Under the pieces are notes generated by a model, which was not told the origin of the DNA, ran no database searches, and saw only the letters and a program-made list of their open reading frames with translations. Source: Paraconexibacter algicola (GTDB lineage: Bacteria > Actinomycetota > Thermoleophilia > Solirubrobacterales > Solirubrobacteraceae). From it: a stretch of 64,000 nucleotides of DNA. The number at the start of each line of letters is the position of its first letter. The first letter of the stretch is position 1. Location of the stretch: contig NZ_PYYB01000001.1 of the NCBI RefSeq assembly GCF_003044185.1, positions 868,001 to 932,000 of the forward strand. Reading direction: 5' to 3'. Shown here in pieces: positions 1-64,000 of this stretch. Both the position numbers and the translations under genes were made by a program.

Positions 1-258
1 GATGGGTGATCTGCGACCAGCTTATCGCGGCATTCAACGCGTTCGGCCTCCCAGTCGAGATCGTCAACCCTCGAACGCGCATTCCGTGGCTACGAAGAGT
101 GGGACCGCGAGGTGGACGCGCTGACCGAACAACTCCAGTTGCGATCTGCCGCCCACGCGCGGGCGGCTGGTGGCAGCTTGGCGTCCGGCGCGTCAGGCTG
201 GGGGCTTCCGCGGATCGTCGAGGCCGCTGAGAAGCAGTCCCGTCGCTTCGCGGACTAA
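1..258 (+). pseudogene. Broken gene fragment at the left edge
   Basis: Two reading frames here each look like part of one protein. Frame 3 reads ICDQLIAAFNAFGLPVEIVN over about 6-66. Frame 1 then reads a charged helical stretch (EEWDREVDALTEQL) from about 73 and ends at TAA 256-258. Neither frame stays protein-like across the whole interval, so a frameshift near 66-72 is likely. The 5' part lies outside the window. I do not recognise the family. Decay here fits the other broken genes of this island. Confidence 0.3.
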
Positions 259-342
259 GGTGCTGACGAGCTTCAGCTCCCTGAGCGCGTCCAGGCCTAC
301 GCGGCGCGCCGATGATCAGCGGCCAGGTAGAGCTTCGTCGCC

Positions 343-869
343 GTGAAGAGGTCAACCGCACTGACCGGCGACGCCGGCGTGTTTCTCGTCGCCGCCGAGC
401 TCGCCCAGAGAGGCTGGCCGGCGGCGCTCGCAACGACGAACACGCGACGCACCGATCTTCTTGCGCAGGTCGGCGCCGCCCAACTTCCGGTTGCCGTTCA
501 GGTGAAGACCAAGAGCGAACGGAGCAACGATTTTCAGCTCGGGAGTGTGCGAGAACCCTCGACCCGCCGGCGAACGAATGGGTCGTGCTGGTTGCGCTCG
601 ACGGCGATCGCAAGCATGCCTTCTACGTGGTTCCACGCGACGTCGTGGTCGCGACTGTCAACGCGATTCACGTAGCGTTTGACGGCCCGGAGCGTGTGCT
701 TCTTGGCCCGTAGGAGTACGTCGGCTACCTCGGTGCGAGGCACCTGATGGCGCGGCCGGCGCAGGAAGCCCCGTGGAGAATGAAGACCTGGGTGGCCAAC
801 AGGCTCGGCGAGATGCCCTGGCCCGCCGATCACCCGGGGTCGCCGTCGGCGATCGAGATCACGAATTAG
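343..869 (+). pseudogene. Interrupted PD-(D/E)xK-like nuclease gene
   Basis: The GTG at 343 opens a frame reading TGDAGVFLVAAELAQRGW, then a TDLLAQ acid and a VAVQVKTK block that resemble the D...QxK core of restriction-endonuclease-like proteins. Near 540-546 the coding signal moves to frame 3, where it continues with NEWVVLVALDG and FYVVPRDVV. In that frame a TAG at 711-713 interrupts the protein, which then resumes with YVGYLGARHL and MKTWVANRLGEMPW and stops at TAG 867-869. One frameshift plus one in-frame stop make this a pseudogene unless both are sequencing errors. The family is probably a small uncharacterised PD-(D/E)xK group; the exact assignment is inference. Confidence 0.6.
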
Positions 870-1053
870 CGCCGCGGCGGATTCGCGGCCTCGCCCGCAA
901 CGCAACGCCCGCGCTGAGCCGCCGGTTCCGCAGGCCAGAACCATCTGGCTCCTGCACGCCGCCTGCCGCCATCGACGCCGCTCAGCTAAGTGCGATGCGC
1001 TCGCCGCAGACGTGCCTTGGCGGCGGTATCGCGCCAGGTGATACTGCGCCATC

Positions 1054-2694
1054 ATGAGCAACGCCTCGGGATGGTCGATCAGCGACTCGCTTTCTACCCG
1101 CGAGTGCACGGTGGTCAGCGAGATCCTCGGCTACGTCTCGGAGCCCCGAGAAGGCACCACTCCCGAGGGCGCGTTCTTTCGCGCGTACTACAGGCCGGTC
1201 GAGACGATGCTTGGCGAGCGCGGTTACACGATCGACGAGCTCGACGCTGCCGACCAGGAGATCGCCCGTCTGCTGCTCGCCACCCGTGCCCCGGCTGCCT
1301 TTGACTCTCTGGTCCTGGCACTCGACGGGGTGATCACCCGCCTCAAGGCCCTTGGTCAGACCTACGCCGACATCGTGGAGCACCTCAAGCCCAACGGCCA
1401 AGGGGCGGTCGCCGACCTCCTCGCCGCAAATGGGAGAGCGGAGGACGAGGAGCCCGACAGCGAGGACCACCGGGTCACCGAGCCCGAGGACGAGGAGCTC
1501 GAGCTGCGTGCCGAGGCCGTTGACGGTCTGCTGACCTTGGTCGAGCCTGGCGCCGACGCCAAGCCACCGAAAGGGGAGCACCTGGTGGCCGGGACCTACC
1601 GGCGAGCCCACTGGCTAGCGCACCCGTTGCGCTTCGGCGACCCGGAGCTGTTGATCTGCCTGCTGGGGCTCGACATGCACGCCACCGGGAGGACGTTGCC
1701 GGGATACGACCGCCGAGAGCGAGAGATGGGCCAGGAGCGCGCCGGACGCACTTGGGCGGTCTGGTACTCCGCAGAGCTGAGCGCGCACCTGTGCTATTTC
1801 AACAGACCCGCCCCCTGCCTCATGCTCGTCGGCCACGAACCGTGGGATGAGGGGGATGCCGAGGACGACAGCAAGTTCCGCGTCTGGCAACTGCAGAACG
1901 AGTGGCTGGCTGGTGGCGGCCTTCTCGCGACTTTCGGCGCCCTCGCATTCAAGCGGCTGCAAGACGACCTGGATCGCGCGCTCTCGCAGACGATGATCCT
2001 CGAGGCCGAGATCCTCGACGGCGTCGCAGCCGCCGAACCTCTGCGAGGCGCTGACTTCGTCGCCGGGATCGCTAACGCAAGCCGACTGGCCATCGGCGCG
2101 CTTGCCTTCGCACAAGCCGTCCCGAAGCTCGAGCGCGACCACACCAGGCGCGCTGCGCTGCTCGACACGCTCAGCGGCGTCGAGCTCACCGCGCGGCGCG
2201 TGCGCGGCGACGTCCGCGCAGTCCACGACACGCTCTCGCAGGCAGTCGCCGCCGAGCAACTGCAGACCGCGCAGACCCGAGCGACAAACGACGCGCGCTT
2301 CCAATCGACCGTGACCTTCCTCACCGCGACGCTGCTGACCCCGACCCTCGTCGGGACGGTCTACGGCGCGAACGTCGCCGAGTTCGACGATGGCAAGCCC
2401 GGCTTGCTGGACATGCTCGTCGTGATGTTCGCCACCGGTCTGCTGACCTACAGCACGCTACGCCTGCTGGACCTCAAGCCGTTCACCGGCGAAGCGCACG
2501 CCGGATGGCAACGTGCTGCGCTCAGCGTCCTCGGAGCGCTGACGGTGACCGCCACGGTGTCGCTCGCTGCGGGCCTTGTTTCCGGCTGGCCATACATCAT
2601 CGCCGCCGCGGCGCTCGCCGCCGCGACCATGCACGCCGCCTGCTCCAATGTTTTCCCCCCGAGCCATCCGATCACAGCCGAGCGGCGTGACTAG
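1054..2694 (+). CDS. Hypothetical membrane protein with CorA-like C-terminal segments
   Basis: 546 residues, family not recognised. Residues 1-120 are a soluble alpha/beta-looking region, and 125-155 are a very acidic linker rich in E and D. The middle (about 160-300) is soluble with several Trp and His. Residues 300-410 look helical and may form a coiled coil. From about 416 there are four hydrophobic segments (416-436, 448-468, 487-510, 512-530). The first ends in VYGANV, which recalls the Y-G-M-N loop of CorA channels, though Met is absent. This layout of a large cytoplasmic head, helical neck and CorA-like membrane part is known from some bacterial conflict-system effectors, but that role is inference. 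ATG 1054 follows GCGCCATC with no clear ribosome binding site. A hairpin lies 32 bases after the stop. Confidence 0.7.
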   Translation: MSNASGWSISDSLSTRECTVVSEILGYVSEPREGTTPEGAFFRAYYRPVETMLGERGYTIDELDAADQEIARLLLATRAPAAFDSLVLALDGVITRLKALGQTYADIVEHLKPNGQGAVADLLAANGRAEDEEPDSEDHRVTEPEDEELELRAEAVDGLLTLVEPGADAKPPKGEHLVAGTYRRAHWLAHPLRFGDPELLICLLGLDMHATGRTLPGYDRREREMGQERAGRTWAVWYSAELSAHLCYFNRPAPCLMLVGHEPWDEGDAEDDSKFRVWQLQNEWLAGGGLLATFGALAFKRLQDDLDRALSQTMILEAEILDGVAAAEPLRGADFVAGIANASRLAIGALAFAQAVPKLERDHTRRAALLDTLSGVELTARRVRGDVRAVHDTLSQAVAAEQLQTAQTRATNDARFQSTVTFLTATLLTPTLVGTVYGANVAEFDDGKPGLLDMLVVMFATGLLTYSTLRLLDLKPFTGEAHAGWQRAALSVLGALTVTATVSLAAGLVSGWPYIIAAAALAAATMHAACSNVFPPSHPITAERRD

Positions 2695-2995
2695 ACGATC
2701 CGCGACGCGCTAACGGCAGCAGCCACGCGACCGACAACGCTTAATGTTGGTCGCGGTTGACGGGGTAATGGCCCGGCACGTCCGCCACGCTGAATGAGTG
2801 CTGACCTGGACGGCGGGTCTCAACGTGACCTAGTCCATCGGCGATCTTATGGACTCCTCCATTCACGGTGTCTGAGGGCACCGAGACCGAGCCCGCAGAG
2901 CATCCGCCCACGCCTCAGGACGACGGCCGGCTACGCCGCCTCCCGCAGCCGATCGCCCCTACGGTCTGCGATGGGCCTCTAGACTTGGGCTGACG
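2695..2995. other. Intergenic gap with terminator-like hairpin
   Basis: The 301 bases between two membrane-protein genes contain a hairpin at 2726-2755 and no convincing coding frame. The short open frame 2794-2982 is Arg/Ser-rich and looks like noise. A promoter for the gene at 2996 must lie here but I see no clear -10/-35 pair. Confidence 0.5.
2726..2755 (+). terminator. Hairpin after the CorA-like gene
   Basis: The arms CGCGACCGACA (2726-2736) and TGTTGGTCGCG (2745-2755) pair over 11 positions with one G-U, leaving an 8-base loop. There is no T-run, as often in GC-rich actinobacteria. It probably ends the 1054-2694 transcript. Confidence 0.5.
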
Positions 2996-4759
2996 ATGCG
3001 AGCCCGTGTCCGCCACGCCGTAGGCGCATACGGCGCACTGGTCGCAGGGATGACTGCCGGGCTCGCCGCGGCCCTCGCAGCTTGGCGTTATAGCGGCGAG
3101 ATTCCTCGGGACTTCTACAACGCCGCCGTCCAGATAAACCCAGTCTTCCTTGTCGCGCTTGCGCTCGAGCAGAACCTCGCCGAGACGCTGGGGACCAAGG
3201 CGCAGTACGTCAACGCGAAAGTCGATGAAACGCAGACGCGAGTCGCCCGACGTCATCGCGACCTGCGGAGACGCCTTGACGACCAGGTCCCGAACTTGCT
3301 CGACCCGACTGAGAGTTGGTCGGCACCCGCCACTCCGGAGGTCGGGGGGCAGGTTGCTGACTACCTTGACGAGGTGGCCTCACGGATCGGGCACCCGCGC
3401 GAGAAGGTCATGGGCGAAGTCATGGTCGCCGCTCTGGAACAAGGAGGGCAGGCCGCCCGGGTCCACATTCGCGATGTCGGCGCCCTTCTCGCAGCCGTCT
3501 CCGCGATGCCGACGAAGCCTGTTCACGTGCCAAGTCTTGCCGAGGCTTCCGGTGTCCGGATGCTCGACCGCGCACGTGTCGTCACCGCGTACCTCGAGTC
3601 GCACCTAGATCAAGTCGCTGACCGCGCCGCCACCTCGGCCGCTGAAGAGGCCCGAGATCGCTACGACGAGGAACGACGTCGTCGTCGTCTCTCGCTGCTG
3701 GCAGTGATCAGTGTTCTCATCCTCGGCGAAGTCGCGGCCGTCATCGGGCTTCTGTCCCCACCAGGGTTCCGTAACGCGTGGCTGTTCCCGGCGACGATGG
3801 GGTTGCTGGCGGCAGCCTTCACCACAGTCACGGTGGGTGCTCTGCGGGAACTCGCCACGGCTACGCCGGAGCCCTCTGCAGCGGGTCCGTCCGACACTTT
3901 TGCCGTACTGCAAGCATGGGACGAAGCTGCCGACACCTTCCCGGTAGGTGGCACCGCCTGGCCGCAGCGGCGCGCCCTTCTCGGCAGGGCCGAGACAATG
4001 CCACAAGCCGCGCCGGAATACGAGGTGAGGGCTGGCGCTCAGATCATGCCAGTGGAGCTCAGGCGAGTTCAGGTCGGCCCGACGGCGCCGGAGGGCCGCG
4101 TGCACGTCAGCGGCGCTCTCGACGGGATCGTCGAGCAAGAGTCTCTCTACACGTTGGTCCACGGATCCTCCGTTTCTCCATTCTGGATCGGAATAACTCA
4201 GACCGTTGTGGTGCCATTTCCGTCGGGCCGCGGTGCTGGCTTGATGCAGTGGAACTTCGACATCGAACCGCTGTACCAGCACTGGCGATCGAGGATGAAG
4301 CGGGTAACCCAGGTCACCGCAGTCGATCAGTTCTGGGATTCGCCGCGCTTGGCGGCGCAGTTTCCAGCCTCCGCCCACGCCGTCTTCGTTCCAACGGTCG
4401 CGCGCCGGCCCGCGGCGGCGCGTGCCGAGGGGCGCCGAGCGATCGCTAGCGCCAACCTACTTCGAGTCACGTGTCGATCGCGCGAGGAAGCGCTCTTCCT
4501 GACCGGCATTATCAACAGCGGGCTTTCGTCTCCTCCCGACTCCCGGCTAGGCGAGAGTCTCCGAGTCGACGCCGATTGGGTTCGTGGCTTGCCTATGTTT
4601 GACCCCACAGACCCGGTCCACGCGGACTTGGTTGCCGCTAGTTTGGAATGCGAGTCGTTCGTCGCCGCTCGGATTGCCTCGGGGAGGATCTCATGGGACG
4701 TCCTCGCTGACGGTGAGCCATTCGCGAAGCTGCAAGCGGCCGCAGCGCGCGCACTTTGA
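2996..4759 (+). CDS. Membrane protein with a methyltransferase-specificity-like C-terminus
   Basis: 587 residues. A hydrophobic segment at about 12-30 and a second at 46-58 are followed by a charged, probably coiled region (65-100) and a soluble helical region to about 230. A strongly basic run (RRRRRLS) then precedes a transmembrane pair at about 236-256 and 264-287. The last 290 residues are soluble. Their end reads SREEALFLTGIINSG (about 495-510) and MFDPTDPVHADL (about 533-545). This resembles the C-terminal target-recognition region of N6-adenine methyltransferases, where 'EALYLTAILNS' and 'FDPxxPLHxxL' type motifs recur. No methyltransferase catalytic motif (NPPY type) is present. A DNA-recognition fold tethered to a membrane protein would be unusual. 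Function unknown; it is the second membrane gene of the island and its partner at 1054 is in the same direction. Confidence 0.65.
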   Translation: MRARVRHAVGAYGALVAGMTAGLAAALAAWRYSGEIPRDFYNAAVQINPVFLVALALEQNLAETLGTKAQYVNAKVDETQTRVARRHRDLRRRLDDQVPNLLDPTESWSAPATPEVGGQVADYLDEVASRIGHPREKVMGEVMVAALEQGGQAARVHIRDVGALLAAVSAMPTKPVHVPSLAEASGVRMLDRARVVTAYLESHLDQVADRAATSAAEEARDRYDEERRRRRLSLLAVISVLILGEVAAVIGLLSPPGFRNAWLFPATMGLLAAAFTTVTVGALRELATATPEPSAAGPSDTFAVLQAWDEAADTFPVGGTAWPQRRALLGRAETMPQAAPEYEVRAGAQIMPVELRRVQVGPTAPEGRVHVSGALDGIVEQESLYTLVHGSSVSPFWIGITQTVVVPFPSGRGAGLMQWNFDIEPLYQHWRSRMKRVTQVTAVDQFWDSPRLAAQFPASAHAVFVPTVARRPAAARAEGRRAIASANLLRVTCRSREEALFLTGIINSGLSSPPDSRLGESLRVDADWVRGLPMFDPTDPVHADLVAASLECESFVAARIASGRISWDVLADGEPFAKLQAAAARAL

Positions 4760-4763
4760 GGAC

Positions 4764-4796
4764 GCGCACCTATACCTCTCCGGGGTAGAGGTGCGC
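4764..4796 (+). terminator. Hairpin after the membrane/TRD-like gene
   Basis: GCGCACCTATAC (4764-4775) pairs with GTAGAGGTGCGC (4785-4796), 11 of 12 positions. An alternative inner stem ACCTCT/AGAGGT also forms. It starts 5 bases after the stop codon. Confidence 0.55.
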
Positions 4797-5015
4797 CATC
4801 GAGATTCGCTCCAAACAAAGCCGTTGGCAACGACGGTGATGGTGCTCGGCCAGTAGGTCTGCTCTTTGCGATCGTCAGACCTCAGGACAATTCGGGTCTA
4901 GCCATGACCGGTCGACGCCTCGATCGGCGTAGACCGCCAGGAGCTGTCGATGCCCGAGTAGCCGCATTCGCTGGAACGGGCGGACAGGGCCCAGGTCTCC
5001 ACTTATGGCGCAAAC

Positions 5016-6950
5016 CTACTGCGCCCCGACGAGGTCGATGCTGGCACGCCGAGACGTCGGTTCCGAGGAGCCCGCGGAGATCGCGATGGTTCCGCTCTGC
5101 GCGCGCGCATCCATCCGAACAGCGCCGCTTCGGGCGTGTTCGCGGGCGAGCGGCAGGAGCAGGTCGCGCTCGACGGTTGCCTCGAGGTGGCGTGCGCCGA
5201 GTTCCTCGCTGTGTCCTCGGCGCGCGAGCTCGTCGATCACCGAATCGCTGACGCGGACGTCGAGCCGTGGGTGGTGAGCTTGCCAGCGGGGGAGCAACAC
5301 GTCGCGTACGATCCGGCGACTGTCCTGCAGGCCGAGGTCGCGGAAGGCGCAGGTGGCGTCCATCCGGCCCAGCAACTCAGGAGCGAAGGCGCTCTGGAGC
5401 GCGCGGGCCCGCCCGTCGGCCGACTGAGTCCCTGATGACGTGGCCGCGAAGCCGAGGGAACGGCTTGTCGATCGAGCGCGTACGTTGGTGGTGAGGACGA
5501 TGACGGACTGGGTGAAGCTGATTGGCTCTCCGGTGCTGTCGGTTAGATGGCCCTCATCGAGGACCTGTAGCAGCAGCCGGTGGATCGCGGGGTGAGCTTT
5601 CTCGATCTCGTCGAAGAGCACCACGGCTTTGGGTTGGCGGCGTACGGCGGCCAGGAAGGGGCTGGGCTGTCCGTGTCCGACGATGCCGGGTGGTGGGGAG
5701 AGGATCTTCCAGACGTCGCGCTCGGTGCTGTACTCGCTCATGTCCAGCCGCACGAGCGCGCCGGGTCCGCCGCCGAGTTCGTCGGCCAGCGCGCGGGCCA
5801 GCTCGGTCTTCCCGACCCCGGTGGGGCCGGACAGGAGGAAGGCGCCTACCGGGCGGTTGGGTCTTAGGCGGAATCCCATTGCGCCGATCGTCAGACGGTC
5901 CACGACCTCGTCGATGACGTGACCCTGGCCGATGACGCGCGCCTGCAGGCGGCCGGCCATGCCCTCGAGGCGGCGGTGGCGTTCGGCGGCCGGGACGGGC
6001 TCCGGGCCGATTGCGGCAAGCTGCGCGAAGGTCTGGCGGACGAGCGCGACCCGGCGTGGGATCGACTCGGCGCGCCTGTCGGCTCGGACTGCGGCGAGGT
6101 CGGCGGCCTCGACGGCGAGGTCGGGCATGTCGGTGAGCCGGTCGTGGGTGGTGGCCAGGGCGATGAGCTCGTCGATAATGCGCGGGTTGGCGAACCGGGT
6201 GCGAGGTCCGAGCGCCTTGCTGATGTGGACGCGGACGAGGTCGTGGAGATGTTCGCGTGCGACGGGTCGCACCGCGACGCACCCCAGCCGTGCGGTAAGG
6301 CGCGGGTCGTGGTCCAGGCGCTCCACGGGGACGTCCTGAACGAGCACGGCCCGAAACCCGGGTTCCGCACAACGGGTGTTGAGTTCCTCGACGAGCGGAT
6401 GGTCTCGGCCGTCTTTCCATTTGAGGCCGTGGACGACCAACGTGGACGCTGTGGCGATCGCCGCGTCGACGAGATGCGAGGCCTCCACGCGGCCCCGCTT
6501 CGTTTCGAAGCGCCCCAGGACCCGGTCGGGCCGCACGAGCAGGAGCGGTCGTTGTCCCGTTTCTCCGTCCACCTGGCCGGCGGCGATTCGTGCGGCGGCT
6601 CCGTGGATGACGGCCAGGCGTCCCGATCCGACGGGCCCGGCGATCAGGACGAGTTGCTGGGAGCGCAGCTGTAGGTGCTCGACCAGCCGGTCGATCTCTT
6701 GGTCGCGGCCGACGATCGACGAGAACTCGCCTGATCGCGCTTGCGCGATCAGGTCGATCGTCGCGTGCTGCAGGATCTTCTCGAACGTGGGAGCAAGCTT
6801 GCGACGCCGGGCCGACGGGGCCTCCCGGGCGCCTTCAGCAGAAGGGCGCTGATCGGCCGACCCAGCAGCGTCCTGAGCGCTCGCGCCGGCGGACGCGGGT
6901 ATGCGGTGCTTGAGACGAGGCTGCACGGGTCCTTTCGGGTGGATGTCCAT
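5016..6950 (-). CDS. ClpA/ClpB-type AAA+ ATPase with degenerate first ATPase module
   Basis: 644 residues from the ATG at 6950 (longer in-frame starts lack protein-like sequence). After a 60-residue basic leader comes a ClpA-like first module opening with FSSIVGRDQEIDRL. Its Walker A reads GPVGSGRLA (about 103-112), with Lys replaced by Arg and Thr lost, and its Walker B position reads TLVVHGL instead of an IDE motif, so it should not hydrolyse ATP. The second module is intact: GPTGVGKTELARAL (about 374-387) and VVLFDEIEKAHP (about 443). A short C-terminal small domain follows. There is no N-terminal Clp repeat and no ClpP-loop that I can point to. A protein-remodelling role is likely; substrate unknown. 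It is transcribed away from the HAD gene at 7059 across a 108-base gap. Confidence 0.8.
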   Translation of the reverse strand: MDIHPKGPVQPRLKHRIPASAGASAQDAAGSADQRPSAEGAREAPSARRRKLAPTFEKILQHATIDLIAQARSGEFSSIVGRDQEIDRLVEHLQLRSQQLVLIAGPVGSGRLAVIHGAAARIAAGQVDGETGQRPLLLVRPDRVLGRFETKRGRVEASHLVDAAIATASTLVVHGLKWKDGRDHPLVEELNTRCAEPGFRAVLVQDVPVERLDHDPRLTARLGCVAVRPVAREHLHDLVRVHISKALGPRTRFANPRIIDELIALATTHDRLTDMPDLAVEAADLAAVRADRRAESIPRRVALVRQTFAQLAAIGPEPVPAAERHRRLEGMAGRLQARVIGQGHVIDEVVDRLTIGAMGFRLRPNRPVGAFLLSGPTGVGKTELARALADELGGGPGALVRLDMSEYSTERDVWKILSPPPGIVGHGQPSPFLAAVRRQPKAVVLFDEIEKAHPAIHRLLLQVLDEGHLTDSTGEPISFTQSVIVLTTNVRARSTSRSLGFAATSSGTQSADGRARALQSAFAPELLGRMDATCAFRDLGLQDSRRIVRDVLLPRWQAHHPRLDVRVSDSVIDELARRGHSEELGARHLEATVERDLLLPLAREHARSGAVRMDARAQSGTIAISAGSSEPTSRRASIDLVGAQ

Positions 6951-7058
6951 GCCCCTCTGCGCCGCAGCGGCTCGTCGTGTGACAGCTGCGGTCCGTGCTG
7001 CAGGAGGAGGACCCGTCGGGTTGTCACATCGGTCCGCGCTGCGGAGACTGGTTGCGAC

Positions 7059-7838
7059 ATGGCCGACGTAGTGCTCTTCGATCTCGACGCGACGCTCATC
7101 CCCGAGACGACCGCCACCCGCGCCGCGTTCCTGGCCGCCGCCACGCTGGCAGCAGAACATCACGGAGTTGACGCGACCACGCTGGCCGCCGCTGCGTACC
7201 GCCACGCACGCCGTGGCTGGGCGAGCTCGCCGGCTGCGTCGTTCTGTTCGCGGATCGGGATTAGCGCCTCGGAGGGCCTGTGGTGTGCGTTTGGGGGCGA
7301 TCGGCCCGAGCTCGTCGTGCTGCGCGACTGGGCGCCCAGTTACCAGCGGGCGCCCTGGCGCGACGCCCTGTCCGACGAGGGGGTCCGCGACGAGGACCTC
7401 GTGGACGCGCTCGCCGGTCGCTTCGCTGCCGCGCGGCGTTCAGGCGTCGTGCCGTTTCCCGATGTCCTCCCTACGTTTGACCGCCTCGATGGCTCGTTCG
7501 GGTTGGGAGTCGTGACGAACGGTGCGTCGTGTCTGCAGCGGGAGAAGCTCGAGCTCGCCGCACTCACCAACCGGTTCGCGTTCGTGATCGCCTCCGGTGA
7601 CCTGGGCGTCGGCAAACCGGACCCGGCGATCTTCCGTGCGGCAGCAGACCGCGCCGCGACGGTCCCTGGCCGCATCGTCATGGTCGGTGATGACCTCGAC
7701 CGCGACGTGAACGCTGCCCGGGCCGCTGGCCTGCGGGCAGTGCATCTCGACCGCGCCGGTACCCTCGGTCCGCCGGCGATCTCGACGCTCGCCGAGCTCC
7801 CGACGGCCCTCGGCGCGATCGCGGAGGGCTGCAGGTGA
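7059..7838 (+). CDS. HAD-superfamily hydrolase
   Basis: 259 residues. Motif I is FDLDATL (residues 7-13) with the nucleophile and acid Asp. A helical cap follows; then VVTNGAS (motif II), GKPDPAIF (motif III Lys) and GDDLDRDV (motif IV). This is a complete catalytic set for a small-molecule phosphatase or dehalogenase-like enzyme; the substrate cannot be told. The ATG at 7059 was chosen because the sequence upstream in the same frame is low-complexity and unlike protein. The stop codon shares one base with the start of the phosphoesterase gene, so the two are translationally coupled. Confidence 0.85.
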   Translation: MADVVLFDLDATLIPETTATRAAFLAAATLAAEHHGVDATTLAAAAYRHARRGWASSPAASFCSRIGISASEGLWCAFGGDRPELVVLRDWAPSYQRAPWRDALSDEGVRDEDLVDALAGRFAAARRSGVVPFPDVLPTFDRLDGSFGLGVVTNGASCLQREKLELAALTNRFAFVIASGDLGVGKPDPAIFRAAADRAATVPGRIVMVGDDLDRDVNAARAAGLRAVHLDRAGTLGPPAISTLAELPTALGAIAEGCR

Positions 7839-8446
7839 TGCGGGTCGGGGTGCTCAGCGACGTGCACGGTCAGGTCGCGCTGCTTCGCCGCGCCGTGGCG
7901 GCGATCGATGATCACGGCTGCGAAGAGATCTGGTGCCTGGGCGACGTGGTCGACGCCCTCGGTGCTGCGCCGTCAGCCGATCAGGAGGAGGCGGTCGCGC
8001 TCGTGGCCTCGCGGTGCGCCGTGACGCTCGGCGGCAACCACGAGCTGTGGGCCCTGGAGCGCGGTCAGCTGTCGCATGCGACGCGGCTGGTGCTCGCGGG
8101 ATGGGCTCCTCGCGCCGAACGGCACGGTGTGCTCGCCGTGCACGCGAGCGTGATCGATCCTCTCTACGAGTTCCTCGACTCACCCCAGGTCGCCGCTGCC
8201 TCGCTGGCAGAGCTCGGCGCTCACCTTGCGCTCTTCGGCCACACCCACCACCCGGGCATGTGGGGCGCGGCCGCCGGCGTCCCCGCCCCGGTCTGGGTGT
8301 CCGCGCGCACAGCCCCGCCAGTCGACCTGCGGACCTACCAGCGCGCACTAGTAAACCCGGGGGCGATCCAGCACGACCTCCAGCCCACCTACCTGCTGCT
8401 CGACCTGACCGCCCGCACGGCCACCTGGCATCCCGTCCCGGGCTGA
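7838..8446 (+). CDS. Calcineurin-like metallophosphoesterase
   Basis: 202 residues with the full metal-binding series: SDVHG (residues 7-11), LGDVVD, GGNHE, GHTHH and NPGA. These bind two metal ions and hydrolyse phosphomono- or diesters; small single-domain members include YfcE-like phosphodiesterases. The ATG at 7838 overlaps the TGA of the HAD gene by one base. The HAD and phosphoesterase pair suggests a two-step dephosphorylation of one substrate, for example a nucleotide or nucleic acid end, but this is inference. The 176 bases after the stop contain no obvious gene. Confidence 0.88.
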   Translation: MRVGVLSDVHGQVALLRRAVAAIDDHGCEEIWCLGDVVDALGAAPSADQEEAVALVASRCAVTLGGNHELWALERGQLSHATRLVLAGWAPRAERHGVLAVHASVIDPLYEFLDSPQVAAASLAELGAHLALFGHTHHPGMWGAAAGVPAPVWVSARTAPPVDLRTYQRALVNPGAIQHDLQPTYLLLDLTARTATWHPVPG

Positions 8447-8622
8447 CCTCGGCCCGAGGACGAACCGATCACTGGGTTCGGTCGCCGTGTCACATGCTGG
8501 GCCGCAGACGCGCTGCTGGGCATGTTCGCTGAGCCCTCGCGCCGCATCACCGTTCCCGCCCCAACCCCGCAGCCGTCCCTGCCGGCACCCGTCCCTGCGA
8601 TGCCGGTCGAGGTCCCGACGCG

Positions 8623-10539
8623 ATGACCATCGTCGGTGTGCGCTCCTGGTTCATCGACCAGGACGGCGGGCTGCGCCCGCTGCACGCCGAGCTTGGAACC
8701 TGGGACGCGCCGGTCGCGACCGCTGTGTGCGACAGCAGTCCGGCAACCGGTCACGTCGCACCGGCGAGCGACTGCTCGTGCGGCCTCTACGGTTCCTATG
8801 AGCTTCCGGCCCGGACCCGTCCTGGGTGTGTCACCGGTGCGATCCAGGCGTGGGGCAAGGTCGAGCTGCACTTCTCGGGATTCCGCGCCCAGCACGCCCG
8901 GCCCGTCGCGCTCGTCCTTCCGCCCCGCGCCTCCACGAACCTGCGCCCGCGGTTGGAGCGGGCCGCCCAGCGTTACGGCGCACAGCTCGTGCCATCCCAG
9001 GACGAACTGCTGTCCGTCGCCGCCGAGTGGGGCTCTCCGGTCGCACTCCAGGACCGCCCGTTCAGCCTCCTCTCGCGCGTCGTCGCGGCGGACGACAGCC
9101 CGGATCCCGCGATGCTCGAGTCACCGGCCGGAGCACTGCAGTGGCTGTACCAGCGGACGCTCGAGCAGGCCGGCGGCCAGATGCCCGGCTTGGACCTCGA
9201 GCGGATGTCCGACGCGGACGTGGCAGATGAGCTGCTTGCCGTTCGAACGCTCTGCGAGCGGGGCATCGAGGCGACGTCGGTCACAGACGTGCAACTGGGG
9301 GCAGCGGACCGGGGCGCGGTCCTGCGTCACGTCGGGACCCTGGACGCCGCGCGGTTCCGAGGCTTCTGGGTCGCGTTGGCGCAGCGAAGTGACGGTCCGG
9401 TGGCGCGGGAGTTTATGGACGCGGGGTGTCGCGAGACGCCGGTCGTCGCACTCGCGCTCGGACTGCCCCTCTCCCCACCAAACCCGGACAGCTGGACGGC
9501 CCGCACTGCCCAGCAGCGGCTACTCACCGAACTCCAGGACCCGGAGGCGCTGCGCAGGTGTTGTGGTGCGTCCGCGGCGCAGTCGACCCGGAGATCGTGG
9601 AACGCGCGTTCCGAGGAGGCCCCGCGTTCTGGGGCGTCGAGCCGCTGCAGCGGGCCGGCAAGGCAACCGTGGCACTCGCGCAGCGTCTCGCTGATGACGA
9701 GGCACTAGCCCCGCAAGCCCGCGCCCAGGCAGCAGTCGCCGCCCGCGACACCGACCGCGGCCTGCGACTGGCGACCGAGCACCCGCGGCTGCTGCTCGAG
9801 CAGCAGCAACTGCGAAAGCTCCTTGGCCCGCTGCACTGCGCACGCATCGCAAACGAGTACGTGAAGTGCAAAAACCGCGATCCGGAGCTCGGCCTGCGAT
9901 TGGCGATCGCCCTCTTTCCCAGACCGCAGGCCGTCGGGCACGTCGCCCAACTGCTGCGCGACGCCAAGGACCGACCGGGTGAGCGGCCGCTCGCCGGGTT
10001 CACGCGGGCCGTCGTCCGCCCTCTGCGGGGCATCGTCGACGGCCAGATCGTCGCCGAACTGCTCGACGACGAACGCCTCGGCACCTTGGAGCTCCACGCG
10101 CTGCTCGAGTTGTCCTCGCGGCCGCACCCCGAGACGGCCGAGCGGCTCTGGGACAGCGGCGAAAGCCTGGACCCCAACGTGGCGATCAAGCTCCTGAACG
10201 ACGCCCACCCGCACGGCGGCCGCGTCACCCGCAAACACCTGCGCGCACACGCGACGGACTTCGACGATTGGGCCACGCCGAGAACAGCGGCAGCGATCGC
10301 CTACCTGCCCTCCACCGACCGCATCACGCTGGACTGCGCTCGCGCACTGGCCGACGCCGTCGACGCACCCACCTACCTCCGCCTGCAGGCCCTACGGATG
10401 CTCGAGCGCGGCGCCTACCGATAGCCCACGAGCTGCTCGCGGCTGACGACCTCGATCGCGACCTGCGGGCCGCGTGCACGGACGTGCTGGCCGGACGTCA
10501 CCCCAGCGACCTGACGGCCCGAATGCTCCTCACCCGCGC
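8623..10539 (+). pseudogene. Frameshifted WG-motif / helical-repeat protein
   Basis: The ATG at 8623 opens frame 1. Its first part holds a CSCGLYGSY block and a GAIQAWGKVELHFSGFRAQHARP block, which resemble the C-x-C-G-x-Y and WG-x-V-x-x-H segments of an uncharacterised actinobacterial family. Frame 1 is protein-like to about 9555. The signal then moves to frame 3 (QVLWCVRGAVDPEIVERAF) and runs through Leu- and Ala-rich helices, perhaps HEAT-like, to TAG at 10422-10424. Just before that stop it shifts again to frame 2 (IAHELLAADDLDRDL ... DLTARMLLTRAP) until about 10,540. Two frameshifts argue for decay. The first shift, in CTGCGCAGGTGTT, is not a typical slippery heptamer, so programmed frameshifting is unlikely. 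Confidence 0.6.
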
Positions 10540-10913
10540 GCCAAGGCGAGGCACAAGCCGCACCGCTTCCGCAACCGCAAGGCCGAGGCGTGGTGGGCGC
10601 TCCGGCTCAAGCTCAAGGACCGGCTGCTGGCCCTGCCCGCTGATGGGGACGACGCGGACGACCTGGCGGCGCCGTGTCCGCGACGAAGCGCGTGCAGGAC
10701 GCCGACGGCCGCACCGGCTGCGAGAGCAAGGACGACGTCCGCAAGCGGCTCGGCCGATCCCCGGATCTCGGGGACGCGCTGACGATGGCGGCGTCGGAGG
10801 AGCCCACCTACTGTGACGCGTCACCGCCGCGGTCGGAGGGGTCGGCGCGGTCGATCACCGCCGGCCTCCTCGACGAAGGCTTCAGCCCATCTCACGACGA
10901 AGCGCCCCGGTGA
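10540..10913 (+). pseudogene. Remnant of phage terminase large subunit (C-terminal end)
   Basis: Frame 1 from 10540 reads HKPHRFRNRKAEAWWALR and then LALPADGDDADDLAA. From about 10674 frame 3 continues with SATKRVQDADGR, ESKDDVRKRLGRSPD and GDALTMA. This order (FxNRRAExWW, IxLPDDD, then IESKxDMRKRxGRSPDxADAL) is the well-known end of tailed-phage terminase large subunits, including part of the nuclease domain. Only about 90 residues remain, split by a frameshift and with no ATPase domain, so it is a dead prophage scrap fused directly to the end of the preceding broken gene. Confidence 0.7.
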
Positions 10914-11182
10914 CAGGGCGCTTCGTGGTGCGGCTGATCCAGGAACTTCTTGGCGGGCGGACCAGCGCGCGATACCTGTGCGATCAGGCGATGTGGTGCG
11001 CTGGGGACGCTACAGACTTCGAAGGACGCACTTCTGCTCCCGGCGAAGCCCCTGCAAATTGCGGGACTTTCCTCGGCCCGATGTGGGTTCCGTCCGCGCG
11101 GCGATCATGATGTAGGACAGCCCTCACCGAGACCTTGGCGGGCCTCGGGCAGAGGGAACAGAAGTGCGATCAAGGAGTAACG
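10914..11182. other. Gap without recognisable genes
   Basis: No coherent coding frame is seen here. Short open frames are of mixed, unconvincing composition. The last bases carry the ribosome binding site AAGGAG (11173-11178) of the next gene. Confidence 0.4.
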
Positions 11183-11347
11183 ATGTATTTCAGGATTCGC
11201 TACGACGCCGACGGCTACCGCGCGCTCGCGTACGCCAGCAACCACCAGCTGATCTGGTGGACCGAGGGCTACGTCTCGAAGGCGGACGCGCGTCGCGCGA
11301 TCGACCTCATCAAGCGCGAGGGTCCCGGCGGGGACGTCCACCAGTAG
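11183..11347 (+). CDS. Small YegP/DUF1508-like protein
   Basis: 54 residues. The pattern FRIRYDADGYRALAYASNHQ followed by EGYVSKADARRAIDLIK matches the single DUF1508 (YegP) repeat: strand, strand, 'SE-GY', helix. YegP-type proteins are small and their role is not well defined. The start is ATG 11183 because AAGGAG sits 4-5 bases before it; a longer in-frame start upstream lacks such a site. A strong hairpin follows the stop, so it is likely a single-gene transcript. Confidence 0.75.
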   Translation: MYFRIRYDADGYRALAYASNHQLIWWTEGYVSKADARRAIDLIKREGPGGDVHQ

Positions 11348-11356
11348 GTGTGGTGC

Positions 11357-11392
11357 ACGCTCGGGGGTGGCCTGACTGCCACTCCCGAGCGT
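11357..11392. terminator. Bidirectional terminator hairpin
   Basis: ACGCTCGGGGGTGGC (11357-11371) pairs with GCCACTCCCGAGCGT (11378-11392), 15 positions with one G-T, loop CTGACT. It lies between convergent genes (plus-strand end at 11347, minus-strand end at 11407) and is followed by TTAT on the plus side. Confidence 0.8.
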
Positions 11393-11406
11393 TATCTCTG
11401 GCGCGT

Positions 11407-11661
11407 CTAGTCGCGCTGAACGACGGTGCCGGTCGGCGGGTTGTCGCGGTCTTGGAACGTGGAACGCATGCGCGGCGCAGCGTCCAGCAGCAGCATCACG
11501 ATGACCACGTCGCCGCCGCGCGCGTCGATCTGCTCAGCGGCGGCGCGAGCTGCATCGAGAGTGGAGTGGGCGCCGTAGATCTCGGTGCCGTCGCAGGAGT
11601 AGTCCACGGTCAGGAGGAACACCGGGTTGCTCACCACGACTTCTCGGACCGCGTCGCTCAT
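11407..11661 (-). CDS. Hypothetical protein
   Basis: 84 residues, not recognised. The sequence VFLLTVDYSCDGTEIYGAHSTLDAARAAAEQID looks like a strand-turn-strand followed by a helix, similar in style to small proteins that decorate phages and plasmids. The start ATG (11661) overlaps the stop of the upstream gene by four bases, so the two are cotranslated. A hairpin terminator lies 15 bases past the stop. Confidence 0.6.
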   Translation of the reverse strand: MSDAVREVVVSNPVFLLTVDYSCDGTEIYGAHSTLDAARAAAEQIDARGGDVVIVMLLLDAAPRMRSTFQDRDNPPTGTVVQRD

Positions 11662-11939
11662 CTTCCGCGTCGCTCAAGCCACGCGCTGAGCTGCGCCAAG
11701 CCGCGCTCAACCTCGGCCGCGACCGTCTCGCGGATCGGACGCCAAGCATCGGTCAGCTGCTCGAGCGCGCTCGGCTCCGGCACGGGCATCACGGTCCCGG
11801 TCTGGTAGCCGACGTGCACCAGGTCGCCGGGCTCGATGTCTGCGCCGGCGATGAGGGTACGGAGGCTGATCGGCGCACAGGGGCGTAACTGCGGCGGGCT
11901 GGAGCCGTAGTTCATCTGCTTCTGCTTCCCGCGGGCCAC
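11658..11939 (-). CDS. Hypothetical protein
   Basis: 93 residues from GTG 11939; an ATG at 11915 would give a protein eight residues shorter and also has an AG-rich stretch upstream, so the start is uncertain. The middle (GADIEPGDLVHVGYQTGTVMPVP) looks like a small beta-barrel and the end (ETVAAEVERGLAQLSAWLERR) is an amphipathic helix. No family recognised. It overlaps the 84-residue gene downstream and is divergent from the sigma-like gene at 11978. Confidence 0.5.
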   Translation of the reverse strand: MARGKQKQMNYGSSPPQLRPCAPISLRTLIAGADIEPGDLVHVGYQTGTVMPVPEPSALEQLTDAWRPIRETVAAEVERGLAQLSAWLERRGR

Positions 11940-11977
11940 GCCTCGATGGTCCTCACCGACCGAAAGGACCCGCAGGA

Positions 11978-12649
11978 ATGGAGCACCCGCCCCTGCGCGC
12001 GACCCCGCGCAGACCGCACCCCATCACGACCACCGACGACGCCCGTCGGCTGGCCACCATCGCCGTCCTGCAGTCCATCGACCGAGCCGTCGCCCGCGTC
12101 GCGCGCCAGCACGGCGACGCCATCGCCGAGGACGTCCACCTCCGCCTGCTGCGGCGCATCGACACCGGGCCAACCCTGGCCGACACGTCGTGCTGGCTCG
12201 ACGAGACCGGAGAGATCCGAGAGCTCGCACTGCGCGCCTGGATGCGCAAAGCCGCCGACGGCGAGACCAGCACCGCCTACCGCCACCGCACCGGCCTCGA
12301 CGCACTGCTCGACCTCCCCGACACCCGCGAGCCAGCGGCCCATGAGATCCCGCCTGCGGTCAACGCCGACGACGACCCGGCGGTGCTCTTGGTCAGCCTG
12401 CGCCGTGCCACCCGGCAGGTCGCGATGACGCCACGGACCCGCGAGATCGCGCTGCAGGTCCTCACCGACCGACTGGCCGGCGAGACCTTCGCGACCGCCG
12501 CCCAGCGCGCAGGGGTGCCGACCAACACCGCCACCCAGTACAGCCGCCGGCTGCTGCGAGCGGTCGCGCCGAGCCTGCAGCGCCGCGTGCGACGCGTCGT
12601 GCGCGAGCAGAAGTCGACGCTGTCACAACAGCGGCCCGCCACGCGCTGA
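11978..12649 (+). CDS. Sigma-factor-like / helix-turn-helix protein
   Basis: 223 residues. The C-terminal part (about 150-205) reads TPRTREIALQVLTDRLAGE then FATAAQRAGVPTNTATQYSRRLLRA, a helix-turn-helix like sigma region 4 that would sit in the -35 groove. The N-terminal helices (ATIAVLQSIDRAVARVARQHGD) could be a weak region-2 equivalent. The middle is acidic and unlike a standard sigma factor. AAAGGA lies 9 bases before the ATG. The gap to the membrane gene at 12659 is only 9 bases, so the two form an operon, possibly extending to the CARF nuclease. A regulator of this small cluster is plausible but inferred. Confidence 0.55.
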   Translation: MEHPPLRATPRRPHPITTTDDARRLATIAVLQSIDRAVARVARQHGDAIAEDVHLRLLRRIDTGPTLADTSCWLDETGEIRELALRAWMRKAADGETSTAYRHRTGLDALLDLPDTREPAAHEIPPAVNADDDPAVLLVSLRRATRQVAMTPRTREIALQVLTDRLAGETFATAAQRAGVPTNTATQYSRRLLRAVAPSLQRRVRRVVREQKSTLSQQRPATR

Positions 12650-12658
12650 ACAGCAGCC

Positions 12659-13555
12659 ATGAGCACTCACGACACCACCTCCACCCCACCCACCCCGACC
12701 CCTGCCGACCAGGCCGTCCGAACCACGCCGCCAGCCGCGCTCAGCGCCGTCGCCGAGCTACCCCGCCCCGTGCTGCTCACCGGGACGGGCGGCGTTCTGC
12801 TCCTGCTCGCCATGTTCCTCCCCTGGTTCCGCCTCGACGTCCCCGCGGTGGGCGGATCGCGCTCGGGGCTGCAGTCCTCGGCCCTGACGGTCGTGCCCGT
12901 CCTGCTGGCCGCCGGGGGAGCGCTGAGCGTCGCCTGGGCCGCACGCACAACGCGCACCGCACACGTCCTCGGGCGCCCAGGGTGGCACGTGACCAGCGCC
13001 GCCGGACTCCTCGCACTGATCGGCACCGTCGCCGCCGTCCTCTCCCCGCCGAGCATCCTTCCCGGGCCGGACGCGGTCAGCGGCTTCGCCTCCCTGGTCG
13101 GTCTGGACCCCAAGCCTCAGCTCGGCGTCTACCTCGCCCTCCTGGCCGCCACCGTGATCACCGCAGGCGGCCTGACCCTCCCCGCCGGCCCGCTACACGA
13201 AGGCACCAACGGCCCTGCCGGAAACATGTACCTCGCCATCCGCCGCGCCCGGGCCGACGAGAACACCGGGCTCCTAGCGTCCGCCGCGATGGGCCTCGCG
13301 GCGCCCTCCCTGGTGATCCTCGGACTCGTCCGGGACTCCGCGGCGGTGCTCACGGTCGCCTTGGTCACGGCGATCGCCGCCGTGCTCGCCTCCCGCGTCG
13401 CGCGCCGCGGCCTGCCGGCAGACGAGAAAGACCTGCGAACGCTGTCACGCGTCGGACAGGCCGGAGGCTGGACCGTCCTCGGCGCGACGCTCACGGTGCT
13501 GATCCTCACCGCGGCCGTGCTCGGGCAGGCAGCCAATGACCTTGGCGCCCTCTAA
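12659..13555 (+). CDS. Hypothetical multi-pass membrane protein
   Basis: 298 residues. A Thr/Pro-rich N-terminal tail of about 35 residues precedes hydrophobic segments at about 38-58 (VLLTGTGGVLLLLAMFLPWF), 75-92, 108-126, 155-172, 205-222, 228-246 and 275-295. The 'AMFLPWF' motif after the first segment is common in short actinobacterial membrane proteins of unknown role. No transporter signature is seen. It follows the sigma-like gene by 9 bases and precedes a perfect hairpin and the CARF nuclease gene. Confidence 0.7.
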   Translation: MSTHDTTSTPPTPTPADQAVRTTPPAALSAVAELPRPVLLTGTGGVLLLLAMFLPWFRLDVPAVGGSRSGLQSSALTVVPVLLAAGGALSVAWAARTTRTAHVLGRPGWHVTSAAGLLALIGTVAAVLSPPSILPGPDAVSGFASLVGLDPKPQLGVYLALLAATVITAGGLTLPAGPLHEGTNGPAGNMYLAIRRARADENTGLLASAAMGLAAPSLVILGLVRDSAAVLTVALVTAIAAVLASRVARRGLPADEKDLRTLSRVGQAGGWTVLGATLTVLILTAAVLGQAANDLGAL

Positions 13556-13575
13556 TCGTACCCGTGAGAGAGACT

Positions 13576-13611
13576 GTGCGGGAGTCCGCTGCCGAAAGCG
13601 GACTCCCGCAC
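13576..13611. repeat. Perfect 15-bp inverted repeat before the CARF nuclease
   Basis: GTGCGGGAGTCCGCT (13576-13590) and AGCGGACTCCCGCAC (13597-13611) are exact complements, loop GCCGAA. The right arm ends directly at the ATG of the next gene. There is no T-run. It could be a terminator for the 12659 gene, an attenuator, or a structure that hides the start of the nuclease gene. Confidence 0.85.
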
Positions 13612-14688
13612 ATGGTGAGTCCAGCACCACTCCACACCGCCGCGTTCGTCGTCGACGACCACCCCCTCGACACGTACCTCGCATGCGCCGCCCTGCGCCC
13701 CACGCAGGCGATCCTCATCCATCCTCCCGACCGCGCCGACGAGGCACAGCGACTACGCGACGTCCTCACGCGCCGCTTCGCCACGACGGCCCACTGCGAG
13801 GAGATCGGCGACAACACACACTTCCCGCAGGCCCAAGCCCTCCACGCCCGGCTGCCGGCTAACACGCACGTCCACCACACCGGCGGCGACGGCTCCCTCG
13901 CCTCAAGCCTGCGAGCCGCGCACTTCATCGCCGACCGGGCACCCCAGGACGCCTCCTGCCTGGATGAGGACCGCAGGCTCCTACGCCGAGACGACGGCAC
14001 CGACACCCCGCTCGCAGACCTCGTCCCCGCCAACGCGGTCACCCTCGAGGTCCTCATGGACCTTCAAGGCTTCCACCGCGCGCGGCCCGACACCGAGACG
14101 CAGGCCGCATCGCACGCGCTCCTGGACGCCGCCGGCCCACCACCGTGGGAGCAGGTCGCCCGGCTCGTCGACGACGGCACAACAGCAGTCGCAGTGCTAC
14201 GCCGTCACATCGAAGAAGCCCAGCCCCGCCCCAACCGCTTCACGCGCAGCCATCACCTCGAGGTCTTCCTCAGAGGACTCTTTCTCGAGTACCTGCTCTC
14301 ACGACTCATCACCCAAGCCGCACCAGGCCACGAGGTGCACACCGGCGTCCGCCTGACGCGCGACGCCATGAGCCTCGAACTCGACGTCGTCGCCATCGGC
14401 CACTACCGCCCGTACGTCTTCTCCTGCACCACCGGCCGCACCGGCAAGAACGCGAAGGCCAAAGCCTTCGAAGTCCTCGCCCGCGCCCGCCAGATCGGCG
14501 GACAGACCGCCCGCCCCGGACTCCTCGCCGCACTCGACACCCAATCAACCCCCAACGCACGACAGGTCGCCCACCTCTCCACCGTCGACCGGGACGACAC
14601 CGCCGAGCAGGTCCTCGTCGTCGAACTCACCTCCCTCGCAGCCGCCGCCGTCAACGGCAACGTCGCGGATCTTCTGCTCGCCCACTAA
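13612..14688 (+). CDS. CARF-domain nuclease of the DUF1887 (Card1/Can2-like) family
   Basis: 358 residues. The N-terminal half is a Rossmann-like CARF domain: hydrophobic strand AAFVVDD, QAILIHPP, and the loop HTGGDGSLASSL (about 89-100), equivalent to the 'TGGTK' ligand loop of DUF1887 proteins. The C-terminal half has the restriction-endonuclease-like core: GLFLEYLL (Glu about 225), LELDVVAI (Glu 256, Asp 258), then FSCTTGRTGK (270-279) and a KAFEVLARARQIGG helix. In Card1/Can2 cyclic oligoadenylate binding by CARF switches on cutting of nucleic acid. Here the usual 'CKT' Lys is Thr 273, with Lys 279 nearby as a possible substitute. ATG 13612 is preferred over GTG 13564, which would run translation through a perfect hairpin. 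No Cas10 or CRISPR array is in the window. Confidence 0.78.
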   Translation: MVSPAPLHTAAFVVDDHPLDTYLACAALRPTQAILIHPPDRADEAQRLRDVLTRRFATTAHCEEIGDNTHFPQAQALHARLPANTHVHHTGGDGSLASSLRAAHFIADRAPQDASCLDEDRRLLRRDDGTDTPLADLVPANAVTLEVLMDLQGFHRARPDTETQAASHALLDAAGPPPWEQVARLVDDGTTAVAVLRRHIEEAQPRPNRFTRSHHLEVFLRGLFLEYLLSRLITQAAPGHEVHTGVRLTRDAMSLELDVVAIGHYRPYVFSCTTGRTGKNAKAKAFEVLARARQIGGQTARPGLLAALDTQSTPNARQVAHLSTVDRDDTAEQVLVVELTSLAAAAVNGNVADLLLAH

Positions 14689-15186
14689 CCCTCAGCAGCA
14701 GACCACGGACCCGGCTGGCACACAGCCACCGCGCCGCGCGCAAGCATCAATGACGCCAGAAGACTCCCCCGAACCCCGGATCCGCGGGCCTCGGGCTCCA
14801 CGCCGCTACCAGCATGAGGTTGACGCCGCTCGCGCAACTCTCGGAGCGCCTCGTTCTCAGCCCCGCGAGGTACGCGCTTCGTGCGACCACCCTTCCCTCC
14901 AGGTGCGGCCCTCACGACGTCCACCTGGTCCCACCGGATCGGGACCGACGGGCGGGCGACAGCTGGCGAGAGCAGGATGTCCAGCAGCTCGCCGACCGCA
15001 TCCACTAGCGGGGCGTCCGCATACGGAACGACGTCGACGATCCACCGGCGGTGTTCCAGGTTTGGGTCCACGTTTCCCCGCGTCCGGTGCCATCCGCTGC
15101 TGTCTCCTGCGGACTGCGCGCGGAACCGAACGCAAGAGAGGCCCGCAAATTGCCGCTCCTGCGGCTTGCTGCGGACCTCTGCTGAG
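14689..15186. other. Gap between CARF nuclease and tRNA-Asp
   Basis: No clear gene in 498 bases. On the minus strand about 14,800-15,070 reads a protein-like stretch (RRWIVDVVPYADAPLVDAV, ELLDILLSPAVARPSV) without an obvious start, probably a remnant at the island edge. A short hairpin at 15152-15165 follows the tRNA 3' end. Confidence 0.4.
15152..15165 (-). terminator. Hairpin downstream of tRNA-Asp
   Basis: GCCGC and GCGGC arms with a 4-base loop, read on the minus strand 21 bases after the tRNA 3' end and followed by AATTT. A short, plausible tRNA terminator. Confidence 0.4.
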
Positions 15187-15260
<74 letters not shown>

Positions 15261-15358
15261 AAACGGGACCGGCAGTATGGCACGAAGTCGCGAAACGTGG
15301 CGTGCCGTGTGGCGACCGGCGCAACTCCCGGGCAGACTGGCGGTTGGAACCGTCGCCC

Positions 15359-15838
15359 GTGACCCGTCCGCGCTCCCGCATCCTCGCCGTCCTCGCGCTC
15401 CTCGCCGCCCTGCCCGCGGTGGCGTTCGCGACCGGGATCGAGGGCACGCCGCGCGACGACCTGCTCCGCGGCTCCCAGCAGGCGGACACGCTCACGGGCC
15501 TCGGGGGCGACGACGAGCTGCGCGCCTTCGACGGCGACGACACGCTGGACGGCGGACCGGGCGACGACCGCCTGCTCGCCGGCCGCGGGGCGGACACGCT
15601 GGTGGGCGGCCCCGGGGCCGACCGGCTGATCGCCGGCCCGGGACGGGACGTCCTGCGCGGCGGGCCGGGCAGCGACGTGCTCGCCGCGCGCGACGGCGAG
15701 CCGGACACGATCCACTGCGGCCCGGGCGGCCGCGACCGCGCGACGCTCGACCTCGTCGACGTCATCGCCGACGCGACGCCGCAGCGGCCGGACGGGGCGT
15801 GCGAGCTGGTCGACCGCGCCCCGCCGAAGACCGGCTGA
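15359..15838 (+). CDS. Secreted RTX-type calcium-binding repeat protein
   Basis: 159 residues from GTG 15359. A signal peptide (RSRILAVLALLAALPAVAFA, residues about 5-24) is followed by IEGTPRDDLLRGS and about six imperfect GGxGxDxL nonapeptides (GGDDELRAF, GGPGDDRLL, GRGADTLVG, GGPGADRLI and so on) that form a calcium-binding beta-roll. The end has Cys 123 and Cys 147-type residues that may form a disulfide. Such short, repeat-only proteins are common in Solirubrobacterales and lack an enzymatic domain. It lies between tRNA-Asp and malic enzyme, outside the island. Confidence 0.8.
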   Translation: MTRPRSRILAVLALLAALPAVAFATGIEGTPRDDLLRGSQQADTLTGLGGDDELRAFDGDDTLDGGPGDDRLLAGRGADTLVGGPGADRLIAGPGRDVLRGGPGSDVLAARDGEPDTIHCGPGGRDRATLDLVDVIADATPQRPDGACELVDRAPPKTG

Positions 15839-15862
15839 CCGCCGGGCCGCCCGCGCGCGAGC

Positions 15863-17197
15863 TCAGAGCCCGGACGGCGCCTGGTCGGGGCGGGCGTGCC
15901 CCTCCTCCAGCGCGGCGGCGTGCACGGCCTCCGCCACGCGCGTGTGCACGGCGGCCTCCAGCGCGTCGGGCACGAGGTCGTCGCCCTCGGTCAGCTCGCT
16001 GATCGCGCGGGCGGCCGCGAGCTTCATCCCGGAGGTGATGCGGTCGGCGCCCGCCAGCAGCGCCCCGCGGAAGATGCCCGGGTAGCCGATCACGTTGTTG
16101 ACCGAGCGCCCGTCGGCGGCGAAGCCCGCGCCCGCGGCGAGCGCGGCGTCCGGGTCGATCTCCGCGATCGGGTTCGTCAGCGCGAGGATCGCCTGGCCCG
16201 GCCGGACCATCGACGGGGTGATGAGGCCGGGACGACCGGTGGTGGCGACGACGATGTCCGCGCGCGCGAACACGTCGTCCATCGTCGTGACCTCGATGCC
16301 CGCCTCGCCCGCGCGCCCGTGCGAGTCCCCGTTGGGGTCGAACGCGACGACCGCCGCAGCCCCGGCCTCGGCCACGAGCGCGGCGATGCCGTAGCCGGCC
16401 GCGCCGAGGCCGAGCTGGCCGACCGTCACCTCCCCGAGGTCGCGGCCGAGCGCGCGGCAGACCGTCAGCACGGCGGCGACCGACACGACCGCGGTGCCGT
16501 GGACGTCGTCGTGCATGACCGGCACGCCGAGCCGCTCGATCAGGCGCCGCTCGATCTCGAAGCACTCGGGCGCGCTGATGTCCTCGAGGTGGATGCCCCC
16601 GAACGACGGGGCGATCCGCACGACGGTCTCGACGAACTCGTCGACGTCCTTCGTGTCCACGAGCACCGGCACCGCGCTGATCCCCGCGAACTGCGAGTAG
16701 AAGACCGCCTTGCCCTCCATCACCGGCATCGAGGCGACCGGGCCGATGTCGCCGAGCCCGAGCACGCGCGAGCCGTTGGTGCAGATCGCGACGGTCCGCC
16801 CGATCGACGTGAACTTCGCGGCCAGCTGCGGGTTCTCCGCGATCGCGCTGCAGACGCGCGCCACCCCCGGGGTGTAGACGTCGCGCATCTCCTGCGGCGT
16901 GCGCACCGGGGTGACCGCCTCGGTGCGGAGCTTGCCGCCCTCGTGGCGCAGGAACGCGCGGTCGTGGTGCCAGACCAGCCGCACGCCCTCCAGGCCGGAG
17001 AGCGACGCGGCGAGCTCGGCGCCGTGCTGCGGGTCGCGGACCTCGACCGTGATCTCGCGGTCGGTCAGCTCGCGGCCGAGGTGGATCGTGACGATGTCGC
17101 CGATCAGGCCCTTGTGATCGGCGATGACCGCCGCGACCTTCTGGAGCTGGCCGGGCTTGTGCGGGACCTGCAGCTTGTACGTGACGTCGAGCGGCAT
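15863..17197 (-). CDS. NAD(P)-dependent malic enzyme with N-terminal ACT domain
   Basis: 444 residues; oxidative decarboxylation of malate to pyruvate. Residues 1-80 (YKLQVPHKPGQLQKVAAVIADHKG ... split here by a regulatory fold) are an ACT-type ligand-binding domain. The malic N-domain follows with TPGVARVC and TNGSRVLGLGDIG, catalytic Lys in GKAVFY, metal-binding EDISAPECFEIE and HDDVHGTA. The NAD-binding domain has GLGAAGYGIA and ends with NNVIGYPGIFRGAL. The length fits the short bacterial type plus ACT. A TACCGT box 9 bases before the ATG suggests a leaderless transcript. It is divergent from the P450 gene across a palindrome. Confidence 0.92.
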   Translation of the reverse strand: MPLDVTYKLQVPHKPGQLQKVAAVIADHKGLIGDIVTIHLGRELTDREITVEVRDPQHGAELAASLSGLEGVRLVWHHDRAFLRHEGGKLRTEAVTPVRTPQEMRDVYTPGVARVCSAIAENPQLAAKFTSIGRTVAICTNGSRVLGLGDIGPVASMPVMEGKAVFYSQFAGISAVPVLVDTKDVDEFVETVVRIAPSFGGIHLEDISAPECFEIERRLIERLGVPVMHDDVHGTAVVSVAAVLTVCRALGRDLGEVTVGQLGLGAAGYGIAALVAEAGAAAVVAFDPNGDSHGRAGEAGIEVTTMDDVFARADIVVATTGRPGLITPSMVRPGQAILALTNPIAEIDPDAALAAGAGFAADGRSVNNVIGYPGIFRGALLAGADRITSGMKLAAARAISELTEGDDLVPDALEAAVHTRVAEAVHAAALEEGHARPDQAPSGL

Positions 17198-17206
17198 AGG
17201 CGGCGA

Positions 17207-17212
17207 ACGGTA
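17207..17212 (-). promoter_or_regulatory. -10 box of malic enzyme
   Basis: On the minus strand TACCGT ends 9 bases before the ATG. It fits the TANNNT pattern seen before other genes here that lack a ribosome binding site. Confidence 0.4.
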
Positions 17213-17234
17213 CGCCAGAACCCACCTCGGACCC

Positions 17235-17256
17235 CGACTGGCCAGCTGGCCAGTCG
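17235..17256. promoter_or_regulatory. 22-bp perfect palindrome, probable operator
   Basis: CGACTGGCCAG joined to its exact complement CTGGCCAGTCG. It lies between the divergent malic enzyme and P450 starts, 6 bases upstream of the P450 -10 box, so a bound dimer would cover the -35 region. This is typical of TetR-type operators. No regulator gene adjoins it. Confidence 0.65.
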
Positions 17257-17262
17257 ACGGGA

Positions 17263-17268
17263 TAGGCT
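17263..17268 (+). promoter_or_regulatory. -10 box of P450 gene (leaderless)
   Basis: TAGGCT ends 7 bases before the ATG, so transcription would start at or next to the start codon. No ribosome binding site is present. Confidence 0.5.
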
Positions 17269-17275
17269 GGCGCCC

Positions 17276-18667
17276 ATGTCGCTCGCGGGTCCCCGTCCCC
17301 TCGGTCCGATGGAGCGCACGCCGTTCGGGCGGATGGCGCTCGACCTGCGCTCCGAGGCCCGCACGCGCCGCGCGGGCGCGATCCCGTTCCCGCCCGGGGA
17401 CACGCGCCCCAGCGCCCGCCGCACGCGCCGCTTCGCCACCGACCCGCTGCACGTCCTGCTCGACGGCTACGACCGCCACGGGCCGGTGTTCACGCAGCGG
17501 GTCTTCCACGGCAACGTCGTCTTCGTCCTCGGCCCGCAGGCCAACCACCACGTGCTCGTCTCCGGTGCCGCGAACTTCTCGTGGCGCAAGGGGCACTTCA
17601 GCGACCTCGTGCCGCTGCTGGGCGACGGGCTGCTGACGATCGACGGGGACTTCCACCGCCGCTCCCGGCGGATCATGCTCCCCGCCTTCCACAAGGAGCG
17701 CATCCGCGCCTCGGTCACGACGATGCAGGAGGAGACCGACCGCGCGGTCGCCGGCCTGCGCGCCGGCACGACGATCGACCTCGACCACTGGACGCGCGAG
17801 CTCGCGCTGCGGATCGCGATGCGCGCCCTGTTCGGCCTGGACCCGGACGCGGCCGCCCGCGACCTCGACGCCGCCCGCGAGTTCGAGCACGCCCTCGGCT
17901 TCTACGCGCGCGACTACACGCTGCAGATCCTGCGCGGCCCGCGCACGCCGTGGGCGCGGATGCAGCAGGCCCGCCGCCGTCTGGACGGCCTGATCCTCGG
18001 GGAGATCCAGCGGCGCCGGCGCAGCGGCGAGCGCGGCCCGGACATCCTCTCGATGCTGCTCGACGCGCAGGACGAGGACGGCTCGCGGCTGTCGGACCAG
18101 CACGTCCGCGACGAGGTCATGACGCTCCTGTTCGCCGGGCACGACACGACGACCTCGACCGTCTCGTTCCTCTTCCACGAGCTGTCACGCACGCCGCAGG
18201 CGCGCGAGCGGCTGCGCGCGAAGCTCGACGACGGGGACGGCGAGCTCGAGCGCGTGCTCGACGAGACGCTGCGCCTGTACCCGCCCGCGTGGATCGGGCC
18301 GCGCCGCTCGATCGAGCCGTTCGAGCTGTGCGGGCACCGCATCCCCGGGGACGTGCCCGTGAACTACTGCTCGTGGGCGAGCCACCGGCTGCCCGACGTG
18401 TGGGACGAGCCCGACGCGTTCCGGCCCGACCGGTTCCTGCCCGGCGGCGAGGTCAGCCGGCTGCCCAAGGGCGCGTACGTGCCGTTCGGGGGCGGCTCGC
18501 GCACGTGCATCGGGATGCGGTTCGGCCAGGCGGAGATCGCGATCATCGTCCGCGAGCTCGTGCGGCGGTTCGACCTCGACCTGCCGCCCGGCTTCCGCCT
18601 GCGGATCCGGCAGATGCCGACGATCAGCCCCGCTGACGGGATGCCGATGACGCTGCGGGCCGTCTGA
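17276..18667 (+). CDS. Cytochrome P450
   Basis: 463 residues. The heme-binding loop is FGGGSRTCIGMRFG (Cys about 408). The I-helix oxygen-activation motif is AGHDTTTS (about 286), the ExxR pair is ETLR (about 330), and the PERF-type element reads FRPDRF. No membrane anchor, so it is soluble and needs separate redox partners, none of which are adjacent. The N-terminal start (PFPPGDTRPS) and overall length fit the CYP of the bacterial class-II-like group similar to CYP110/CYP102-type fatty or terpene hydroxylases; the substrate cannot be read. A leaderless promoter and the 22-bp palindrome lie immediately upstream. Confidence 0.93.
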   Translation: MSLAGPRPLGPMERTPFGRMALDLRSEARTRRAGAIPFPPGDTRPSARRTRRFATDPLHVLLDGYDRHGPVFTQRVFHGNVVFVLGPQANHHVLVSGAANFSWRKGHFSDLVPLLGDGLLTIDGDFHRRSRRIMLPAFHKERIRASVTTMQEETDRAVAGLRAGTTIDLDHWTRELALRIAMRALFGLDPDAAARDLDAAREFEHALGFYARDYTLQILRGPRTPWARMQQARRRLDGLILGEIQRRRRSGERGPDILSMLLDAQDEDGSRLSDQHVRDEVMTLLFAGHDTTTSTVSFLFHELSRTPQARERLRAKLDDGDGELERVLDETLRLYPPAWIGPRRSIEPFELCGHRIPGDVPVNYCSWASHRLPDVWDEPDAFRPDRFLPGGEVSRLPKGAYVPFGGGSRTCIGMRFGQAEIAIIVRELVRRFDLDLPPGFRLRIRQMPTISPADGMPMTLRAV

Positions 18668-18691
18668 TCCGCAGCGCCCCGGCGGTCCCTC

Positions 18692-20920
18692 CTACCGCTT
18701 CTTCTTCTTCGCGCTGACGACGACGTTCAGCAGCGGCGACCCGTCGCCGGCGCTGTCGAAGTCGCCCGCCCACTGGGCGACGAACAGGTTCGCGCCGCGC
18801 GTGACCGTCCAGCTCGTGGTGAACGCGCCGTTGGCCGCGACCTTCACGGTCTGGGCGATCCAGCGCACGCTGCCCTCGGGACGCCGCGACACGGTCACCC
18901 GCTCGGTGCCCGTCGCGGGCGTGAGCTTGCCGGTGACGGTGATCTTCGTGACCTTCGTGTACCGCTTCTGCTTCGTCGTGATGCTCAGCGTCGACGCCGC
19001 GCCGGAGACGCCGCCCTTCGTCGTGGCGAACAGGTCGGCGACGCCGGCCAGGAGGTAGTCGCTGCCGCCGCCGGGGGCGACGAGCCCGGTCGGCCCGATG
19101 ACCGTCGGCGAGACGACCTGCGGCGCGAAGGTCTTCCCGCCGTCGGTCGTGCGGTAGAGGATGCCCGCCGACGGGACGTCCCCGAAGCCGCCCTGCGCGA
19201 CGAGGTAGCCGCTGGTCGCGGAGGAGAACTGCAGGCCGTCGAAGCGGTTGGTGCCCGTGCCGGGCAGCTCCGTCCAGGTCCGGCCGCCGTTGGCGGTGCG
19301 CCACAGCCGCGAGGTCCCGTCCTGCACGTAGCCGACGCGCTGGTCGACGAAGTCGACGCGACCGACGACCAGGCGGTTGCGCAGCTTGCCCTTGACCCGC
19401 TTGTAGGTGCCGGGCTTGCGGATCGTCGTCCAGGTGCGGCCGCCGTCGGTGGTGCGCACGATGTCCTGACGGCCCCAGGCGACCACCGCCGACCCGGCGC
19501 GCTCGGCGTCGGTCAGCGCGGTGCGCGCGACCGCGTCGCTGCGGACGGCGTCGAAGACGTTGCCGCCGTCGGCGGAGCGGCGGACCCCGGTCGGGCCGAG
19601 CACCAGCACGGTGTCCGGGCTCGTCGCGACGACCGCGTTGGGCCGGGCGGTCGTGCCGGTGTCCAGCGTCTTCCAGGTCGCGCCGCCGTCCGCGGTGCGG
19701 AACAGGCCGCCCTGCACGTCGAGCGCGTAGCCGACCGTCGCGGTGGGGAACGCGACGTCCAGGACGTCCTCGCTGGTCGCGACGTTCGCGCGCGTCCAGG
19801 TCCTGCCGCCGTCGGTGGTCTTGCCGAGCGCGCCGTCGGCGCCGGGAGCGAACGCGGTGCCGGGCTGCAGGCCCGCCCGCAGCCGCGAGAACGTGCCGGT
19901 GAGGCGGCCGCCGATAGGCGCGAACGTCGTGCCGGCGTCGTCGCTGACGACGGTCGTGCCGCGCTCGCCGGCGGCGACGAGCCGCGTGGCCGAGGCGAAC
20001 GAGGCGGCGAGGATCTTGTCGGTCGACGGCGTCAGCGCGTTCGCGGTGTCGCCGCCGTCGGTCGTGCGGACCACCACGTCGCCCTCGGCGGTCGAGACGA
20101 CGCTCTGCAGTGCCGTGGAGCACCGCACCCCGGTGTAGTTGCGGGCGACGCCGAGGTCCTTCGGCGTCCACGTCACGCCGCTGTCGGTGGTGCGCAGGAA
20201 GAGGCCGCCGTCCCCGACGGCGTAGCCGGTCGTCGCGTCGAAGAACGTGACGTCGCGGACGGCGCGGTTGGTGTCGCTCACGAGCTTCCACGAGTTGCCC
20301 GCGTCGACGGTGGAGAAGATCTTGCCGCCGGTCGTCGCGGCGAAGCCGGTGGTCGGGGAGGTGAACCACAGGGCGGTCGGCGTGTCGCGCCCGCCCGGCG
20401 CGCGGGTGCCGGGGATCGCGCTCTTCTGCGCGAACGCCGTCCCCCCGTCGGCGGTCTGCAGCACGGTCCCGTCGGCGAGCGCGAGGAACCCGACGGTCTT
20501 CTGCGGGAAGCTCAGCGCCGCGAGCGGCTCCTTGCAGCTGTTCTCCACCGGGGTGAAGGCGATTCGCGAGAACGTGCGGCCGCCGTCGTCGGAGCGCCGG
20601 GCGACGCAGCCGCCACCGGCGACGAGCGTCGTGTCGTCGACGGCCTGGACCTCGGTGAGGTTCGTGAACGTGCCGGTCTGCAGGCCGGCCCAGGTGAGAC
20701 CGCCGTCGCTGCTCTTCAGCAGCGTGCCGAAGTCGCCAACGGCGTAGCCGGTGGCGCCGCGGAAGTCGGTGGCGCGCAGCGTGTTGCCCTGCGGCTGGGG
20801 GTTGCCCCACTCCCAGGCGGAGCTGCCGACCTGGACGTTCGCGGCGGCCGGCGCGGCGGCCGCGGCCGCGAGACCGGCCGCCGCGACTGCGACGGTGATC
20901 GTGGTTCTGGTGCTGCGCAT
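18692..20920 (-). CDS. Secreted Ycf48/BNR-type beta-propeller protein
   Basis: 742 residues. A signal peptide (TITVAVAAAGLAAAAAAPAAA, about residues 7-27, interrupted here) is followed by many repeats of the type 'TDGGRTW', 'SDDGGRTF', 'TTDGGATW', each preceded by 'GYAVGD' or similar. These are Asp-box blades of a large propeller, like sialidase/Ycf48 proteins. The last 110 residues (about 630-742) form an Ig-like fold similar to Big or fibronectin domains and end in a Lys-rich KKKKR tail. Probably exported and cell-surface or exopolysaccharide related; no catalytic residues for sialidase are evident. The start has GAGGTGGAG just upstream. Convergent with the P450 gene. Confidence 0.82.
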   Translation of the reverse strand: MRSTRTTITVAVAAAGLAAAAAAPAAANVQVGSSAWEWGNPQPQGNTLRATDFRGATGYAVGDFGTLLKSSDGGLTWAGLQTGTFTNLTEVQAVDDTTLVAGGGCVARRSDDGGRTFSRIAFTPVENSCKEPLAALSFPQKTVGFLALADGTVLQTADGGTAFAQKSAIPGTRAPGGRDTPTALWFTSPTTGFAATTGGKIFSTVDAGNSWKLVSDTNRAVRDVTFFDATTGYAVGDGGLFLRTTDSGVTWTPKDLGVARNYTGVRCSTALQSVVSTAEGDVVVRTTDGGDTANALTPSTDKILAASFASATRLVAAGERGTTVVSDDAGTTFAPIGGRLTGTFSRLRAGLQPGTAFAPGADGALGKTTDGGRTWTRANVATSEDVLDVAFPTATVGYALDVQGGLFRTADGGATWKTLDTGTTARPNAVVATSPDTVLVLGPTGVRRSADGGNVFDAVRSDAVARTALTDAERAGSAVVAWGRQDIVRTTDGGRTWTTIRKPGTYKRVKGKLRNRLVVGRVDFVDQRVGYVQDGTSRLWRTANGGRTWTELPGTGTNRFDGLQFSSATSGYLVAQGGFGDVPSAGILYRTTDGGKTFAPQVVSPTVIGPTGLVAPGGGSDYLLAGVADLFATTKGGVSGAASTLSITTKQKRYTKVTKITVTGKLTPATGTERVTVSRRPEGSVRWIAQTVKVAANGAFTTSWTVTRGANLFVAQWAGDFDSAGDGSPLLNVVVSAKKKKR

Positions 20921-21002
20921 GACTCCACCTCGGGTCGTTCGGAGGGTGCTGCCGACGAGAACGACGGCCCGGACGGAAGGTTGCGCGGCTTGCTCGGATA
21001 CC

Positions 21003-22055
21003 GTGCGCGTCGTGCCGTCCGCCCGTCCTGCCGTCGACGTCGTCGCACCGGTGGCGGGGGACGCCGCGCTCGTGCGCGCGGTCCTCGCGCGGCTGCGCGG
21101 GCTGGAGCGTCGCGACGGCGACACCGTGACCGTCGTGGACAACCGCGGGGTCGGCGTGGAGGACCCGGACGTGCTCGTGGCGACCGCGGTGCGGACCTCC
21201 TACCACGCGCGCAACCGCGGGGCGGCGCGCGGCACGGCGCCGTGGCTGCTGTTCCTCGACGCCGACGTGGACCCGCCCGCGGACCTCCTGGACCGCCTCT
21301 TCTCCCCCGTCCCCGGCGAGCACGTCGGGGTCCTCGCGGGCGCCGTGCGCGACAGCGACCCCGGGCCGCGCGGCACGGCGGCGGAGCGCTACGCCCACCT
21401 GAAGTCGTCGATGAGCCAGGAGACGACGCTCGCCCGGGACCGCGGGCGGTTCGCCTTCGCGCAGACCGCGAACGCCGCGGTGCGCCGGTCCGCGTTCGTC
21501 GTGGTCGGCGGGTTCCGCGAGGAGGTCCGCTCGGGCGGTGACGCCGACCTCTGCTTCCGCCTCGCCGCCGCCGGCTGGGCGCTGGAGCGCCGCCCCGACG
21601 CGGCGGTCGTGCACCGCAACCGCACGACGGTCCGCGCGATGCTCGGGCAGCGGTTCCGGCACGGGACCGGCGCCGCGTGGCTGGCCGCCGAGCACCCGGG
21701 GGCACTGCCCGCCCGGCGCTGGCCGGGCCTGCTGGCGTGGGGAGTCCGTCGCGCCGGGGCGGGCGTGCGCGCGGGCCTGCGCGGCGACCGGGACGCGGCG
21801 CTCGTCGGCCTGCTCGACGGGCCTGCGGTGTGGGCGTTCGAGCTCGGCCGTCGGGTGCCCAACCGCGAGCTGCCCGCGGCCGGGCGCGCGCGGCGCGGCG
21901 GCGCGTCCGCCCCCGGCGGTCCCGGCGGTCCCGGCGGTCCCGGCGAAGCGCAGGCCCCCGACGGGCCGCCGGAGGCGCGGGACGGCGACGGCCCGCCGCC
22001 CGGCCACGGCCCTGGCCCCGGCCCCGGCCCCGACCCCGACCCCGACGGTCAGTAG
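21003..22055 (+). CDS. Glycosyltransferase family 2-like protein with Pro/Gly-rich tail
   Basis: 350 residues from GTG 21003; no strong ribosome binding site, so the start is uncertain (GTG 21012 possible). VDVVAPVAGD begins the nucleotide-sugar fold; ARNRGAARGTAPWLLFLDADVDPP carries the DxD motif (about residues 85-90, metal binding). Later FREEVRSGGDADLCFRLAAAGW is the family 2 acceptor region with its ED/GD acid. The last 60 residues are low complexity, encoded by tandem repeats (GGPGGPGGPG and GPGPGPGPDPDPD). A sugar transferase for cell-surface glycan is likely. It overlaps the end of the next, convergent glycosyltransferase by 7 bases. Confidence 0.82.
   Translation: MRVVPSARPAVDVVAPVAGDAALVRAVLARLRGLERRDGDTVTVVDNRGVGVEDPDVLVATAVRTSYHARNRGAARGTAPWLLFLDADVDPPADLLDRLFSPVPGEHVGVLAGAVRDSDPGPRGTAAERYAHLKSSMSQETTLARDRGRFAFAQTANAAVRRSAFVVVGGFREEVRSGGDADLCFRLAAAGWALERRPDAAVVHRNRTTVRAMLGQRFRHGTGAAWLAAEHPGALPARRWPGLLAWGVRRAGAGVRAGLRGDRDAALVGLLDGPAVWAFELGRRVPNRELPAAGRARRGGASAPGGPGGPGGPGEAQAPDGPPEARDGDGPPPGHGPGPGPGPDPDPDGQ
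21912..21945 (+). repeat. 9-bp tandem repeat in glycosyltransferase tail
   Basis: CCCGGCGGT is repeated three times with a partial fourth copy, giving Gly-Gly-Pro units. A second low-complexity stretch of GGCCCC and GACCCC hexamers lies at about 22014-22047. Both could vary in copy number. Confidence 0.8.
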
Positions 22056-22963
22056 GCGGGGCCGCGCCCGACCCGGGCGCGCACGCCCGGCAGCGCGAGC
22101 GCCAGACGCCGCGCCCGCTCGCGCGCGGTGAGCGGGCGCTCACGGGCCACGCGCGCCCACGCCGCGCGCGCCGCGCGCGGGTCACCGGCGCGGGCCAGGC
22201 CGTCGGCGAGCGCCGCGAGGTCCGCGGCGCGCGCCCGGGCGACCGTGTCGGGCCCGGCGGCGAGCGCGACGTGGCGCTCGCGGACCTCGAGCTGCGCGCG
22301 GGCGAGCGCGGCGACGTCGGCGGTCAGCCCGCCCGGGTGGCGGCGGTAGCGCACGACCGCGTCGGGCACGCAGAGCGCGTCGTGGCCCGCGGCGCACAGG
22401 CGCAGCCACAGCTCCCAGTCCTCGGCGACCCGCACCGGCGCGGCGAAGCCGCCGACCGCCGCCAGCGCCTCGCGGCGCAGCACGACGCTCGAGGTCGGCA
22501 CCGGGTTGGCGGCGTGGAGCGCGCGGCCCAGCGCCGCGGCGTCGTGCCGGCCGGGCGCGGGCTCGTCCCAGCGCTCCCCGGTCGGCCGCCCGTCGACCCC
22601 GACGACGCGGGAGCGCCCGAAGCTCCAGCCCGCCCCCGGCGACGCCGCGTGCGCCCGCAGGTGCGCGGCGAGCGCGCCCGGCTCCCACGTGTCGTCGGCG
22701 TCGCAGAGCGCCACGAACGTCACCGCGGGGTCGAGCGCGCGCAGGCCCGTGTCGCGCGCGGCGGCCGGCCCGCCGGCGGTGGCCCGGCGCACGCGCCGCA
22801 CGCCCGCGGCGAGGTGGTCGGGGTGCAGCGCGACCGGGACGGGGGAGCCGTCGTCGACCACGACGACCACGTCCGGCGCCGGGTCCTGGGCGAGGACCGC
22901 GTCGATCGCCTCGGCGAGGAACGGCGCGAAGCCGTGGACCGGGAGCAGCACGCCGACCGTCAC
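22049..22963 (-). CDS. Glycosyltransferase family 2
   Basis: 304 residues from GTG 22963 (a TTG three codons earlier is also possible). VGVLLPVHGFAPFLAEAIDAVLAQ and VVVVDDGS are the start of the GT-A fold. FVALCDADDTWEPGAL holds the DxD-like metal motif; VAEDWELWLRL has the catalytic ED, and VVRYRRHPGG closes the domain. The last 80 residues are helical and Arg/Ala-rich. No membrane segment. It is convergent with the other glycosyltransferase and divergent from rsgA. The acceptor and sugar are unknown. Confidence 0.88.
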   Translation of the reverse strand: MTVGVLLPVHGFAPFLAEAIDAVLAQDPAPDVVVVVDDGSPVPVALHPDHLAAGVRRVRRATAGGPAAARDTGLRALDPAVTFVALCDADDTWEPGALAAHLRAHAASPGAGWSFGRSRVVGVDGRPTGERWDEPAPGRHDAAALGRALHAANPVPTSSVVLRREALAAVGGFAAPVRVAEDWELWLRLCAAGHDALCVPDAVVRYRRHPGGLTADVAALARAQLEVRERHVALAAGPDTVARARAADLAALADGLARAGDPRAARAAWARVARERPLTARERARRLALALPGVRARVGRGPAY

Positions 22964-23084
22964 GCCCCGCAACCTACCGGCCGTCGCGGCCCGTCCACGA
23001 CGTGACGCGGCCCCGTGCGGGCGCTACCCTGCAGGGTCCCGCCCCGACGAGGAAGGCCTGCTCCTGCCGCATCTCCACACGCCG

Positions 23085-24113
23085 TTGACCGCCCTGGGAC
23101 TCCGCCCGCGCACCGCCCGTGCGCTGCAGAAGCTGGAGCTCGGCGGCACGGCGAAGGCCGCGCGGGTCGTCTCCGTGGATCGCGGCCGCCTCCTCATGGT
23201 CGACGACGGCACGGGCCCGATCCCCGCCGTCGTCTCGGGCACCGTCCGTCACCGCGGTCGCGAGGCGACCGCGTTCCCCGTCACCGGCGACTGGGTCGCG
23301 CTCGACGGCGACCGCGTCCTCGCCGTGCTGCCGCGCGTCGGCCTGCTGCAGCGGCCCACCCCGACCGGCCCGGAGCCGCTCGTCGCGCACGTCGACCTCG
23401 TCCTCGTCGCCCACGCGCTGGCCGAGGACCGGGCCGTGGACCGGCTGCCGCGCTTCACCGCGCTGGCCGCCGCCGCGGGCGTCCCGGTCGTCGTGCTGCT
23501 GACGAAGGCCGACCTGCTCGACGACGTCGAGGCGGAGAAGGCGCAGCTGTCCTTCGAGCTGGGCGGCGCGAAGGTGCTCGCGGTCAGCTCCGCCACCGGC
23601 CTGGGCCTCGACGCGGTCCGGGCGCTGATCCCGATCGGCACGACCGCCGCGGTGCTCGGCGCGTCCGGCGCGGGCAAGTCGACGCTCGCCAACGCGCTGC
23701 TCGGCGAGGACCGCCAGAAGACCGGCGCCGTGCGCGAGGACGACGGTCGTGGCCGGCACATCACCGTCCGCCGCGACCTCCTGGCCCTGCCCGACGGTGG
23801 CCTGCTGATCGACACGCCGGGCCTGCGGACGGTCGGGGTGCGCGGCGACGTGCGCGCCGCGTTCCAGGACATCGCCGCGCTGGCGGGCGAGTGCCGGTTC
23901 GCGGACTGCGCGCACGAGCAGGAGCCCGGGTGCGCGGTGCAGGAGGCGATCGGGGACGGCCGTCTGGCCGCGTCGCGGTTCGCGACGTTCCTGAGCCTCG
24001 ACGCGGAGGCCGCGAGCGTCGCGGCGCGCGAGACCGCCGGGCGGCGCAAGGCCGGCAGCGGCCGGCGCCCGCGCGACGGCGCCCCGGCGGGCGGCTGGCG
24101 CCACGCCGACTGA
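23085..24113 (+). CDS. rsgA: Ribosome small-subunit GTPase RsgA
   Basis: About 342 residues. RsgA is a circularly permuted GTPase that checks maturing 30S subunits. The order is OB-fold (VSVDRGRLLMVDDG, about 25-70), TKADLL (G4, about 142), then GASGAGKSTLANAL (G1, about 193), a DDGRGRHIT switch and DTPGLR (G3), and finally the zinc-binding C-terminus ECRFADCAHEQEPGC with three Cys and His. All family features are present. The start is uncertain: TTG 23085 gives the expected N-terminus (TALGLRP), but the best ribosome binding site (GGAAGG, 23051-23056) would serve a CTG at 23064. A TACCCT box at 23025-23030 may be its -10. Confidence 0.9.
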   Translation: MTALGLRPRTARALQKLELGGTAKAARVVSVDRGRLLMVDDGTGPIPAVVSGTVRHRGREATAFPVTGDWVALDGDRVLAVLPRVGLLQRPTPTGPEPLVAHVDLVLVAHALAEDRAVDRLPRFTALAAAAGVPVVVLLTKADLLDDVEAEKAQLSFELGGAKVLAVSSATGLGLDAVRALIPIGTTAAVLGASGAGKSTLANALLGEDRQKTGAVREDDGRGRHITVRRDLLALPDGGLLIDTPGLRTVGVRGDVRAAFQDIAALAGECRFADCAHEQEPGCAVQEAIGDGRLAASRFATFLSLDAEAASVAARETAGRRKAGSGRRPRDGAPAGGWRHAD

Positions 24114-24125
24114 CGGGCGCGCGCG

Positions 24126-25619
24126 TCAGCGCGCGTCGTGCAGCTGGTCGACCGGCGCGTCGTCGTCGGTGAGGACGTCGGCCCCGGCGGCGAAGCGCAC
24201 GACCGCGGGCCGGTCGAGCGTCCGTGCGCCCTGCGCGCTGGACCGCGCGGTCGCGGGCAGCGGCCGGTCGGAGGCGAGCAGCACCGCGTTGGCGCTGCCC
24301 GCCGTGCCCGGGGCGGCGCGGACGAGCCGCACGTCGGCGAAGCGGTCGAGCACCGTCGCGGTGACCGCGCGCAGCAGGCCGAGGTCGCCGCGGTCGATGA
24401 CGTTCAGCGCGTAGATCCCGCCGGGTCGCAGCACGCGACGCACGTCGTCGTGCCACTCCCGGGTCGTGAGGTGCCACGGCACCGCGACCTGCCCGAACGC
24501 GTCGCCGACGAGCACGTCGGCGGAGTCCGCCGGCCGGCCGCGTAGCGTCACGCGCGCGTCGCCGACGTCCACGCGCAGCGCGGCGGACCGGCGTAGCCCG
24601 AGCCGCTCGCGCGCGAGCTCCACGACCTTCCCGTCGACCTCCAGCACGCGGGCGCGCGAGCCCGGCCGGGTGGCGAGCAGGTACCGGGGCAGCGTGAACC
24701 CGCCACCGCCGACGAACACCGCGTCGAGCGGCCGGCCCGCGGGCGCCGCGGCGTCGAGCGCGTCCCCGATCCAGCGCGTGTACGCGAACGCGAGGCGCTG
24801 CGGGTCGTCGAGATCCACGTAGCTGTGCTGCAGGTCGTCGAGCAGGAGGATCCGGCCGGAGGCGCGCTGGGGGTCGATCTCCACGCGCGCGCAGTGGTAG
24901 GTCGACTCGACGTCGCACGGGGAGCCGGAGGCGAGCGCCAGCAGCGCGAGCACCGTCGCACCCGCGGCGGGCCCGGCCGCCGCCCGCCGCGAGGACGTGC
25001 AGGCGCGGACCGCGGCGAGCAGGCCGCACGCCACGAGCGCGCCGCCGACGAGCACGACCGCCGTGCTGACGGGGACGAGCGGCACGACGACGAATCCGGT
25101 GACGAACGTGCCGGCGAGGGCGCCCGCGGTCGCCCAGCCGGACAGCCGCCCGTACACGGTGCCGGTGCTCGCGAGGTCGGCGAGCTGCAGCCGCGCGACG
25201 GCGGGGGTGATCGCCGACAGCACGGTGGCGGCGGGCAGCAGCGCCACGGTGGTGAGCGCGAGCGCCCCGCCCCCGCCGGAGGAGGACGGGCCGAGCCCGC
25301 GGACGATCGGCACGGTCAGCAGGGCGAGCACGCCACCGGCCGTGAGCAGCAGCGCGACGAGCCCGCGCGGGTCGGTGCGGTCGGCGAGGCGGCCGCCGAC
25401 CGCGGAGCCGGCGGCGATCCCGCCGAGCACGACGCCGATGATCGACGTCGTCGTCTCCAGCGTCAGCCCGACGTAGGGGGCGAGCAGCCGCACCCCGAGG
25501 ATCTCCAGCACGAGCACCGCGCCCGACGCCCCAGCCACCAGCGCGGCGGCGAGCGCCGGGGGCAGCGGCCGGGCGCGGTCGGCGGGCGGAGGGGACGCGT
25601 CGCCGGTCACCCTCCGCAC
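24126..25619 (-). CDS. Fused membrane / spermidine-synthase-like protein
   Basis: 497 residues. The N-terminal half has about eight hydrophobic segments (ALVAGASGAVLVLEILGVRLLAP onward, split here; SIIGVVLGGIAAGSAVGGRLAD is typical of this group). The C-terminal half is a class I methyltransferase-like fold of the spermidine synthase family: QHSYVDLDD, VGGGGFTLPRYLL, LEVDGKVVELARERLGL, VLVGDAFG and REWHDDVRRVLRPGGI. Such fused proteins are widespread in actinobacteria; whether they make polyamines or modify membrane substrates is unclear. GTG 25619 starts 6 bases after the MmpL stop, suggesting coupling; GTG 25610 is an alternative. Confidence 0.85.
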   Translation of the reverse strand: MRRVTGDASPPPADRARPLPPALAAALVAGASGAVLVLEILGVRLLAPYVGLTLETTTSIIGVVLGGIAAGSAVGGRLADRTDPRGLVALLLTAGGVLALLTVPIVRGLGPSSSGGGGALALTTVALLPAATVLSAITPAVARLQLADLASTGTVYGRLSGWATAGALAGTFVTGFVVVPLVPVSTAVVLVGGALVACGLLAAVRACTSSRRAAAGPAAGATVLALLALASGSPCDVESTYHCARVEIDPQRASGRILLLDDLQHSYVDLDDPQRLAFAYTRWIGDALDAAAPAGRPLDAVFVGGGGFTLPRYLLATRPGSRARVLEVDGKVVELARERLGLRRSAALRVDVGDARVTLRGRPADSADVLVGDAFGQVAVPWHLTTREWHDDVRRVLRPGGIYALNVIDRGDLGLLRAVTATVLDRFADVRLVRAAPGTAGSANAVLLASDRPLPATARSSAQGARTLDRPAVVRFAAGADVLTDDDAPVDQLHDAR

Positions 25620-25624
25620 GATAG

Positions 25625-27688
25625 TCAGCCGGACTCGCCGTCCTGCCGGGCCAGGCGCGACGGCCACCACACGCGGCGGCCGAGGTCGTGGATGAGGGCC
25701 GGGACGAGCACGGACCGCACGAGCGTCGCGTCGAGCAGGACGCCGAACGCGACGACCGTGCCGATCTGCGTGAGCAGCACGAGCGGCAGGACCGCGAGGA
25801 CGGAGAACGTCCCCGCGAGCACGACGCCCGCGGCCGTGATGACCCCGCCGGTGACCGCGAGGGCGGCGAGGACGCCGCGCCGGGTGCCGATGCGCTCCGC
25901 CTCCTCCCGCGCGCGGGACGCGAGGAAGATGTTGTAGTCGACGCCGAGCGCGACGAGGAAGACGAACGCCAGCAGCGGCAGCGTCGGGTCGGCCGCCGGG
26001 AAGCCGAACAGGACGTCCCAGGCGACGGTCGCGACGCCGAGCGACGCGAGGAACGACACCACGACGGTGGCCAGCAGCAGCAGCGGCGCGGCGATCGAGC
26101 GCAGCAGCACGACGAGCACGAGCGCGACGACGAGCAGCGCGATCGGCGGCACCACGAGGTTGTCGCGCTCGGCGGCGTCCCGGAGGTCGTAGGCCTCGGC
26201 GGTGGCCCCGCCGACGAGCGCCTGCGGGTCGGCGGACCGCACGACGCGCCGGAGCTCCGGGACCGCGGCGACCGCCGCCTCCCCGTACGGGTCGCGGGCG
26301 AGCACGACCGACAGCCGGTTCGGGTCGCCGGTCGGGCGCGCGGACGCGACGAGGTCGTCGGCGCGGCCGAGCGCGGCCTGCACGGCCTCGGCGCGACCGG
26401 GGTCGCCGAGCACGACGTCGGCGGGCGCGGTGAGCCCGGGCGGGAAGCTCTCGCTGAGCAGCTTCTGCCCCTCGACCGCCTCGACCTTCGAGGTGAACTG
26501 GTCCTGCTGGGTGAGCGTCGTGTCGAGGCCGAGCGTGCCGGCCGCGAGGACGACGAGCACCGCGGTCGCCCCGACCCAGGCGCGGCGCGGGCGCCGGGCG
26601 ATGCGGTCCCCGAGGCGCTCCCAGACGCTGCGCCGCGCGGCGACCTCCTCGCCGGGCCGCGGGATGAACGGCCAGAACGCCCGGCGGCCGACGACGGCCA
26701 GCGAGGCGGGCAGCAGCGTGAGCGACAGCACCATCGCGAGCGCGACGCCGGCGGCGCCCAGCGGGCCGATCGCGCGGGTGGAGCCGACGTCGGCGAGCAG
26801 CAGGGTCAGCAGGCCGACGACGACGGTGCCGCCGCTGGCGAGGATCGCGGGCGCGGCGCCGCGCAGCGCGGCGCGCATGGCGTCGTGCACGTCCTCGTGG
26901 GCGCGCAGCTCCTCCCGGTAGCGGGCCACGAGCAGCAGGGCGTAGTCGGTCGCGGCGCCGAAGACGAGGACGGAGAGGATGCCGCTGGACTGGCCGGTGA
27001 CGGTCAGCCCGGCCTCCCCGAGCAGGGCGCCCGCACCGCGGCTCGCGCCCTCGGCGAAGATCACGGTCACGAACGGCACGAGCCAGAAGATCGGCGACCG
27101 GTAGATCAGGATCAGCAGGAGCAGCACGAGCGATCCGGTGATCGCCAGCAGGCGTCCGTCGAGACCGTCGAAGACCGCGCTGAGGTCGGCACTGAACGCG
27201 GCGCCTCCGGTGACCTGGACGTCGAGCCCGTCGCGCTCGCGCAGCGGCGCGAGTCGGTCGCGGAGGGTCTCGACGGTCTCGTTGAGGGCCTCCTCGTCGC
27301 CGTCGTCGGTGATCGGGACGGCGAGGACGGCCGCCGCCCCGCCGGGCGCCTGCTCGGGCTCGCGCAGCGCACGGGTGTCGACGAGCCCGGGCGGCTGCTC
27401 GCGCAGGTCGGCGGCGACGTCGCGCAGGGCGTCGAGGTCGCCGTCGCGCAGGCCGCCGTCGCGGGCGACCACGACGACGGCGGGCACGTCGCGCTCGGTC
27501 GGGTCGGCGACGGGCCGCTGCGCGACCTCCCGCGACTCCGAGCCGGACGGCAGCGACGCGACGGGATCGTCGTCGACGACCCCTTCAAGCTTGCCGGCCT
27601 GGGAGGCGAGCCCGCCGGCGGCGAGGATCGCGAGGACGAGGACGAGGACCTTCGAGCGGCGGCCGGCGGCGAGGAGGAGCGCGGTCAT
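25625..27688 (-). CDS. MmpL-family (RND) transporter
   Basis: 687 residues, the size of single-chain MmpL proteins. One transmembrane helix (RSKVLVLVLAILAAGGL) opens, then a periplasmic domain, a bundle of five helices (about 190-360) with FGAATDYALLLVARYREEL carrying the proton-relay Asp-Tyr pair, a second periplasmic domain and a second bundle (VALGVDYNIFLASRAREE). These export lipids or drugs using the proton gradient. ATG 27688 was chosen because the sequence before it is not hydrophobic or conserved-looking; no ribosome binding site precedes it, so the message may be leaderless. It is divergent from a TetR gene across 100 bases, which probably represses it. Confidence 0.9.
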   Translation of the reverse strand: MTALLLAAGRRSKVLVLVLAILAAGGLASQAGKLEGVVDDDPVASLPSGSESREVAQRPVADPTERDVPAVVVVARDGGLRDGDLDALRDVAADLREQPPGLVDTRALREPEQAPGGAAAVLAVPITDDGDEEALNETVETLRDRLAPLRERDGLDVQVTGGAAFSADLSAVFDGLDGRLLAITGSLVLLLLILIYRSPIFWLVPFVTVIFAEGASRGAGALLGEAGLTVTGQSSGILSVLVFGAATDYALLLVARYREELRAHEDVHDAMRAALRGAAPAILASGGTVVVGLLTLLLADVGSTRAIGPLGAAGVALAMVLSLTLLPASLAVVGRRAFWPFIPRPGEEVAARRSVWERLGDRIARRPRRAWVGATAVLVVLAAGTLGLDTTLTQQDQFTSKVEAVEGQKLLSESFPPGLTAPADVVLGDPGRAEAVQAALGRADDLVASARPTGDPNRLSVVLARDPYGEAAVAAVPELRRVVRSADPQALVGGATAEAYDLRDAAERDNLVVPPIALLVVALVLVVLLRSIAAPLLLLATVVVSFLASLGVATVAWDVLFGFPAADPTLPLLAFVFLVALGVDYNIFLASRAREEAERIGTRRGVLAALAVTGGVITAAGVVLAGTFSVLAVLPLVLLTQIGTVVAFGVLLDATLVRSVLVPALIHDLGRRVWWPSRLARQDGESG

Positions 27689-27788
27689 GTGGGAGAGGGG
27701 GGTCGGGGTCGAGAGCGGGAGAAACTGCCTGTAAGACACATACTGCCACACCGGCGGGATCTGCTTCGCCAGGAGGTACGATCGAGGC

Positions 27789-28406
27789 ATGGCAACCGGT
27801 TCCCGACCCTCCGTGCGCGAGCGCAACCGGGAGCGCGTCCGGGACGAGATCGGGAGCGCGGCGCGGCGGCTCTTCCTGCGCCAGGGCTACGCGGCCACGA
27901 CGATCGAGGAGGTCGCCGAAGAGGCCGGCGTCTCCCCCCGGACCGTCTACCGGCAGTTCCCCCGCAAGGAGGACCTCCCCTTCCACCGCCACGAGACGAT
28001 CGCCCGCCGCCTCGCCGAGCTGCTCGACGCGGACGACGGCGAGCAGCACGCCCTCGACGTCCTCGCCGACGCCCTCTGGCGCGCGATCGACGTCGAACAG
28101 CCGCCCGCCGGACCCACCGACCCCGACGCCGGGACCTTCCTCGAGCTGCTCGCGCGCGAGCCCGAGCTGCGCCGCCACGAGGCGTCGCTCATGGGCGAGA
28201 ACCACGAGACCGTCCGGCGCTTCCTGGACCGCCGCCTCCGCACCGCCGGGGACCCCGCGCCCGAGATCCGCGCCGAGATCCTCGCGGGCGCCTTCCTCGG
28301 GACGATGATGGCCGCGCGCAACCTCGTCCCCACCCTCGGCGATGCCCCGCCCTCCACCGCCATCCGCCGGGCCGTCGAGGAGCTGCGCCCGCTCGCCTGG
28401 CCGTAG
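27789..28406 (+). CDS. TetR-family transcriptional regulator
   Basis: 205 residues. The N-terminal DNA-binding domain reads IGSAARRLFLRQGYAATT and IEEVAEEAGVSPRTVYRQFPRKEDL (about 22-65), the TetR helix-turn-helix. The C-terminal helices (70-205) form the ligand and dimer domain of the MftR type. AGGAGG lies about 12 bases before the ATG. Divergent orientation to the MmpL gene suggests it controls that exporter and itself from the shared 100-base gap. I see no clear palindrome in that gap. Confidence 0.9.
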   Translation: MATGSRPSVRERNRERVRDEIGSAARRLFLRQGYAATTIEEVAEEAGVSPRTVYRQFPRKEDLPFHRHETIARRLAELLDADDGEQHALDVLADALWRAIDVEQPPAGPTDPDAGTFLELLAREPELRRHEASLMGENHETVRRFLDRRLRTAGDPAPEIRAEILAGAFLGTMMAARNLVPTLGDAPPSTAIRRAVEELRPLAWP

Positions 28407-28455
28407 CCCGCCGCGCCGACGCGCCCGGGCCTCGCGGCCGGGGCCCTGCCCGGCG

Positions 28456-28461
28456 TAGGAT
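28456..28461 (+). promoter_or_regulatory. -10 box of crotonase gene (leaderless)
   Basis: TAGGAT ends 6 bases before the ATG at 28468, and no ribosome binding site is present. Confidence 0.5.
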
Positions 28462-28467
28462 CCGTCC

Positions 28468-29301
28468 ATGAGCGAGGACCGCGTCCGCATCGACATCGCC
28501 GACCACGTCGCCACCGTGACGATGGTCCGCACCGACAAGCACAACGCGCTCGACGAGCACATGGTCCGCGCGCTGCACGCCGCCGCCGACCAGCTCGCGA
28601 CCGACGGCACCGTCCGCGCCGTCGTCCTGCGCGGCGAGGGCAAGAGCTTCTGCTCCGGCCTCGACGTCCCGAGCTTCTACGCGGAGGGCGCGATGCCGAT
28701 GGAGCAGGTCCTCGAGCGGGACGCCGACCGGCTCGCGAACTTCGCCCAGCGCGTCGCCACCGACTGGCAGGACCTGCCCGTCCCCGTCATCGCCGCGCTG
28801 CACGGCAACGTCTTCGGCGGCGGCGCGCAGATCGCGCTCGGCGCCGACATCCGGATCGCCGCACCCGACATCCGCATGTCGATCATGGAGATCAAGTGGG
28901 GCCTCATCCCCGACATGGGGATCACGCAGTCGCTCCCGCGGCTCGTGCCGATCGACGTCGCCAAGGAGCTCACCTACACCGGCCGGATCGTCGACGGCGC
29001 CGCGGCCAAGGAGTACGGCCTCGTCACGCGCGTCGACGCCGACCCGCACGGCGCGGCCGACGCGCTCGCCCGCGAGATCGCGTCGAAGTCCCCGGACGCC
29101 ACGCGGCGCACCAAGGCGCTCTACAACGCCGCCTGGGAGGGCGGGCTCTCGCCGCGCGACGGGCTCGTGCTCGAGACCGAGCTGCAGCGCGAGATCATCA
29201 TGAAGCCCAACCAGATGGCGGCGATCCAGGCCGGCTTCACCGGCGAGCCCGCGACGTTCGCCGACGCCACGCCGTCGACGTTCTCGCTCGCCGAGAGCTG
29301 A
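28468..29301 (+). CDS. Enoyl-CoA hydratase/isomerase (crotonase) family protein
   Basis: 277 residues. The crotonase fold is clear: HNALDEHMVRAL, VVLRGEGKSFCSGLDVPSF (first oxyanion-hole segment) and HGNVFGGGAQIALGADIRIA (second, about 112-131). MSIMEIKWGLIPDMG holds the region with the catalytic acids; one Glu (MEIKWG) is present while the second is not obvious, so hydratase versus other CoA-ester activity is open. Acts on acyl-CoA in the cytoplasm. It ends 22 bases before the SIR2-receiver gene, so the two may share a message, although a metabolic link is not evident. Confidence 0.9.
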   Translation: MSEDRVRIDIADHVATVTMVRTDKHNALDEHMVRALHAAADQLATDGTVRAVVLRGEGKSFCSGLDVPSFYAEGAMPMEQVLERDADRLANFAQRVATDWQDLPVPVIAALHGNVFGGGAQIALGADIRIAAPDIRMSIMEIKWGLIPDMGITQSLPRLVPIDVAKELTYTGRIVDGAAAKEYGLVTRVDADPHGAADALAREIASKSPDATRRTKALYNAAWEGGLSPRDGLVLETELQREIIMKPNQMAAIQAGFTGEPATFADATPSTFSLAES

Positions 29302-29323
29302 GCGGCGATCACCGGGGACCACC

Positions 29324-30565
29324 GTGACCGAGATCCCGCAGCACCTGATCGACCAGATCACCGCCGGCCGCTGCGTCGCGTTCGTCGGGGCGGGCTTCTC
29401 CGCCCCCGCGGTGCCCGCGTGGAAGGCGCTGCTCGACGGGCTCGCCGAGAAAGCGGCGCTCGACGCCGACCAGGCCGCCTGGCTGGACCAGCTCATCCAC
29501 CAGGGCGGCCACCGCGACCTCGAGGCCGCCGCCCAGGTGCTCCAGGTCGCGATGGGCGAGCAGTTCGACCCGGCGCTCGCCGAGGTCCTCGTCGAGCGCG
29601 GCCACCCGGAGCGGATCGCCGAGCGCCGCCGGCTGCTCGCCGGGATCCCGTTCGACGCGATCCTCACCACGAACTTCGACCACTTCCTGATCGGGGACGT
29701 GCCCGGGCCGCAGGCCTACCAGCGGATCCTGCGTGACCCGCCGCACCGCTGGTGGGAGCCGCGCTTCTGGGAGGGGCAGGAGGGCGCCCCGGTCATCAAG
29801 CTCCACGGCGAGGTCGGCCCGATCGGGGACGCCGTCGTCTTCACGCAGCGCGACTACCGCGAGCGGCTCTACTCGAGCCCCGCCTACATGACGTTCCTGC
29901 GGTCGCTGTTCGCGACGAACACGGTCCTCTACATCGGCGTGTCGTTCACGGACGCCTACCTCAACGAGCTGCGCAGCGAGGTGCTCGCGATGCTCGACCA
30001 CGAGGCCGACGACGACCCGGTCGCCTACGCGCTGCTCGCCGACGTGCAGCCCCACCAGGAGCGCTACCTGCGCAGCCACGAGGGCCTCGGGGTCCTGGGC
30101 TTCGACACCGCGGGGATGACCGACTGGAGCGGGTTCGAGGACCACCTGCGCGCGATCCACGCCGCGACGAACCCGCGGGCGATCCTCGGTCGAGCCCTCG
30201 CCGACCGCACGATCCTGTGGGTCGACGGCGAGCCCGACGACACCTCCTACGGGGCGGCGCTCCTGCGCGACGCGGCCGCGGACGCGGGCGGCCGCACGAC
30301 GATCGCGTCGGTGCGCACGGTCGACGAGGCGCTCGCGCGGATGCGGGCGGCGGCGCCGGACCTCGTGCTGCTCGACGGCCCGCTCGCGGAGGCGACACTG
30401 ACGGCGATGCGCGCGGAGGACCTGCGCGCCCCCGCGGTCGTGTTCTCGCGGACCGGCGGGACGGGCGGGATCGTCGACCGGCGCGCGGCGATGGCGCTCG
30501 GCGCCACCGACGCGCTGACCGAGTGGGGCGACCTCTTCCGCGAGGTCGCCCGGATCCTCAGCTGA
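29324..30565 (+). CDS. SIR2-like NADase domain fused to a receiver-like domain
   Basis: 413 residues from GTG 29324. The first 285 residues are a SIR2-type NAD-binding domain: VAFVGAGFSAPAVPAW (about 18-33), ILTTNFDHFL (about 113-122), VIKLHGEVG (about 156), FTQRDYRERLY and VLYIGVSFTDAYL. In defence proteins this fold depletes NAD. From about 293 a two-component-receiver-like fold begins: TILWVDGEPDD, then LVLLDGP with an Asp at the phosphorylation position (about 351), VVFSRTGG and GATDALTEW. The conserved receiver Lys is replaced (TEW for TKP), so it may be a pseudo-receiver that responds to binding and not to phosphorylation. No membrane segments. No partner defence gene adjoins. Confidence 0.82.
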   Translation: MTEIPQHLIDQITAGRCVAFVGAGFSAPAVPAWKALLDGLAEKAALDADQAAWLDQLIHQGGHRDLEAAAQVLQVAMGEQFDPALAEVLVERGHPERIAERRRLLAGIPFDAILTTNFDHFLIGDVPGPQAYQRILRDPPHRWWEPRFWEGQEGAPVIKLHGEVGPIGDAVVFTQRDYRERLYSSPAYMTFLRSLFATNTVLYIGVSFTDAYLNELRSEVLAMLDHEADDDPVAYALLADVQPHQERYLRSHEGLGVLGFDTAGMTDWSGFEDHLRAIHAATNPRAILGRALADRTILWVDGEPDDTSYGAALLRDAAADAGGRTTIASVRTVDEALARMRAAAPDLVLLDGPLAEATLTAMRAEDLRAPAVVFSRTGGTGGIVDRRAAMALGATDALTEWGDLFREVARILS

Positions 30566-31709
30566 CGGCGTACCGCTCGGCGACCTCGGACGGCACGGGC
30601 GCCGACGGCGGGTAGACGATCGTGCCCTGGTCGTGGCCGAGCTCGGCGTACAGCTCGCGCGGGGTCGGCACGTCGTGGCGGCGGAACGTCTCCTGCGGCG
30701 TGAGGATCTCGGTGCTGCGCGGCGGCAGGCCGAGCAGCACCGGGCCGACGACGGGCACGGTCGACGGCGACAGCGCCGCCACGATCGCCAGCTGGACGCG
30801 GGGCGAGCGGGCGACGATCCGCATGCCCAGGCGCATGATCGGGGTGACGAGCGCGTCGACGACCTTCGGCTGGCGGAGGTTGGCGAGGTCGCGCTGGTAC
30901 TGCGGCAGCGTCGCGATCACGGCGGCGCGGAACAGCTTGGCGTACGCCCAGAGGGCGGGTCGCGCGACGGCGGGCACCGGCGGGTACAGGCCGTCCGGGT
31001 CCATCAGGTGGCTCATCGCCTCCTGGGTCGCCTCGCTGGCGGCGAGCCGCGGGCGCATGAGACGGAAGTACTCGCGGACCTCGTCGCGGGAGCGCGGGAC
31101 GCGGTCCGGGTCGATCGTCTGGGCCTGCGCGGCGATCGCGCACTCCGCCCAGTAGCGGGTCTCCTCCTCGGCGGTCAGCCGGCCGGGGCCGAACTGCTCG
31201 TAGGTGTAGAGGATCGAGTGCCAGGCGGTCATGTGGATCCACAGCTGCTCGTCCGGGTTGTTCGGGTCGGAGAGCAGGCCCGAGACCGGGTCGGGGCTCG
31301 CGGCCTTGTGGTGGACCTTCATCAGCACCTGGGTGGCGTGCGCGATCTTCCTGGAGTCCGCGAACAGGTAGGTCGCGAAGTAGCGGAGCGTGCGGTCGTA
31401 GCGGACGCTGGTCTGGCTGTAGATCTTGCTGCTGTTCTTCACCGGCGCGATGAGGAAGGGGTCGAGCTCCTCGACGACGACGGCGCGGCTGAAGCCGACG
31501 GTCGGGGCGGTCGGGTAGGACCAGACCTTCCAGGTGACGGAGTCGGGGCCGAACCAGCCGTAGTCCTCCATCGGCTCGATGCGGTCGGGGTCCGCGCGCC
31601 GCAGCCGGTCGCGCAGCTGCCGGGTGGTCGAGCGCTCCTGCGGGGCGCTGGCGGACGGGGCCGGGCGGACGGGCGCCTCGGTCGCGGGAGACGGCGTGGT
31701 GGTGGCCAT
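30558..31709 (-). CDS. Oxygenase MpaB-family (DUF2236) protein
   Basis: 383 residues. After a Thr/Pro/Ala-rich leader of 30 residues, YGWFGPDSVTWKVWSYPT begins the DUF2236 fold; HATQVLMKVHHKA, LWIHMTAWHSIL and AECAIAAQAQTID supply the His residues that in the latex-oxygenase/MpaB family bind heme or another metal. MpaB cleaves a polyketide-terpene chain; the bacterial substrates are mostly unknown. ATG 31709 lies next to a probable promoter (TTGCAA, 18 bases, TACAGT on the minus strand). It overlaps the end of the SIR2 gene by 8 bases (convergent) and is divergent from the methyltransferase gene. Confidence 0.85.
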   Translation of the reverse strand: MATTTPSPATEAPVRPAPSASAPQERSTTRQLRDRLRRADPDRIEPMEDYGWFGPDSVTWKVWSYPTAPTVGFSRAVVVEELDPFLIAPVKNSSKIYSQTSVRYDRTLRYFATYLFADSRKIAHATQVLMKVHHKAASPDPVSGLLSDPNNPDEQLWIHMTAWHSILYTYEQFGPGRLTAEEETRYWAECAIAAQAQTIDPDRVPRSRDEVREYFRLMRPRLAASEATQEAMSHLMDPDGLYPPVPAVARPALWAYAKLFRAAVIATLPQYQRDLANLRQPKVVDALVTPIMRLGMRIVARSPRVQLAIVAALSPSTVPVVGPVLLGLPPRSTEILTPQETFRRHDVPTPRELYAELGHDQGTIVYPPSAPVPSEVAERYAVS

Positions 31710-31720
31710 GTGCACGACTG

Positions 31721-31736
31721 TACATACACGGATGTA
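31721..31736 (-). promoter_or_regulatory. Inverted repeat in the MpaB promoter
   Basis: TACAT and ATGTA arms with a 6-base spacer lie inside the probable promoter of the DUF2236 gene, between its TTGCAA (-35) and TACAGT (-10). A regulator bound here would block transcription. Confidence 0.4.
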
Positions 31737-31784
31737 GCTTTTGCAAGTGGCGTCTCGCCGCTCGGTCCGGGCGCCGCGGCCAGC

Positions 31785-31790
31785 TAGCGT
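31785..31790 (+). promoter_or_regulatory. -10 box of methyltransferase-ABC operon (leaderless)
   Basis: TAGCGT ends 7 bases before GTG 31798, with no ribosome binding site. It is the probable promoter of the six-gene operon to 37575. Confidence 0.5.
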
Positions 31791-31797
31791 CGCGGGC

Positions 31798-32460
31798 GTG
31801 GCCGGGACCGATCCAGCGAGCGTCCGCACCTGGGACCGGCTGGCCGGCTCGTACGGGCGGCAGGAGCGACGCGAGCAGCACGCCGTCGACACCGCCCTGC
31901 GCCTCGCCGACCCCGGCCCGCGCGACACGCTCGTCGACCTCGCCACCGGCACCGGCCTCGTGCTGCGCCGGCTCGCCGCCCGGCCCGCGCAGGCGGTCGG
32001 GGTCGACCGGTCGGCGGCGATGCTCGCGCACGTCGGCCCCCTCTCCGACGACACCCGGCTGCTGCGCGCGGACGCCCGCGACGTGCCGCTGCCCGACGGG
32101 CACGCCGACGTCGTCACCATCTCCTACCTGCTGCACCTCCTGTCCCCCGCCGACCGTGCCGCCGTGCTCGCCGAGGCCCGACGGCTGCTGCGACCCGACC
32201 CGGCGTCCCGGCTCGTGACCGTCACCGTCTGGACCGGGCGCGCCCCGCCGGCCCGGCTCGCCGGTCGCGTGCTCGCCGCCGCCGCGGCCGCGCGGCCCGC
32301 CGCCCTCGGCGGCCTGCGCCCGCTAGACCCCACCGCCGACCTGCGGGCCGCCGGCCTGCACGTCGACCGTCGCGTCGAGCTGCCCCGCCGCGGCTACCCC
32401 TCCCTCGTCCTGCGCGCCCGGCTCCCCGCCGGCCGCACCCCCGACCTCCGGACCCCATGA
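31798..32460 (+). CDS. Class I SAM-dependent methyltransferase
   Basis: 220 residues from GTG 31798. WDRLAGSYGRQERRE is the typical start of UbiE/COQ5-like enzymes; LVDLATGTGLVLRRLA is motif I (SAM-binding), VGVDRSAAMLAH motif II, and DARDVPLPDGHADVVTISYLLHLL the acceptor-side region. The substrate cannot be told. It is the first gene of a six-gene run in which each stop overlaps the next start (ATGA or GTGA), the next being a substrate-binding lipoprotein. Its link with an ABC importer and a disulfide reductase suggests chemistry on the imported compound, perhaps a metal or thiol; inference only. Confidence 0.85.
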   Translation: MAGTDPASVRTWDRLAGSYGRQERREQHAVDTALRLADPGPRDTLVDLATGTGLVLRRLAARPAQAVGVDRSAAMLAHVGPLSDDTRLLRADARDVPLPDGHADVVTISYLLHLLSPADRAAVLAEARRLLRPDPASRLVTVTVWTGRAPPARLAGRVLAAAAAARPAALGGLRPLDPTADLRAAGLHVDRRVELPRRGYPSLVLRARLPAGRTPDLRTP

Positions 32461-33641
32461 CCGCACCCCGCCTCCTGTCCCTGCTCGCCGCGATCGCCGC
32501 CGCGCTGATCCTCGCCGCGTGCGGCGACGACCCCCCGGCCCCCTCGACCGCCGCGTCGGCCGGAGGCTTCGCGGAGGTGCAGCGCCAGGCACGCGGGCAG
32601 ACCGTGCGCTGGTGGCTCTTCGGCGGCGACGAGGGCGTCAACCGCTACGTCGACGACGTCGTCGCCCCGGCCGCGCGACGGCTGGGCGTGAGCCTGCGCC
32701 GCGTCCCCGTCGCCGACACCGCCGACGCCGTGCAGCGCGTCGTGTCCGAGCGACGGGCCGGTCGACGCACGGGCGGCGCGGTCGACCTCATCTGGATCAA
32801 CGGCGAGAACTTCGCCTCCGGCAAGCGCGCCGGCCTGTGGCTCGAGGACTGGGCGACGCGGCTCCCCAACGCGCGACTGCTCGACCCGGACGACCCGTCC
32901 CTGCGCGAGGACTTCCGCGTCCCGGTCGACGGGCAGGAGTCCCCGTGGCAGCGGGCGGCGTTCGTGTTCGCCCACGACCGCGCCCGCACACCGCGCCCGC
33001 CGCGCAGCTTCGACGAGCTGCTCGCGTTCGCCCGCGCGAACCCGGGCCGCGTGACCTACCCGGCACCGCCCGACTTCACCGGGTCGGCGTTCGTGCGGCA
33101 GGTCGTCGCGGCCAAGGGCGCCGACGCCGCGATGCGCTACCTGCACGAGCTCGCGCCGCTGCTCTACCGCGGCGGCCGCTCCTACCCGAAGTCCGAGGCG
33201 GAGCTGACCCGCCTCTTCGGGGACGGGGAGATCGACCTCGCGATGTCCTACGACGCCGCGTTCGTGCGGGCCGCGGTCCGTCGCGGCATCGTGCCGCGCA
33301 GCGCCCGGCCGTTCGTGCTCGGCGACGGCACGCTGCAGAACGTGAGCTTCGTCGCGATCCCCGCCAACGCGGCCAACGCGGCGGGCGCCCAGGTCGTCGC
33401 GAACCTGCTCCTCGACCCGCGGCTGCAGGCGGCCAAGGCCGACCCCGCCGGGCTGGGCAACCCGACCGTCCTGCAGCTCGACCGGCTCGACCCCGCGCAG
33501 CGTTCCGCGTTCACGCGCGCGGCCCGCAGCCCGTACCTGCTCGACGACCTCGGCGAGGCGCTGCCCGAGCTCGCCGCCGACGAGGTCGCACCGCTGGAGC
33601 AGCGCTGGACGCGCGAGGTCCTGCGCGGCGCGGGGACGTGA
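32457..33641 (+). CDS. ABC transporter substrate-binding lipoprotein, YnjB-like
   Basis: 394 residues. A lipoprotein signal (LLSLLAAIAAALILAAC) puts Cys about 21 at the lipobox, so the protein is anchored outside the membrane. VRWWLFGGDEGVNRYVDD, DLIWINGENFASGKRAG and NPGRVTYPAPPDFTGSAFVRQ match the YnjB (COG4134) branch of the thiamine/iron/spermidine-type periplasmic binding proteins. The ligand is not established for this branch. ATG 32457 overlaps the methyltransferase stop by four bases, and the TGA at 33639 overlaps the GTG of the permease. Confidence 0.87.
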   Translation: MTAPRLLSLLAAIAAALILAACGDDPPAPSTAASAGGFAEVQRQARGQTVRWWLFGGDEGVNRYVDDVVAPAARRLGVSLRRVPVADTADAVQRVVSERRAGRRTGGAVDLIWINGENFASGKRAGLWLEDWATRLPNARLLDPDDPSLREDFRVPVDGQESPWQRAAFVFAHDRARTPRPPRSFDELLAFARANPGRVTYPAPPDFTGSAFVRQVVAAKGADAAMRYLHELAPLLYRGGRSYPKSEAELTRLFGDGEIDLAMSYDAAFVRAAVRRGIVPRSARPFVLGDGTLQNVSFVAIPANAANAAGAQVVANLLLDPRLQAAKADPAGLGNPTVLQLDRLDPAQRSAFTRAARSPYLLDDLGEALPELAADEVAPLEQRWTREVLRGAGT

Positions 33642-34453
33642 GGACGGCGGGCGCACGGGGCCGCGTCGCGGTCCTGCCCGCCGCGGCGCTCGTCGCGCTG
33701 CTGCTCGGCGGCGCGCTCGCCGGGGCGGTGCGCGCGAGCGTCACGCCGCTGGGCGGGGAGCCGACCCTCGCCGCCTGGCGCGACCTGCTCGCGGCACCCG
33801 AGTTCCGGGACGCGGTCGTCTTCACGGTCCGCACCGCGGTGCTGACGACGGTGCTCGCCGCGGCGCTCGCCACCGCGCTCGCGCTGCGGGTGCGGCGGGC
33901 CGGGACCGTCGTGCGGACGCTGCTGGCCCTGCCGGTCCCGGTGCCGCACCTGCTCGTCGCCACGGTCGCCGTCCTGTGGCTCGCCCCGGGCGGGCTCGCG
34001 GAGCGGGCGATCGGCGCGCTGCCCGTGACGCTCGTGCGCGACGAGCACGGCGTCGGGATCGTGCTCGTCTACCTCTACAAGGAGGTCCCGTTCCTGCTCG
34101 TGCTGCTGCTCGCTGCCCTGGGCCGCGGGCACGCCGAGCGCGACGAGGCCGCCGCCGCGCTCGGGCTGTCGCCGCTGCAGCGGCTGCGCTGGGTGACGTG
34201 GCCGACGATCCGCGGACCGCTGCTGCTCGGGTGCGTCGTGGTGTTCGCGTTCGTGCTCGGCGCCTTCGACGTGCCGCTCGCGGTCGGCCCGACCTACCCG
34301 CAGACGATCGCCGAGTACGCGCTCGGCGCCACGCAGGGCGACGTCGTCACCGGCCAGTCCACCGCGGCCGCGGCGCTGCTGCTCGCCGCCGCCGTGTCGG
34401 TGGTGCTCGCGGCGCTCGCGGTCCGTGCCGCGCGGGGACTGCGCGATGCGTAG
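33638..34453 (+). CDS. ABC transporter permease (first subunit)
   Basis: 271 residues from GTG 33638 with about six membrane segments. The binding-protein-dependent permease signature EAAAALGLSPLQRLRWVTWPTIRGPL (EAA loop) lies at about 168-193 and contacts the ATPase. YLYKEVPFLLVLLL and GPTYPQTIAEYAL are in YnjC-type permeases. It is one of two separate permeases in this operon, whereas E. coli YnjC is a single fused chain. Overlaps the lipoprotein gene by four bases and the second permease by eight. Confidence 0.87.
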   Translation: MRTAGARGRVAVLPAAALVALLLGGALAGAVRASVTPLGGEPTLAAWRDLLAAPEFRDAVVFTVRTAVLTTVLAAALATALALRVRRAGTVVRTLLALPVPVPHLLVATVAVLWLAPGGLAERAIGALPVTLVRDEHGVGIVLVYLYKEVPFLLVLLLAALGRGHAERDEAAAALGLSPLQRLRWVTWPTIRGPLLLGCVVVFAFVLGAFDVPLAVGPTYPQTIAEYALGATQGDVVTGQSTAAAALLLAAAVSVVLAALAVRAARGLRDA

Positions 34454-35201
34454 GCCCCCGGCGGGGACCGTGCCCGCCGCCCTCGTCGCACTGCCGCTGC
34501 TGGCGCTCGTCGTCCGCGCCGTCGCCGACGCGTGGCGCGCGCCCGACCTGCTGCCGACCGACCTCGGCCTGCGCGGGGTGCGCGCCGCACTCTCCGGGGA
34601 GGCGGCGACCGCCACCGGCAACTCGGCGCTCGTCGCCGCCGCGACGACCGCGCTCGCGCTGCTGGTCGCGTGGCCCGCGGCCCGCGTGCTCGCCGAGCGG
34701 CGGCTGCGCCGACCCGGGCCGGTGCTGGTGCTCCTCGCCGCCCCGCTGCTCGTCCCCGGCTACGCGATCGGCACCGGGCTGAACGAGTGGCTCATCCGCC
34801 TCGGCGTCGACGGGACGCTCCCCGCGATCGTGCTCGCGCACCTGACCTTCGCGGTCCCGTACGCGACGCTCGTGCTGCTCGGCGGCTTCGGGCCGCGGCT
34901 CACCGCCCTGGAGGAGATGGCCCACACCGCGGGGCTCGCGCCGCGCCGCCGACTGCTGCTCGTGACGCTCCCGGCCGCCGCGCCGACCGTCGCCGCCGCC
35001 GCGCTGCTGGCGTTCCTCGTCTCGTGGAGCGACTACGGGACGAGCCTCGCGGTCGGTGCGGGCCGGCCGATGCTGCCGCTGGTGCTGCTGCCGTTCATCG
35101 GCACCGACCCGCAGATCGCGGCGAGCCTCGCGCTCGTGTTCCTCGCGCCCGCGCTCGTCGCGCTGGCCGTCGCCGTCCGCGCCGGGAGACGCCCGCTGTG
35201 A
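34446..35201 (+). CDS. ABC transporter permease (second subunit)
   Basis: 251 residues with about six membrane segments. The EAA loop reads [25 protein letters not shown] (about 156-180). [21 protein letters not shown] near the end fits the same importer family as the first permease. ATG 34446 starts eight bases inside the previous gene, and its stop at 35199-35201 overlaps the GTG of the ATPase gene, so all importer parts are translated together in fixed ratio. Confidence 0.87.
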
Positions 35202-36151
35202 GCGGCCTGGACTGCGCGGACCTCACCGTCACCGCGGGGGCGACCACGGTCCTGCAGGACCTGTCGCTGACCGTGCCGGCGGGCGGTCGCGTCGCGCTCG
35301 TCGGCCCGTCGGGTGCCGGGAAGACGACGCTGCTGCGCGCGATCGCGGGGCTGACCCCGACCGCGGCGGGCCGGGTCGTCCTCGACGGCGTGCCACTCGA
35401 CGGGCTCCCACCGCACCGGCGCGACCTCGCCGTGGTCTTCCAGGAGCCGCGCCTGCTCCCCCACCTCGACGTCCGCGACAACGTCGCGCTGCCGCTGCGC
35501 GCCGCCGGGGTGCGGCGGCCCGAGCGCCGGGCGCGCGCCGACGCGGCGCTGCGCGAGGTCGGGCTCGACGGCTTCGGCGACCGGCGCACGACCGGGCTCT
35601 CCGGGGGCGAGCAGCAACGCGTCGCGCTGGCCCGCGCGCTCACCGCCCGGCCGCGGCTGCTGCTGCTCGACGAGCCGCTCGCCGCGCTGGACCCGGCGCG
35701 CCGCGGCGCGCTGCGCCGGCTGCTGGTGACGCTGCAGGAGACGCACGGGCTGACCACGCTCGTGGTGACGCACGACCGTGCGGAGGCGGCGGAGCTCGGC
35801 CGCACGATCGCGCTGCTGCTCGACGGGCGGATCGTCCAGCACGACGAGCCGCGCGCCCTGTTCGAGCGGCCGTGCTCGGCCGCGGTCGCGCGGTTCTTCG
35901 GCGTCGGCAACCTCGTGCCGGACGGCGACGGGCTGCTGGCGATCCGTCCCGAGCACCTGCGCCTGGACGACGCGGCGCCGCTGCGCGCCCAGGTCGTCGA
36001 GGCCACCTATCTCGGCGACCACGTCCGGGTCGTCCTCGACGCCGGTGGCCTCGAGCTGTCGGCGCACCGTCCGCCCGGCGACGCCCCCGCGGTGGGCGCG
36101 GAGGTCGGTGTCGACCTGGCCGCGAGCCCGAGCTGGAGGATCCCCGCATGA
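35198..36151 (+). CDS. ABC transporter ATP-binding protein
   Basis: 317 residues from GTG 35198. [16 protein letters not shown] is Walker A (about 37-52), [12 protein letters not shown] the Q-loop, [15 protein letters not shown] the signature (about 137), [12 protein letters not shown] Walker B and VVTHDRAEA the His switch. After about 235 comes a TOBE-like domain ([19 protein letters not shown]), as in CysA, PotA and FbpC-type importers that can be regulated by ligand. This completes an importer of the YnjBCD class. Overlaps the FAD enzyme gene by four bases. Confidence 0.9.
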
Positions 36152-37575
36152 CCTACGACCTGCTCGTCCTCGGCGGCGGCACCGGTGGCCTCGTCAGCGC
36201 GATGATCGCCGCGGGTGCCGGTGCGCGGGTGGCGCTCGTCGAGCGCGACCGGACCGGCGGCGACTGCCTGTGGACGGGCTGCGTGCCGTCCAAGAGCCTG
36301 CTCGCGGCGGCCGGCCTGGCGCACGCGATGCGCCACGCCGACCGGGTCGGCCTGCCGCCCGCCACCCCGACGGTCGACCTCGCCGCGGTCCTCGACCACG
36401 TGCGGGCCGCGCAGGCGACGATCGCTCCGCACGACTCGGTGGAGCGGCTGACCGCCGCGGGGGTCGATGTGCTGGTCGGCGAGGGGCGCTTCACCGGGCC
36501 GCGGACGCTGACCGTCGACGGCCGGCCGGTGCGGTTCCGTCGGGCGATCGTCGCGACCGGCTCGCGCGCCGTGGTGCCGCCGGTCCCCGGGCTGGCCGCG
36601 CTGGCGCCGCTGACGCACGAGACCGTGTGGGAGCTGCGCGCGCTCCCCGCCCGGCTGGCGGTGCTCGGCGCGGGCCCGATCGGCTGCGAGCTCGGGCAGG
36701 CGCTCGGACGGCTCGGGTCGCGGGTCACGCTGCTGGAGTCCGGCGACCGGCCCCTCCGCGGCGAGGAGCCCGAGGCGTCGGCGCTGCTGGCCGAGCAGCT
36801 GCGCGAGGACGGGATCGACCTGCGGCTCGGGGTCCGGGTCACCGCCGCCGCGCGCGGGGCCGACGGCGCGATCCGCCTGACGCTCGGCGACGCGCAAGAG
36901 CTCGTCGCCGACGCGGTGCTCGTGGCCGCCGGCCGGGCCCCGCGCAGCGACGGGATCGGGCTCGACGCCGCGGGGGTGCGCTGCGACGCGGGCGGCGCGA
37001 TCGTCGTCGACCCGACGATGCGCACGAGCGCCGCGGGGATCTTCGCGGTCGGGGACGTCGTGGGGGCTCCCGCGTTCACGCACGTCGCCGCGCACCACGC
37101 GCGGCAGGCCGCGGTGAACGCGCTGTTCGGCCTGCGCCGGCGGGCCGACCGCACGCCGCTGCCGTGGGTGACCTTCACCGACCCGGAGGTCGCGCACGTC
37201 GGGCTGACGGTCGCGCAGGCCCGGGAGCGGCACGGGGAGCGCGTCGTGGTCGCCCGGTCGACCTACGCGGGCCTGGACCGGGCGATCGCCGCGGGCGAGC
37301 ACCGCGGCGGCGCGATCCTCGTCGGCGATGCGCGCGGACGGCTCGTCGGCGCGACGCTCGTCGGGCGCGGCGCGGGCGAGTCGATCGCCGAGCTCACCGC
37401 CTGGATCGCGACCGGCGCGAAGCTCGCCCGCGTCTCCGGGACCGTCCACGCGTACCCGACCTACGCGGGAGCCGCCGTCCGCGCGGTCGACGACCACCTG
37501 CGCAAGCGGTACGCCGGGCCCGGCCTGCGGCGCGCACTGGCCCCGGTCCTCGCCGCGCGGCGGCTGGTGCGCTAG
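36148..37575 (+). CDS. FAD-dependent pyridine nucleotide-disulfide oxidoreductase (mercuric reductase-like)
   Basis: 475 residues. LLVLGGGTGGLVSAMIAA binds FAD, GGDCLWTGCVPSKSLL (about 37-52) has the redox-active Cys pair, VLGAGPIGCELGQALG binds NAD(P)H, and GIFAVGDVVG is the second FAD motif. The C-terminal VHAYPTYAGAA holds the active-site His typical of lipoamide dehydrogenase and MerA relatives. The N-terminal metal-binding domain and C-terminal Cys pair of true MerA are missing, so it may reduce a thiol or another electron acceptor. Last gene of the ABC operon and four bases overlapped by the convergent CDP-alcohol transferase gene. Confidence 0.9.
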   Translation: MTYDLLVLGGGTGGLVSAMIAAGAGARVALVERDRTGGDCLWTGCVPSKSLLAAAGLAHAMRHADRVGLPPATPTVDLAAVLDHVRAAQATIAPHDSVERLTAAGVDVLVGEGRFTGPRTLTVDGRPVRFRRAIVATGSRAVVPPVPGLAALAPLTHETVWELRALPARLAVLGAGPIGCELGQALGRLGSRVTLLESGDRPLRGEEPEASALLAEQLREDGIDLRLGVRVTAAARGADGAIRLTLGDAQELVADAVLVAAGRAPRSDGIGLDAAGVRCDAGGAIVVDPTMRTSAAGIFAVGDVVGAPAFTHVAAHHARQAAVNALFGLRRRADRTPLPWVTFTDPEVAHVGLTVAQARERHGERVVVARSTYAGLDRAIAAGEHRGGAILVGDARGRLVGATLVGRGAGESIAELTAWIATGAKLARVSGTVHAYPTYAGAAVRAVDDHLRKRYAGPGLRRALAPVLAARRLVR

Positions 37576-38180
37576 GTGCGGGTCGGGCCGAGCACGACGA
37601 CCGCCAGGCGGACGCGCTGCGCGACGGTGATCGCGACGAGCGCCGCGAACACCCACATGATCGTCCCGGCGTGCTCGGGCAGCAGGCAGAGCAGGACGTA
37701 GGCGGCGATCGTCTCGGTCCCCTCCGTCAGCCCGGCGGTGAACCGCAGGGAGCGCTCGTCCCCGAGGTCCAGCCCGCGCTTCTCGATCAGCGACGCGAAG
37801 CTCAGGAGCGCGACGTTGTTCAGCAGGTAGACGGCCAGGAGGACGCAGGCGGCGACCCGGGCGTCGGGCACGGCGATCGCCGCCGCGACGACGAACCCCC
37901 CGTAGACGACGAAGTCCGCGAGGAAGTCGAGCATTCCGCCGAGGTCGGTCGGGCCGCGGCGGCGCGCGAGCGCCCCGTCGACGCCGTCGAGCGAGCGGTT
38001 GGCGAGCCACAGCGCGAGCGCCGCGATCCAGGCGCCCGTGGCGGCCAGCACGCACGCCGCGACACCGACGGCGAGGCCGACCGCGGTGACCGCACCGGGA
38101 CCAACGCCGACCCGGTCCAGGCGGGCGGCCACGCCGTCGACCGCGGGTCCGACGAGGCGCCGGGTGTGCGCGTCGAGCAT
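37572..38180 (-). CDS. CDP-alcohol phosphatidyltransferase family protein
   Basis: 202 residues with about five membrane segments. The family signature D-G-x2-A-R-x8-G-x3-D-x3-D is present as SLDGVDGALARRRGPTD then GGMLDFLADF (about 65-92), which binds CDP-diacylglycerol or a similar CDP-alcohol and two metal ions. It makes a phospholipid in the inner membrane; the acceptor alcohol is unknown. The ATG at 38180 shares one base with the stop of the TVP38-like gene, so they are cotranslated. Confidence 0.87.
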   Translation of the reverse strand: MLDAHTRRLVGPAVDGVAARLDRVGVGPGAVTAVGLAVGVAACVLAATGAWIAALALWLANRSLDGVDGALARRRGPTDLGGMLDFLADFVVYGGFVVAAAIAVPDARVAACVLLAVYLLNNVALLSFASLIEKRGLDLGDERSLRFTAGLTEGTETIAAYVLLCLLPEHAGTIMWVFAALVAITVAQRVRLAVVVLGPTRT

Positions 38181-38725
38181 CAGGCGACCCGCCGTCGCTG
38201 CTGCGTCGCCCCGAGCAGGAGCAGCAGGACGACGGCCCCGAGCGACAGCACGAACCCGGTCGAGCCGGGGTCGGCCAGGGAGTCCCCGAGCGCGACGAAC
38301 GCGACCGTCCCCGGGACGATGCCGACGAGCGTGCCGAGCGCGTGCGCGCGGCGCGTCACGCCCGACAGCCCGAACGCGTAGTTGAGCGCGTTGAACGGCA
38401 GCACCGGGATCAGCCGCAGCGCGACGACGCCGCGCAGTCCGCGCGCGCTCAGCCACGCGTCGGCGGTCGCGCCGCGGCGACCGAGCAGGCGGCGGGTGCG
38501 CTCGCGGCCCAGGCGCCGGGCGATCTCGAACGCCGCGACGGCCCCGAGCGTCGCGCCGAGCACGGTCAGCAGCGAGCCCCACACGGGCCCGAACAGCACG
38601 CCCGCGGCGAGCGAGGGGATCGTGCCGGGCACGAGCGCCACGGTCAGCAGCACGTACAGCACGACGAACGCGACCGGCCCGGCCGCCCCGGCGGACGACA
38701 CGAGCGCCTCGAGGTCCTCCCGCAC
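38180..38725 (-). CDS. TVP38/TMEM64 family (DedA-like) membrane protein
   Basis: 181 residues from GTG 38725, preceded by GGAGGGGAGG, a strong ribosome binding site. Hydrophobic segments lie at about 17-35, 43-62, 120-140 and 150-170. The family core FGPVWGSLLTVLGATLGAVAAFEIARRLGR and LRLIPVLPFNALNYAFGLS (each over 18 residues, read at about 46-75 and 106-124) shows the conserved Phe-Gly, Arg-Pro-Phe and Asn-Tyr/Ala-Gly pattern. These proteins are thought to move lipids across the membrane, which fits its coupling to a phospholipid synthase gene. Confidence 0.87.
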   Translation of the reverse strand: MREDLEALVSSAGAAGPVAFVVLYVLLTVALVPGTIPSLAAGVLFGPVWGSLLTVLGATLGAVAAFEIARRLGRERTRRLLGRRGATADAWLSARGLRGVVALRLIPVLPFNALNYAFGLSGVTRRAHALGTLVGIVPGTVAFVALGDSLADPGSTGFVLSLGAVVLLLLLGATQQRRRVA

Positions 38726-38915
38726 ACCTGCCTCCCCTCCACGCGTCGCTCCGGCCGTCACGGCCCCGTCGTCTGGTTCTGCGGACCGGCGGGCGCGCGG
38801 GATCAGCGGCGGGGGGACGGGAGTGGGCGCGAGAGGTTCGAACACCCGCGCCCGCCGGCCGTGGTGCCGAGTTGCTCCCGCGATCGCGGGAGAGTCGAGT
38901 GCAGTGCTGCCGGAC

Positions 38916-39125
38916 TCAGGCAGCCGCGCTTCGCAGGACATCGGCCACGACTTCTCCGATGTCTCGGCCCTCGCGTGTGGCGCGCTCGGTGAGGCCCTCG
39001 AGCGTGGCCGCATCGACGGACACTTCCAGGCGTACGTCGATGTCGCGCGGGGCGAGGAGGTCGCCCGCGCCGGGGTCGTCCGCGAGGATGCGGTCGAGGT
39101 CGTCGCTGTCCGGGAGGTCGTTCAT
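38916..39125 (-). CDS. Antitoxin-like small protein
   Basis: 69 residues. An acidic N-terminus (DLPDSDDLDRILADDPGAGD) precedes a ribbon-helix-helix-like stretch DIDVRLEVSVDAATLEGLTERATREG then DIGEVVADVLRSAA. This matches the size and shape of CopG/RHH antitoxins, where the strand binds DNA and the tail masks the toxin; here the acidic part leads and not trails. It lies 24 bases after the DUF4258/BrnT-like gene, same strand, in toxin-first order. Confidence 0.55.
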   Translation of the reverse strand: MNDLPDSDDLDRILADDPGAGDLLAPRDIDVRLEVSVDAATLEGLTERATREGRDIGEVVADVLRSAAA

Positions 39126-39149
39126 GGCTCTGCTTCGGATGATGGTGGT

Positions 39150-39434
39150 TCAGCGTCTCGATTGGAAGGCACGCACCTGGCGAGGCGAGGCGTCCCAGCC
39201 GGTCATGACATGCCAGGTCGTCGCGCTCGCCTCATCGGGTTGGAGCACGATGGTGAGGATGCGCGCCGCGTCGGTGGGGCCGATCGCGAACAGGCTGCCG
39301 GGCACGCGCGCCGCGGGGTTCGGTACGACGAGCGGGCCGTTCGCGACGATCTGCTCGGCCTCTGCACTGGTGATCTGACGCGCCGCGAGCTTTCGCCTCG
39401 CCAGCGCGTTGATGACCAGGTGGAGGATCAGCAC
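39150..39434 (-). CDS. Possible BrnT/DUF4258-type toxin
   Basis: 94 residues from GTG 39434 (start uncertain). The order INALARRKLAARQITSAEAEQIV, a short loop PLVVPNPAARVPGSLFAIGPTD, the strand RILTIVLQPD and a final WHVMTGWDASPRQVRAF follows small barrel RNases of the BrnT/DUF4258 type ('heGi..eeve.vl ... G.t..gr.l.vv ... ita..at..er'). This match is by pattern only. It sits 100 bases from tRNA-Val, a place often used by small mobile modules, and is followed by the antitoxin-like gene. Confidence 0.5.
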   Translation of the reverse strand: MLILHLVINALARRKLAARQITSAEAEQIVANGPLVVPNPAARVPGSLFAIGPTDAARILTIVLQPDEASATTWHVMTGWDASPRQVRAFQSRR

Positions 39435-39533
39435 GACGGCGACGCTATGCCGGAGAGCGGACGCTCCGACGGCGTGAGCGCGCGCTGGTGCGGCATTCGG
39501 ACCGGAGCCGCCGGGTACGCCTCCGTTCGGGCA

Positions 39534-39607
39534 TGGGCGCGGAGGGACTCGAACCCCCGACTCCCTCGGTGTAAACGAGGTGCTCTGACCAACTGAGCTA
39601 CGCGCCC
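39534..39607 (-). tRNA. trnV: tRNA-Val (TAC)
   Basis: 74-base minus-strand cloverleaf. Acceptor GGGCGCG/CGCGCCC with discriminator A; anticodon arm CCTCG-TTTACAC-CGAGG gives TAC; T arm GGGGG-TTCGAGT-CCCTC. CCA is not encoded. Confidence 0.95.
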
Positions 39608-39644
39608 GGACCGCGGGAAGGATCGCACGGTTGCGGGCGGCGCG

Positions 39645-39650
39645 TAGGGT
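39645..39650 (+). promoter_or_regulatory. -10 box of SDR gene (leaderless)
   Basis: TAGGGT ends 7 bases before the ATG; no ribosome binding site. Confidence 0.5.
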
Positions 39651-39657
39651 TGCGCGC

Positions 39658-40410
39658 ATGGATCTCGGCATCGGCGGCAGGGTCGCGCTCGTCACGGGCG
39701 CGTCGGGTGGACTGGGGCGCGCGATCGCCGCGGCGCTCGCGGCGGAGGGCGCGACGGTCGCGATCAGCTCGCGCTCGCAGGAGCGGATCGACGCGACCGC
39801 CGCGGAGATCGGCGCGTCCGGGTTCGTGTGGGACAGCGCCGACGTGGACGGCGGCCCGGCACTGCTCGACACGGTCGCCGCGCAGCTCGGCGCGCCGGTG
39901 TCGATCCTCGTGACGAACACCGGCGGACCGCCCGCCGGCATGCCGCTGGAGTTCACCGGCGAGCAGTGGGAGGACGCGTACCGCACGCTCGTGCGCGCCC
40001 CGATGGCGCTCGTGCAGGCCGCTCTGCCCGCGATGCGCGCGGCCGGCTGGGGGCGGGTCCTGAACGTCGTGTCGACGACCGTGCGCGAGCCGACCCCGCC
40101 GCTGATGCTGTCCAACACGCACCGCGCGTCGATGATCACCGCGTTCAAGACGGTCGCGGCGCACGTCGCCGCCGACGGCGTGACGCTCAACAGCCTCCTC
40201 CCCGGGCGGATCGGCACCGCGCGGCTCGAGTCCCTCTACGGGTCGCGGGAGAACGTCGAGACGATGGCGTCCGCCGAGATCCCCGCCGGCCGCGTGGGCA
40301 CGCCGGAGGAGTTCGCGGCGGCGGCCGCGTTCCTCTGCTCGGCGCCCGCCTCGTACATCACCGGGGAGACCCTCGCCGTCGACGGCGGCCTCACCCGGTC
40401 CGTGTTCTAG
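39658..40410 (+). CDS. SDR-family oxidoreductase (atypical active site)
   Basis: 250 residues. VALVTGASGGLGRAIAAAL is the NAD(P)-binding Gly motif (about 9-27), ILVTNTGGPP the 'NNAG'-equivalent, and VLNVVSTTVREP the Ser region. The YxxxK pair is altered: the segment LSNTHRASMITAFKTVA keeps the Lys but has no Tyr four before it. LNSLLPGRIGT and ITGETLAVDGG complete the fold. This matches an SDR subgroup with SNxxR in place of Tyr, often annotated as 3-oxoacyl-ACP reductase-like. The activity is uncertain. Four-base overlap with the convergent propeller gene. Confidence 0.85.
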   Translation: MDLGIGGRVALVTGASGGLGRAIAAALAAEGATVAISSRSQERIDATAAEIGASGFVWDSADVDGGPALLDTVAAQLGAPVSILVTNTGGPPAGMPLEFTGEQWEDAYRTLVRAPMALVQAALPAMRAAGWGRVLNVVSTTVREPTPPLMLSNTHRASMITAFKTVAAHVAADGVTLNSLLPGRIGTARLESLYGSRENVETMASAEIPAGRVGTPEEFAAAAAFLCSAPASYITGETLAVDGGLTRSVF

Positions 40411-42470
40411 GAGCCGTCGCTCGTCGGGAAGGCGACGAAGCCCGAGCGCTTGAAGTCGCCCAGCGACCCGACGCCGACCCCGCGGTCGGAGATCGTGACG
40501 AGCCGGCCGCCGAAGACGAGGGTGCGGGTGATGCCGCCGGAGAAGGAGCGGCCGTCGCCCGGGTCGCTCATCCGTCCGAGCGCGCCGATCCCGTTCGCGC
40601 GCGTGACGCGGTAGCCGAGCACCCCGGCGAACGGCGGCCTCGGCGCCGGCGCGATCGCGGGCGCGGGCGCGGGCGCGGTCGTCGCCTGGCGGAAGCCCGC
40701 GCCGTCGTCGAGCGTCACCGGCAGGACCGCCGTGCGCCGCGGCGCCCACCACAGGAACGCCCGGTGGTCGTACTCGACGCTCGAGGACGACGAGCCCCCG
40801 ACCTTCGCCTGGTGCAGCAGCCGCGGGTTGCGCAGGTCGGACACGTCGAACAGCGACAGCTGGGTCCCCTGCCGGCGGCCCTGCGGCGAGGCGTCCTGGC
40901 CGATGCCGAGGATCGTGTCCTCCCCGACCGGGTGCAGGTACGCGGAGTAGCCGAGGATCTTCAGCTCGCCGAGGACCTTCGGCGCGCGCGGGTCGCGCAG
41001 GTCGACCGTGTAGAGCGGGTCGACCTGGCGGAACGTGACGACGTACGCGACGTCGTCGACGAACCGGGCTGAGTAGATCCGCTCGCCCCGGCCGAGGCCG
41101 CCGACGCGGCCGATCGGGGTGAGCACGCCGTCGCGCTCGTCCAGGACGGTGAGCGTGGAGGACGACTCCGTCTGCGCGTCCCCGAAGGAGACCGGGTCCT
41201 CCGTCGTCGCGACGCGCAGGACTCCTCGGTGCTCGCTGAGCGAGAACTGGTTGAGCAGGTAGCCCCGGACGCTGCCGCTCGCGCGGTACGTGGTCGATGT
41301 CCGCTCGCCCGTCGCGAAGCGGTGCAGCTGGGTCGTCGTCGTGCCGAGGCCGGGGCGGCCGGTCGTCTCGAACTGCTCGTCCCAGCGGTTGGACGCGACG
41401 TACAGGCCGCTCGTCGACGCGTACACCGTGTCGCCGCCGCCGAGCACGGCGTCGACCTCCGCCTCCGGCAGGCCCTTGTCGAGGTCGATCGTGAAGACGC
41501 TCGTGGTGTCGAGGCCCGAGAAGACCCGCGGGTGCCGGATCGCGCTGCACGGCAGCGCACCCCGGACCGTCGTCTGCCCGTTGCGGGTGATCGCGACCTT
41601 CGGGCGGAAGCCGTCGACCGGTGCGTTGCGGATCGCCTCGCGCCGGCGCGTCTCGTACTCCTCCTGCGAGCTCGCGGGCTGGATCTCCACGGGCGCCGGC
41701 GGCGAGGTGATGACGACGCGGGCGACGTCGCCGGTCGCGCGGGCGGACACGTAGCTGCCGTCGACGGTGAGCGAGCGGACGACCGTCATCGCCGCCGGAT
41801 CGCGAACGTCGACCTCGAGGATCACCGCGCTGCTGCGGTACGTGCCGGGGAAGGCGACGCTCCTTCGCGCGGCCGTGGGCTTCGCGGCGTCCTGCGCGGA
41901 GAATCCGGACCGCGTCCCGAGGACCAGCAGCCGGTTGCCGTGGAGGAGCAGCTCGCCGCCGTAGGCGATCCCGGCGTCCCCGAGGTCGAGGCTGCCGCGG
42001 ATCGACGGCCTGCCATCGGCGCTCACCGCGACCGCCTGGAGCCGTCCGCCGCCGAGCGTGAAGATCCGCCGGCCGTCGGTCTTGACCGTGTCCGGCTCGT
42101 CGACGCCGGCCTCCTGGTTGTTCGTGCCGCTGAAGTCCGGCTCGGCCGTGGTGCCGGCGTCGGGCGTCGCCGCGGTGGGCGCGGCGGCCGGCAGGGGGCG
42201 CGCGGCGCCGTCCTCGGCGACCCCGCCGCCGGGCGCCTGGGCGGACGACGGGAACGTCACGGCCACCGTCGACGGGTGGGCCAGCGCGTTCGCGCGCGCG
42301 TAGGCCACGAGATCGGCGCAGGAGTCGAACGGCGCGAGCCGGGCGGTCGCGGTGCGCTTCTTCGTGGCCGCGTCGGCCACCGCGTGGGGCGCGATGCCCA
42401 GGGCCGTGACCGCGAGCAACGCGGCGGTCAGGGCCCGGCGGCCGGTGTGCGCTCGACCCATGCCATCCAT
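40407..42470 (-). CDS. Secreted beta-propeller domain protein
   Basis: 687 residues from ATG 42470 (ATG 42461 also possible). A signal peptide (ALTAALLAVTALGIAPHAVA) is followed by a low-complexity linker and then NNQEAGVDEPDTVKTDGRRIF, the hallmark of the family called 'C-terminal beta-propeller domain secreted proteins'. Repeated 'RIYSARFVDDVAYVVTFRQ', 'LGYSAYLHPVGEDTILGIG' and 'LSLFDVSDLRNPRLL' blades follow. Two Cys in the mature part (SCADL, LPCSAI) may pair. The role is not known; such proteins are found outside the cell in actinobacteria, Firmicutes and archaea. It is divergent from tRNA-Glu. Confidence 0.85.
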   Translation of the reverse strand: MDGMGRAHTGRRALTAALLAVTALGIAPHAVADAATKKRTATARLAPFDSCADLVAYARANALAHPSTVAVTFPSSAQAPGGGVAEDGAARPLPAAAPTAATPDAGTTAEPDFSGTNNQEAGVDEPDTVKTDGRRIFTLGGGRLQAVAVSADGRPSIRGSLDLGDAGIAYGGELLLHGNRLLVLGTRSGFSAQDAAKPTAARRSVAFPGTYRSSAVILEVDVRDPAAMTVVRSLTVDGSYVSARATGDVARVVITSPPAPVEIQPASSQEEYETRRREAIRNAPVDGFRPKVAITRNGQTTVRGALPCSAIRHPRVFSGLDTTSVFTIDLDKGLPEAEVDAVLGGGDTVYASTSGLYVASNRWDEQFETTGRPGLGTTTTQLHRFATGERTSTTYRASGSVRGYLLNQFSLSEHRGVLRVATTEDPVSFGDAQTESSSTLTVLDERDGVLTPIGRVGGLGRGERIYSARFVDDVAYVVTFRQVDPLYTVDLRDPRAPKVLGELKILGYSAYLHPVGEDTILGIGQDASPQGRRQGTQLSLFDVSDLRNPRLLHQAKVGGSSSSSVEYDHRAFLWWAPRRTAVLPVTLDDGAGFRQATTAPAPAPAIAPAPRPPFAGVLGYRVTRANGIGALGRMSDPGDGRSFSGGITRTLVFGGRLVTISDRGVGVGSLGDFKRSGFVAFPTSDGS

Positions 42471-42523
42471 AGGGGCGGGACGGTACTGCCGCTCGCCGTC
42501 CCGCGCCACCTACGACACACCCC

Positions 42524-42529
42524 TAAGAT
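42524..42529 (+). promoter_or_regulatory. -10 box of tRNA-Glu
   Basis: TAAGAT ends 11 bases before the first base of tRNA-Glu; no clear -35. Confidence 0.4.
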
Positions 42530-42540
42530 CCCTGAGGCTC

Positions 42541-42612
42541 GCCCCCATGGTGTAACGGTTAGCACACGAGATTTTCATTCTCGCAGCCGGGGTTCGACTC
42601 CCCGTGGGGGTA
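42541..42612 (+). tRNA. trnE: tRNA-Glu (TTC)
   Basis: 72-base cloverleaf. Acceptor GCCCCCA pairs with TGGGGGT (G-T at the first pair), discriminator A; anticodon arm CGAGA-TTTTCAT-TCTCG gives TTC; T arm CGGGG-TTCGACT-CCCCG. The GCCCCCA start is usual for actinobacterial tRNA-Glu. Confidence 0.95.
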
Positions 42613-42644
42613 TCCGTCCGGGCGCCTTGCGAACATGTGTTCCC

Positions 42645-43985
42645 ATGGCGAAGCCGGAGATCCGCAAGGAAGCGCGCGAGCTCCGGGCTGCCGGACACGG
42701 CGTCAGGGCGATCGCAAGAACGCTCGGCGTGGCGCAGTCGACGGTGAGCTTGTGGACCCGCGACATCGAGGCAACGACGACCGCGCACGCGACGCGAGCG
42801 CGCCCGACGACCATCGCCAGACGTCGCCTCGTCGTCTGGTCCTCCGGTCGGGTCCGTCGTTGCTCGCGCTGCGCGACGCATCTCCCCGAGGAGTGCTTCG
42901 GGCGGACGACGAGGGGGTTCCAAGGCTGGTGCCGCGCGTGCTTCCGCGCACACGCCCGCGCCCGCGGCCCCGCGCATCGCGAACAGGTCGCGCGGAGCGC
43001 CCGGCGTCGGCGGGAGGTCGCCCAGGCCTGGATCCGCAGGCACCTGGCCGAGCACCACTGTCGTGACTGCGGCGAGTCGGACCTCGTCGTCCTCGAGTTC
43101 GACCACGTCGACGGCAAGAGCGCGAACGTCGGCGACCTCGTCGGCCGCGGCGCCCGGCTCGATCGAATCATCGCCGAGGCCGAGCGTTGCGAGGTCGTCT
43201 GCGTGAACTGCCATCGCAACCGGACCGCGACTCGCGCAGGTTGGGTGCGCGCCATGCCCGACTGGCGACGACACCTCGAGGCGAAGGGAACCCGTCGCGC
43301 CCGCAACCTCCTTCACGCTCTCAGCCATCTCGATGGCACGGGCTGCCTCGACTGCGGCAGCCGATCGCTCGTCGCGCTGGACTTCGACCATCGTCCGGGA
43401 ACGGTCAAGCGGCGAAGCGTGATGCAGCTGGCGGCCGGCGGCTGCGCGCTCGCGACGCTGCAGGTCGAGATCGCCAAGTGCGACGTTCGCTGCGCGAACT
43501 GCCATCGACGCCAGACCATGCAGCGCGGAAGGCACTTCCGCGCGCAGCCCGCGCCCGCGGACGTTCCCGTCGACCTCGGAGCGCGTCGCCGGCAGGCAAG
43601 GAACCTGCGGGTCGCCGGCTTGACGATCGAGGAGATCGCGGACGAGGTCGGCGCCGCTCGCACCAGCGTCGCCGACTGGGTACGGGACCTTCCCCTCACC
43701 GCGGAGCAGCGCGAAGCGAACCTCCGGCGTCGCCGCGAGGCGCGGATTGCCGCGCGGCTCACAGACGAGCCACCGCGGACGTGCCGCCGCTGCGGCGTCG
43801 AGCAGCCGGCTGCCGCGTTCTCCTGGAACAGCGGCAGACGCCGGACGACGTGCAAGGCGTGCACGGCGGCACGCAACCGCGTCCGGTCCGACGAGGAGAA
43901 GGCCGAGGCAGCGGCGAAGCAGCGTGAGCGTCGCCGCCGCGCGCGCGAGGCGCAGGACCGCGAACCGGGTGCGCCTTGTGCATGA
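42645..43985 (+). CDS. Duplicated HNH-like nuclease with two HTH and four zinc-binding parts
   Basis: 446 residues with a modular, partly duplicated layout. Residues 1-45: helix-turn-helix GVRAIARTLGVAQSTVSLW. 70-105: Cys pairs CSRC and CRAC. 135-200: HNH-like CRDCGESDLVVLEFDHVDG and CEVVCVNCHRNRT. 230-300: a second HNH-like CLDCGSRSLVALDFDHRPG and CDVRCANCHRRQT. 320-345: a second helix-turn-helix TIEEIADEVGAARTSVADW. 380-410: Cys pairs CRRC and CKAC. The tail is Arg/Glu-rich. The HNH Asp-His and zinc Cys are intact in both halves, so nicking or cutting DNA is likely. It sits between tRNA-Glu and tRNA-Lys, both on the same strand, and may be a homing-type or transposon-associated gene. Confidence 0.82.
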   Translation: MAKPEIRKEARELRAAGHGVRAIARTLGVAQSTVSLWTRDIEATTTAHATRARPTTIARRRLVVWSSGRVRRCSRCATHLPEECFGRTTRGFQGWCRACFRAHARARGPAHREQVARSARRRREVAQAWIRRHLAEHHCRDCGESDLVVLEFDHVDGKSANVGDLVGRGARLDRIIAEAERCEVVCVNCHRNRTATRAGWVRAMPDWRRHLEAKGTRRARNLLHALSHLDGTGCLDCGSRSLVALDFDHRPGTVKRRSVMQLAAGGCALATLQVEIAKCDVRCANCHRRQTMQRGRHFRAQPAPADVPVDLGARRRQARNLRVAGLTIEEIADEVGAARTSVADWVRDLPLTAEQREANLRRRREARIAARLTDEPPRTCRRCGVEQPAAAFSWNSGRRRTTCKACTAARNRVRSDEEKAEAAAKQRERRRRAREAQDREPGAPCA

Positions 43986-44092
43986 CGGTCGGCACGAGAA
44001 GTCCAGGACCTGCCGACTGCCGTCGTCGTGCGCTACCTGTCAGCGGCGCCGTCGCGCCTGCGATGCCGGCCAAACTGCGCGATGATCTTCGG

Positions 44093-44164
44093 GCCCCCGT
44101 AGCTCAGCGGCAGAGCAGCGGACTTTTAATCCGTCGCGCGTCGGTTCGAATCCGACCGGGGGCA
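44093..44164 (+). tRNA. trnK: tRNA-Lys (TTT)
   Basis: 72-base cloverleaf. Acceptor GCCCCCG/CGGGGGC, discriminator A; anticodon arm GCGGA-CTTTTAA-TCCGT gives TTT; T arm TCGG-TTCGAAT-CCGA. The last base lies one base before the stop codon of the convergent helicase gene. Confidence 0.95.
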
Positions 44165-44165
44165 C

Positions 44166-45809
44166 TCAGCGCCGCGCGCGCGAGCCCTTCGTCAGCGCCT
44201 GCATGAGCAGCTCGATCGACTTCTCGAGCTGCTCGATCGACGCGTCGCCGACCTTCGCGACGCCGGTCTCGCGGTTGAGCCAGGCGTTGATCTCCTGCGG
44301 GCCGCCGTAGCGGCCGCGGCGCTTGAGGTCGTTCACCAGGCCGTGGCGCTTCTCGCGCAGGATGCGGCGCTTCTGGTAGGCGGGCAGCTCGGCGGCGGGC
44401 TCGGGCAGGCCGGGCAGGTCGTCGGTCATGCCGGGCGTGACCGGCACGCTGACCGGCCGCACCGGCTCGGCGGGCGCGGGCCCGCCGAACAGCGTCATCT
44501 GCGGCGCGACGTCGGCGACGAGCGGCACGAACTCGACGGCCTCGCCGCGCTCGGTCTCCTTGCGCTGGGAGACCTCGTCCCACTCGCCGAGGTCCTCGTC
44601 CTCGTCCTTGCGGCGCACGAACGGGCGCACCTCGGTCTCGACCTCGGAGGCGTGGATGCGCAGGATCGGGTCGGCGGGGAGGTACAGCCAGCTCAGCTCC
44701 GGCGGCCGACCCGGGATCGTGCGGACGAACCGGCCGACGATCTGCCGGAAGATCATCGCGGTCTTCGCGGCGCTCGCGTACACGCCGACGCGCAGGCGCG
44801 GGATGTCGACGCCCTCGCTGACCATGTTCACCGCGACGATCCACTCGTCCTTGGAGGCGGTGAACCGCTGGAGCTTCTCGGCCGCGCGCGCCTCGGTGTG
44901 CAGGACGACGGTCGGCGGCTTGCCGGTCACCTCGCGCAGAAGCTTGGCGACCTTCTTCGCGTGCTCGCCGTCGGCGGCGATGACGAGCCCGCCCGCGTCG
45001 CGCTGCCCGCCCTCGGCGGAGCGGACGCCCAGCAGCTTGGCGTGCGCCTCGCGGAGGATCCGCGGCAGGCCGTCGGGCAGCTCGGTGGAGATCGCGGTGC
45101 GGTACCGGCGTGACGCCTCGCGCCCGGTGAGGACGGTGTCGAACCCGGCCTCGATCACGTCGTCGCCCGAGCGCCACGACAGCGACCCGTCGTAGGTGAT
45201 GAACGCGACCGGCCGGCAGACGCCGTCGCGGACCGCGTCCGCGTACCCGTAGGAGATGTCGGGCTCGGCGAGGCCCTCGCCGTCGTAGCGGACGCCCGGG
45301 ATCGCGGAGGCGTCGGAGCGGAACGGGGTGCCCGACAGCAGCAGCCAGCGCTGGGCCTTCGAGAAGGCGGCGGAGAAGCCCAGGCCCCAGGCGAGGTCCT
45401 CGCCAAGGTGGTGCGCCTCGTCGGCGACGATCAGCGTGTCCGGGGTGCAGGCGGCCGCCCAGCGCACGCCGGCCATCGCGACGCGCGCGTAGGTGACGGC
45501 GATCCCGTGGAAGCCCTTCGGGGGGACGAGCTCGTCGGAGTCCGGCTCGATCTGCAGGCCGCTGCGGGCCGCGGCCTCGGCCCACTGGCGGGTCAGCGGC
45601 CCGGTCGGGCAGACGACGACGACGCGCCGGGCGCGCCCGGCGGCGATCTCGCGGCGCGCGAACTCGAGCGCCGGACGGGTCTTCCCGGCGCCGGGGGCGG
45701 CGTTGACGAGGAAGGAGCCCTCGGTCCACGACGCCATCGCGTCGAGTGCCCGGACCTGCCAGTCGCGCAGGCCGCCGGCGGGGGTGGTCTGTCGTGCGGC
45801 GGAGCTCAC
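44166..45809 (-). CDS. DEAD/DEAH-box (SF2) helicase
   Basis: 547 residues from GTG 45809. LVNAAPGAGKTRPALEF is motif I, IVADEAHH motif II (DEAH), LLSGTPFRSD motif III, then VAVNMVSEGVDIPRL and IFRQIVGRFVRT as motifs V and VI. The arrangement is that of the type-III-restriction/UvrB-like SF2 branch, but no nuclease or methyltransferase is attached or adjacent. The last 200 residues are acidic then basic (KDEDEDLGEWDE, PAYQKRRILREKRHG) and end in a helical domain LVNDLKRRGRYGGPQEINAWL that resembles the C-terminus of similar actinobacterial helicases. Acts on DNA or RNA in the cytoplasm. It is next to the purine cluster but separated by a hairpin. Confidence 0.88.
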   Translation of the reverse strand: MSSAARQTTPAGGLRDWQVRALDAMASWTEGSFLVNAAPGAGKTRPALEFARREIAAGRARRVVVVCPTGPLTRQWAEAAARSGLQIEPDSDELVPPKGFHGIAVTYARVAMAGVRWAAACTPDTLIVADEAHHLGEDLAWGLGFSAAFSKAQRWLLLSGTPFRSDASAIPGVRYDGEGLAEPDISYGYADAVRDGVCRPVAFITYDGSLSWRSGDDVIEAGFDTVLTGREASRRYRTAISTELPDGLPRILREAHAKLLGVRSAEGGQRDAGGLVIAADGEHAKKVAKLLREVTGKPPTVVLHTEARAAEKLQRFTASKDEWIVAVNMVSEGVDIPRLRVGVYASAAKTAMIFRQIVGRFVRTIPGRPPELSWLYLPADPILRIHASEVETEVRPFVRRKDEDEDLGEWDEVSQRKETERGEAVEFVPLVADVAPQMTLFGGPAPAEPVRPVSVPVTPGMTDDLPGLPEPAAELPAYQKRRILREKRHGLVNDLKRRGRYGGPQEINAWLNRETGVAKVGDASIEQLEKSIELLMQALTKGSRARR

Positions 45810-45850
45810 CGAGCGGGGAAGGCTGGCAGCCCGATCGGACGGCACCGAAC

Positions 45851-45873
45851 GATTCCCGCACGCAGCGGGAATC
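45851..45873 (-). terminator. Hairpin ending the purF-recQ-purN-purH-RidA cluster
   Basis: GATTCCCGC (45851-45859) and GCGGGAATC (45865-45873) pair perfectly around a 5-base loop, 6 bases after the stop codon of the RidA-like gene and before the helicase start. Confidence 0.65.
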
Positions 45874-45879
45874 CGTCGG

Positions 45880-46275
45880 TCACGCCCGCGGCGACCAGGC
45901 GTCGGCCTCGATCTCGACGAGCAGCCGCGGGTCCAGCAGCGCGGCGACCTCGAGCATCGTGTTCGCCGGCCGGATCTCGCCGAAGACCTCGCCGTGGGCG
46001 CGGCCCGCGTCCTCCCAGCGGCTCGCGTCCAGCAGGTACACGCGGGTGCGCACGACGTCCTGCAGCGTCGCGCCCGCCTGGGCGAGCGCGCGCTCGATGT
46101 TGCGCAGGCACTGCTGCGCCTGCAGGTACACGTCCCCGGGACCGACGACCTGGCCGTCCTCCCCGATCGCCGTGCAGCCCGACACGTGCACGCCGTCACC
46201 GGCGCGCACGACGCGCGAGTACCCGACGCGCGCCTCCCAGGGCCCACCGGACCCGAACCGCTCGATCCCCGACAT
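45880..46275 (-). CDS. RidA (YjgF/YER057c) family protein
   Basis: 131 residues, the usual single-domain length. RVVRAGDGVHVSGCTAIGEDG is the first strand and loop, QCLRNIERALAQAGATLQDVVRTRVYLLD the helix and strand with the substrate Arg (about residue 102, in VVRTRVYL), and RPANTMLEVAALLDPRLLVEIEADA the C-terminal Glu. Family members deaminate reactive enamine or imine intermediates made by pyridoxal-phosphate enzymes. It starts 4 bases after the purH stop and is the last gene of the purF-recQ-purN-purH cluster; a link with amidotransferase side products such as phosphoribosylamine is plausible. Confidence 0.88.
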   Translation of the reverse strand: MSGIERFGSGGPWEARVGYSRVVRAGDGVHVSGCTAIGEDGQVVGPGDVYLQAQQCLRNIERALAQAGATLQDVVRTRVYLLDASRWEDAGRAHGEVFGEIRPANTMLEVAALLDPRLLVEIEADAWSPRA

Positions 46276-46279
46276 CGCG

Positions 46280-47869
<1,590 letters not shown>

Positions 47870-47876
47870 GGGCCTG

Positions 47877-47882
47877 AGCCTA
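47877..47882 (-). promoter_or_regulatory. Internal -10 box before purH
   Basis: On the minus strand TAGGCT ends 7 bases before the purH ATG, the same geometry as other leaderless starts here. The purN-purH gap is only 36 bases. Confidence 0.45.
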
Positions 47883-47905
47883 GAGAACGCCCGGGAAACG
47901 CGGAC

Positions 47906-48520
47906 TCAGGTCACCCGCATCCTGCGGGGATTGTCCGGGTCGGCGGACACCCCGTCGGCCGCGAACGCGCGGACCGCCCGGCACAGCAGCGCGTGCTCCA
48001 GCGGCCGTAGCCGGTCGTGCAGGCTCGCGGCGGTCTCGTCGTCGGCGACCGCGACCGCGTCCTGCAGCAGGATCGCGCCCGTGTCGATCCCGTCGTCGAC
48101 GAGGTGGACGGTGACGCCCGCGACCTTGACGCCGTAGGCGATCGCCTGCTCGATCGCGCGCAGCCCGGGGAACACGGGCAGCAGCGACGGGTGCACGTTG
48201 ACGATGCGTCCGGCGAACCGGCGCGTGAAGCCCGGGTCCAGCAGCGCCATGTAGCCGGCGAGCACGACGAGGTCGGCTTCCCACGCCTGGACCTGGGCGG
48301 CGAGCGCCGCGTCGCGCGCGGCCCGGTCGGGGAACGCGTCGCGCGGGAACACGGCGGTCGCGACGCCCGCCGCAGCGGCGCGCTCCAGGGCGGGCGCGCC
48401 GGGCCGGTCGCCCGCGACCCCGACGACCACGACGCCCTCGGGCCCGCCGTGCAGCTCGTCGAGGATCGCCTGCAGGTTCGTCCCGGCACCCGACGCGAGG
48501 ACGACGACGCGCAGGCTCAT
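47906..48520 (-). CDS. purN: Phosphoribosylglycinamide formyltransferase PurN
   Basis: 204 residues. VVVLASGAGTNLQAIL binds the substrate phosphate, NVHPSLLPVFPG holds the catalytic Asn and His, and VHLVDDGIDTGAIL the catalytic Asp. It transfers formyl from 10-formyl-tetrahydrofolate to GAR. The ATG at 48520 overlaps the stop of recQ by four bases, so purN translation depends on recQ. purH follows after 36 bases. Confidence 0.96.
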   Translation of the reverse strand: MSLRVVVLASGAGTNLQAILDELHGGPEGVVVVGVAGDRPGAPALERAAAAGVATAVFPRDAFPDRAARDAALAAQVQAWEADLVVLAGYMALLDPGFTRRFAGRIVNVHPSLLPVFPGLRAIEQAIAYGVKVAGVTVHLVDDGIDTGAILLQDAVAVADDETAASLHDRLRPLEHALLCRAVRAFAADGVSADPDNPRRMRVT

Positions 48521-50286
48521 CGGGCGCCCACCGCCTCGCCGAGCAGCGCCAGCACCTCGGCGGCCGACAGGTCGGCGAACGCCCCGTACTCCGGGAGCCC
48601 GTCCCAGGAGCGGCGGGCGATCTCGCGGCTGCGCCGGCCGCGGAGGATCCGCACGAGCGTCTCCTCGTCCGCGTCGTCGCCGAGCCGCTGCACGAGCGCC
48701 CGGCAGGCGTCCACCGGGGAGCGCTCGACCAGCGGCCGGACCGGGCCGTCGAGCGTCGCCCGGATGACGCGGGCGCGGTCGGCGCCGCTGAGCGTCGCCG
48801 CGGGCCCCGCGGGCAGCACGGTCGGGTCGCAGACGTCGCAGCACGGGACGGTCGGCGCGCCCGGGGCGGGGTCGCCGAAGTGCCGCAGCAGCGCCGCGCG
48901 GCGGCAGCCGCGGCCCTCCGCGTACGCCCACACCGCCCGGTACTGCGCCCAGCGCGCGCGCTGCGCCTCCCCGGCCGCGGTCCGGCACGCGTCGCGGGTG
49001 TCGGGGTCGTGCGGGCGGCCCAGGCGCGCCCGCACGCGGTCGGCGCGCCCGGGCTCGAGGACCAGGACGCCCGCCCGGTCGAGGTGCCCGACGATCGCGC
49101 GGACCTGGTCGGGCCGGTCGGTCCCGGCGAGCGCGGCGACCGGGGCGTCGACGAGCCCGTCGGCGTCGGCGGCGGCGAGCACGCGCCCGGCGACCCGGTC
49201 CAGCAGCGCGTCGTCGATCTCGCTGCGCTGCATGAAGAACACGTGCAGGCCCTTGTCCTTCGCGCAGGCGAACAGGAGCGCCCGCGCCGGACGGCCGTCG
49301 CGGCCCGCCCGCCCGGCCTCCTGGTAGTAGGCCTCCAGGGACGCCGGGACGCCGTCGTGGGCGACGGTCCGCACGTCGGCCTTGTCGACGCCCATGCCGA
49401 ACGCGTTGGTCGCGACGACGATCTCCAGCTCGCCCGCCATGAAGCGGCGCTGCACCTCGCTGCGACGCGGCGCGGGCAGGCCCGCGTGGTACGCGGCGCA
49501 GGTGACGCCGAGGTCGGCGCCGATGCGGGCGGCGAGCGTCTCGGCCGCCTGCCGCGTGCCCGCGTAGACGATCGCCGGTCGCGCCGGCGCGGTGGCGAGC
49601 GCGTGCACGATCCGTCGCGCACGGTCGTTGGGCGAGCTGCACGGCACGACCCCGAAGCTCAGCGCGGGCCGGTCGAACCCGGTCTGCACGCGCACCGGGT
49701 CGCGCAGGCCCAGCCGCGCGGTGATGTCCTGCGCGACCTGCGGCGTGGCGGTCGCGGTCGACGCGACGATCGCGCGCGCCCCGAGCGCGCGGGCGACGTC
49801 CCCGAGCCGGAAGTAGTCGGGGCGGAAGTCGTGCCCCCACTGCGAGACGCAGTGCGCCTCGTCGACGACGAACAGCCCGACGCGGGCGCCCGCGAGCGCC
49901 GCGAGCACGTCCGGGGAGGAGAACCGCTCGGGCGCGACGTGCAGCAGCCGCAGCTCGCCGGCGACGGCGCGCGCGAGGACCGCCCGGTTCGTCGCCGTGT
50001 CCTGCTGGCCGTTGATCGCCCCGACGAGCGCGCCGCGCGCCCCGAGCCGCGCGCGCAGCCCGTCGACCTGGTCCTGCATCAGCGACACGAGCGGCGAGAC
50101 GACGACGGTCAGGTCGTCGCGCAGCAGGGCGGGCAGCTGGTAGCACAGCGACTTGCCCGCGCCGGTCGGCATCACGACGAGCACGTCGCGGTCGTCGAGC
50201 GCGGCCGCGACCGCCTCCGCCTGCCCGGGCCGGAAGGCGGTGTGGCCGTAGTACCGCTGCAGGGCGTCGAGAGGGAGCGGGCGCAT
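48517..50286 (-). CDS. recQ: ATP-dependent DNA helicase RecQ
   Basis: 589 residues. FRPGQAEAVAAALDDRDVLVVMPTG is motif 0 to I (read at about 18-43; Walker A PTGAGKSLCYQLP follows), VVDEAHCVSQWGHDFRPDY carries DEAH and the aromatic loop, and YYQEAGRAGRDG is motif VI. Zinc-binding RecQ-Ct residues are GCRRAALLRHFG and CCDVCDP. The C-terminal HRDC domain is missing; a short Arg-rich tail (ILRGRRSREIARR) replaces it. RecQ unwinds DNA at forks and during recombination. It lies between purF and purN, 96 bases after purF, an unusual place for a repair gene. A TATGGT box lies about 12 bases before the ATG. Confidence 0.93.
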   Translation of the reverse strand: MRPLPLDALQRYYGHTAFRPGQAEAVAAALDDRDVLVVMPTGAGKSLCYQLPALLRDDLTVVVSPLVSLMQDQVDGLRARLGARGALVGAINGQQDTATNRAVLARAVAGELRLLHVAPERFSSPDVLAALAGARVGLFVVDEAHCVSQWGHDFRPDYFRLGDVARALGARAIVASTATATPQVAQDITARLGLRDPVRVQTGFDRPALSFGVVPCSSPNDRARRIVHALATAPARPAIVYAGTRQAAETLAARIGADLGVTCAAYHAGLPAPRRSEVQRRFMAGELEIVVATNAFGMGVDKADVRTVAHDGVPASLEAYYQEAGRAGRDGRPARALLFACAKDKGLHVFFMQRSEIDDALLDRVAGRVLAAADADGLVDAPVAALAGTDRPDQVRAIVGHLDRAGVLVLEPGRADRVRARLGRPHDPDTRDACRTAAGEAQRARWAQYRAVWAYAEGRGCRRAALLRHFGDPAPGAPTVPCCDVCDPTVLPAGPAATLSGADRARVIRATLDGPVRPLVERSPVDACRALVQRLGDDADEETLVRILRGRRSREIARRSWDGLPEYGAFADLSAAEVLALLGEAVGAR

Positions 50287-50382
50287 CGACGGCGGCGGAC
50301 CATAACGACGGGACCGGTCGCCTCCGGCCCGTCGTGACAGGACCGGCACGGGTTCGTGACGGAGACGGCGCGAACGGCGCGT

Positions 50383-51867
50383 CTAGCGCGCGGAGGACTG
50401 CACGAGCGGCAGCTCGAGGTCGAACTTGCCCTGCGTGTCGACGGTGCCGTCCAGCGGGTACTCGCCGCTGAAGCACGCGTCGCAGTGGCGGGCGCGGTCG
50501 GCGTTGCCGACGGCCTCGTAGACGCCCTCCAGCGAGATGTACGCCAGCGAGTCGGTGCCGAGGTGCGCGGAGATCTCCTCGACGGTGCGCTGGTGGGCGA
50601 CCATCTCCTCGCGCGTGGACATGTCGACCCCGTAGTAGCAGGGGTTCTTGATCGGCGGGGCGGAGGACCGCATGTGGACCTCGCGCGCCCCGGCGTCGCG
50701 CAGCATCTGGACGATCTGCCGCGTCGTGTTGCCGCGCACGATCGAGTCGTCGACGACGACGAGCGACTTGCCGGCGACGACCTCGGGCAGCGGGTTGAAC
50801 TTCAGCCGCAGGCCGTGCTTGCGCAGCTCCTGGCCGGGCTGGATGAACGTCCGCGCGATGTAGCGGTTCTTGACGAACCCCTCGCCCTGCGGGATGCCGG
50901 ACGCGCGCGCGAAGCCGCGCGCCGCCGGGTTGCCGGAGTCCGGCACCGCGATCACGAGGTCCGCACCGGGGACCGGGGCCTCGCGGGCGAGGACCTCGCC
51001 CATCCGCTCGCGGGCGATCTGCAGCGCGCCGCCGCCCATGCGCGAGTCGGGCCGCGCGAAGTAGATGTACTCGAAGACGCAGAACGCCTCGCGGGCGGCG
51101 GGGTCGCCGACCTGCTCGGAGGTGACGCCGCGCGCGTCGAGCACGACCATCTCCCCGGGCTTGACCTCGCGCACGTACTCGGCGCCGATCGTCAGGAACG
51201 CGCAGGACTCGCTGGCCACGCAGTACGCGTCGCCGAAGCGGCCCAGCACGAGCGGTCGGACACCGGCGGGGTCGCGGAACGCGATGACCTTGTCGTTGGT
51301 CATCACCACGGTCGAGAACGCGCCCTTCAGCTGCGGGATGACGTCCTTGACGGCCTCCTCGATCGTCTCCGCGGGGTGCGACGCGAGCGCCGCCGCGATG
51401 ATCTCCGAGTCGGAGGTCGAGGAGAACGTGACGCCCTGCGAGCGCAGCTTGGCGTGCATCTCGACGGCGTTGATGAGGTTGCCGTTGTGCGCGAGCGCGA
51501 GCTCGCGGCGGTTGCCGCCCGAGCCGGCCGAGCGGTGCACCGGCTGGGAGTTCTCCCACTCGTTGGAGCCGGTCGTCGAGTACCGGGTGTGGCCGATCGC
51601 GAGGTCGCCGCCGAGCGCCTTGAGGTCGTGCTCCTTGAAGACCTGGCTCACCAGGCCCAGCGCACGCTGGGTGATGATGTAGCCGTCGACGTCGGCGGCG
51701 GCGATGCCGGCCGACTCCTGGCCGCGGTGCTGGAGCGCGAACAGCGAGAAGTACGCGAGGCGCGAGACGTCGTGGCCGGGACCGTAGATCCCGAAGACGC
51801 CGCACTCGTCGCGTGGACCCTCGCGTCCGTCGGGGTCCGCCATGGGAAGGGGAGCGCTGACACTCAT
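50383..51867 (-). CDS. purF: Amidophosphoribosyltransferase PurF
   Basis: 494 residues from ATG 51867. A propeptide of about 21 residues precedes ECGVFGIYG, whose Cys becomes the N-terminal nucleophile. HTRYSTTG, NGNLINA and SDSEII belong to the glutaminase; VVVDDSIVRGNT is the PRPP-binding loop. KNPCYYGVDMST and HCDACFSGEYPL carry the Cys of a 4Fe-4S centre as in the B. subtilis-type enzyme. It makes phosphoribosylamine, the first committed step. ATG 51843 is an alternative start. A TACCCT box 27 bases upstream may be its -10. Divergent from the ABC exporter gene. Confidence 0.96.
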   Translation of the reverse strand: MSVSAPLPMADPDGREGPRDECGVFGIYGPGHDVSRLAYFSLFALQHRGQESAGIAAADVDGYIITQRALGLVSQVFKEHDLKALGGDLAIGHTRYSTTGSNEWENSQPVHRSAGSGGNRRELALAHNGNLINAVEMHAKLRSQGVTFSSTSDSEIIAAALASHPAETIEEAVKDVIPQLKGAFSTVVMTNDKVIAFRDPAGVRPLVLGRFGDAYCVASESCAFLTIGAEYVREVKPGEMVVLDARGVTSEQVGDPAAREAFCVFEYIYFARPDSRMGGGALQIARERMGEVLAREAPVPGADLVIAVPDSGNPAARGFARASGIPQGEGFVKNRYIARTFIQPGQELRKHGLRLKFNPLPEVVAGKSLVVVDDSIVRGNTTRQIVQMLRDAGAREVHMRSSAPPIKNPCYYGVDMSTREEMVAHQRTVEEISAHLGTDSLAYISLEGVYEAVGNADRARHCDACFSGEYPLDGTVDTQGKFDLELPLVQSSAR

Positions 51868-52002
51868 GAGAGGAGCTGCCGGGGCAGCCCGGTCAGGGTA
51901 GCAGCGTGCCGGGGCGCGTCCATGGACCGGATGTCCGCAGGATGCGGGGTCGTTCCCCGCCGACCGCCGCTCGTCAGGGTGGCCTGCCATCGTGTCGGGG
52001 GC

Positions 52003-53817
52003 ATGTCCTCGCTCCCCGCCCCCACCGCCGCCCCGGACGCCTCGCCCCTGCGGCGGCTGTGGCACTACGCCTCCCCGCACCGGCGCGCGATCCGCCGCGC
52101 GACGACGTTCAGCGTCCTGAACAAGGTCTTCGACATCGCGCCGGAGCTGCTGATCGGCGTCGCGGTCGACGTCGTCGTCCGCGGGCAGGGCTCGATCGTC
52201 TCCGACCTCGTCGGCGTCGAGGACCGCTTCCACCAGCTGCTCGTGCTCGCCGCCGCGAACCTGTTCGTGTGGGTGATGGAGTCGGTGACCGACTACCTCG
52301 CCGACATCTCCTGGCGGACGCTCGCGCAGACGATCGAGCACGAGGCGCGCATGGACGCGTACGCGCACGTGCAGCGGCTGGAGCTCGGCGCGCTGGAGGA
52401 CCGGGAGACCGGCGACCTGCTCGCCGTCCTCAACGACGACGTCAACCAGCTCGAGCGGTTCCTCGACGTCGGCGCCAACGAGATCATCCTCACCGTCATG
52501 AACGTGCTGCTCGTCGGCACGGTCTTCGTCGTCATCTCGCCGCTCCTGGCGCTGCTGGCGTTCCTGCCGATCCCCGTGATCGTGCTCGGGTCGCTGGCGT
52601 TCCAGCGGCGACTGACCCCGCTGTACCGGTCGGTGCGCGAGCGGGCGGGCGCGGTCGGTGGCGTGCTGGCGAACAACCTCGCCGGGCTCGCGACGATCAA
52701 GGCGTTCACGGCGGAGGAGCGGGAGGTCAACCGGATCGCCGCCGCCTCGCAGGCCTACCGGGAGGCCAACCGCGACGCGATCCGCGTGTCGAGCGCGTTC
52801 GTGCCGCTGATCCGGATGGCGATCCTCGCCGGGTTCACGATGACGCTCGTCATCGGCGGCAACGCGGCGCTCGACGGTGACCTCGAGGTCGGGGCGTTCA
52901 GCGTCCTCGTGTTCATGACCCAGCGGCTGCTGTGGCCGCTGACCCGCCTGGGCGAGGTGCTCGACCTCTACCAGCGCGGCATGGCGTCCACGCGGCGGAT
53001 CCTCGACCTGCTCGACGTGCCGCCGCGGATCATCGGCGGCACGGACACGCTCGTGACGCCGGTCCGCGGCGAGGTGCGGCTCGACGGGGTGGAGTTCGCG
53101 TATCGGCACCTCGGGGACGACGCGCCGCCGGTGCTCCGCGGGATCGACCTGCACGTCCCCGCCGGCGAGACGCACGCGATCGTCGGCCCGACCGGCGCGG
53201 GCAAGTCCACGCTGGTGAAGCTCCTGCTGCGCCTGGAGGACCCGACCGCCGGCACGATCACGCTCGACGGGGCCGCGCTGCCGTCGCTGCGGTTCGAGTC
53301 GCTGCGCGGGTCGCTCGGGTACGTCGCGCAGGACGTCTTCCTGTTCAGCGGCACCGTGCGGGAGAACGTCGCCTACGGGCGCCCGGACGCCGACGACACG
53401 CAGATCGAGGGCGCGCTGCGCGCCGCCGAGGCGCTGGCGTTCGTGGAGGCGATGCCCGAGGGGCTCGACACGATGGTCGGCGAGCGCGGCATGCGGATGA
53501 GCGGCGGCCAGCGCCAGCGGCTGTCGCTCGCCCGCGCGATCCTGCGCGACCCCGCGGTGCTGCTGCTCGACGAGGCGACCGCCGCCGTCGACACCGAGAC
53601 CGAGGCCGCGATCCAGCGGTCGCTGCGCACGGTCAGCGCGAACCGCACGACGATCGTCATCGCCCACCGCCTGTCGACCGTCCGCCACGCGCACCGCATC
53701 CACGTGCTGGAGGCGGGGCGCATCACCGAGTCCGGCACCCACGACGAGCTGCTCGCGCTCGACGGGCGCTACGCGGGCCTGTGGCGCGTGCAGATCGGCG
53801 AGGCCGTGACGACCTGA
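52003..53817 (+). CDS. ABC exporter, fused membrane and ATPase domains
   Basis: 604 residues, a half-transporter that works as a homo- or heterodimer. Residues 1-330 have six membrane helices (TIEHEARMDAYAHVQRLELG coupling region, VISPLLALLAFLPIPVIVLG). The ATPase follows with GPTGAGKSTLVKLLLRLEDP (Walker A, about 394), YVAQDVFLFSGTVREN (Q-loop), RMSGGQRQRLSLARA (signature), LLLDEATAAVD (Walker B) and IVIAHRLSTVR (His). Substrates of such proteins are lipids, drugs or peptides; none is indicated here. No ribosome binding site is evident before the ATG. Followed convergently by the pyridoxamine-oxidase-like gene. Confidence 0.93.
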   Translation: MSSLPAPTAAPDASPLRRLWHYASPHRRAIRRATTFSVLNKVFDIAPELLIGVAVDVVVRGQGSIVSDLVGVEDRFHQLLVLAAANLFVWVMESVTDYLADISWRTLAQTIEHEARMDAYAHVQRLELGALEDRETGDLLAVLNDDVNQLERFLDVGANEIILTVMNVLLVGTVFVVISPLLALLAFLPIPVIVLGSLAFQRRLTPLYRSVRERAGAVGGVLANNLAGLATIKAFTAEEREVNRIAAASQAYREANRDAIRVSSAFVPLIRMAILAGFTMTLVIGGNAALDGDLEVGAFSVLVFMTQRLLWPLTRLGEVLDLYQRGMASTRRILDLLDVPPRIIGGTDTLVTPVRGEVRLDGVEFAYRHLGDDAPPVLRGIDLHVPAGETHAIVGPTGAGKSTLVKLLLRLEDPTAGTITLDGAALPSLRFESLRGSLGYVAQDVFLFSGTVRENVAYGRPDADDTQIEGALRAAEALAFVEAMPEGLDTMVGERGMRMSGGQRQRLSLARAILRDPAVLLLDEATAAVDTETEAAIQRSLRTVSANRTTIVIAHRLSTVRHAHRIHVLEAGRITESGTHDELLALDGRYAGLWRVQIGEAVTT

Positions 53818-53833
53818 GCCGCGCGCCCCGCGG

Positions 53834-54298
53834 TCACGTCCGCTCGATCCGCCGCAGGCCGCGCTCCGGCGTCCACACCTCGACGACCAGCACGTCGTCC
53901 TCGACGTGCACGGTCGAGACCTCGCGCAGGTCCAGGCGGAAGACGTGCGCGTCGGCGTCGGGCGTCCCGGCGAGGATCGCCAGCCGGACCGCCTCGTCGT
54001 CGGTGACCTCGTGCGCGACCCCGGCGAGCTTCGCGTCCCCCGGCCACGCCGGCGGGTCCTCGGAGCCGGAGTGCAGCGCGAACCGCGGGTCGCGACGGAG
54101 GTCGAGCGCCTTGCGGGCGCCGGGCATCGACCCGACGAAGAGGTCGCCCTCCAGCCAGCGGGTCTCGATGCCGCTGATGCGCGGGGAGCCGTCCGCGCGC
54201 ACCGTCGCGAGGGTCTTGTGGACGTGCGCGTCGAGGCGGGCGCGGGCGCGCTGCGCGAGCGCGGGGGCGGCGTCGGCGAACGTGGACCAGGAGGGCAT
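53834..54298 (-). CDS. Pyridoxamine 5'-phosphate oxidase-like flavin protein
   Basis: 154 residues. The split-barrel fold is seen in HVHKTLATVRADGSPRISGIETRW (strand pair), LFVGSMPGARKALDLRRDPRFAL (FMN-binding Arg-Lys region) and AVRLAILAG. The length and lack of the C-terminal PNPOx extension fit the general PPOX class that binds FMN or F420, not the vitamin B6 enzyme. Cofactor and substrate cannot be fixed. It starts 59 bases from the divergent AraC-DinB gene. Confidence 0.85.
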   Translation of the reverse strand: MPSWSTFADAAPALAQRARARLDAHVHKTLATVRADGSPRISGIETRWLEGDLFVGSMPGARKALDLRRDPRFALHSGSEDPPAWPGDAKLAGVAHEVTDDEAVRLAILAGTPDADAHVFRLDLREVSTVHVEDDVLVVEVWTPERGLRRIERT

Positions 54299-54356
54299 GC
54301 CCCGCACCGTGCCGGACGGTCGCACCGCCGACGGGCGACGCGTCGAATGCGATCAA

Positions 54357-55262
54357 ATGGACGGCGTGTCCGATCGGCTGCGCGACCTGCTCGACCTCGT
54401 CGTCGGCTCCCTCGACGAGCCGGACGTCGACGGCCGGGCGCTCGCCGCGCGCGCGTCGTTCTCCCGTGACCACCTCGACCGGCTCGTGCGCGCCGCGACC
54501 GGCGAGACCCCGGTGGCGCTGCGCCGGCGGCTGCTGCTGGAGCGCGCCGCGTGGCGGCTGCGCCGCGGGGCGGCGAGCGGCACGGAGGCGGCCGCGGCCG
54601 GCTACGGGTCCCCCGAGGCGTTCAGCCGTGCGTTCGCGCGGGCGTACGGCGTGCCGCCCCGCGTGTTCGCCACGTCGGACCTGCCGGTCGCGCTCCCCGC
54701 GCGCAACGGCATCCACTTCCTCGGCCCCGCCGGCCTCACCGTCCCCGGCCCGCGCGCCGGCGGCCGCGACGTGACCGACCGGCTGCTGCACCACCACCTC
54801 GACCGCACCCGCGAGCTGCTGCAGATCGTCGCCCGGCTGTCCCAGGAGGACCGCGACCGCGCCGTGCGTCCCGGGCTCGTGATCGTCTGGTTCGAGGGCC
54901 CGGAGGAGACGGCCGGACTGCTGGCGGAGCGGTCGGTCCGCACGCTCGAGGTCTGGACCGCGGCGATCGCCGGGGAGGAGCCGCCGCCCGCGGAGTCCGG
55001 GGAGCTCCTGCGCCGCTTCGACCACGTCGCCCCGCGCTTCCGGGCGCTCGTGGACGACGTGCGCGCGCGGGGCGCCTGGGACGACGCGTTCGTCGACGCG
55101 CTCTGCGAGCCGCCTCAGGCGTTCACCTACGGCGGCGTGCTCGCGCACGTGCTGAGCTACGGCGCGGTCCGCCGCGAGACGCTCGCGGGCCTGCTGCGCG
55201 AGCTCGGCTACCCGCCGGCCGGAAGCGGCGACCCGATCGAGTGGGAGCAGGCGCGCGACTGA
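54357..55262 (+). CDS. AraC-type HTH fused to a DinB-like domain
   Basis: 301 residues. The N-terminal 100 residues are an AraC/XylS DNA-binding domain: DGRALAARASFSRDHLDRLVRAATGETP and ERAAWRLRRGAASGTEAAAAGYGSPEAFSRAFARAYG show the two helix-turn-helix units. The remaining 200 residues (RLLHHHLDRTRELLQIVARLSQED ... AHVLSYGAVRRETLAGLLRELG) form a four-helix DinB-like fold with His residues that could bind a metal. Such fusions put the regulator at the N-terminus, with the DinB part as sensor. Targets unknown; the divergent PPOX-like gene is a candidate. Confidence 0.83.
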   Translation: MDGVSDRLRDLLDLVVGSLDEPDVDGRALAARASFSRDHLDRLVRAATGETPVALRRRLLLERAAWRLRRGAASGTEAAAAGYGSPEAFSRAFARAYGVPPRVFATSDLPVALPARNGIHFLGPAGLTVPGPRAGGRDVTDRLLHHHLDRTRELLQIVARLSQEDRDRAVRPGLVIVWFEGPEETAGLLAERSVRTLEVWTAAIAGEEPPPAESGELLRRFDHVAPRFRALVDDVRARGAWDDAFVDALCEPPQAFTYGGVLAHVLSYGAVRRETLAGLLRELGYPPAGSGDPIEWEQARD

Positions 55263-55354
55263 GTCCCGTCCCCGCACGATCACCGTGAAGCTGTAGCGGG
55301 ATCGGCACACCCTGGTGGTTATGCCGTGGCACGCCCCCGGGTGGACTCCGGGGC

Positions 55355-56446
55355 ATGGCCGACGGCGACGAGTGGACACCAGGACCTTCGGGGAAGGACG
55401 TGGTGTCCACGGCGCGGGGCGGCGACCCCGCCGCGGCCCCCGACCGCGCTGGCGCCGGGTCGCGCCGCCGCCGCGCCCGCCCGCGCCCGACGGCGACGCT
55501 GATCGCCACCACCGTCGCCGCGCACGGCGGCATCGCGACGACGGGGCAGCTCGCGCAGGCCGGCGTCTGCCGCAACGCGCTGACGCTGCGCGTGCGCGAC
55601 GGCCGGCTGGTGGAGGAGTTCCCCGGCGTGTTCCGGCTGCCGGGCGCGCCCCTGCCGCCTGCCCTGCGTCGGCACGCCGCCGTGGCCTCCTGCGGCGCGG
55701 GCGCGGCGCTCGACCGCTGGTCGGCCGCGGAGGCGTGGGGCCTCGTCACCCACCAGGCGGGGCCGGACGACCTGATCCACGTCTGCGTCCCCGGCGGGCG
55801 CCGGCCGCGCCGACCCGGCGTCGCCGTGCACCGCCTCGCGACACTGGACCCGCGCGACGTCACCGTGCGGGACGGCACCGCGTGCCTCGCGCTCCCGCGC
55901 ACGCTGCTGCACATCGCCGCCGGGCATCCGCAGCGGCTGGTCGAGCGGTTCGTGGACGAGGCCGCCTACCACGGGCATCTGCGCCCGTGGGAGCTGCGCG
56001 AGCTGCTCGCCCGGTCGCGCGGGCGCCGGGGCGCCGACGTCCTGGCCGCCGTGATCGAGCAGCACGTGCCCGGCACGACCCGGACCGCCAACGACGTCGA
56101 GGAGGCGTTCCTCGCGATCGCCGACGCGCGCGGCTGGCCGCGGCCGATCTGCCAGCAGCCGGCCACGCTGACGGACGGCACGCGCATCCGCCACGACTTC
56201 TGGTGGCCGGACCTCCGCGTCGCGGGGGAGACCGACGGTGGCCGCGGCCACGCCGGCCCGGTCCGCCAGGCGCGCGACGCGCACCGCGACCGGCTGCTCG
56301 CCGCGGCCGGGATCGAGACCGTCCGCGCCGCCTGGGACGAGGTCCTGCACCGCCCGCGCACCGTCGCCGCACGGGTCGAGCCGGTGCTCCTCGCGCGCGG
56401 CGCCCGGCTCGGCCGCCCGCGTCGTGGACGGCTGATCCTTCCCTGA
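55355..56446 (+). CDS. AbiEi-type N-terminal domain with Vsr/DUF559-like C-terminus
   Basis: 363 residues. After a basic, disordered leader (RRRRARPRP) a winged-helix IATTGQLAQAGVCRNALTLRVRDGRLVEEFPGVFRLPG (read at about 60-97) matches the AbiEi antitoxin N-terminal domain. The C-terminal 120 residues (DVEEAFLAIADARGWPRP then RHDFWWPDLRVAGETDG and RDRLLAAAGIETVRAAWDEVL) resemble DUF559/Vsr-like nucleases: 'vDfaWpdlrlavEvDG ... Rd..L.a.Gw.VlRvtw.ev'. This gene type is common and multi-copy in actinobacteria. No AbiEii toxin partner is next to it. Function unproven. A hairpin overlaps its stop codon. Confidence 0.82.
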   Translation: MADGDEWTPGPSGKDVVSTARGGDPAAAPDRAGAGSRRRRARPRPTATLIATTVAAHGGIATTGQLAQAGVCRNALTLRVRDGRLVEEFPGVFRLPGAPLPPALRRHAAVASCGAGAALDRWSAAEAWGLVTHQAGPDDLIHVCVPGGRRPRRPGVAVHRLATLDPRDVTVRDGTACLALPRTLLHIAAGHPQRLVERFVDEAAYHGHLRPWELRELLARSRGRRGADVLAAVIEQHVPGTTRTANDVEEAFLAIADARGWPRPICQQPATLTDGTRIRHDFWWPDLRVAGETDGGRGHAGPVRQARDAHRDRLLAAAGIETVRAAWDEVLHRPRTVAARVEPVLLARGARLGRPRRGRLILP

Positions 56447-56453
56447 AGGATCA
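56433..56453. terminator. Hairpin containing both convergent stop codons
   Basis: TGATCCTTC (56433-56441) and GAAGGATCA (56445-56453) pair perfectly with a 3-base loop. The stop codons of the plus-strand AbiEi-like gene (56444-56446) and the minus-strand acyltransferase gene (56451-56453) both lie in it. Probably terminates both transcripts. Confidence 0.65.
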
Positions 56454-57626
56454 CGCGTCCACTCGACGCGGTGCGGGCGCGAGCACCCGCCGCCGTCGCA
56501 GCCGCCTCGCCGGGCGCTCGACCAGCTCGAACGAGAGGGCGCCCAGCGCGATCGAGGCGGCGATCGTGGCGGGCGCGAGGATCCAGAAGCGGTCGTCGGT
56601 CCCGACGCCCTGGTCGAGCAGCACGAGCACGACGATCGGGTGCCACAGGTACACGCCGTAGGAGACCTCTCCGAGCCGGACGAGCGGGCGCGAGGCGAGC
56701 ACGCGGCCGACCGCGCTGCGCCCGTGCCCGTCCGTCGTGGTGAACGGCACGACCAGCAGCGCGGCGATCAGCGCCGGGACCCCGTGGAGCAGCAGGAAGC
56801 CGACGCCCGAGGGCCGGGCGGTCGAGCGCGGGAGCCCGGCCGCGTAGCTCAGCAGGAGGAAGACCACGAGCGCCGCCGCCCATGCCGCACCGGGCGCCGG
56901 CCACGCGCGGATCCAGGCCGGGCGGTGCACGCCGAGGACCGCGGCGGCCATCCCGACGCTGAACCACAGGAACGTCGCGCCCACGGTGAAGCCGAACGGG
57001 AACCACGACCCGAGCACCTGCGGCTCGACGTAGGTGAGCGTGCGCACGCCCCACGACGCGACGCCGAGACCGAGGAGCAGGACGACCTCGGCGACGCTGC
57101 GCCGGTCGTCGAGCGGCCGGCGCGACCAGACCGCGGCCCACAGCGGCAGCAGGAGGTAGAAGCTCAGCTCGACGCAGAGCGTCCACGCGTGCGGGAACCC
57201 CTGCCCGATGGCGTCCGCGGTGTAGACCTGCGTCAGCCCGAAGTACCGCCACCAGTCCCCCGACTGCACCGGGTCGATCGTCGGCGTGACGCTCGCCAGG
57301 TACGGCACGGCGGCCACCAGGCCGAGCGCCACCCAGTAGGCGGGCAGCAGGCGCAGCGCGCGGGCACGGAGGTAGTCCGGGACGCGCACCGCCGGCCCAC
57401 GGGCCGCCCGCGCGGCCACGAACGGGCGGTACAGCAGGAAGCCGGAGAGCGCGAAGAAGACCGGCACCCCGACGTCGAGGCGTCGCAGCACCTCCCCGCC
57501 CGCGATGTCCCCGTGGGCGCCGACGTAGAGCCCGACGTGATGGACGACGACGGCGAGCGCCGCGAGTCCGCGGACGCCGTCGAGGGCGGGGAACCGCGGC
57601 CCCCCGCCCGTGCCATGGGTGCGCAT
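56451..57626 (-). CDS. Acyltransferase family 3 (OafA/YrhL-like)
   Basis: 391 residues with about ten membrane helices. ALDGVRGLAALAVVVHHVG carries the family R-G-L-A and His pair; GVPVFFALSGFLLYRPF and YLRARALRLLPAYW follow, and VSYGVYLWHPIVV lies near the end. Such enzymes move acetyl or other acyl groups onto cell-surface sugars or lipids. The C-terminus is basic (RLRRRRV), cytoplasmic, with no attached SGNH domain. The ATG at 57626 lies 45 bases after the purL stop on the same strand, separated by a hairpin. Confidence 0.9.
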   Translation of the reverse strand: MRTHGTGGGPRFPALDGVRGLAALAVVVHHVGLYVGAHGDIAGGEVLRRLDVGVPVFFALSGFLLYRPFVAARAARGPAVRVPDYLRARALRLLPAYWVALGLVAAVPYLASVTPTIDPVQSGDWWRYFGLTQVYTADAIGQGFPHAWTLCVELSFYLLLPLWAAVWSRRPLDDRRSVAEVVLLLGLGVASWGVRTLTYVEPQVLGSWFPFGFTVGATFLWFSVGMAAAVLGVHRPAWIRAWPAPGAAWAAALVVFLLLSYAAGLPRSTARPSGVGFLLLHGVPALIAALLVVPFTTTDGHGRSAVGRVLASRPLVRLGEVSYGVYLWHPIVVLVLLDQGVGTDDRFWILAPATIAASIALGALSFELVERPARRLRRRRVLAPAPRRVDA

Positions 57627-57643
57627 GGCATCTGCAACGCGTG

Positions 57644-57662
57644 TCGCGACCGGAAGTCGCGA
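57644..57662 (-). terminator. Hairpin after purL
   Basis: TCGCGAC (57644-57650) and GTCGCGA (57656-57662) with a 5-base loop, starting 9 bases past the purL stop. Confidence 0.5.
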
Positions 57663-57671
57663 AGCAGCCCG

Positions 57672-59903
57672 CTACGGGAACAGCGGGCGCAGCGACGCGT
57701 GCGCGTCGCGGAGCTCGTCGAGCGTCACGGAGAAGGTCTCCGAGCCCGCGACGATGTCGAGCGTGTCGCCGCCGACCTCGCCGAAGATGTCCAGCGGGAT
57801 CTTCTCGGCGAGCGCCTCGAGCGCCTCCTCGGAGCCCGAGACGATGAACCCACCCGGCCGCTCCCCGAAGAGGATCGCGTCGACGACCTCGCGCGGCGTG
57901 CGGTCGGTGGTCGGCTCGCCCAGGACCTTGGCGCCGATGCCGCCCGCCAGGCAGCACTCGGCGACCGCGACCGCGAAGCCGCCCTCGGCGACGTCGTGGG
58001 CGCTGGACAGCGCGCCGGAGCGGACCGCCTCGCGGATCGCCTCCTGCGTCGCGATCACGTGGTCGACGTCGAACTCGGGCAGGCCGTCGGGGAGCGCGTC
58101 CCCGCGGAGCTTCGCGAGCTCGCTCGCGTCGAGCGACGGCATGCCGGTCCAGCCGGCCAGGCCCCAGAGGTCGCCCTCCTTCGCGAACCCGAGCTGCCCG
58201 GCGCGGGTGACGTCGGGCAGCGCGCCGACCATGCCGACGACCGGGGTCGGGTAGATCGGGCCGGCGGCACCCTGGTTGTACAGGGAGACGTTGCCCCCGA
58301 CGATCGGGGCGTCGAGCGCGCGGCACGCGTCGCCCAGGCCGCGGACGGCCTCGGTGAGCTGCCAGGCGATCTCGGGCTTCTCGGGGTTGCCGAAGTTCAG
58401 GTTGTTCGTCGTGCCCAGCGGCTTGGCGCCCGCGCACGCGAGGTTCGACGCGCACTCCAGCGCCGCCTCGATCGTGCCGCGGTACGGGTCGGCGGCGACC
58501 CGACGGCCGTTGCAGTCGATCGACACGCCGAGGCCGCTGCCGTCGGGCAGCTGCAGGACGGCGGCGTCGCACGTGTTCGGGCGGCGCACGGTGCGCGACT
58601 GCACGACCGGGTCGTACTGCTCGAACAGCGGCAGGCGCGACGCGATGTTCGGCGCGCCGACGAGCGCGAGCAGCGTGTCGCGCGGCGACGCGTCGGCGGC
58701 GAGCGTCGCGACCGGCGCCGGGTACAGCGGCTGCTGCGGCTTGGCGGGCGCGAGGTCGTAGAGCGGGCAGTCGTCCACCAGCGCCTCGACGGGCATCTCT
58801 CCGACGAGCGTCTCGCCGTCGAAGATCCGCATCGCGCGCGTGTCGGTGACCGACCCGATGACCGTGCCGTGCACGAGCCACTTGTCGGTGATCGCGATGA
58901 CCGCGTCGACGTTCTCGGGCGTGCAGACGCAGAGCATCCGCTCCTGCGACTCGGACACCATGATCTCGAAGGGCGCCATGCCCGGCTCGCGCAGCGGCAC
59001 CTTGGAGATGTCGATGTCCATGCCGGTCTCGCCCTTGGAGGCCATCTCGGAGGCGCTGGACGTCAGGCCCGCGGCGCCGAGGTCCTGCAGCGCGACGAGC
59101 AGCCCCTTCTCGAGCAGCTCCAGCGAGCACTCGAGGAGCTTCTTCTCCTCGAACGGGTCGCCGACCTGGACGGTCGGGCGCTTGTCCCCGTCGGCGTCGT
59201 CGAGCTCGGCGGAGGCGAGGACGGACGCGCCGCCGATCCCGTCGCGGCCGGTGGAGGCGCCGAAGAGGATCAGCGGGTTGCCGACCCCGGTCGCGGCGGA
59301 GCGGATCATGTCGCCCGCGTTCGCGAGCCCGAGGGCCATCGCGTTGACGAGGCAGTTCGTCTCGTACGGGCCCTCGAAGTAGACCTCGCCACCGATCGTC
59401 GGGACGCCGATCGAGTTGCCGTAGTGCCCGATCCCGGCGACCGCGCGGTCGAGCAGGTAGCGGGAGCGCTCGGACGTCGGCTCGCCGAAGCGCAGCGCGT
59501 CGAGCACGGCGACCGGGCGGGCGCCGATCGCGAAGATGTCGCGCAGGATGCCGCCGACCCCGGTGGCGGCGCCCTGGAACGGCTCGACCGCGGACGGGTG
59601 GTTGTGCGACTCGACCTTGAACGCGCAGACGAGGTCGGAGTCCTCGGCGAGCCCGACGCGCACCGCGCCGGCGTTCTCGCCCGGCCCCATGAAGACCGCG
59701 TCGCCCTCGGTGGGCAGCGTGCGCAGGATCTTCTTGGAGTGCTTGTAGGCGCAGTGCTCGCTCCACAGCAGCGAGAACATCGCGAGCTCGACCTCGTTGG
59801 GCTCGCGGCCGTCGAGCTTCTCGATGATCAACGCGTACTCGTCGCGCGTGAGGCCGAGGGCGACCGCCTGCTCGACCCCGGGGACGGACTGGACGTCAGA
59901 CAT
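57672..59903 (-). CDS. purL: Phosphoribosylformylglycinamidine synthase subunit PurL
   Basis: 743 residues, the small (non-fused) bacterial type that works with PurQ and Pur[15 protein letters not shown] is at the N-terminus (about 48), [24 protein letters not shown] the ATP/FGAR-binding loop, and [31 protein letters not shown] and [19 protein letters not shown] follow in order. Makes FGAM from FGAR using ammonia supplied by PurQ. The ATG at 59903 lies eight bases inside the end of purQ. Confidence 0.97.
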
Positions 59904-60573
59904 TGGCGACCGCCTGGGCCATCGAGGTGAACAGCGTCAGCCCGTCGACCGAGCCGGTGAGCGGGTCGACCGCGTGCTCGGGGTGGGGCATCAGGCCGAA
60001 GACGTTGCCGGCCTCGTTGGTCACGCCCGCGATGTCGCGCAGCGAGCCGTTGGGGTTCTGGCCGGGGGCGTAGCGCAACAGCACCTGGCCGTTCGCCTCC
60101 ATCGCGTCGAGCTGGTCCTCGGGCGCGTAGTAGCGGCCGGTCGTGTGCTTGATCGGGATCGACAGCGACGTCTGCCCGGCGGGCACGGCGCTCGTGAAGC
60201 GCGTGTCGGCGCGGACCACGTCGAGGTCGACCTGGCGGAAGATGAACCGCCGGCCCGTGTTGGGCAGCAGCGCCCCGGGCAGCAGGCCCGCCTCGCAGAG
60301 GATCTGGAAGCCGTTGCAGATGCCGAGCACGGTGCCGCCCTGGCGGGCGAACTCGATGACCTCGCTCATGACGGGCGCGAACCGGGCGATCGCGCCGACG
60401 CGCAGGTAGTCGCCGTAGGAGAAGCCGCCGGGGACGATGACGGCGTCGACGTCCTGCAGCGAGTGGTCGCCGTGCCAGAGCAGCACGGCCTGCGCCCCGT
60501 CGACCCGCAGGGCGGCGTCGCGCGCGTCGAAGTCGTCGCAGGTGCCGGGGAAGCGGACGACGCCGAACTTCAC
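59896..60573 (-). CDS. purQ: Phosphoribosylformylglycinamidine synthase glutaminase PurQ
   Basis: 225 residues from GTG 60573. [36 protein letters not shown] and [23 protein letters not shown] carry the glutaminase with its Cys (about residue 86, GICNGFQ); GLMPHPEHA has the His-Glu pair. Supplies ammonia to PurL. The GTG overlaps the TGA of purS by four bases. Confidence 0.97.
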
Positions 60574-60794
60574 GAGACGCTCACCACTTCGTAGTCCTCG
60601 ATCAGCGTGTTCGCGAGGAGCTTCTGGCAGAGCGCGTCGAGCTGCGACTCGTCCTCGATCTCGAGCTCGACCATGCGGCCGACGCGGACCTCGCTGATGC
60701 CGCTGAACCCGAGGGCGGGGAGCGCCTGCTCCACCGCGACGCCCTGCGGGTCCAGGATGCCGGCCTTGGGCCGGATGAGCACTCGTGCCTTCAT
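60570..60794 (-). CDS. purS: PurS subunit of FGAM synthase
   Basis: 74 residues. ARVLIRPKAGILDPQGVAVEQALPALGF and VRVGRMVELEIED show the short alpha/beta fold that bridges PurL and PurQ. The ATG at 60794 overlaps the purC stop by four bases and its own stop overlaps purQ, so the three subunits are translated as a set. Confidence 0.96.
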   Translation of the reverse strand: MKARVLIRPKAGILDPQGVAVEQALPALGFSGISEVRVGRMVELEIEDESQLDALCQKLLANTLIEDYEVVSVS

Positions 60795-61681
60795 GCTGCT
60801 GTCCTCTCGAGCCAGGAGTCGAACGACTCCCCGGTGATCGTTTCGTACGCCTCGACGTACCGTGCGCGGGTGCCCGCGACGATGTCCTCCGGGACCTCCG
60901 GCGCGGGCGGCGTCTTGTCCCAGCCGGTGCTGCGCGCCCAGTCCCGGACGTACTGCTTGTCGTAGCTCGGCTGCCCGTGCCCGACCTCGTAGCCGTCGGC
61001 GGGCCAGTACCGCGACGAGTCGGGCGTGAGCACCTCGTCGCCGACGACGAGCGTGCCGTCCGCGTCGAGGCCGAACTCGAACTTCGTGTCGGCGAGCAGG
61101 ACACCGCGTGAGGCGGCGTGCTCGGCGGCGGCGACGTAGAGCGCGATCGCGGTGTCGCGCACGCGCTCCGCGAGCGCGCGGTCGCCGATCGCGGCGACGG
61201 CCCCGTCGAAGTCGATCGCCTCGTCGTGGTCGCCCAGCGCGGCCTTCGTCGACGGCGTGAAGATCGGGTGCGGCAGCTGCTGGGACTCCTGCAGGCCGGG
61301 CGGCAGCTCGATGCCGGAGACGCGGCCGGTCGCCTGGTAGTCGGTCCAGCCCGAGCCGGTGATGTAGCCGCGCACGACGGCCTCGACCGGCAGCATCGTG
61401 AGCTTGCGCACCACGGCGGCGCGTCCGCGCACCTCGGCGGGCACGCCGTCGGTGTAGGAGACGACGTGGTTCGGCACGATCGGGGCGGTCCGCTCGAACC
61501 AGAACGCGCTCAGCGCGGTCAGGACCTTGCCCTTGTCCGGGATCGGGTTCGGGTGGATGACGTCGTAGGTGGAGATCCGGTCGCTCGCGACGAGCAGGAC
61601 CGTGTCCGCGCCCAGGTCGTACATCTCGCGGACCTTGCCGCGGTGCAGCAGGGGCAGGTCGGCGAGGGACGGCGGGCTCAC
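60791..61681 (-). CDS. purC: SAICAR synthase PurC
   Basis: 296 residues from GTG 61681. HRGKVREMYDLG binds ATP; SDRISTYDVIHPNPIPDKGKVL and VVRGYITGSGWTDYQATG are the aspartate/CAIR-binding regions, and FEFGLDADGTLVVGDEVLTPDSSRYW the metal-binding end. The length matches the longer SAICAR synthase type also found in yeast and actinobacteria. A leaderless promoter precedes it and it heads purC-purS-purQ-purL. Confidence 0.96.
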   Translation of the reverse strand: MSPPSLADLPLLHRGKVREMYDLGADTVLLVASDRISTYDVIHPNPIPDKGKVLTALSAFWFERTAPIVPNHVVSYTDGVPAEVRGRAAVVRKLTMLPVEAVVRGYITGSGWTDYQATGRVSGIELPPGLQESQQLPHPIFTPSTKAALGDHDEAIDFDGAVAAIGDRALAERVRDTAIALYVAAAEHAASRGVLLADTKFEFGLDADGTLVVGDEVLTPDSSRYWPADGYEVGHGQPSYDKQYVRDWARSTGWDKTPPAPEVPEDIVAGTRARYVEAYETITGESFDSWLERTAA

Positions 61682-61689
61682 GTGGGCCG

Positions 61690-61695
61690 ATGCTA
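61690..61695 (-). promoter_or_regulatory. -10 box of the purCSQL operon (leaderless)
   Basis: On the minus strand TAGCAT ends 8 bases before the purC GTG; the facing gene at 61742 has a matching box 33 bases away. Confidence 0.5.
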
Positions 61696-61727
61696 GCGAC
61701 CACGGCGGGCGGCAGGCACGCGCCCGC

Positions 61728-61733
61728 TAGCGT
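61728..61733 (+). promoter_or_regulatory. -10 box of CYTH gene (leaderless)
   Basis: TAGCGT ends 8 bases before GTG 61742, with no ribosome binding site. Confidence 0.5.
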
Positions 61734-61741
61734 CCGGGCAC

Positions 61742-62275
61742 GTGATCCCGCCCGCCGCGCCCCGCCGCAACGTCGAGCTGAAGGCCCACGATCCGGATCC
61801 GGTCTCGACCCTCGCCGCCGTCCGCGACACCGGAGCCGTCTCGATGGGCACGCTGGAGCAGGCCGACACGTACTTCCCGGTGCCCCACGGCCGGCTCAAG
61901 CTCCGCGACGAGGGACCGCGCGGCGCGACGCTGATCTCCTACGACCGCCCGCGCGAGGCCCGCGCGCGCCCGAGCAGCTACCGGCTCGTGCCGGTCCCGG
62001 ACCCGGCGTCGCTGCGGGCCGCGCTGGCGCAGGCCCTCGGCGAGTCCGGGACGGTCGTGAAGTCCCGCCGGCTGCTGATGCACGGCGCGGTCCGGATCCA
62101 CCTCGACCGCATCGAGGGGCTCGGGAACTTCGTCGAGCTCGAGGCGGTCGCACCGCCGGACTCGGACCTGCGGGCCGAGCACGCCGCCGTCGACGCGCTC
62201 GCGCGGGCCCTCGGGATCACCCCGGACCGGGTGGTCGACCGCGGCTACGCGGAGTTGCTCGGCATCCACGACTAG
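61742..62275 (+). CDS. CYTH-domain protein (class IV adenylate cyclase-like)
   Basis: 177 residues. RNVELKAHD is the start of the CYTH tunnel (ExExK-like), then GTLEQADTYFPVPHGRLKLRDEG with the conserved tyrosine-phenylalanine and Arg-Lys, VVKSRRLLMHGAVRIHLDRIEGLGNFVELEAV with paired basic and acidic strands, and a C-terminal helix. The fold holds a triphosphate, so the enzyme is a class IV adenylate cyclase, a thiamine-triphosphatase-type or an inorganic triphosphatase. The exact reaction cannot be told. It is divergent from purC and followed by the MYG1 gene 11 bases later. Confidence 0.88.
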   Translation: MIPPAAPRRNVELKAHDPDPVSTLAAVRDTGAVSMGTLEQADTYFPVPHGRLKLRDEGPRGATLISYDRPREARARPSSYRLVPVPDPASLRAALAQALGESGTVVKSRRLLMHGAVRIHLDRIEGLGNFVELEAVAPPDSDLRAEHAAVDALARALGITPDRVVDRGYAELLGIHD

Positions 62276-62278
62276 GCT
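62273..62278 (+). promoter_or_regulatory. -10 box of MYG1 gene (leaderless)
   Basis: TAGGCT ends 8 bases before the ATG and includes the stop codon of the CYTH gene (TAG 62273-62275). Confidence 0.45.
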
Positions 62279-62286
62279 GCAGCGCC

Positions 62287-63174
62287 ATGCGCGTCGCCAC
62301 CCACTCGGGCTCCTTCCACGCCGACGAGGTCTTCGCCCTCGCGGTCCTGCGCGCGGTCCACGGGGCGGAGAACGTGGAGATCGTCCGCACGCGCGACCGG
62401 GACCTGCACGCCGCCGCCGACCTGCGGGTGGACGTCGGACACCGCTACGACCCCGCCACCGGGGACTTCGACCACCATCAGCGCGGGGGCGCGGGCGAGC
62501 GGCCGAACGGGATCCGCTACGCGTCGTTCGGCCTGGTCTGGAAGGCGTTCGGGGTGCAGGCGTGCGGCGGGGACGAGGTCACGGCGCGGTTCGTGGAGGA
62601 GGTCCTCGTGCAGGGGATCGACGCCAACGACACGGGCCAGACGATCGCCACCCCGGTGGTGGAGGGCGTGGCGATCATGGGCGTCAGCGGGGTGATCGGC
62701 GGCTTCAACCCGACGTGGGAGGAGCCGGAGGACGACGCCACGGTCGACGCGCGCTTCCACGAGGCGCTCGCGCTCGCCGAGGGCGTCCTCGCGCGCGAGA
62801 TCCGCGGCGCGGCGGCGACGGCGCGCGCGCAGGAGATCGTCGCCCGCTGCGTGGCGGCGAGCGCGGACCCGCGGATCGTCGAGCTGGACCGGTCGCTCCC
62901 GTGGATGCGCGCGGTGCACGCGCACGCCCCCGAGGCGCTGTACGTGCTCGCCCCGAAGTCGGCCGGCTGGGGCGTGCAGGCCGTCCAGGCGGTGCCGGGC
63001 CAGTTCGCCAACCGCAAGGACCTGCCGGAGGCGTGGGCGGGCCTGGAGCACGAGGCGCTGCAGGAGGTCACCGGGGTGCCGGACGCCGTGTTCTGCCACG
63101 CGGCGCGGTTCCTGGCGGTGGCGCGCAGCCGCGAGGGCGCGATGGCGCTCGCGCGCGCCGCGGTCGACGCCTGA
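62287..63174 (+). CDS. MYG1/UPF0160 family metal-dependent hydrolase
   Basis: 295 residues. THSGSFHADEVFALAVLR has the first metal-binding His-Asp set, VDVGHRYDPATGDFDHHQ the DHH-like pair (about 50-62), and GIDANDTGQ a third acid. C-terminal parts SLPWMRAVHAHAPEALYVL and CHAARFLAVARSREGAMALA complete the family. Eukaryotic MYG1 is a 3'-5' RNA exonuclease; the bacterial protein is thought to act similarly but this is not shown. Stops 11 bases before the convergent MarR gene. Confidence 0.9.
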   Translation: MRVATHSGSFHADEVFALAVLRAVHGAENVEIVRTRDRDLHAAADLRVDVGHRYDPATGDFDHHQRGGAGERPNGIRYASFGLVWKAFGVQACGGDEVTARFVEEVLVQGIDANDTGQTIATPVVEGVAIMGVSGVIGGFNPTWEEPEDDATVDARFHEALALAEGVLAREIRGAAATARAQEIVARCVAASADPRIVELDRSLPWMRAVHAHAPEALYVLAPKSAGWGVQAVQAVPGQFANRKDLPEAWAGLEHEALQEVTGVPDAVFCHAARFLAVARSREGAMALARAAVDA

Positions 63175-63185
63175 GCGCACTGCGC

Positions 63186-63623
63186 TCAGAAGCGCAGCAG
63201 CAGGGCGGTGAGCCGCTCGAGGGTCCGGGTCGCCTGCGCGAGCTCCTCGGGGGTGTCGTCGCCGAACGCCTCGTCCCACAGCGGCTGGATGCGCGCGCCG
63301 ACCGCGTCGTACTTCTCGCGCCCGGCGGCGGTGAGCACGACGTCGACCCGGCGGCGGTCCGCGTCGGAGCGGGCGCGCTCGACGAGCCCGAGGGTGGCGA
63401 GCCCGTCGACGGCCTGGGTGAGCGACGCGGGCGTCATCTCGGCGGCGACGGCGAGCTTGCCGGCGGGCGCGGTGCCGCCGAGCTCGACGAGCGCGTGCAC
63501 GACGCGGTACTGCGGCCACGACAGCCGGCCGGGCTCGGGTTCGCGGCTGCGCAGCCGCCGCTCGGTGTGCAGCAGCTCGCGCAGCGCGCGGCGCAGCTCC
63601 AGGAGCTGCTCCTCGCGGGTCAC
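63186..63623 (-). CDS. MarR-family transcriptional regulator
   Basis: 145 residues from GTG 63623. The winged helix-turn-helix is clear: WPQYRVVHALVELGGTAPAGKLAVAAEMTPASLTQAVDGL (read at about 36-75) and the wing LVERARSDADRRRVDVVLTAAG. It probably senses a small aromatic compound and controls the transporter gene upstream, whose stop overlaps its start. Confidence 0.9.
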   Translation of the reverse strand: MTREEQLLELRRALRELLHTERRLRSREPEPGRLSWPQYRVVHALVELGGTAPAGKLAVAAEMTPASLTQAVDGLATLGLVERARSDADRRRVDVVLTAAGREKYDAVGARIQPLWDEAFGDDTPEELAQATRTLERLTALLLRF

Positions 63624-64000
63624 GCGGGCACCGCCTCGCGCAGCGTCTCCTGCGCCTCCTCGACGGCCTCGGCGTCGGTGGCGCGGCGCGCGGCGCGCTC
63701 GACGGCGAGCAGCCGCAGGGCGGGCAGGAGGGCCAGCAGGGTCACGCCGAGCACCCACCAGTAGGTGCTGGCGAACCCGTCGGCGGCGCCCGCCGCTCCC
63801 GGGGCCGCGTCGTCGAGGCGGTGCTGCAGGACGACGGTGAAGAGCGCGGTGCCGAGCGATCCGCCGACGCGCTGGAGCGTGTTCAGCTGCGGGGAGGCGT
63901 CGCCGACCTGGTCGGGGCGCAGCACCGCGAACGCGACCGACATCGCGGGGACGAACGCGATCCCGATGCCGATGCCGCGGACGACCATCGCGGCGCCGAT
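63620..64000 (-). CDS. MFS transporter (DHA2/EmrB-QacA type), C-terminal part
   Basis: Partial: 126 residues of the C-terminus, continuing past the right edge. MVVRGIGIGIAFVPAMSVAF, then QLNTLQRVGGSLGTALFTVVLQ (motif of the 14-helix drug-proton antiporters, about 34-55 in the visible part) and FASTYWWVLGVTLLALLPAL are typical of the EmrB family end. The stop (63620-63622) overlaps the GTG of the MarR gene, so regulator and exporter share an operon, transporter first. Confidence 0.85.
   Translation of the reverse strand: MGAAMVVRGIGIGIAFVPAMSVAFAVLRPDQVGDASPQLNTLQRVGGSLGTALFTVVLQHRLDDAAPGAAGAADGFASTYWWVLGVTLLALLPALRLLAVERAARRATDAEAVEEAQETLREAVPA

Follow-up and report, generated by a model that had tools for sequence, protein, structure and literature searches.

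The gene at positions 13612 to 14688 on the forward strand of the window (the whole 64,000-nt stretch of the Paraconexibacter algicola contig analysed here) encodes P0001, a 358-aa CARF and PD-(D/E)xK protein that is a newly found orphan member of the catalogued CARF nuclease family PDLC01968, with a Can2-like architecture. In type III CRISPR, CARF domains are regarded as the sensors of cOA. The best explanation, to which we assign a probability of about 0.6, is that P0001 is an orphan nuclease of the Can2/Card1 type within PDLC01968, carried on a tRNA-Asp island, whose trigger is not cA4 via the known contacts.

Coding frame, family assignment and predicted fold

The reading frame starts with the ATG at 13612 and its stop codon ends at 14688, and its GC content by codon position (0.76/0.48/0.84) is coding-like. 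Starting instead from the in-frame GTG at 13564 would make the protein 16 residues longer; the shorter ATG start is the one that fits the alignment, because the relatives align with it. A perfect inverted repeat (16-bp stem, 6-nt loop; 13575 to 13612, forward strand) lies between the upstream gene and the P0001 gene; its last base is the A of the P0001 start codon, and its RNA fold z is -5.8. This hairpin may be a terminator of the upstream gene or an element of translational control.

The PADLOC profile CARF_PDDEXK (PDLC01968) matched P0001 over its full length (E = 1.9e-70, 235.8 bits, profile positions 44-356 of 361), and the runner-up, Csx1 PDLC01512, scored 85.2 bits, with the Csx1/CARF4 nuclease profiles far behind. 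P0001 was not measurably different from PDLC01968, with which it also has its altered pocket preferences in common. No match was found in NCBIfam or PHROGs. Profile searches had been proposed as the check on a sequence-only reading of this gene as a CARF-DUF1887 nuclease, and they divided: PADLOC gave the match, and the Pfam model Card1_endonuc (PF09002) reached only E = 0.015 and 15.3 bits, under its 26.4-bit cut-off, and stayed under it in the genome-wide search as well. The Pfam result, which taken alone would count against the assignment, was overruled because of the PADLOC and structure results.

Searches against solved structures pointed to Can2. A phmmer search with the single sequence matched two Can2 proteins, one from Thermoanaerobacter brockii (8q44, E = 1.9e-6) and one from Sulfobacillus (E = 3.5e-4), and a profile made with ten relatives matched 8q3y (E = 1.2e-41) and 7bdv (E = 1.3e-20), followed by Card1, VC1899 and Can1. 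An AlphaFold2 model built with 25 sequences (pLDDT 86.3, pTM 0.85) found cA4-bound Can2 structures as its top matches, with 8q3z at Z 27.1 and an rmsd of 3.6 over 338 residues; VC1899 followed at Z 25.2. Card1 (6wxw, 6xl1) shares the domain order and the fold (Z about 20-22), but it is only 10-11% identical, is activated by cA4 and carries the classical E-C-K motif in an alignment that extends to residue 310 of the chain. The CARF domains of Csm6, Cam1 and ring nucleases matched the model over residues about 2-130.

The family assignment is thus far beyond chance. The model and its structure matches span residues 5-358 and show a CARF fused to a PD-(D/E)xK domain, so that both of the parts expected by the sequence-only reading were present in the predicted fold. 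P0001 is accordingly modelled as one CARF domain (Rossmann-like, residues 1-159, 13612 to 14088) joined to a linker, a helical region and the PD-(D/E)xK domain (14089 to 14685), with the catalytic set kept. The motifs by which it had been recognized, TGG at 90-92, E226, E256-L-D258, S271-C-T-T-G and K279/K282/K284, were all located where they had been reported.

A retained nuclease core and an altered sensor pocket

The nuclease residues E226, E256-x-D258, S271-C-T-T (S271-T274), K282, K284 and the FEV..RARQIGG segment are retained in P0001 as in its relatives, and the E-x-D acidic pair and K282/K284 are also conserved with T. brockii Can2 (8q3y-8q44). The sequence-only reading had attached weight to Thr 273, which occupies the position of the classical catalytic Lys. 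This emphasis is not borne out, as S-C-T followed by a later K-x-K is the common pattern in the relatives, and T. brockii Can2 itself reads SLTT...CKLK; judged by the alignment, Thr at this position is no peculiarity of P0001. From the kept core residues the nuclease is expected to be active.

The real peculiarity, as far as can be read from the alignments, is the changed sensor pocket, which the sequence-only reading missed. The cA4 contacts in SthCan2 that are common to Can1 are Ser19, Thr42, Lys99 and Tyr118 (PMC7969007). In a profile alignment, made without a ligand-bound model, they correspond to Asp15, Pro38, Gly94 and Cys116 of P0001, so that all four are replaced; D93, next to G94, is changed as well. 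T. brockii Can2, which was solved with cA4, has the same two-domain fold and the ELD...S-x-T-T...K-x-K...FEV..R.RQIGG core, but its CARF domain keeps VGTNPLPNY, TGGTK and SYLD, none of which is intact in P0001. All 24 relatives retain the TGGTK Lys and the Tyr; they were gathered with patterns allowing TGG[DT][GK], so that Lys at 94 was not forced and more divergent pockets could be missed. By leave-one-out counting, P0001 has lost 10 of 22 conserved CARF positions and 2 of 16 conserved nuclease positions (one-sided p = 0.033), and no other sequence has lost more than five CARF positions.

In order to distinguish a family trait from private decay, residues of P0001 were changed singly and each variant was scored against PDLC01968 (changes in bits). 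Most substitutions that restored Can2-like residues lowered the score: D15G (-3.4), D15S (-0.6), D16S (-1.8), H17N (-1.0), P38S (-1.7), H89Y (-3.8), D93T (-0.7), C116Y (-1.9) and C116V (-1.5), with P38T at +0.1. At position 94, Asp (+1.8) outscored Asn (+0.8), Lys (+0.7) and Ala (+0.3), and Arg and Ser each cost 0.5. These results, which come from profile scores and not from member sequences, suggest that the altered pocket is largely a trait of the PDLC01968 family, without a firm Lys at 94. Some members of the family may keep lysines at 94 and 273, because G94K and T273K (+2.5) both raise the score. With PDLC01968, the type III-D relatives tested reached no more than 46-67 bits, against 120-265 bits with other CARF nuclease profiles; therefore, PDLC01968 describes the branch of P0001 itself.

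Vibrio cholerae VC1899 (1xmx) is a precedent for an orphan of this kind: a DUF1887 protein without a type III system, with nuclease residues kept and with no activation by cA4 (PMC7969007). At the same four pocket positions it carries Asp9, Asp34, Arg96 and Val115 (PMC7969007), and so has Asp at the Ser19 position as P0001 does (Asp15). It differs in having a basic Arg96 as the counterpart of Lys99 and of the Gly94 of P0001, and the two proteins are 13% identical. According to an older survey, every CARF family includes members without a CRISPR link, and families in which strand 4 is not followed by the basic residue, RtcR among them, may recognise ligands of a different kind (PMC4012209).

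Orphan status and the tRNA-Asp island

The P. algicola assembly (4,736,481 bases in 6 contigs, 95.6% complete) was searched for possible partners, which extended the orphan status claimed earlier for 64 kb to the assembly as a whole. No match in the 4.74 Mb was obtained with the Cas10 palm model, with RAMP models, with a Cas1 model, with the SMODS cyclase (CBASS CD-NTase) model, which leaves P0001 without a CBASS partner there, or with a Cas10d alignment made for this analysis, a model without a positive control. The Cas10 palm model also matches an E. coli control; its specificity is therefore imperfect, and its silence in the assembly is all the stronger. As far as the assembly can be searched, P0001 is not a type III effector in its own genome, and the earlier suggestion that it might respond to a distant CRISPR system there found no support.

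The relatives present a different picture. Scores above the cut-off of the Cas10 palm model were obtained for 22 of the 25 genomes with relatives, and at 12 loci the next gene downstream encodes a 525-578-aa Cas10-like protein with a GGDD palm motif; the one tested matched PADLOC Cas10d with E = 3.5e-129. The GGDD is invariant in this compact Cas10d-like protein across these loci (L018, L020, L022-L024, L027-L029, L031, L033, L034 and L036). The two loci that were scanned, L020 and L023, both have type III-D Cas7/Cas5 (RAMP) genes nearby. With a Cas10d neighbour and type III-D genes, the relatives have the appearance of usual accessory nucleases of type III-D systems. A two-gene system outside CRISPR, made up of a CARF nuclease and a mini-cyclase, was considered for them and rejected on the same observations. 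The type III-D-linked CARF nucleases (PDLC01512/PDLC01883; L018-L028) are 25-32% identical to P0001 over its length and have the same nuclease core; they differ in that they mostly adjoin Cas10d-like genes and have TGGTK pockets.

Of the genes in a 15.3-kb island, that of P0001 comes last and precedes a tRNA-Asp gene (GTC; 15186 to 15260, reverse strand). The last 45 nt of the tRNA (15187 to 15231), which form one end of the island, recur 15.3 kb away at contig positions 867893-867937 with 1 mismatch and a run of 29 exact bases, 107 bases before the window. A repeat of the 3' end of a tRNA is the classical border of a tRNA-integrated element, and the location of the gene at the edge of a mobile island, inferred earlier, was supported and refined to an element of about -107 to 15186. 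No integrase family was found among the main ORFs of the island, and in the comparison made to look for an empty site, two relatives from the genus with the flanking gene had no shared synteny there.

Upstream of P0001 and co-directional with it are genes for a hydrophobic, probably membrane protein of 298 aa without a family match (12659 to 13555, forward strand) and for a 223-aa protein (11978 to 12649, forward strand) with only a weak HTH-like match (HTH_Tnp_1, E = 0.14). The island also encodes a ClpA/B-like AAA+ protein (5016 to 7205, reverse strand) that matches a PHROG ATP-dependent protease (E = 3.3e-102) and, weakly, defence ATPases. Two further ORFs, 8623-9708 and 9426-10424, overlap in different frames, which suggests a single gene interrupted by a frameshift near 9550, unless the break is a sequencing error.

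Possible triggers and competing explanations

Because the pocket is without the cA4 contacts, cA4 acting through the known contacts is probably not the trigger of P0001, which would respond to another signal or to none; the replacement of all four contact positions supports the earlier suggestion that the protein may answer a signal different from the cOA of type III systems. By analogy with Can2, P0001 would dimerise, and a ligand bound across the CARF dimer would open the nuclease cleft. The enzyme would be a metal-dependent, sequence-nonspecific nuclease that nicks DNA, cleaves ssRNA, or both, and may act as a defence or stress effector. The changed residues suggest that the trigger could be another ligand (a small nucleotide, a nucleic-acid end or a protein) or that control has been lost; the assembly yielded no source of cOA. 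A family in which the nuclease is kept while the ligand contacts are replaced, outside CRISPR, provides a handle on the signals sensed by VC1899 and other orphan CARF proteins, and the pocket residues named here are candidates for probing it.

VC1899, with a similar pocket change, is nearly inactive in vitro (PMC7969007), which speaks against this explanation and in favour of a degenerate relic, that is, a type III accessory nuclease that was cut off from CRISPR and whose sensor is decaying and which has no function today, as VC1899 itself has been interpreted (PMC7969007). The lack of Cas10 in the assembly, the loss of 10 of the 22 conserved CARF positions and the island gene nearby that looks frameshifted (about 9430-9710) are consistent with such a relic. 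However, the 358-codon frame is intact with a coding-like GC3, the nuclease core is almost unchanged, and the altered pocket is largely favoured by the PADLOC model of the family, and we consider a relic rather unlikely.

It is improbable that P0001 is still a cOA effector, served by a type III system on an incoming plasmid or prophage or in an unassembled part of the genome, with a pocket that binds cOA in another way. CARF pockets do vary, all readable relatives keep TGGTK, mostly together with Cas10, and the genome is 95.6% complete; yet P0001 has other residues at all four cA4 contacts common to Can1 and Can2, with Asp and Gly at two of them, and no type III gene was found in the assembly. 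Constitutive activity or transcriptional control, with the CARF domain serving dimerisation only, hardly deserves credence. The strong hairpin over the start codon (13575 to 13612) and the co-directional HTH-like gene would favour it as possible controlling elements, but the hairpin may be just the terminator of the upstream gene.

Beyond P0001 as an orphan nuclease with a non-cA4 trigger, PDLC01968 as a whole could tentatively be seen, with doubts outweighing confidence, as a branch of the CARF nucleases that is independent of CRISPR, has a pocket rebuilt for a non-cOA ligand and is spread by islands as a stand-alone defence of a single gene. Close relatives of P0001 were absent from viral contigs and phages, and from plasmids at 1e-5; at E ≤ 1, the plasmid search gave weak matches to the nuclease domain only, on cyanobacterial plasmids. 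No orthologues at the level of PDLC01968 were found in 399 genomes of the class, 8 of the genus, 396 of the phylum and 66 of another class, and most of the weak matches in the 396 phylum genomes were other restriction-like proteins. One genome of the same class (locus L002, 1369 to 1884, reverse strand) contains a CARF-like ORF of 171 aa that lacks a nuclease domain and adjoins a DEAD/Cas3-like helicase fragment and HEPN/MNT-type genes.

Follow-up and report, generated by a model that had tools for sequence, protein, structure and literature searches.

How is a SIR2-type NADase controlled when the domain joined to it has the fold of a response-regulator receiver? The gene at the centre of this work, found in a 64,000-nucleotide stretch of DNA (the window), raises this question. 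A sequence-only reading had recognized SIR2 motifs followed by a receiver-like fold. It proposed that such a partner, unusual for SIR2, would tie NAD loss either to two-component or to binding-type signalling, and it suggested structure prediction and a survey of similar fusions. Here we describe the two halves of the protein, its relatives and the state of the receiver pocket across the family, and weigh the readings of its mechanism.

Results

The fusion gene and its surroundings

The features of the gene are collected in Table 1. Its GTG start is consistent with the N-termini of the relatives described below. On the 5ʹ side lie genes for a TetR regulator and an enoyl-CoA hydratase, both in the same direction as the fusion gene, with a gap of 22 bases between the hydratase gene and the fusion gene. 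A convergent gene for an MPAB/Lcp-type oxygenase follows on the 3ʹ side. No defence cluster was visible among these neighbours, and no histidine kinase gene adjoining the fusion gene was recognized in the annotated part of the flanks. The GC3 of the fusion gene was 0.99, the same as that of the neighbour genes; because its composition matches theirs, recent transfer is not visible. Comparison with empty sites within the genus gave no information, as the flanking genes have not stayed side by side in those genomes.

Table 1. Features of the fusion gene, in window coordinates (aa, residues of the encoded protein; rows, aligned family sequences)
Feature	Position	Strand	Basis
SIR2/pseudo-receiver fusion gene	29324..30565	+	GTG start, 413 aa plus stop; ORF list
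Candidate ribosome-binding site GGGGAC	29314..29319	+	A few bases 5ʹ of the GTG; sequence reading
SIR2_2 NADase-type domain, aa 6-283	29339..30172	+	Pfam, PDB sequence profile, fold matches
GAGFS nucleotide-binding motif, aa 22-26	29387..29401	+	GAG in 17/17 rows reaching the site
TTNFD motif, aa 115-119, with Asn117 corresponding to the catalytic Asn	29666..29680	+	Asn in 20/20 rows reaching the site
KLHG motif, aa 159-162, with His161 corresponding to the catalytic His	29798..29809	+	His in 20/20 rows reaching the site
Pseudo-receiver domain, aa 295-413	30206..30562	+	AlphaFold2 pLDDT 93.1; receivers in fold searches
Asp301, first acid of the receiver pocket	30224..30226	+	Asp in 20/21 rows; Gly302 next
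Asp351, phospho-acceptor column	30374..30376	+	Asp in only 3/21 rows

Elsewhere in the window, the product of positions 13564-14688 (+) matched the CARF_PDDEXK model of PADLOC (E 8.5e-74), and we take it to be a Card1/Can2-like CRISPR ancillary nuclease. No CRISPR array was seen near this gene among the repeats listed for positions 1-16000. GC3 was 0.91 or lower for the ORFs to the left of a tRNA-Asp gene (15186-15260, -) and about 0.96-0.99 for most of those to its right. Because of this step at the tRNA-Asp gene, positions 1-15260 look like a genomic island integrated there. In addition to the CARF nuclease, the putative island holds a calcineurin-like phosphoesterase and an AAA_2/DolB-like ATPase.

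The N-terminal half belongs with antiphage-type SIR2 NADases

The Pfam family SIR2_2 matched residues 112-252 of the window protein with E 6.1e-21. All three motifs named in the sequence-only reading were found where it had placed them (GAG of GAGFS at residues 22-24, TTNFD at 115-119, KLHG at 159-162), and the pocket has both of the catalytic residues on which that reading depended, Asn117 and His161. These residues and the GAG are kept in every family row that reaches them (Table 1). In the alignment with ThsA, Asn117 falls on N112, an important residue of that protein, and the counterpart of the His is H152 (excerpts of PMC7272460). These two ThsA residues and the Asn of Avs5 (excerpts of PMC12931631) give a precedent for NAD cleavage.

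When the single protein was used as the query, the PDB sequences nearest to the SIR2 half were SeThsA (7uxt), KomC and other ThsA chains. The family profile likewise found SeThsA 7uxt best (E 2.3e-21), with KomC 9v0g at E 1.4e-19. An AlphaFold2 model of the whole protein, made from a 15-row alignment, had a mean pLDDT of 82.6 and matched ThsA, KomC and DSR2 in structure. By PADLOC, the SIR2 half of the window protein was nearest to ThsA and LmuA, and the profiles of LmuA (best 4e-28) and ThsA (best 8.8e-25) matched all 15 family members scanned. The window protein has the SIR2_2 fold together with the GAG, Asn and His of antiphage-type SIR2 NADases, and its N-terminal domain would hydrolyse NAD once triggered.

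The C-terminal half is predicted to fold as a receiver

Pfam Response_reg matched residues 306-399 with E 0.043, under its cut-off. When the C-terminal 129 residues were modelled alone with AlphaFold2 from 15 family sequences, a (beta-alpha)5 fold was obtained at a mean pLDDT of 93.1. Foldseek with this model gave a best E of 7.2e-7, and nearly all of the 50 matches listed were solved receivers, the sole non-receiver among them being the cobalamin-binding protein 4jgi. With VIA-align, the best match to a solved receiver had a Z of 16.2 at 1.6 A over 109 aligned residues, and a profile built from the C-terminal halves of the family found response regulators among PDB sequences (E 6e-8). The receiver fold that had been claimed for the last 120 or so residues is confirmed, far beyond chance, by structure prediction, fold searches and the profile. 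SLOG, TIR and other Rossmann domains were rejected as the identity of this half because the structure matches listed were receivers, the absence of other folds from such lists not being proof against them. Beyond the SIR2 core and the receiver, neither Pfam nor the model revealed a further domain able to act as a sensor.

The sequence-only reading was also right that there is an Asp at the phosphorylation site without the conserved Lys: Asp351 is present, alongside Asp301 and Ser375, and the beta5 stretch contains no Lys. The window protein has the canonical (beta-alpha)5 receiver fold and lacks the full set of five pocket residues of canonical receivers, since Gly302 stands at the second-acid position and the Lys is missing. 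A receiver without at least one of these five residues is defined as a pseudo-receiver (section 3 of PMC12632262), and the window protein is one. It is not an aspartate-less receiver, as it carries Asp351, whereas 18 of the 21 family rows are.

The fusion recurs in a rare and scattered family

A degenerate DNA pattern for GxSFxDxYLNE, taken from the window protein, was scanned through the collection genome_contigs and gave 35 loci. By tblastn, 18 of these were relatives, each with an E of 2e-25 or lower; for the remaining 17, nothing matched at E 1 and they were taken as chance. The conservation of residues 205-215 in this set is by construction, since they form the harvest motif, and relatives without GxSFxDxYLNE were missed. 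Fifteen of the 18 relatives span both halves; for the other three (L079, L064 and L057), the stretch examined contains only part of the gene. A one-off assembly artefact is ruled out by the recurrence of the fusion in 15 loci across both halves.

The nearest relatives are L056 (71%) and L073 (65%; a Nocardioides MAG). The other relatives come mostly from Myxococcota or ‘Deltaproteobacteria’, with a single Planctomycetota and a single Nitrospirae MAG, so that the relatives overall are chiefly from Myxococcota and a few actinobacteria. The L056 contig is titled Bifidobacterium breve, but its genome (G622) is a 3.7-Mb MAG with three fragments of the family, which is probably mis-binned or mixed. 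In a copy from Acidimicrobiia (L079 7340-7998, L104 5930-7000), the reading frame shifts after the GAG region and before the TTN motif, so that the gene is in two pieces, through either true breakage or an assembly error. Together with L045, which has an early stop, and the partial L064 and L057, this copy makes up the broken or cut copies.

Of 329 Myxococcota genomes searched with the family profile, 10 matched with an E of at most 1e-30, and in 8 of these the match covered both halves. Among 245 genomes from the order to which L073 belongs, only its own was found, and in the class of the window two of 299 genomes were found, one through the gene itself and one through a match in the SIR2 half only. 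Among the 8 genomes of its genus, the genome of the window alone was positive. With the single protein as the query, 8 of 232 genomes of its own order matched (own included), otherwise in the SIR2 half only or the C-terminal half only, and 5 of 396 genomes of the phylum (own included), where the matches lay in the SIR2 half. Besides the gene itself, only SIR2-only or receiver/ABC-type matches were found in these searches of order and phylum. The low counts in Myxococcota, in the order of L073 and in the class of the window show that the family is rare and scattered.

Defence genes often travel in phages, viruses and plasmids. No relative with the fusion was found in the plasmid collections or in the phage and viral collections. 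A plasmid collection yielded 31 records, in which the matches listed fall in the SIR2 half, with 70% of the query placed in the best of them. Scans of genome_contigs and viral_contigs with the single protein as the query, and two pattern scans of viral_contigs followed by tblastn, gave no relative.

The phosphotransfer pocket is incomplete across the family

Pocket residues were counted in 21 family rows, with the columns defined by MAFFT and by HMMER alignment to PDB receivers. These rows are without the partial L064, the cut copy in genome G787 and the SIR2-half-only match in G854; for L079 its longer form, L104, was used. The acceptor column holds His in ten rows, Asp in three, Cys in three, Ser in two, and Gln, Asn and Arg in one each, the Asp being limited to the window protein and its two nearest relatives, L056 and L073. 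The first acid is nearly invariant (Table 1). In the second-acid column, 20 of the 21 rows have Pro, Ala, Gly, Ser or Arg; the exception is a Glu in L104, the frameshifted copy, which lacks the first acid. None of the 19 rows reaching beta5 has the Lys there.

Other positions are kept. All of the 15 rows compared have W299, D301, P370, G393 and A394. An N-N pair follows the first acid in 14 of the 17 non-actinobacterial rows with alignable sequence, and all three actinobacterial rows (the window protein, L056 and L073) have D-D in the first-acid loop. Judging from these invariant residues and the retained N-N pair, the pseudo-receiver domain is not a dead tail.

Because pocket residues are missing from the family rows, the family proteins are, on their aligned sequences, pseudo-receivers by the published definition, and most are Asp-less (excerpts of PMC12632262). 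The two-component link proposed in the sequence-only reading finds no support here: the acceptor Asp occurs in 3 of 21 rows, and no intact row has the second acid or the Lys. On pocket composition we reject a canonical two-component output for the family, for which classical two-component control is unlikely. The other half of that proposal, binding-type signalling, is the reading that we favour for the domain.

Evolution of the two halves

In a tree of 19 rows, rooted at the midpoint and with 9 of its 16 inner branches unresolved, the actinobacterial trio forms one clade (100/100) nested in a larger, mostly myxobacterial group. This places the Asp-bearing sequences among Asp-less rows. We lean towards the acceptor Asp having been regained in the trio, with retention as the alternative.

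Mean identity was 0.35 in the receiver half versus 0.44 in the SIR2 half, and in 112 of 120 pairs the receiver half had the lower value. Faster divergence is common in the sensor parts of immune proteins. When the receiver profile was run against 13 genomes, matches beyond the fusion scored 2e-9 or weaker, and the next-best ones that were read in frame were ordinary receivers with Asp and Lys; L142, L143 and L144, for which the frame read was not that of the receiver, were excluded from this reading. As the other in-frame matches are ordinary Asp/Lys receivers, the pseudo-receiver looks private to the fusion in those 13 genomes.

Genes near the relatives

All-against-all BLAST of 154 neighbour ORFs from 20 loci found no neighbour family common to more than two loci, and some of the two-locus pairs were shadow ORFs, the ORF calling being crude. 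NUDIX genes stand directly upstream of the fusion and in the same direction in L097 (5425-6003, +) and L075 (2389-3312, -); in L075 the NUDIX and fusion ORFs overlap by a few bases. In L103, from the Planctomycetota MAG, an ADP-ribosylglycohydrolase ORF (2831-4216, +; 2woc, E 3e-36) overlaps the end of the fusion as called. The ADP-ribose-related neighbours of these three loci were picked out only post hoc and serve as leads.

A further alignment, A4, took in most of the 119 neighbour ORFs of at least 130 aa, several of the omitted ones overlapping the family gene; its 96 rows include the window protein and a few frames read differently. PADLOC matched proteins among the 96 to PD-T4-6, MkoA, HEC-06 and Orf5, most of them not assigned to a locus, and defence genes may lie near some relatives. 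Pfam HATPase_c matched two of the 96, and a motif scan pointed to one histidine-kinase-like gene; it belongs to L104, where it lies apart from the family gene and on the other strand.

Discussion

Comparison with known systems

Like ThsA, the window protein has an N-terminal SIR2 domain with matching Asn and His, followed at the same chain position by a domain of Rossmann-like topology. The second domain of ThsA is, however, a SLOG domain of about 193 residues (284-476; excerpts of PMC7272460), whereas that of the window protein is a receiver fold of about 119. Across Thoeris the second domain is SLOG or transmembrane rather than a receiver, and no ThsB/TIR gene was seen adjoining the window gene, whose neighbours are the TetR, enoyl-CoA hydratase and MPAB/Lcp genes. 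The SIR2 half of all 15 members also matches LmuA of Lamassu, but the window protein covers only positions 6-267 of the 433 in that profile. No SMC-like LmuB is an immediate neighbour of the window gene; the neighbours of the relatives were judged for LmuB by their most frequent Pfam families only. With no partner gene or matching second domain, membership of Thoeris or Lamassu is rejected.

For sensing, KomC relies on a separate partner, DSR2 on a long C-terminal region and Avs5 on a STAND module (for Avs5, excerpts of PMC12931631). To our knowledge none of the three carries a receiver. All three share their SIR2 fold with the window protein.

On the receiver side, the pseudo-receivers or aspartate-less receivers of ShkA, CikA, KaiA and RitR likewise combine the receiver fold with an incomplete phosphotransfer pocket. 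Kinases, clock proteins and DNA-binding domains have been described as the outputs of these domains, whereas the output here is SIR2. Neither of two papers checked for the word mentions SIR2. The cREC domains of phages are divergent receivers that have been connected with NAD/ADP-ribose chemistry but never with histidine kinases; they are said to keep the catalytic Asp residues, to occur mostly in phages and to be associated with genes for Nudix proteins, RNA ligases and sirtuins (excerpts of PMC7824862 and PMC9503650). On these descriptions, our family resembles them as a divergent receiver in a putative NAD/ADP-ribose context without a histidine kinase, but its acceptor Asp is mostly lost and its domain is fused C-terminal to SIR2. 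Two Asp are present in the window protein but not across the family. Receivers in conflict systems have been proposed to be kinase-independent nucleotide switches (excerpts of PMC8195603).

A full-text search, with subscription literature mostly outside it, found no paper on a SIR2-receiver fusion, which agrees with the earlier view of the receiver as an unusual partner for SIR2. The SIR2-pseudo-receiver architecture is apparently undescribed.

Readings of the mechanism

The reading that we favour, at slightly better than even confidence, is that the protein is a solitary NAD-cleaving effector of the antiphage SIR2 class, probably antiphage itself, with the pseudo-receiver as a phosphorylation-independent input. 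On a trigger, the SIR2 domain would hydrolyse NAD, as its fold and intact catalytic residues suggest. The pseudo-receiver, standing where ThsA carries its SLOG sensor, would be an input or assembly switch that works without phosphorylation by a histidine kinase; it may bind a ligand or a protein partner, or shift the oligomer state, and so release the SIR2 domain. Ligand-controlled pseudo-receivers have precedents, such as the action of c-di-GMP on that of ShkA (section 20 of PMC12632262). Because it fits the scattered, single-gene distribution, we infer a horizontally acquired conflict module, probably antiphage. Weighing against this reading are the absence of a visible defence cluster around the window gene, its native composition and the lack of family members in the phage, viral and plasmid collections searched.

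It is possible, although we hold it only tentatively, that the receiver fold is a receptor for a second messenger or metabolite, for example a nucleotide or an ADP-ribose derivative, and gates the NADase as SLOG does for ThsA. The ligand site would then be the rebuilt pocket, made of Asp301, the N-N or D-D pair and the His or Asp in the acceptor column.

It is doubtful that the pseudo-receiver is only a scaffold for dimers or filaments, with a trigger such as a phage protein sensed elsewhere on the protein. Assembly itself has parallels, as helical assemblies of BcThsA and KomC are found among antiphage SIR2 structures according to the structure titles, FAM118B forms filaments (excerpts of PMC12700824), and receivers and pseudo-receivers often dimerise (excerpts of PMC12632262). 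However, the searches showed no third domain in the protein to which the sensing could be left.

If the pseudo-receiver tuned a regulatory sirtuin (a deacylase or ADP-ribosyl transferase) that serves ordinary metabolism rather than defence, this would suit the housekeeping neighbours and native composition of the window gene, and the NUDIX genes (L097, L075) and ADP-ribosylglycohydrolase (L103) hint at ADP-ribose metabolism. We consider this unlikely, since the SIR2 half matches the NADases ThsA, KomC and DSR2 best and the occurrence is rare and scattered.

Phospho-control of the actinobacterial branch, in which an orphan kinase or a small phosphodonor acting on Asp351 would switch the SIR2 NADase, is quite improbable: although the window protein has Asp301, Asp351 and Ser375, L056 and L073 keep the acceptor Asp within a monophyletic trio (100/100), and phosphorylation may persist where DD, T or K is lost (excerpts of PMC12632262), Gly302 replaces the second metal-binding acid, the Lys is missing, the acceptor Asp is absent from 18 of 21 family rows, that Asp looks secondary because the trio lies among Asp-less rows in the tree, and no adjoining histidine kinase was recognized in the annotated flanks.

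Implications

Among the SIR2 immune effectors that destroy NAD, a growing set, the fusion brings in an unexpected regulator. How pseudo-receivers switch their output without phosphate is called a mystery for bacteria (abstract of PMC12632262), and this is a natural family in which to test such phosphate-free switching, with NAD loss as the readout. The actinobacterial trio, with an acceptor Asp that the rest of the family lacks, provides a ready comparison for whether phospho-control can be regained.
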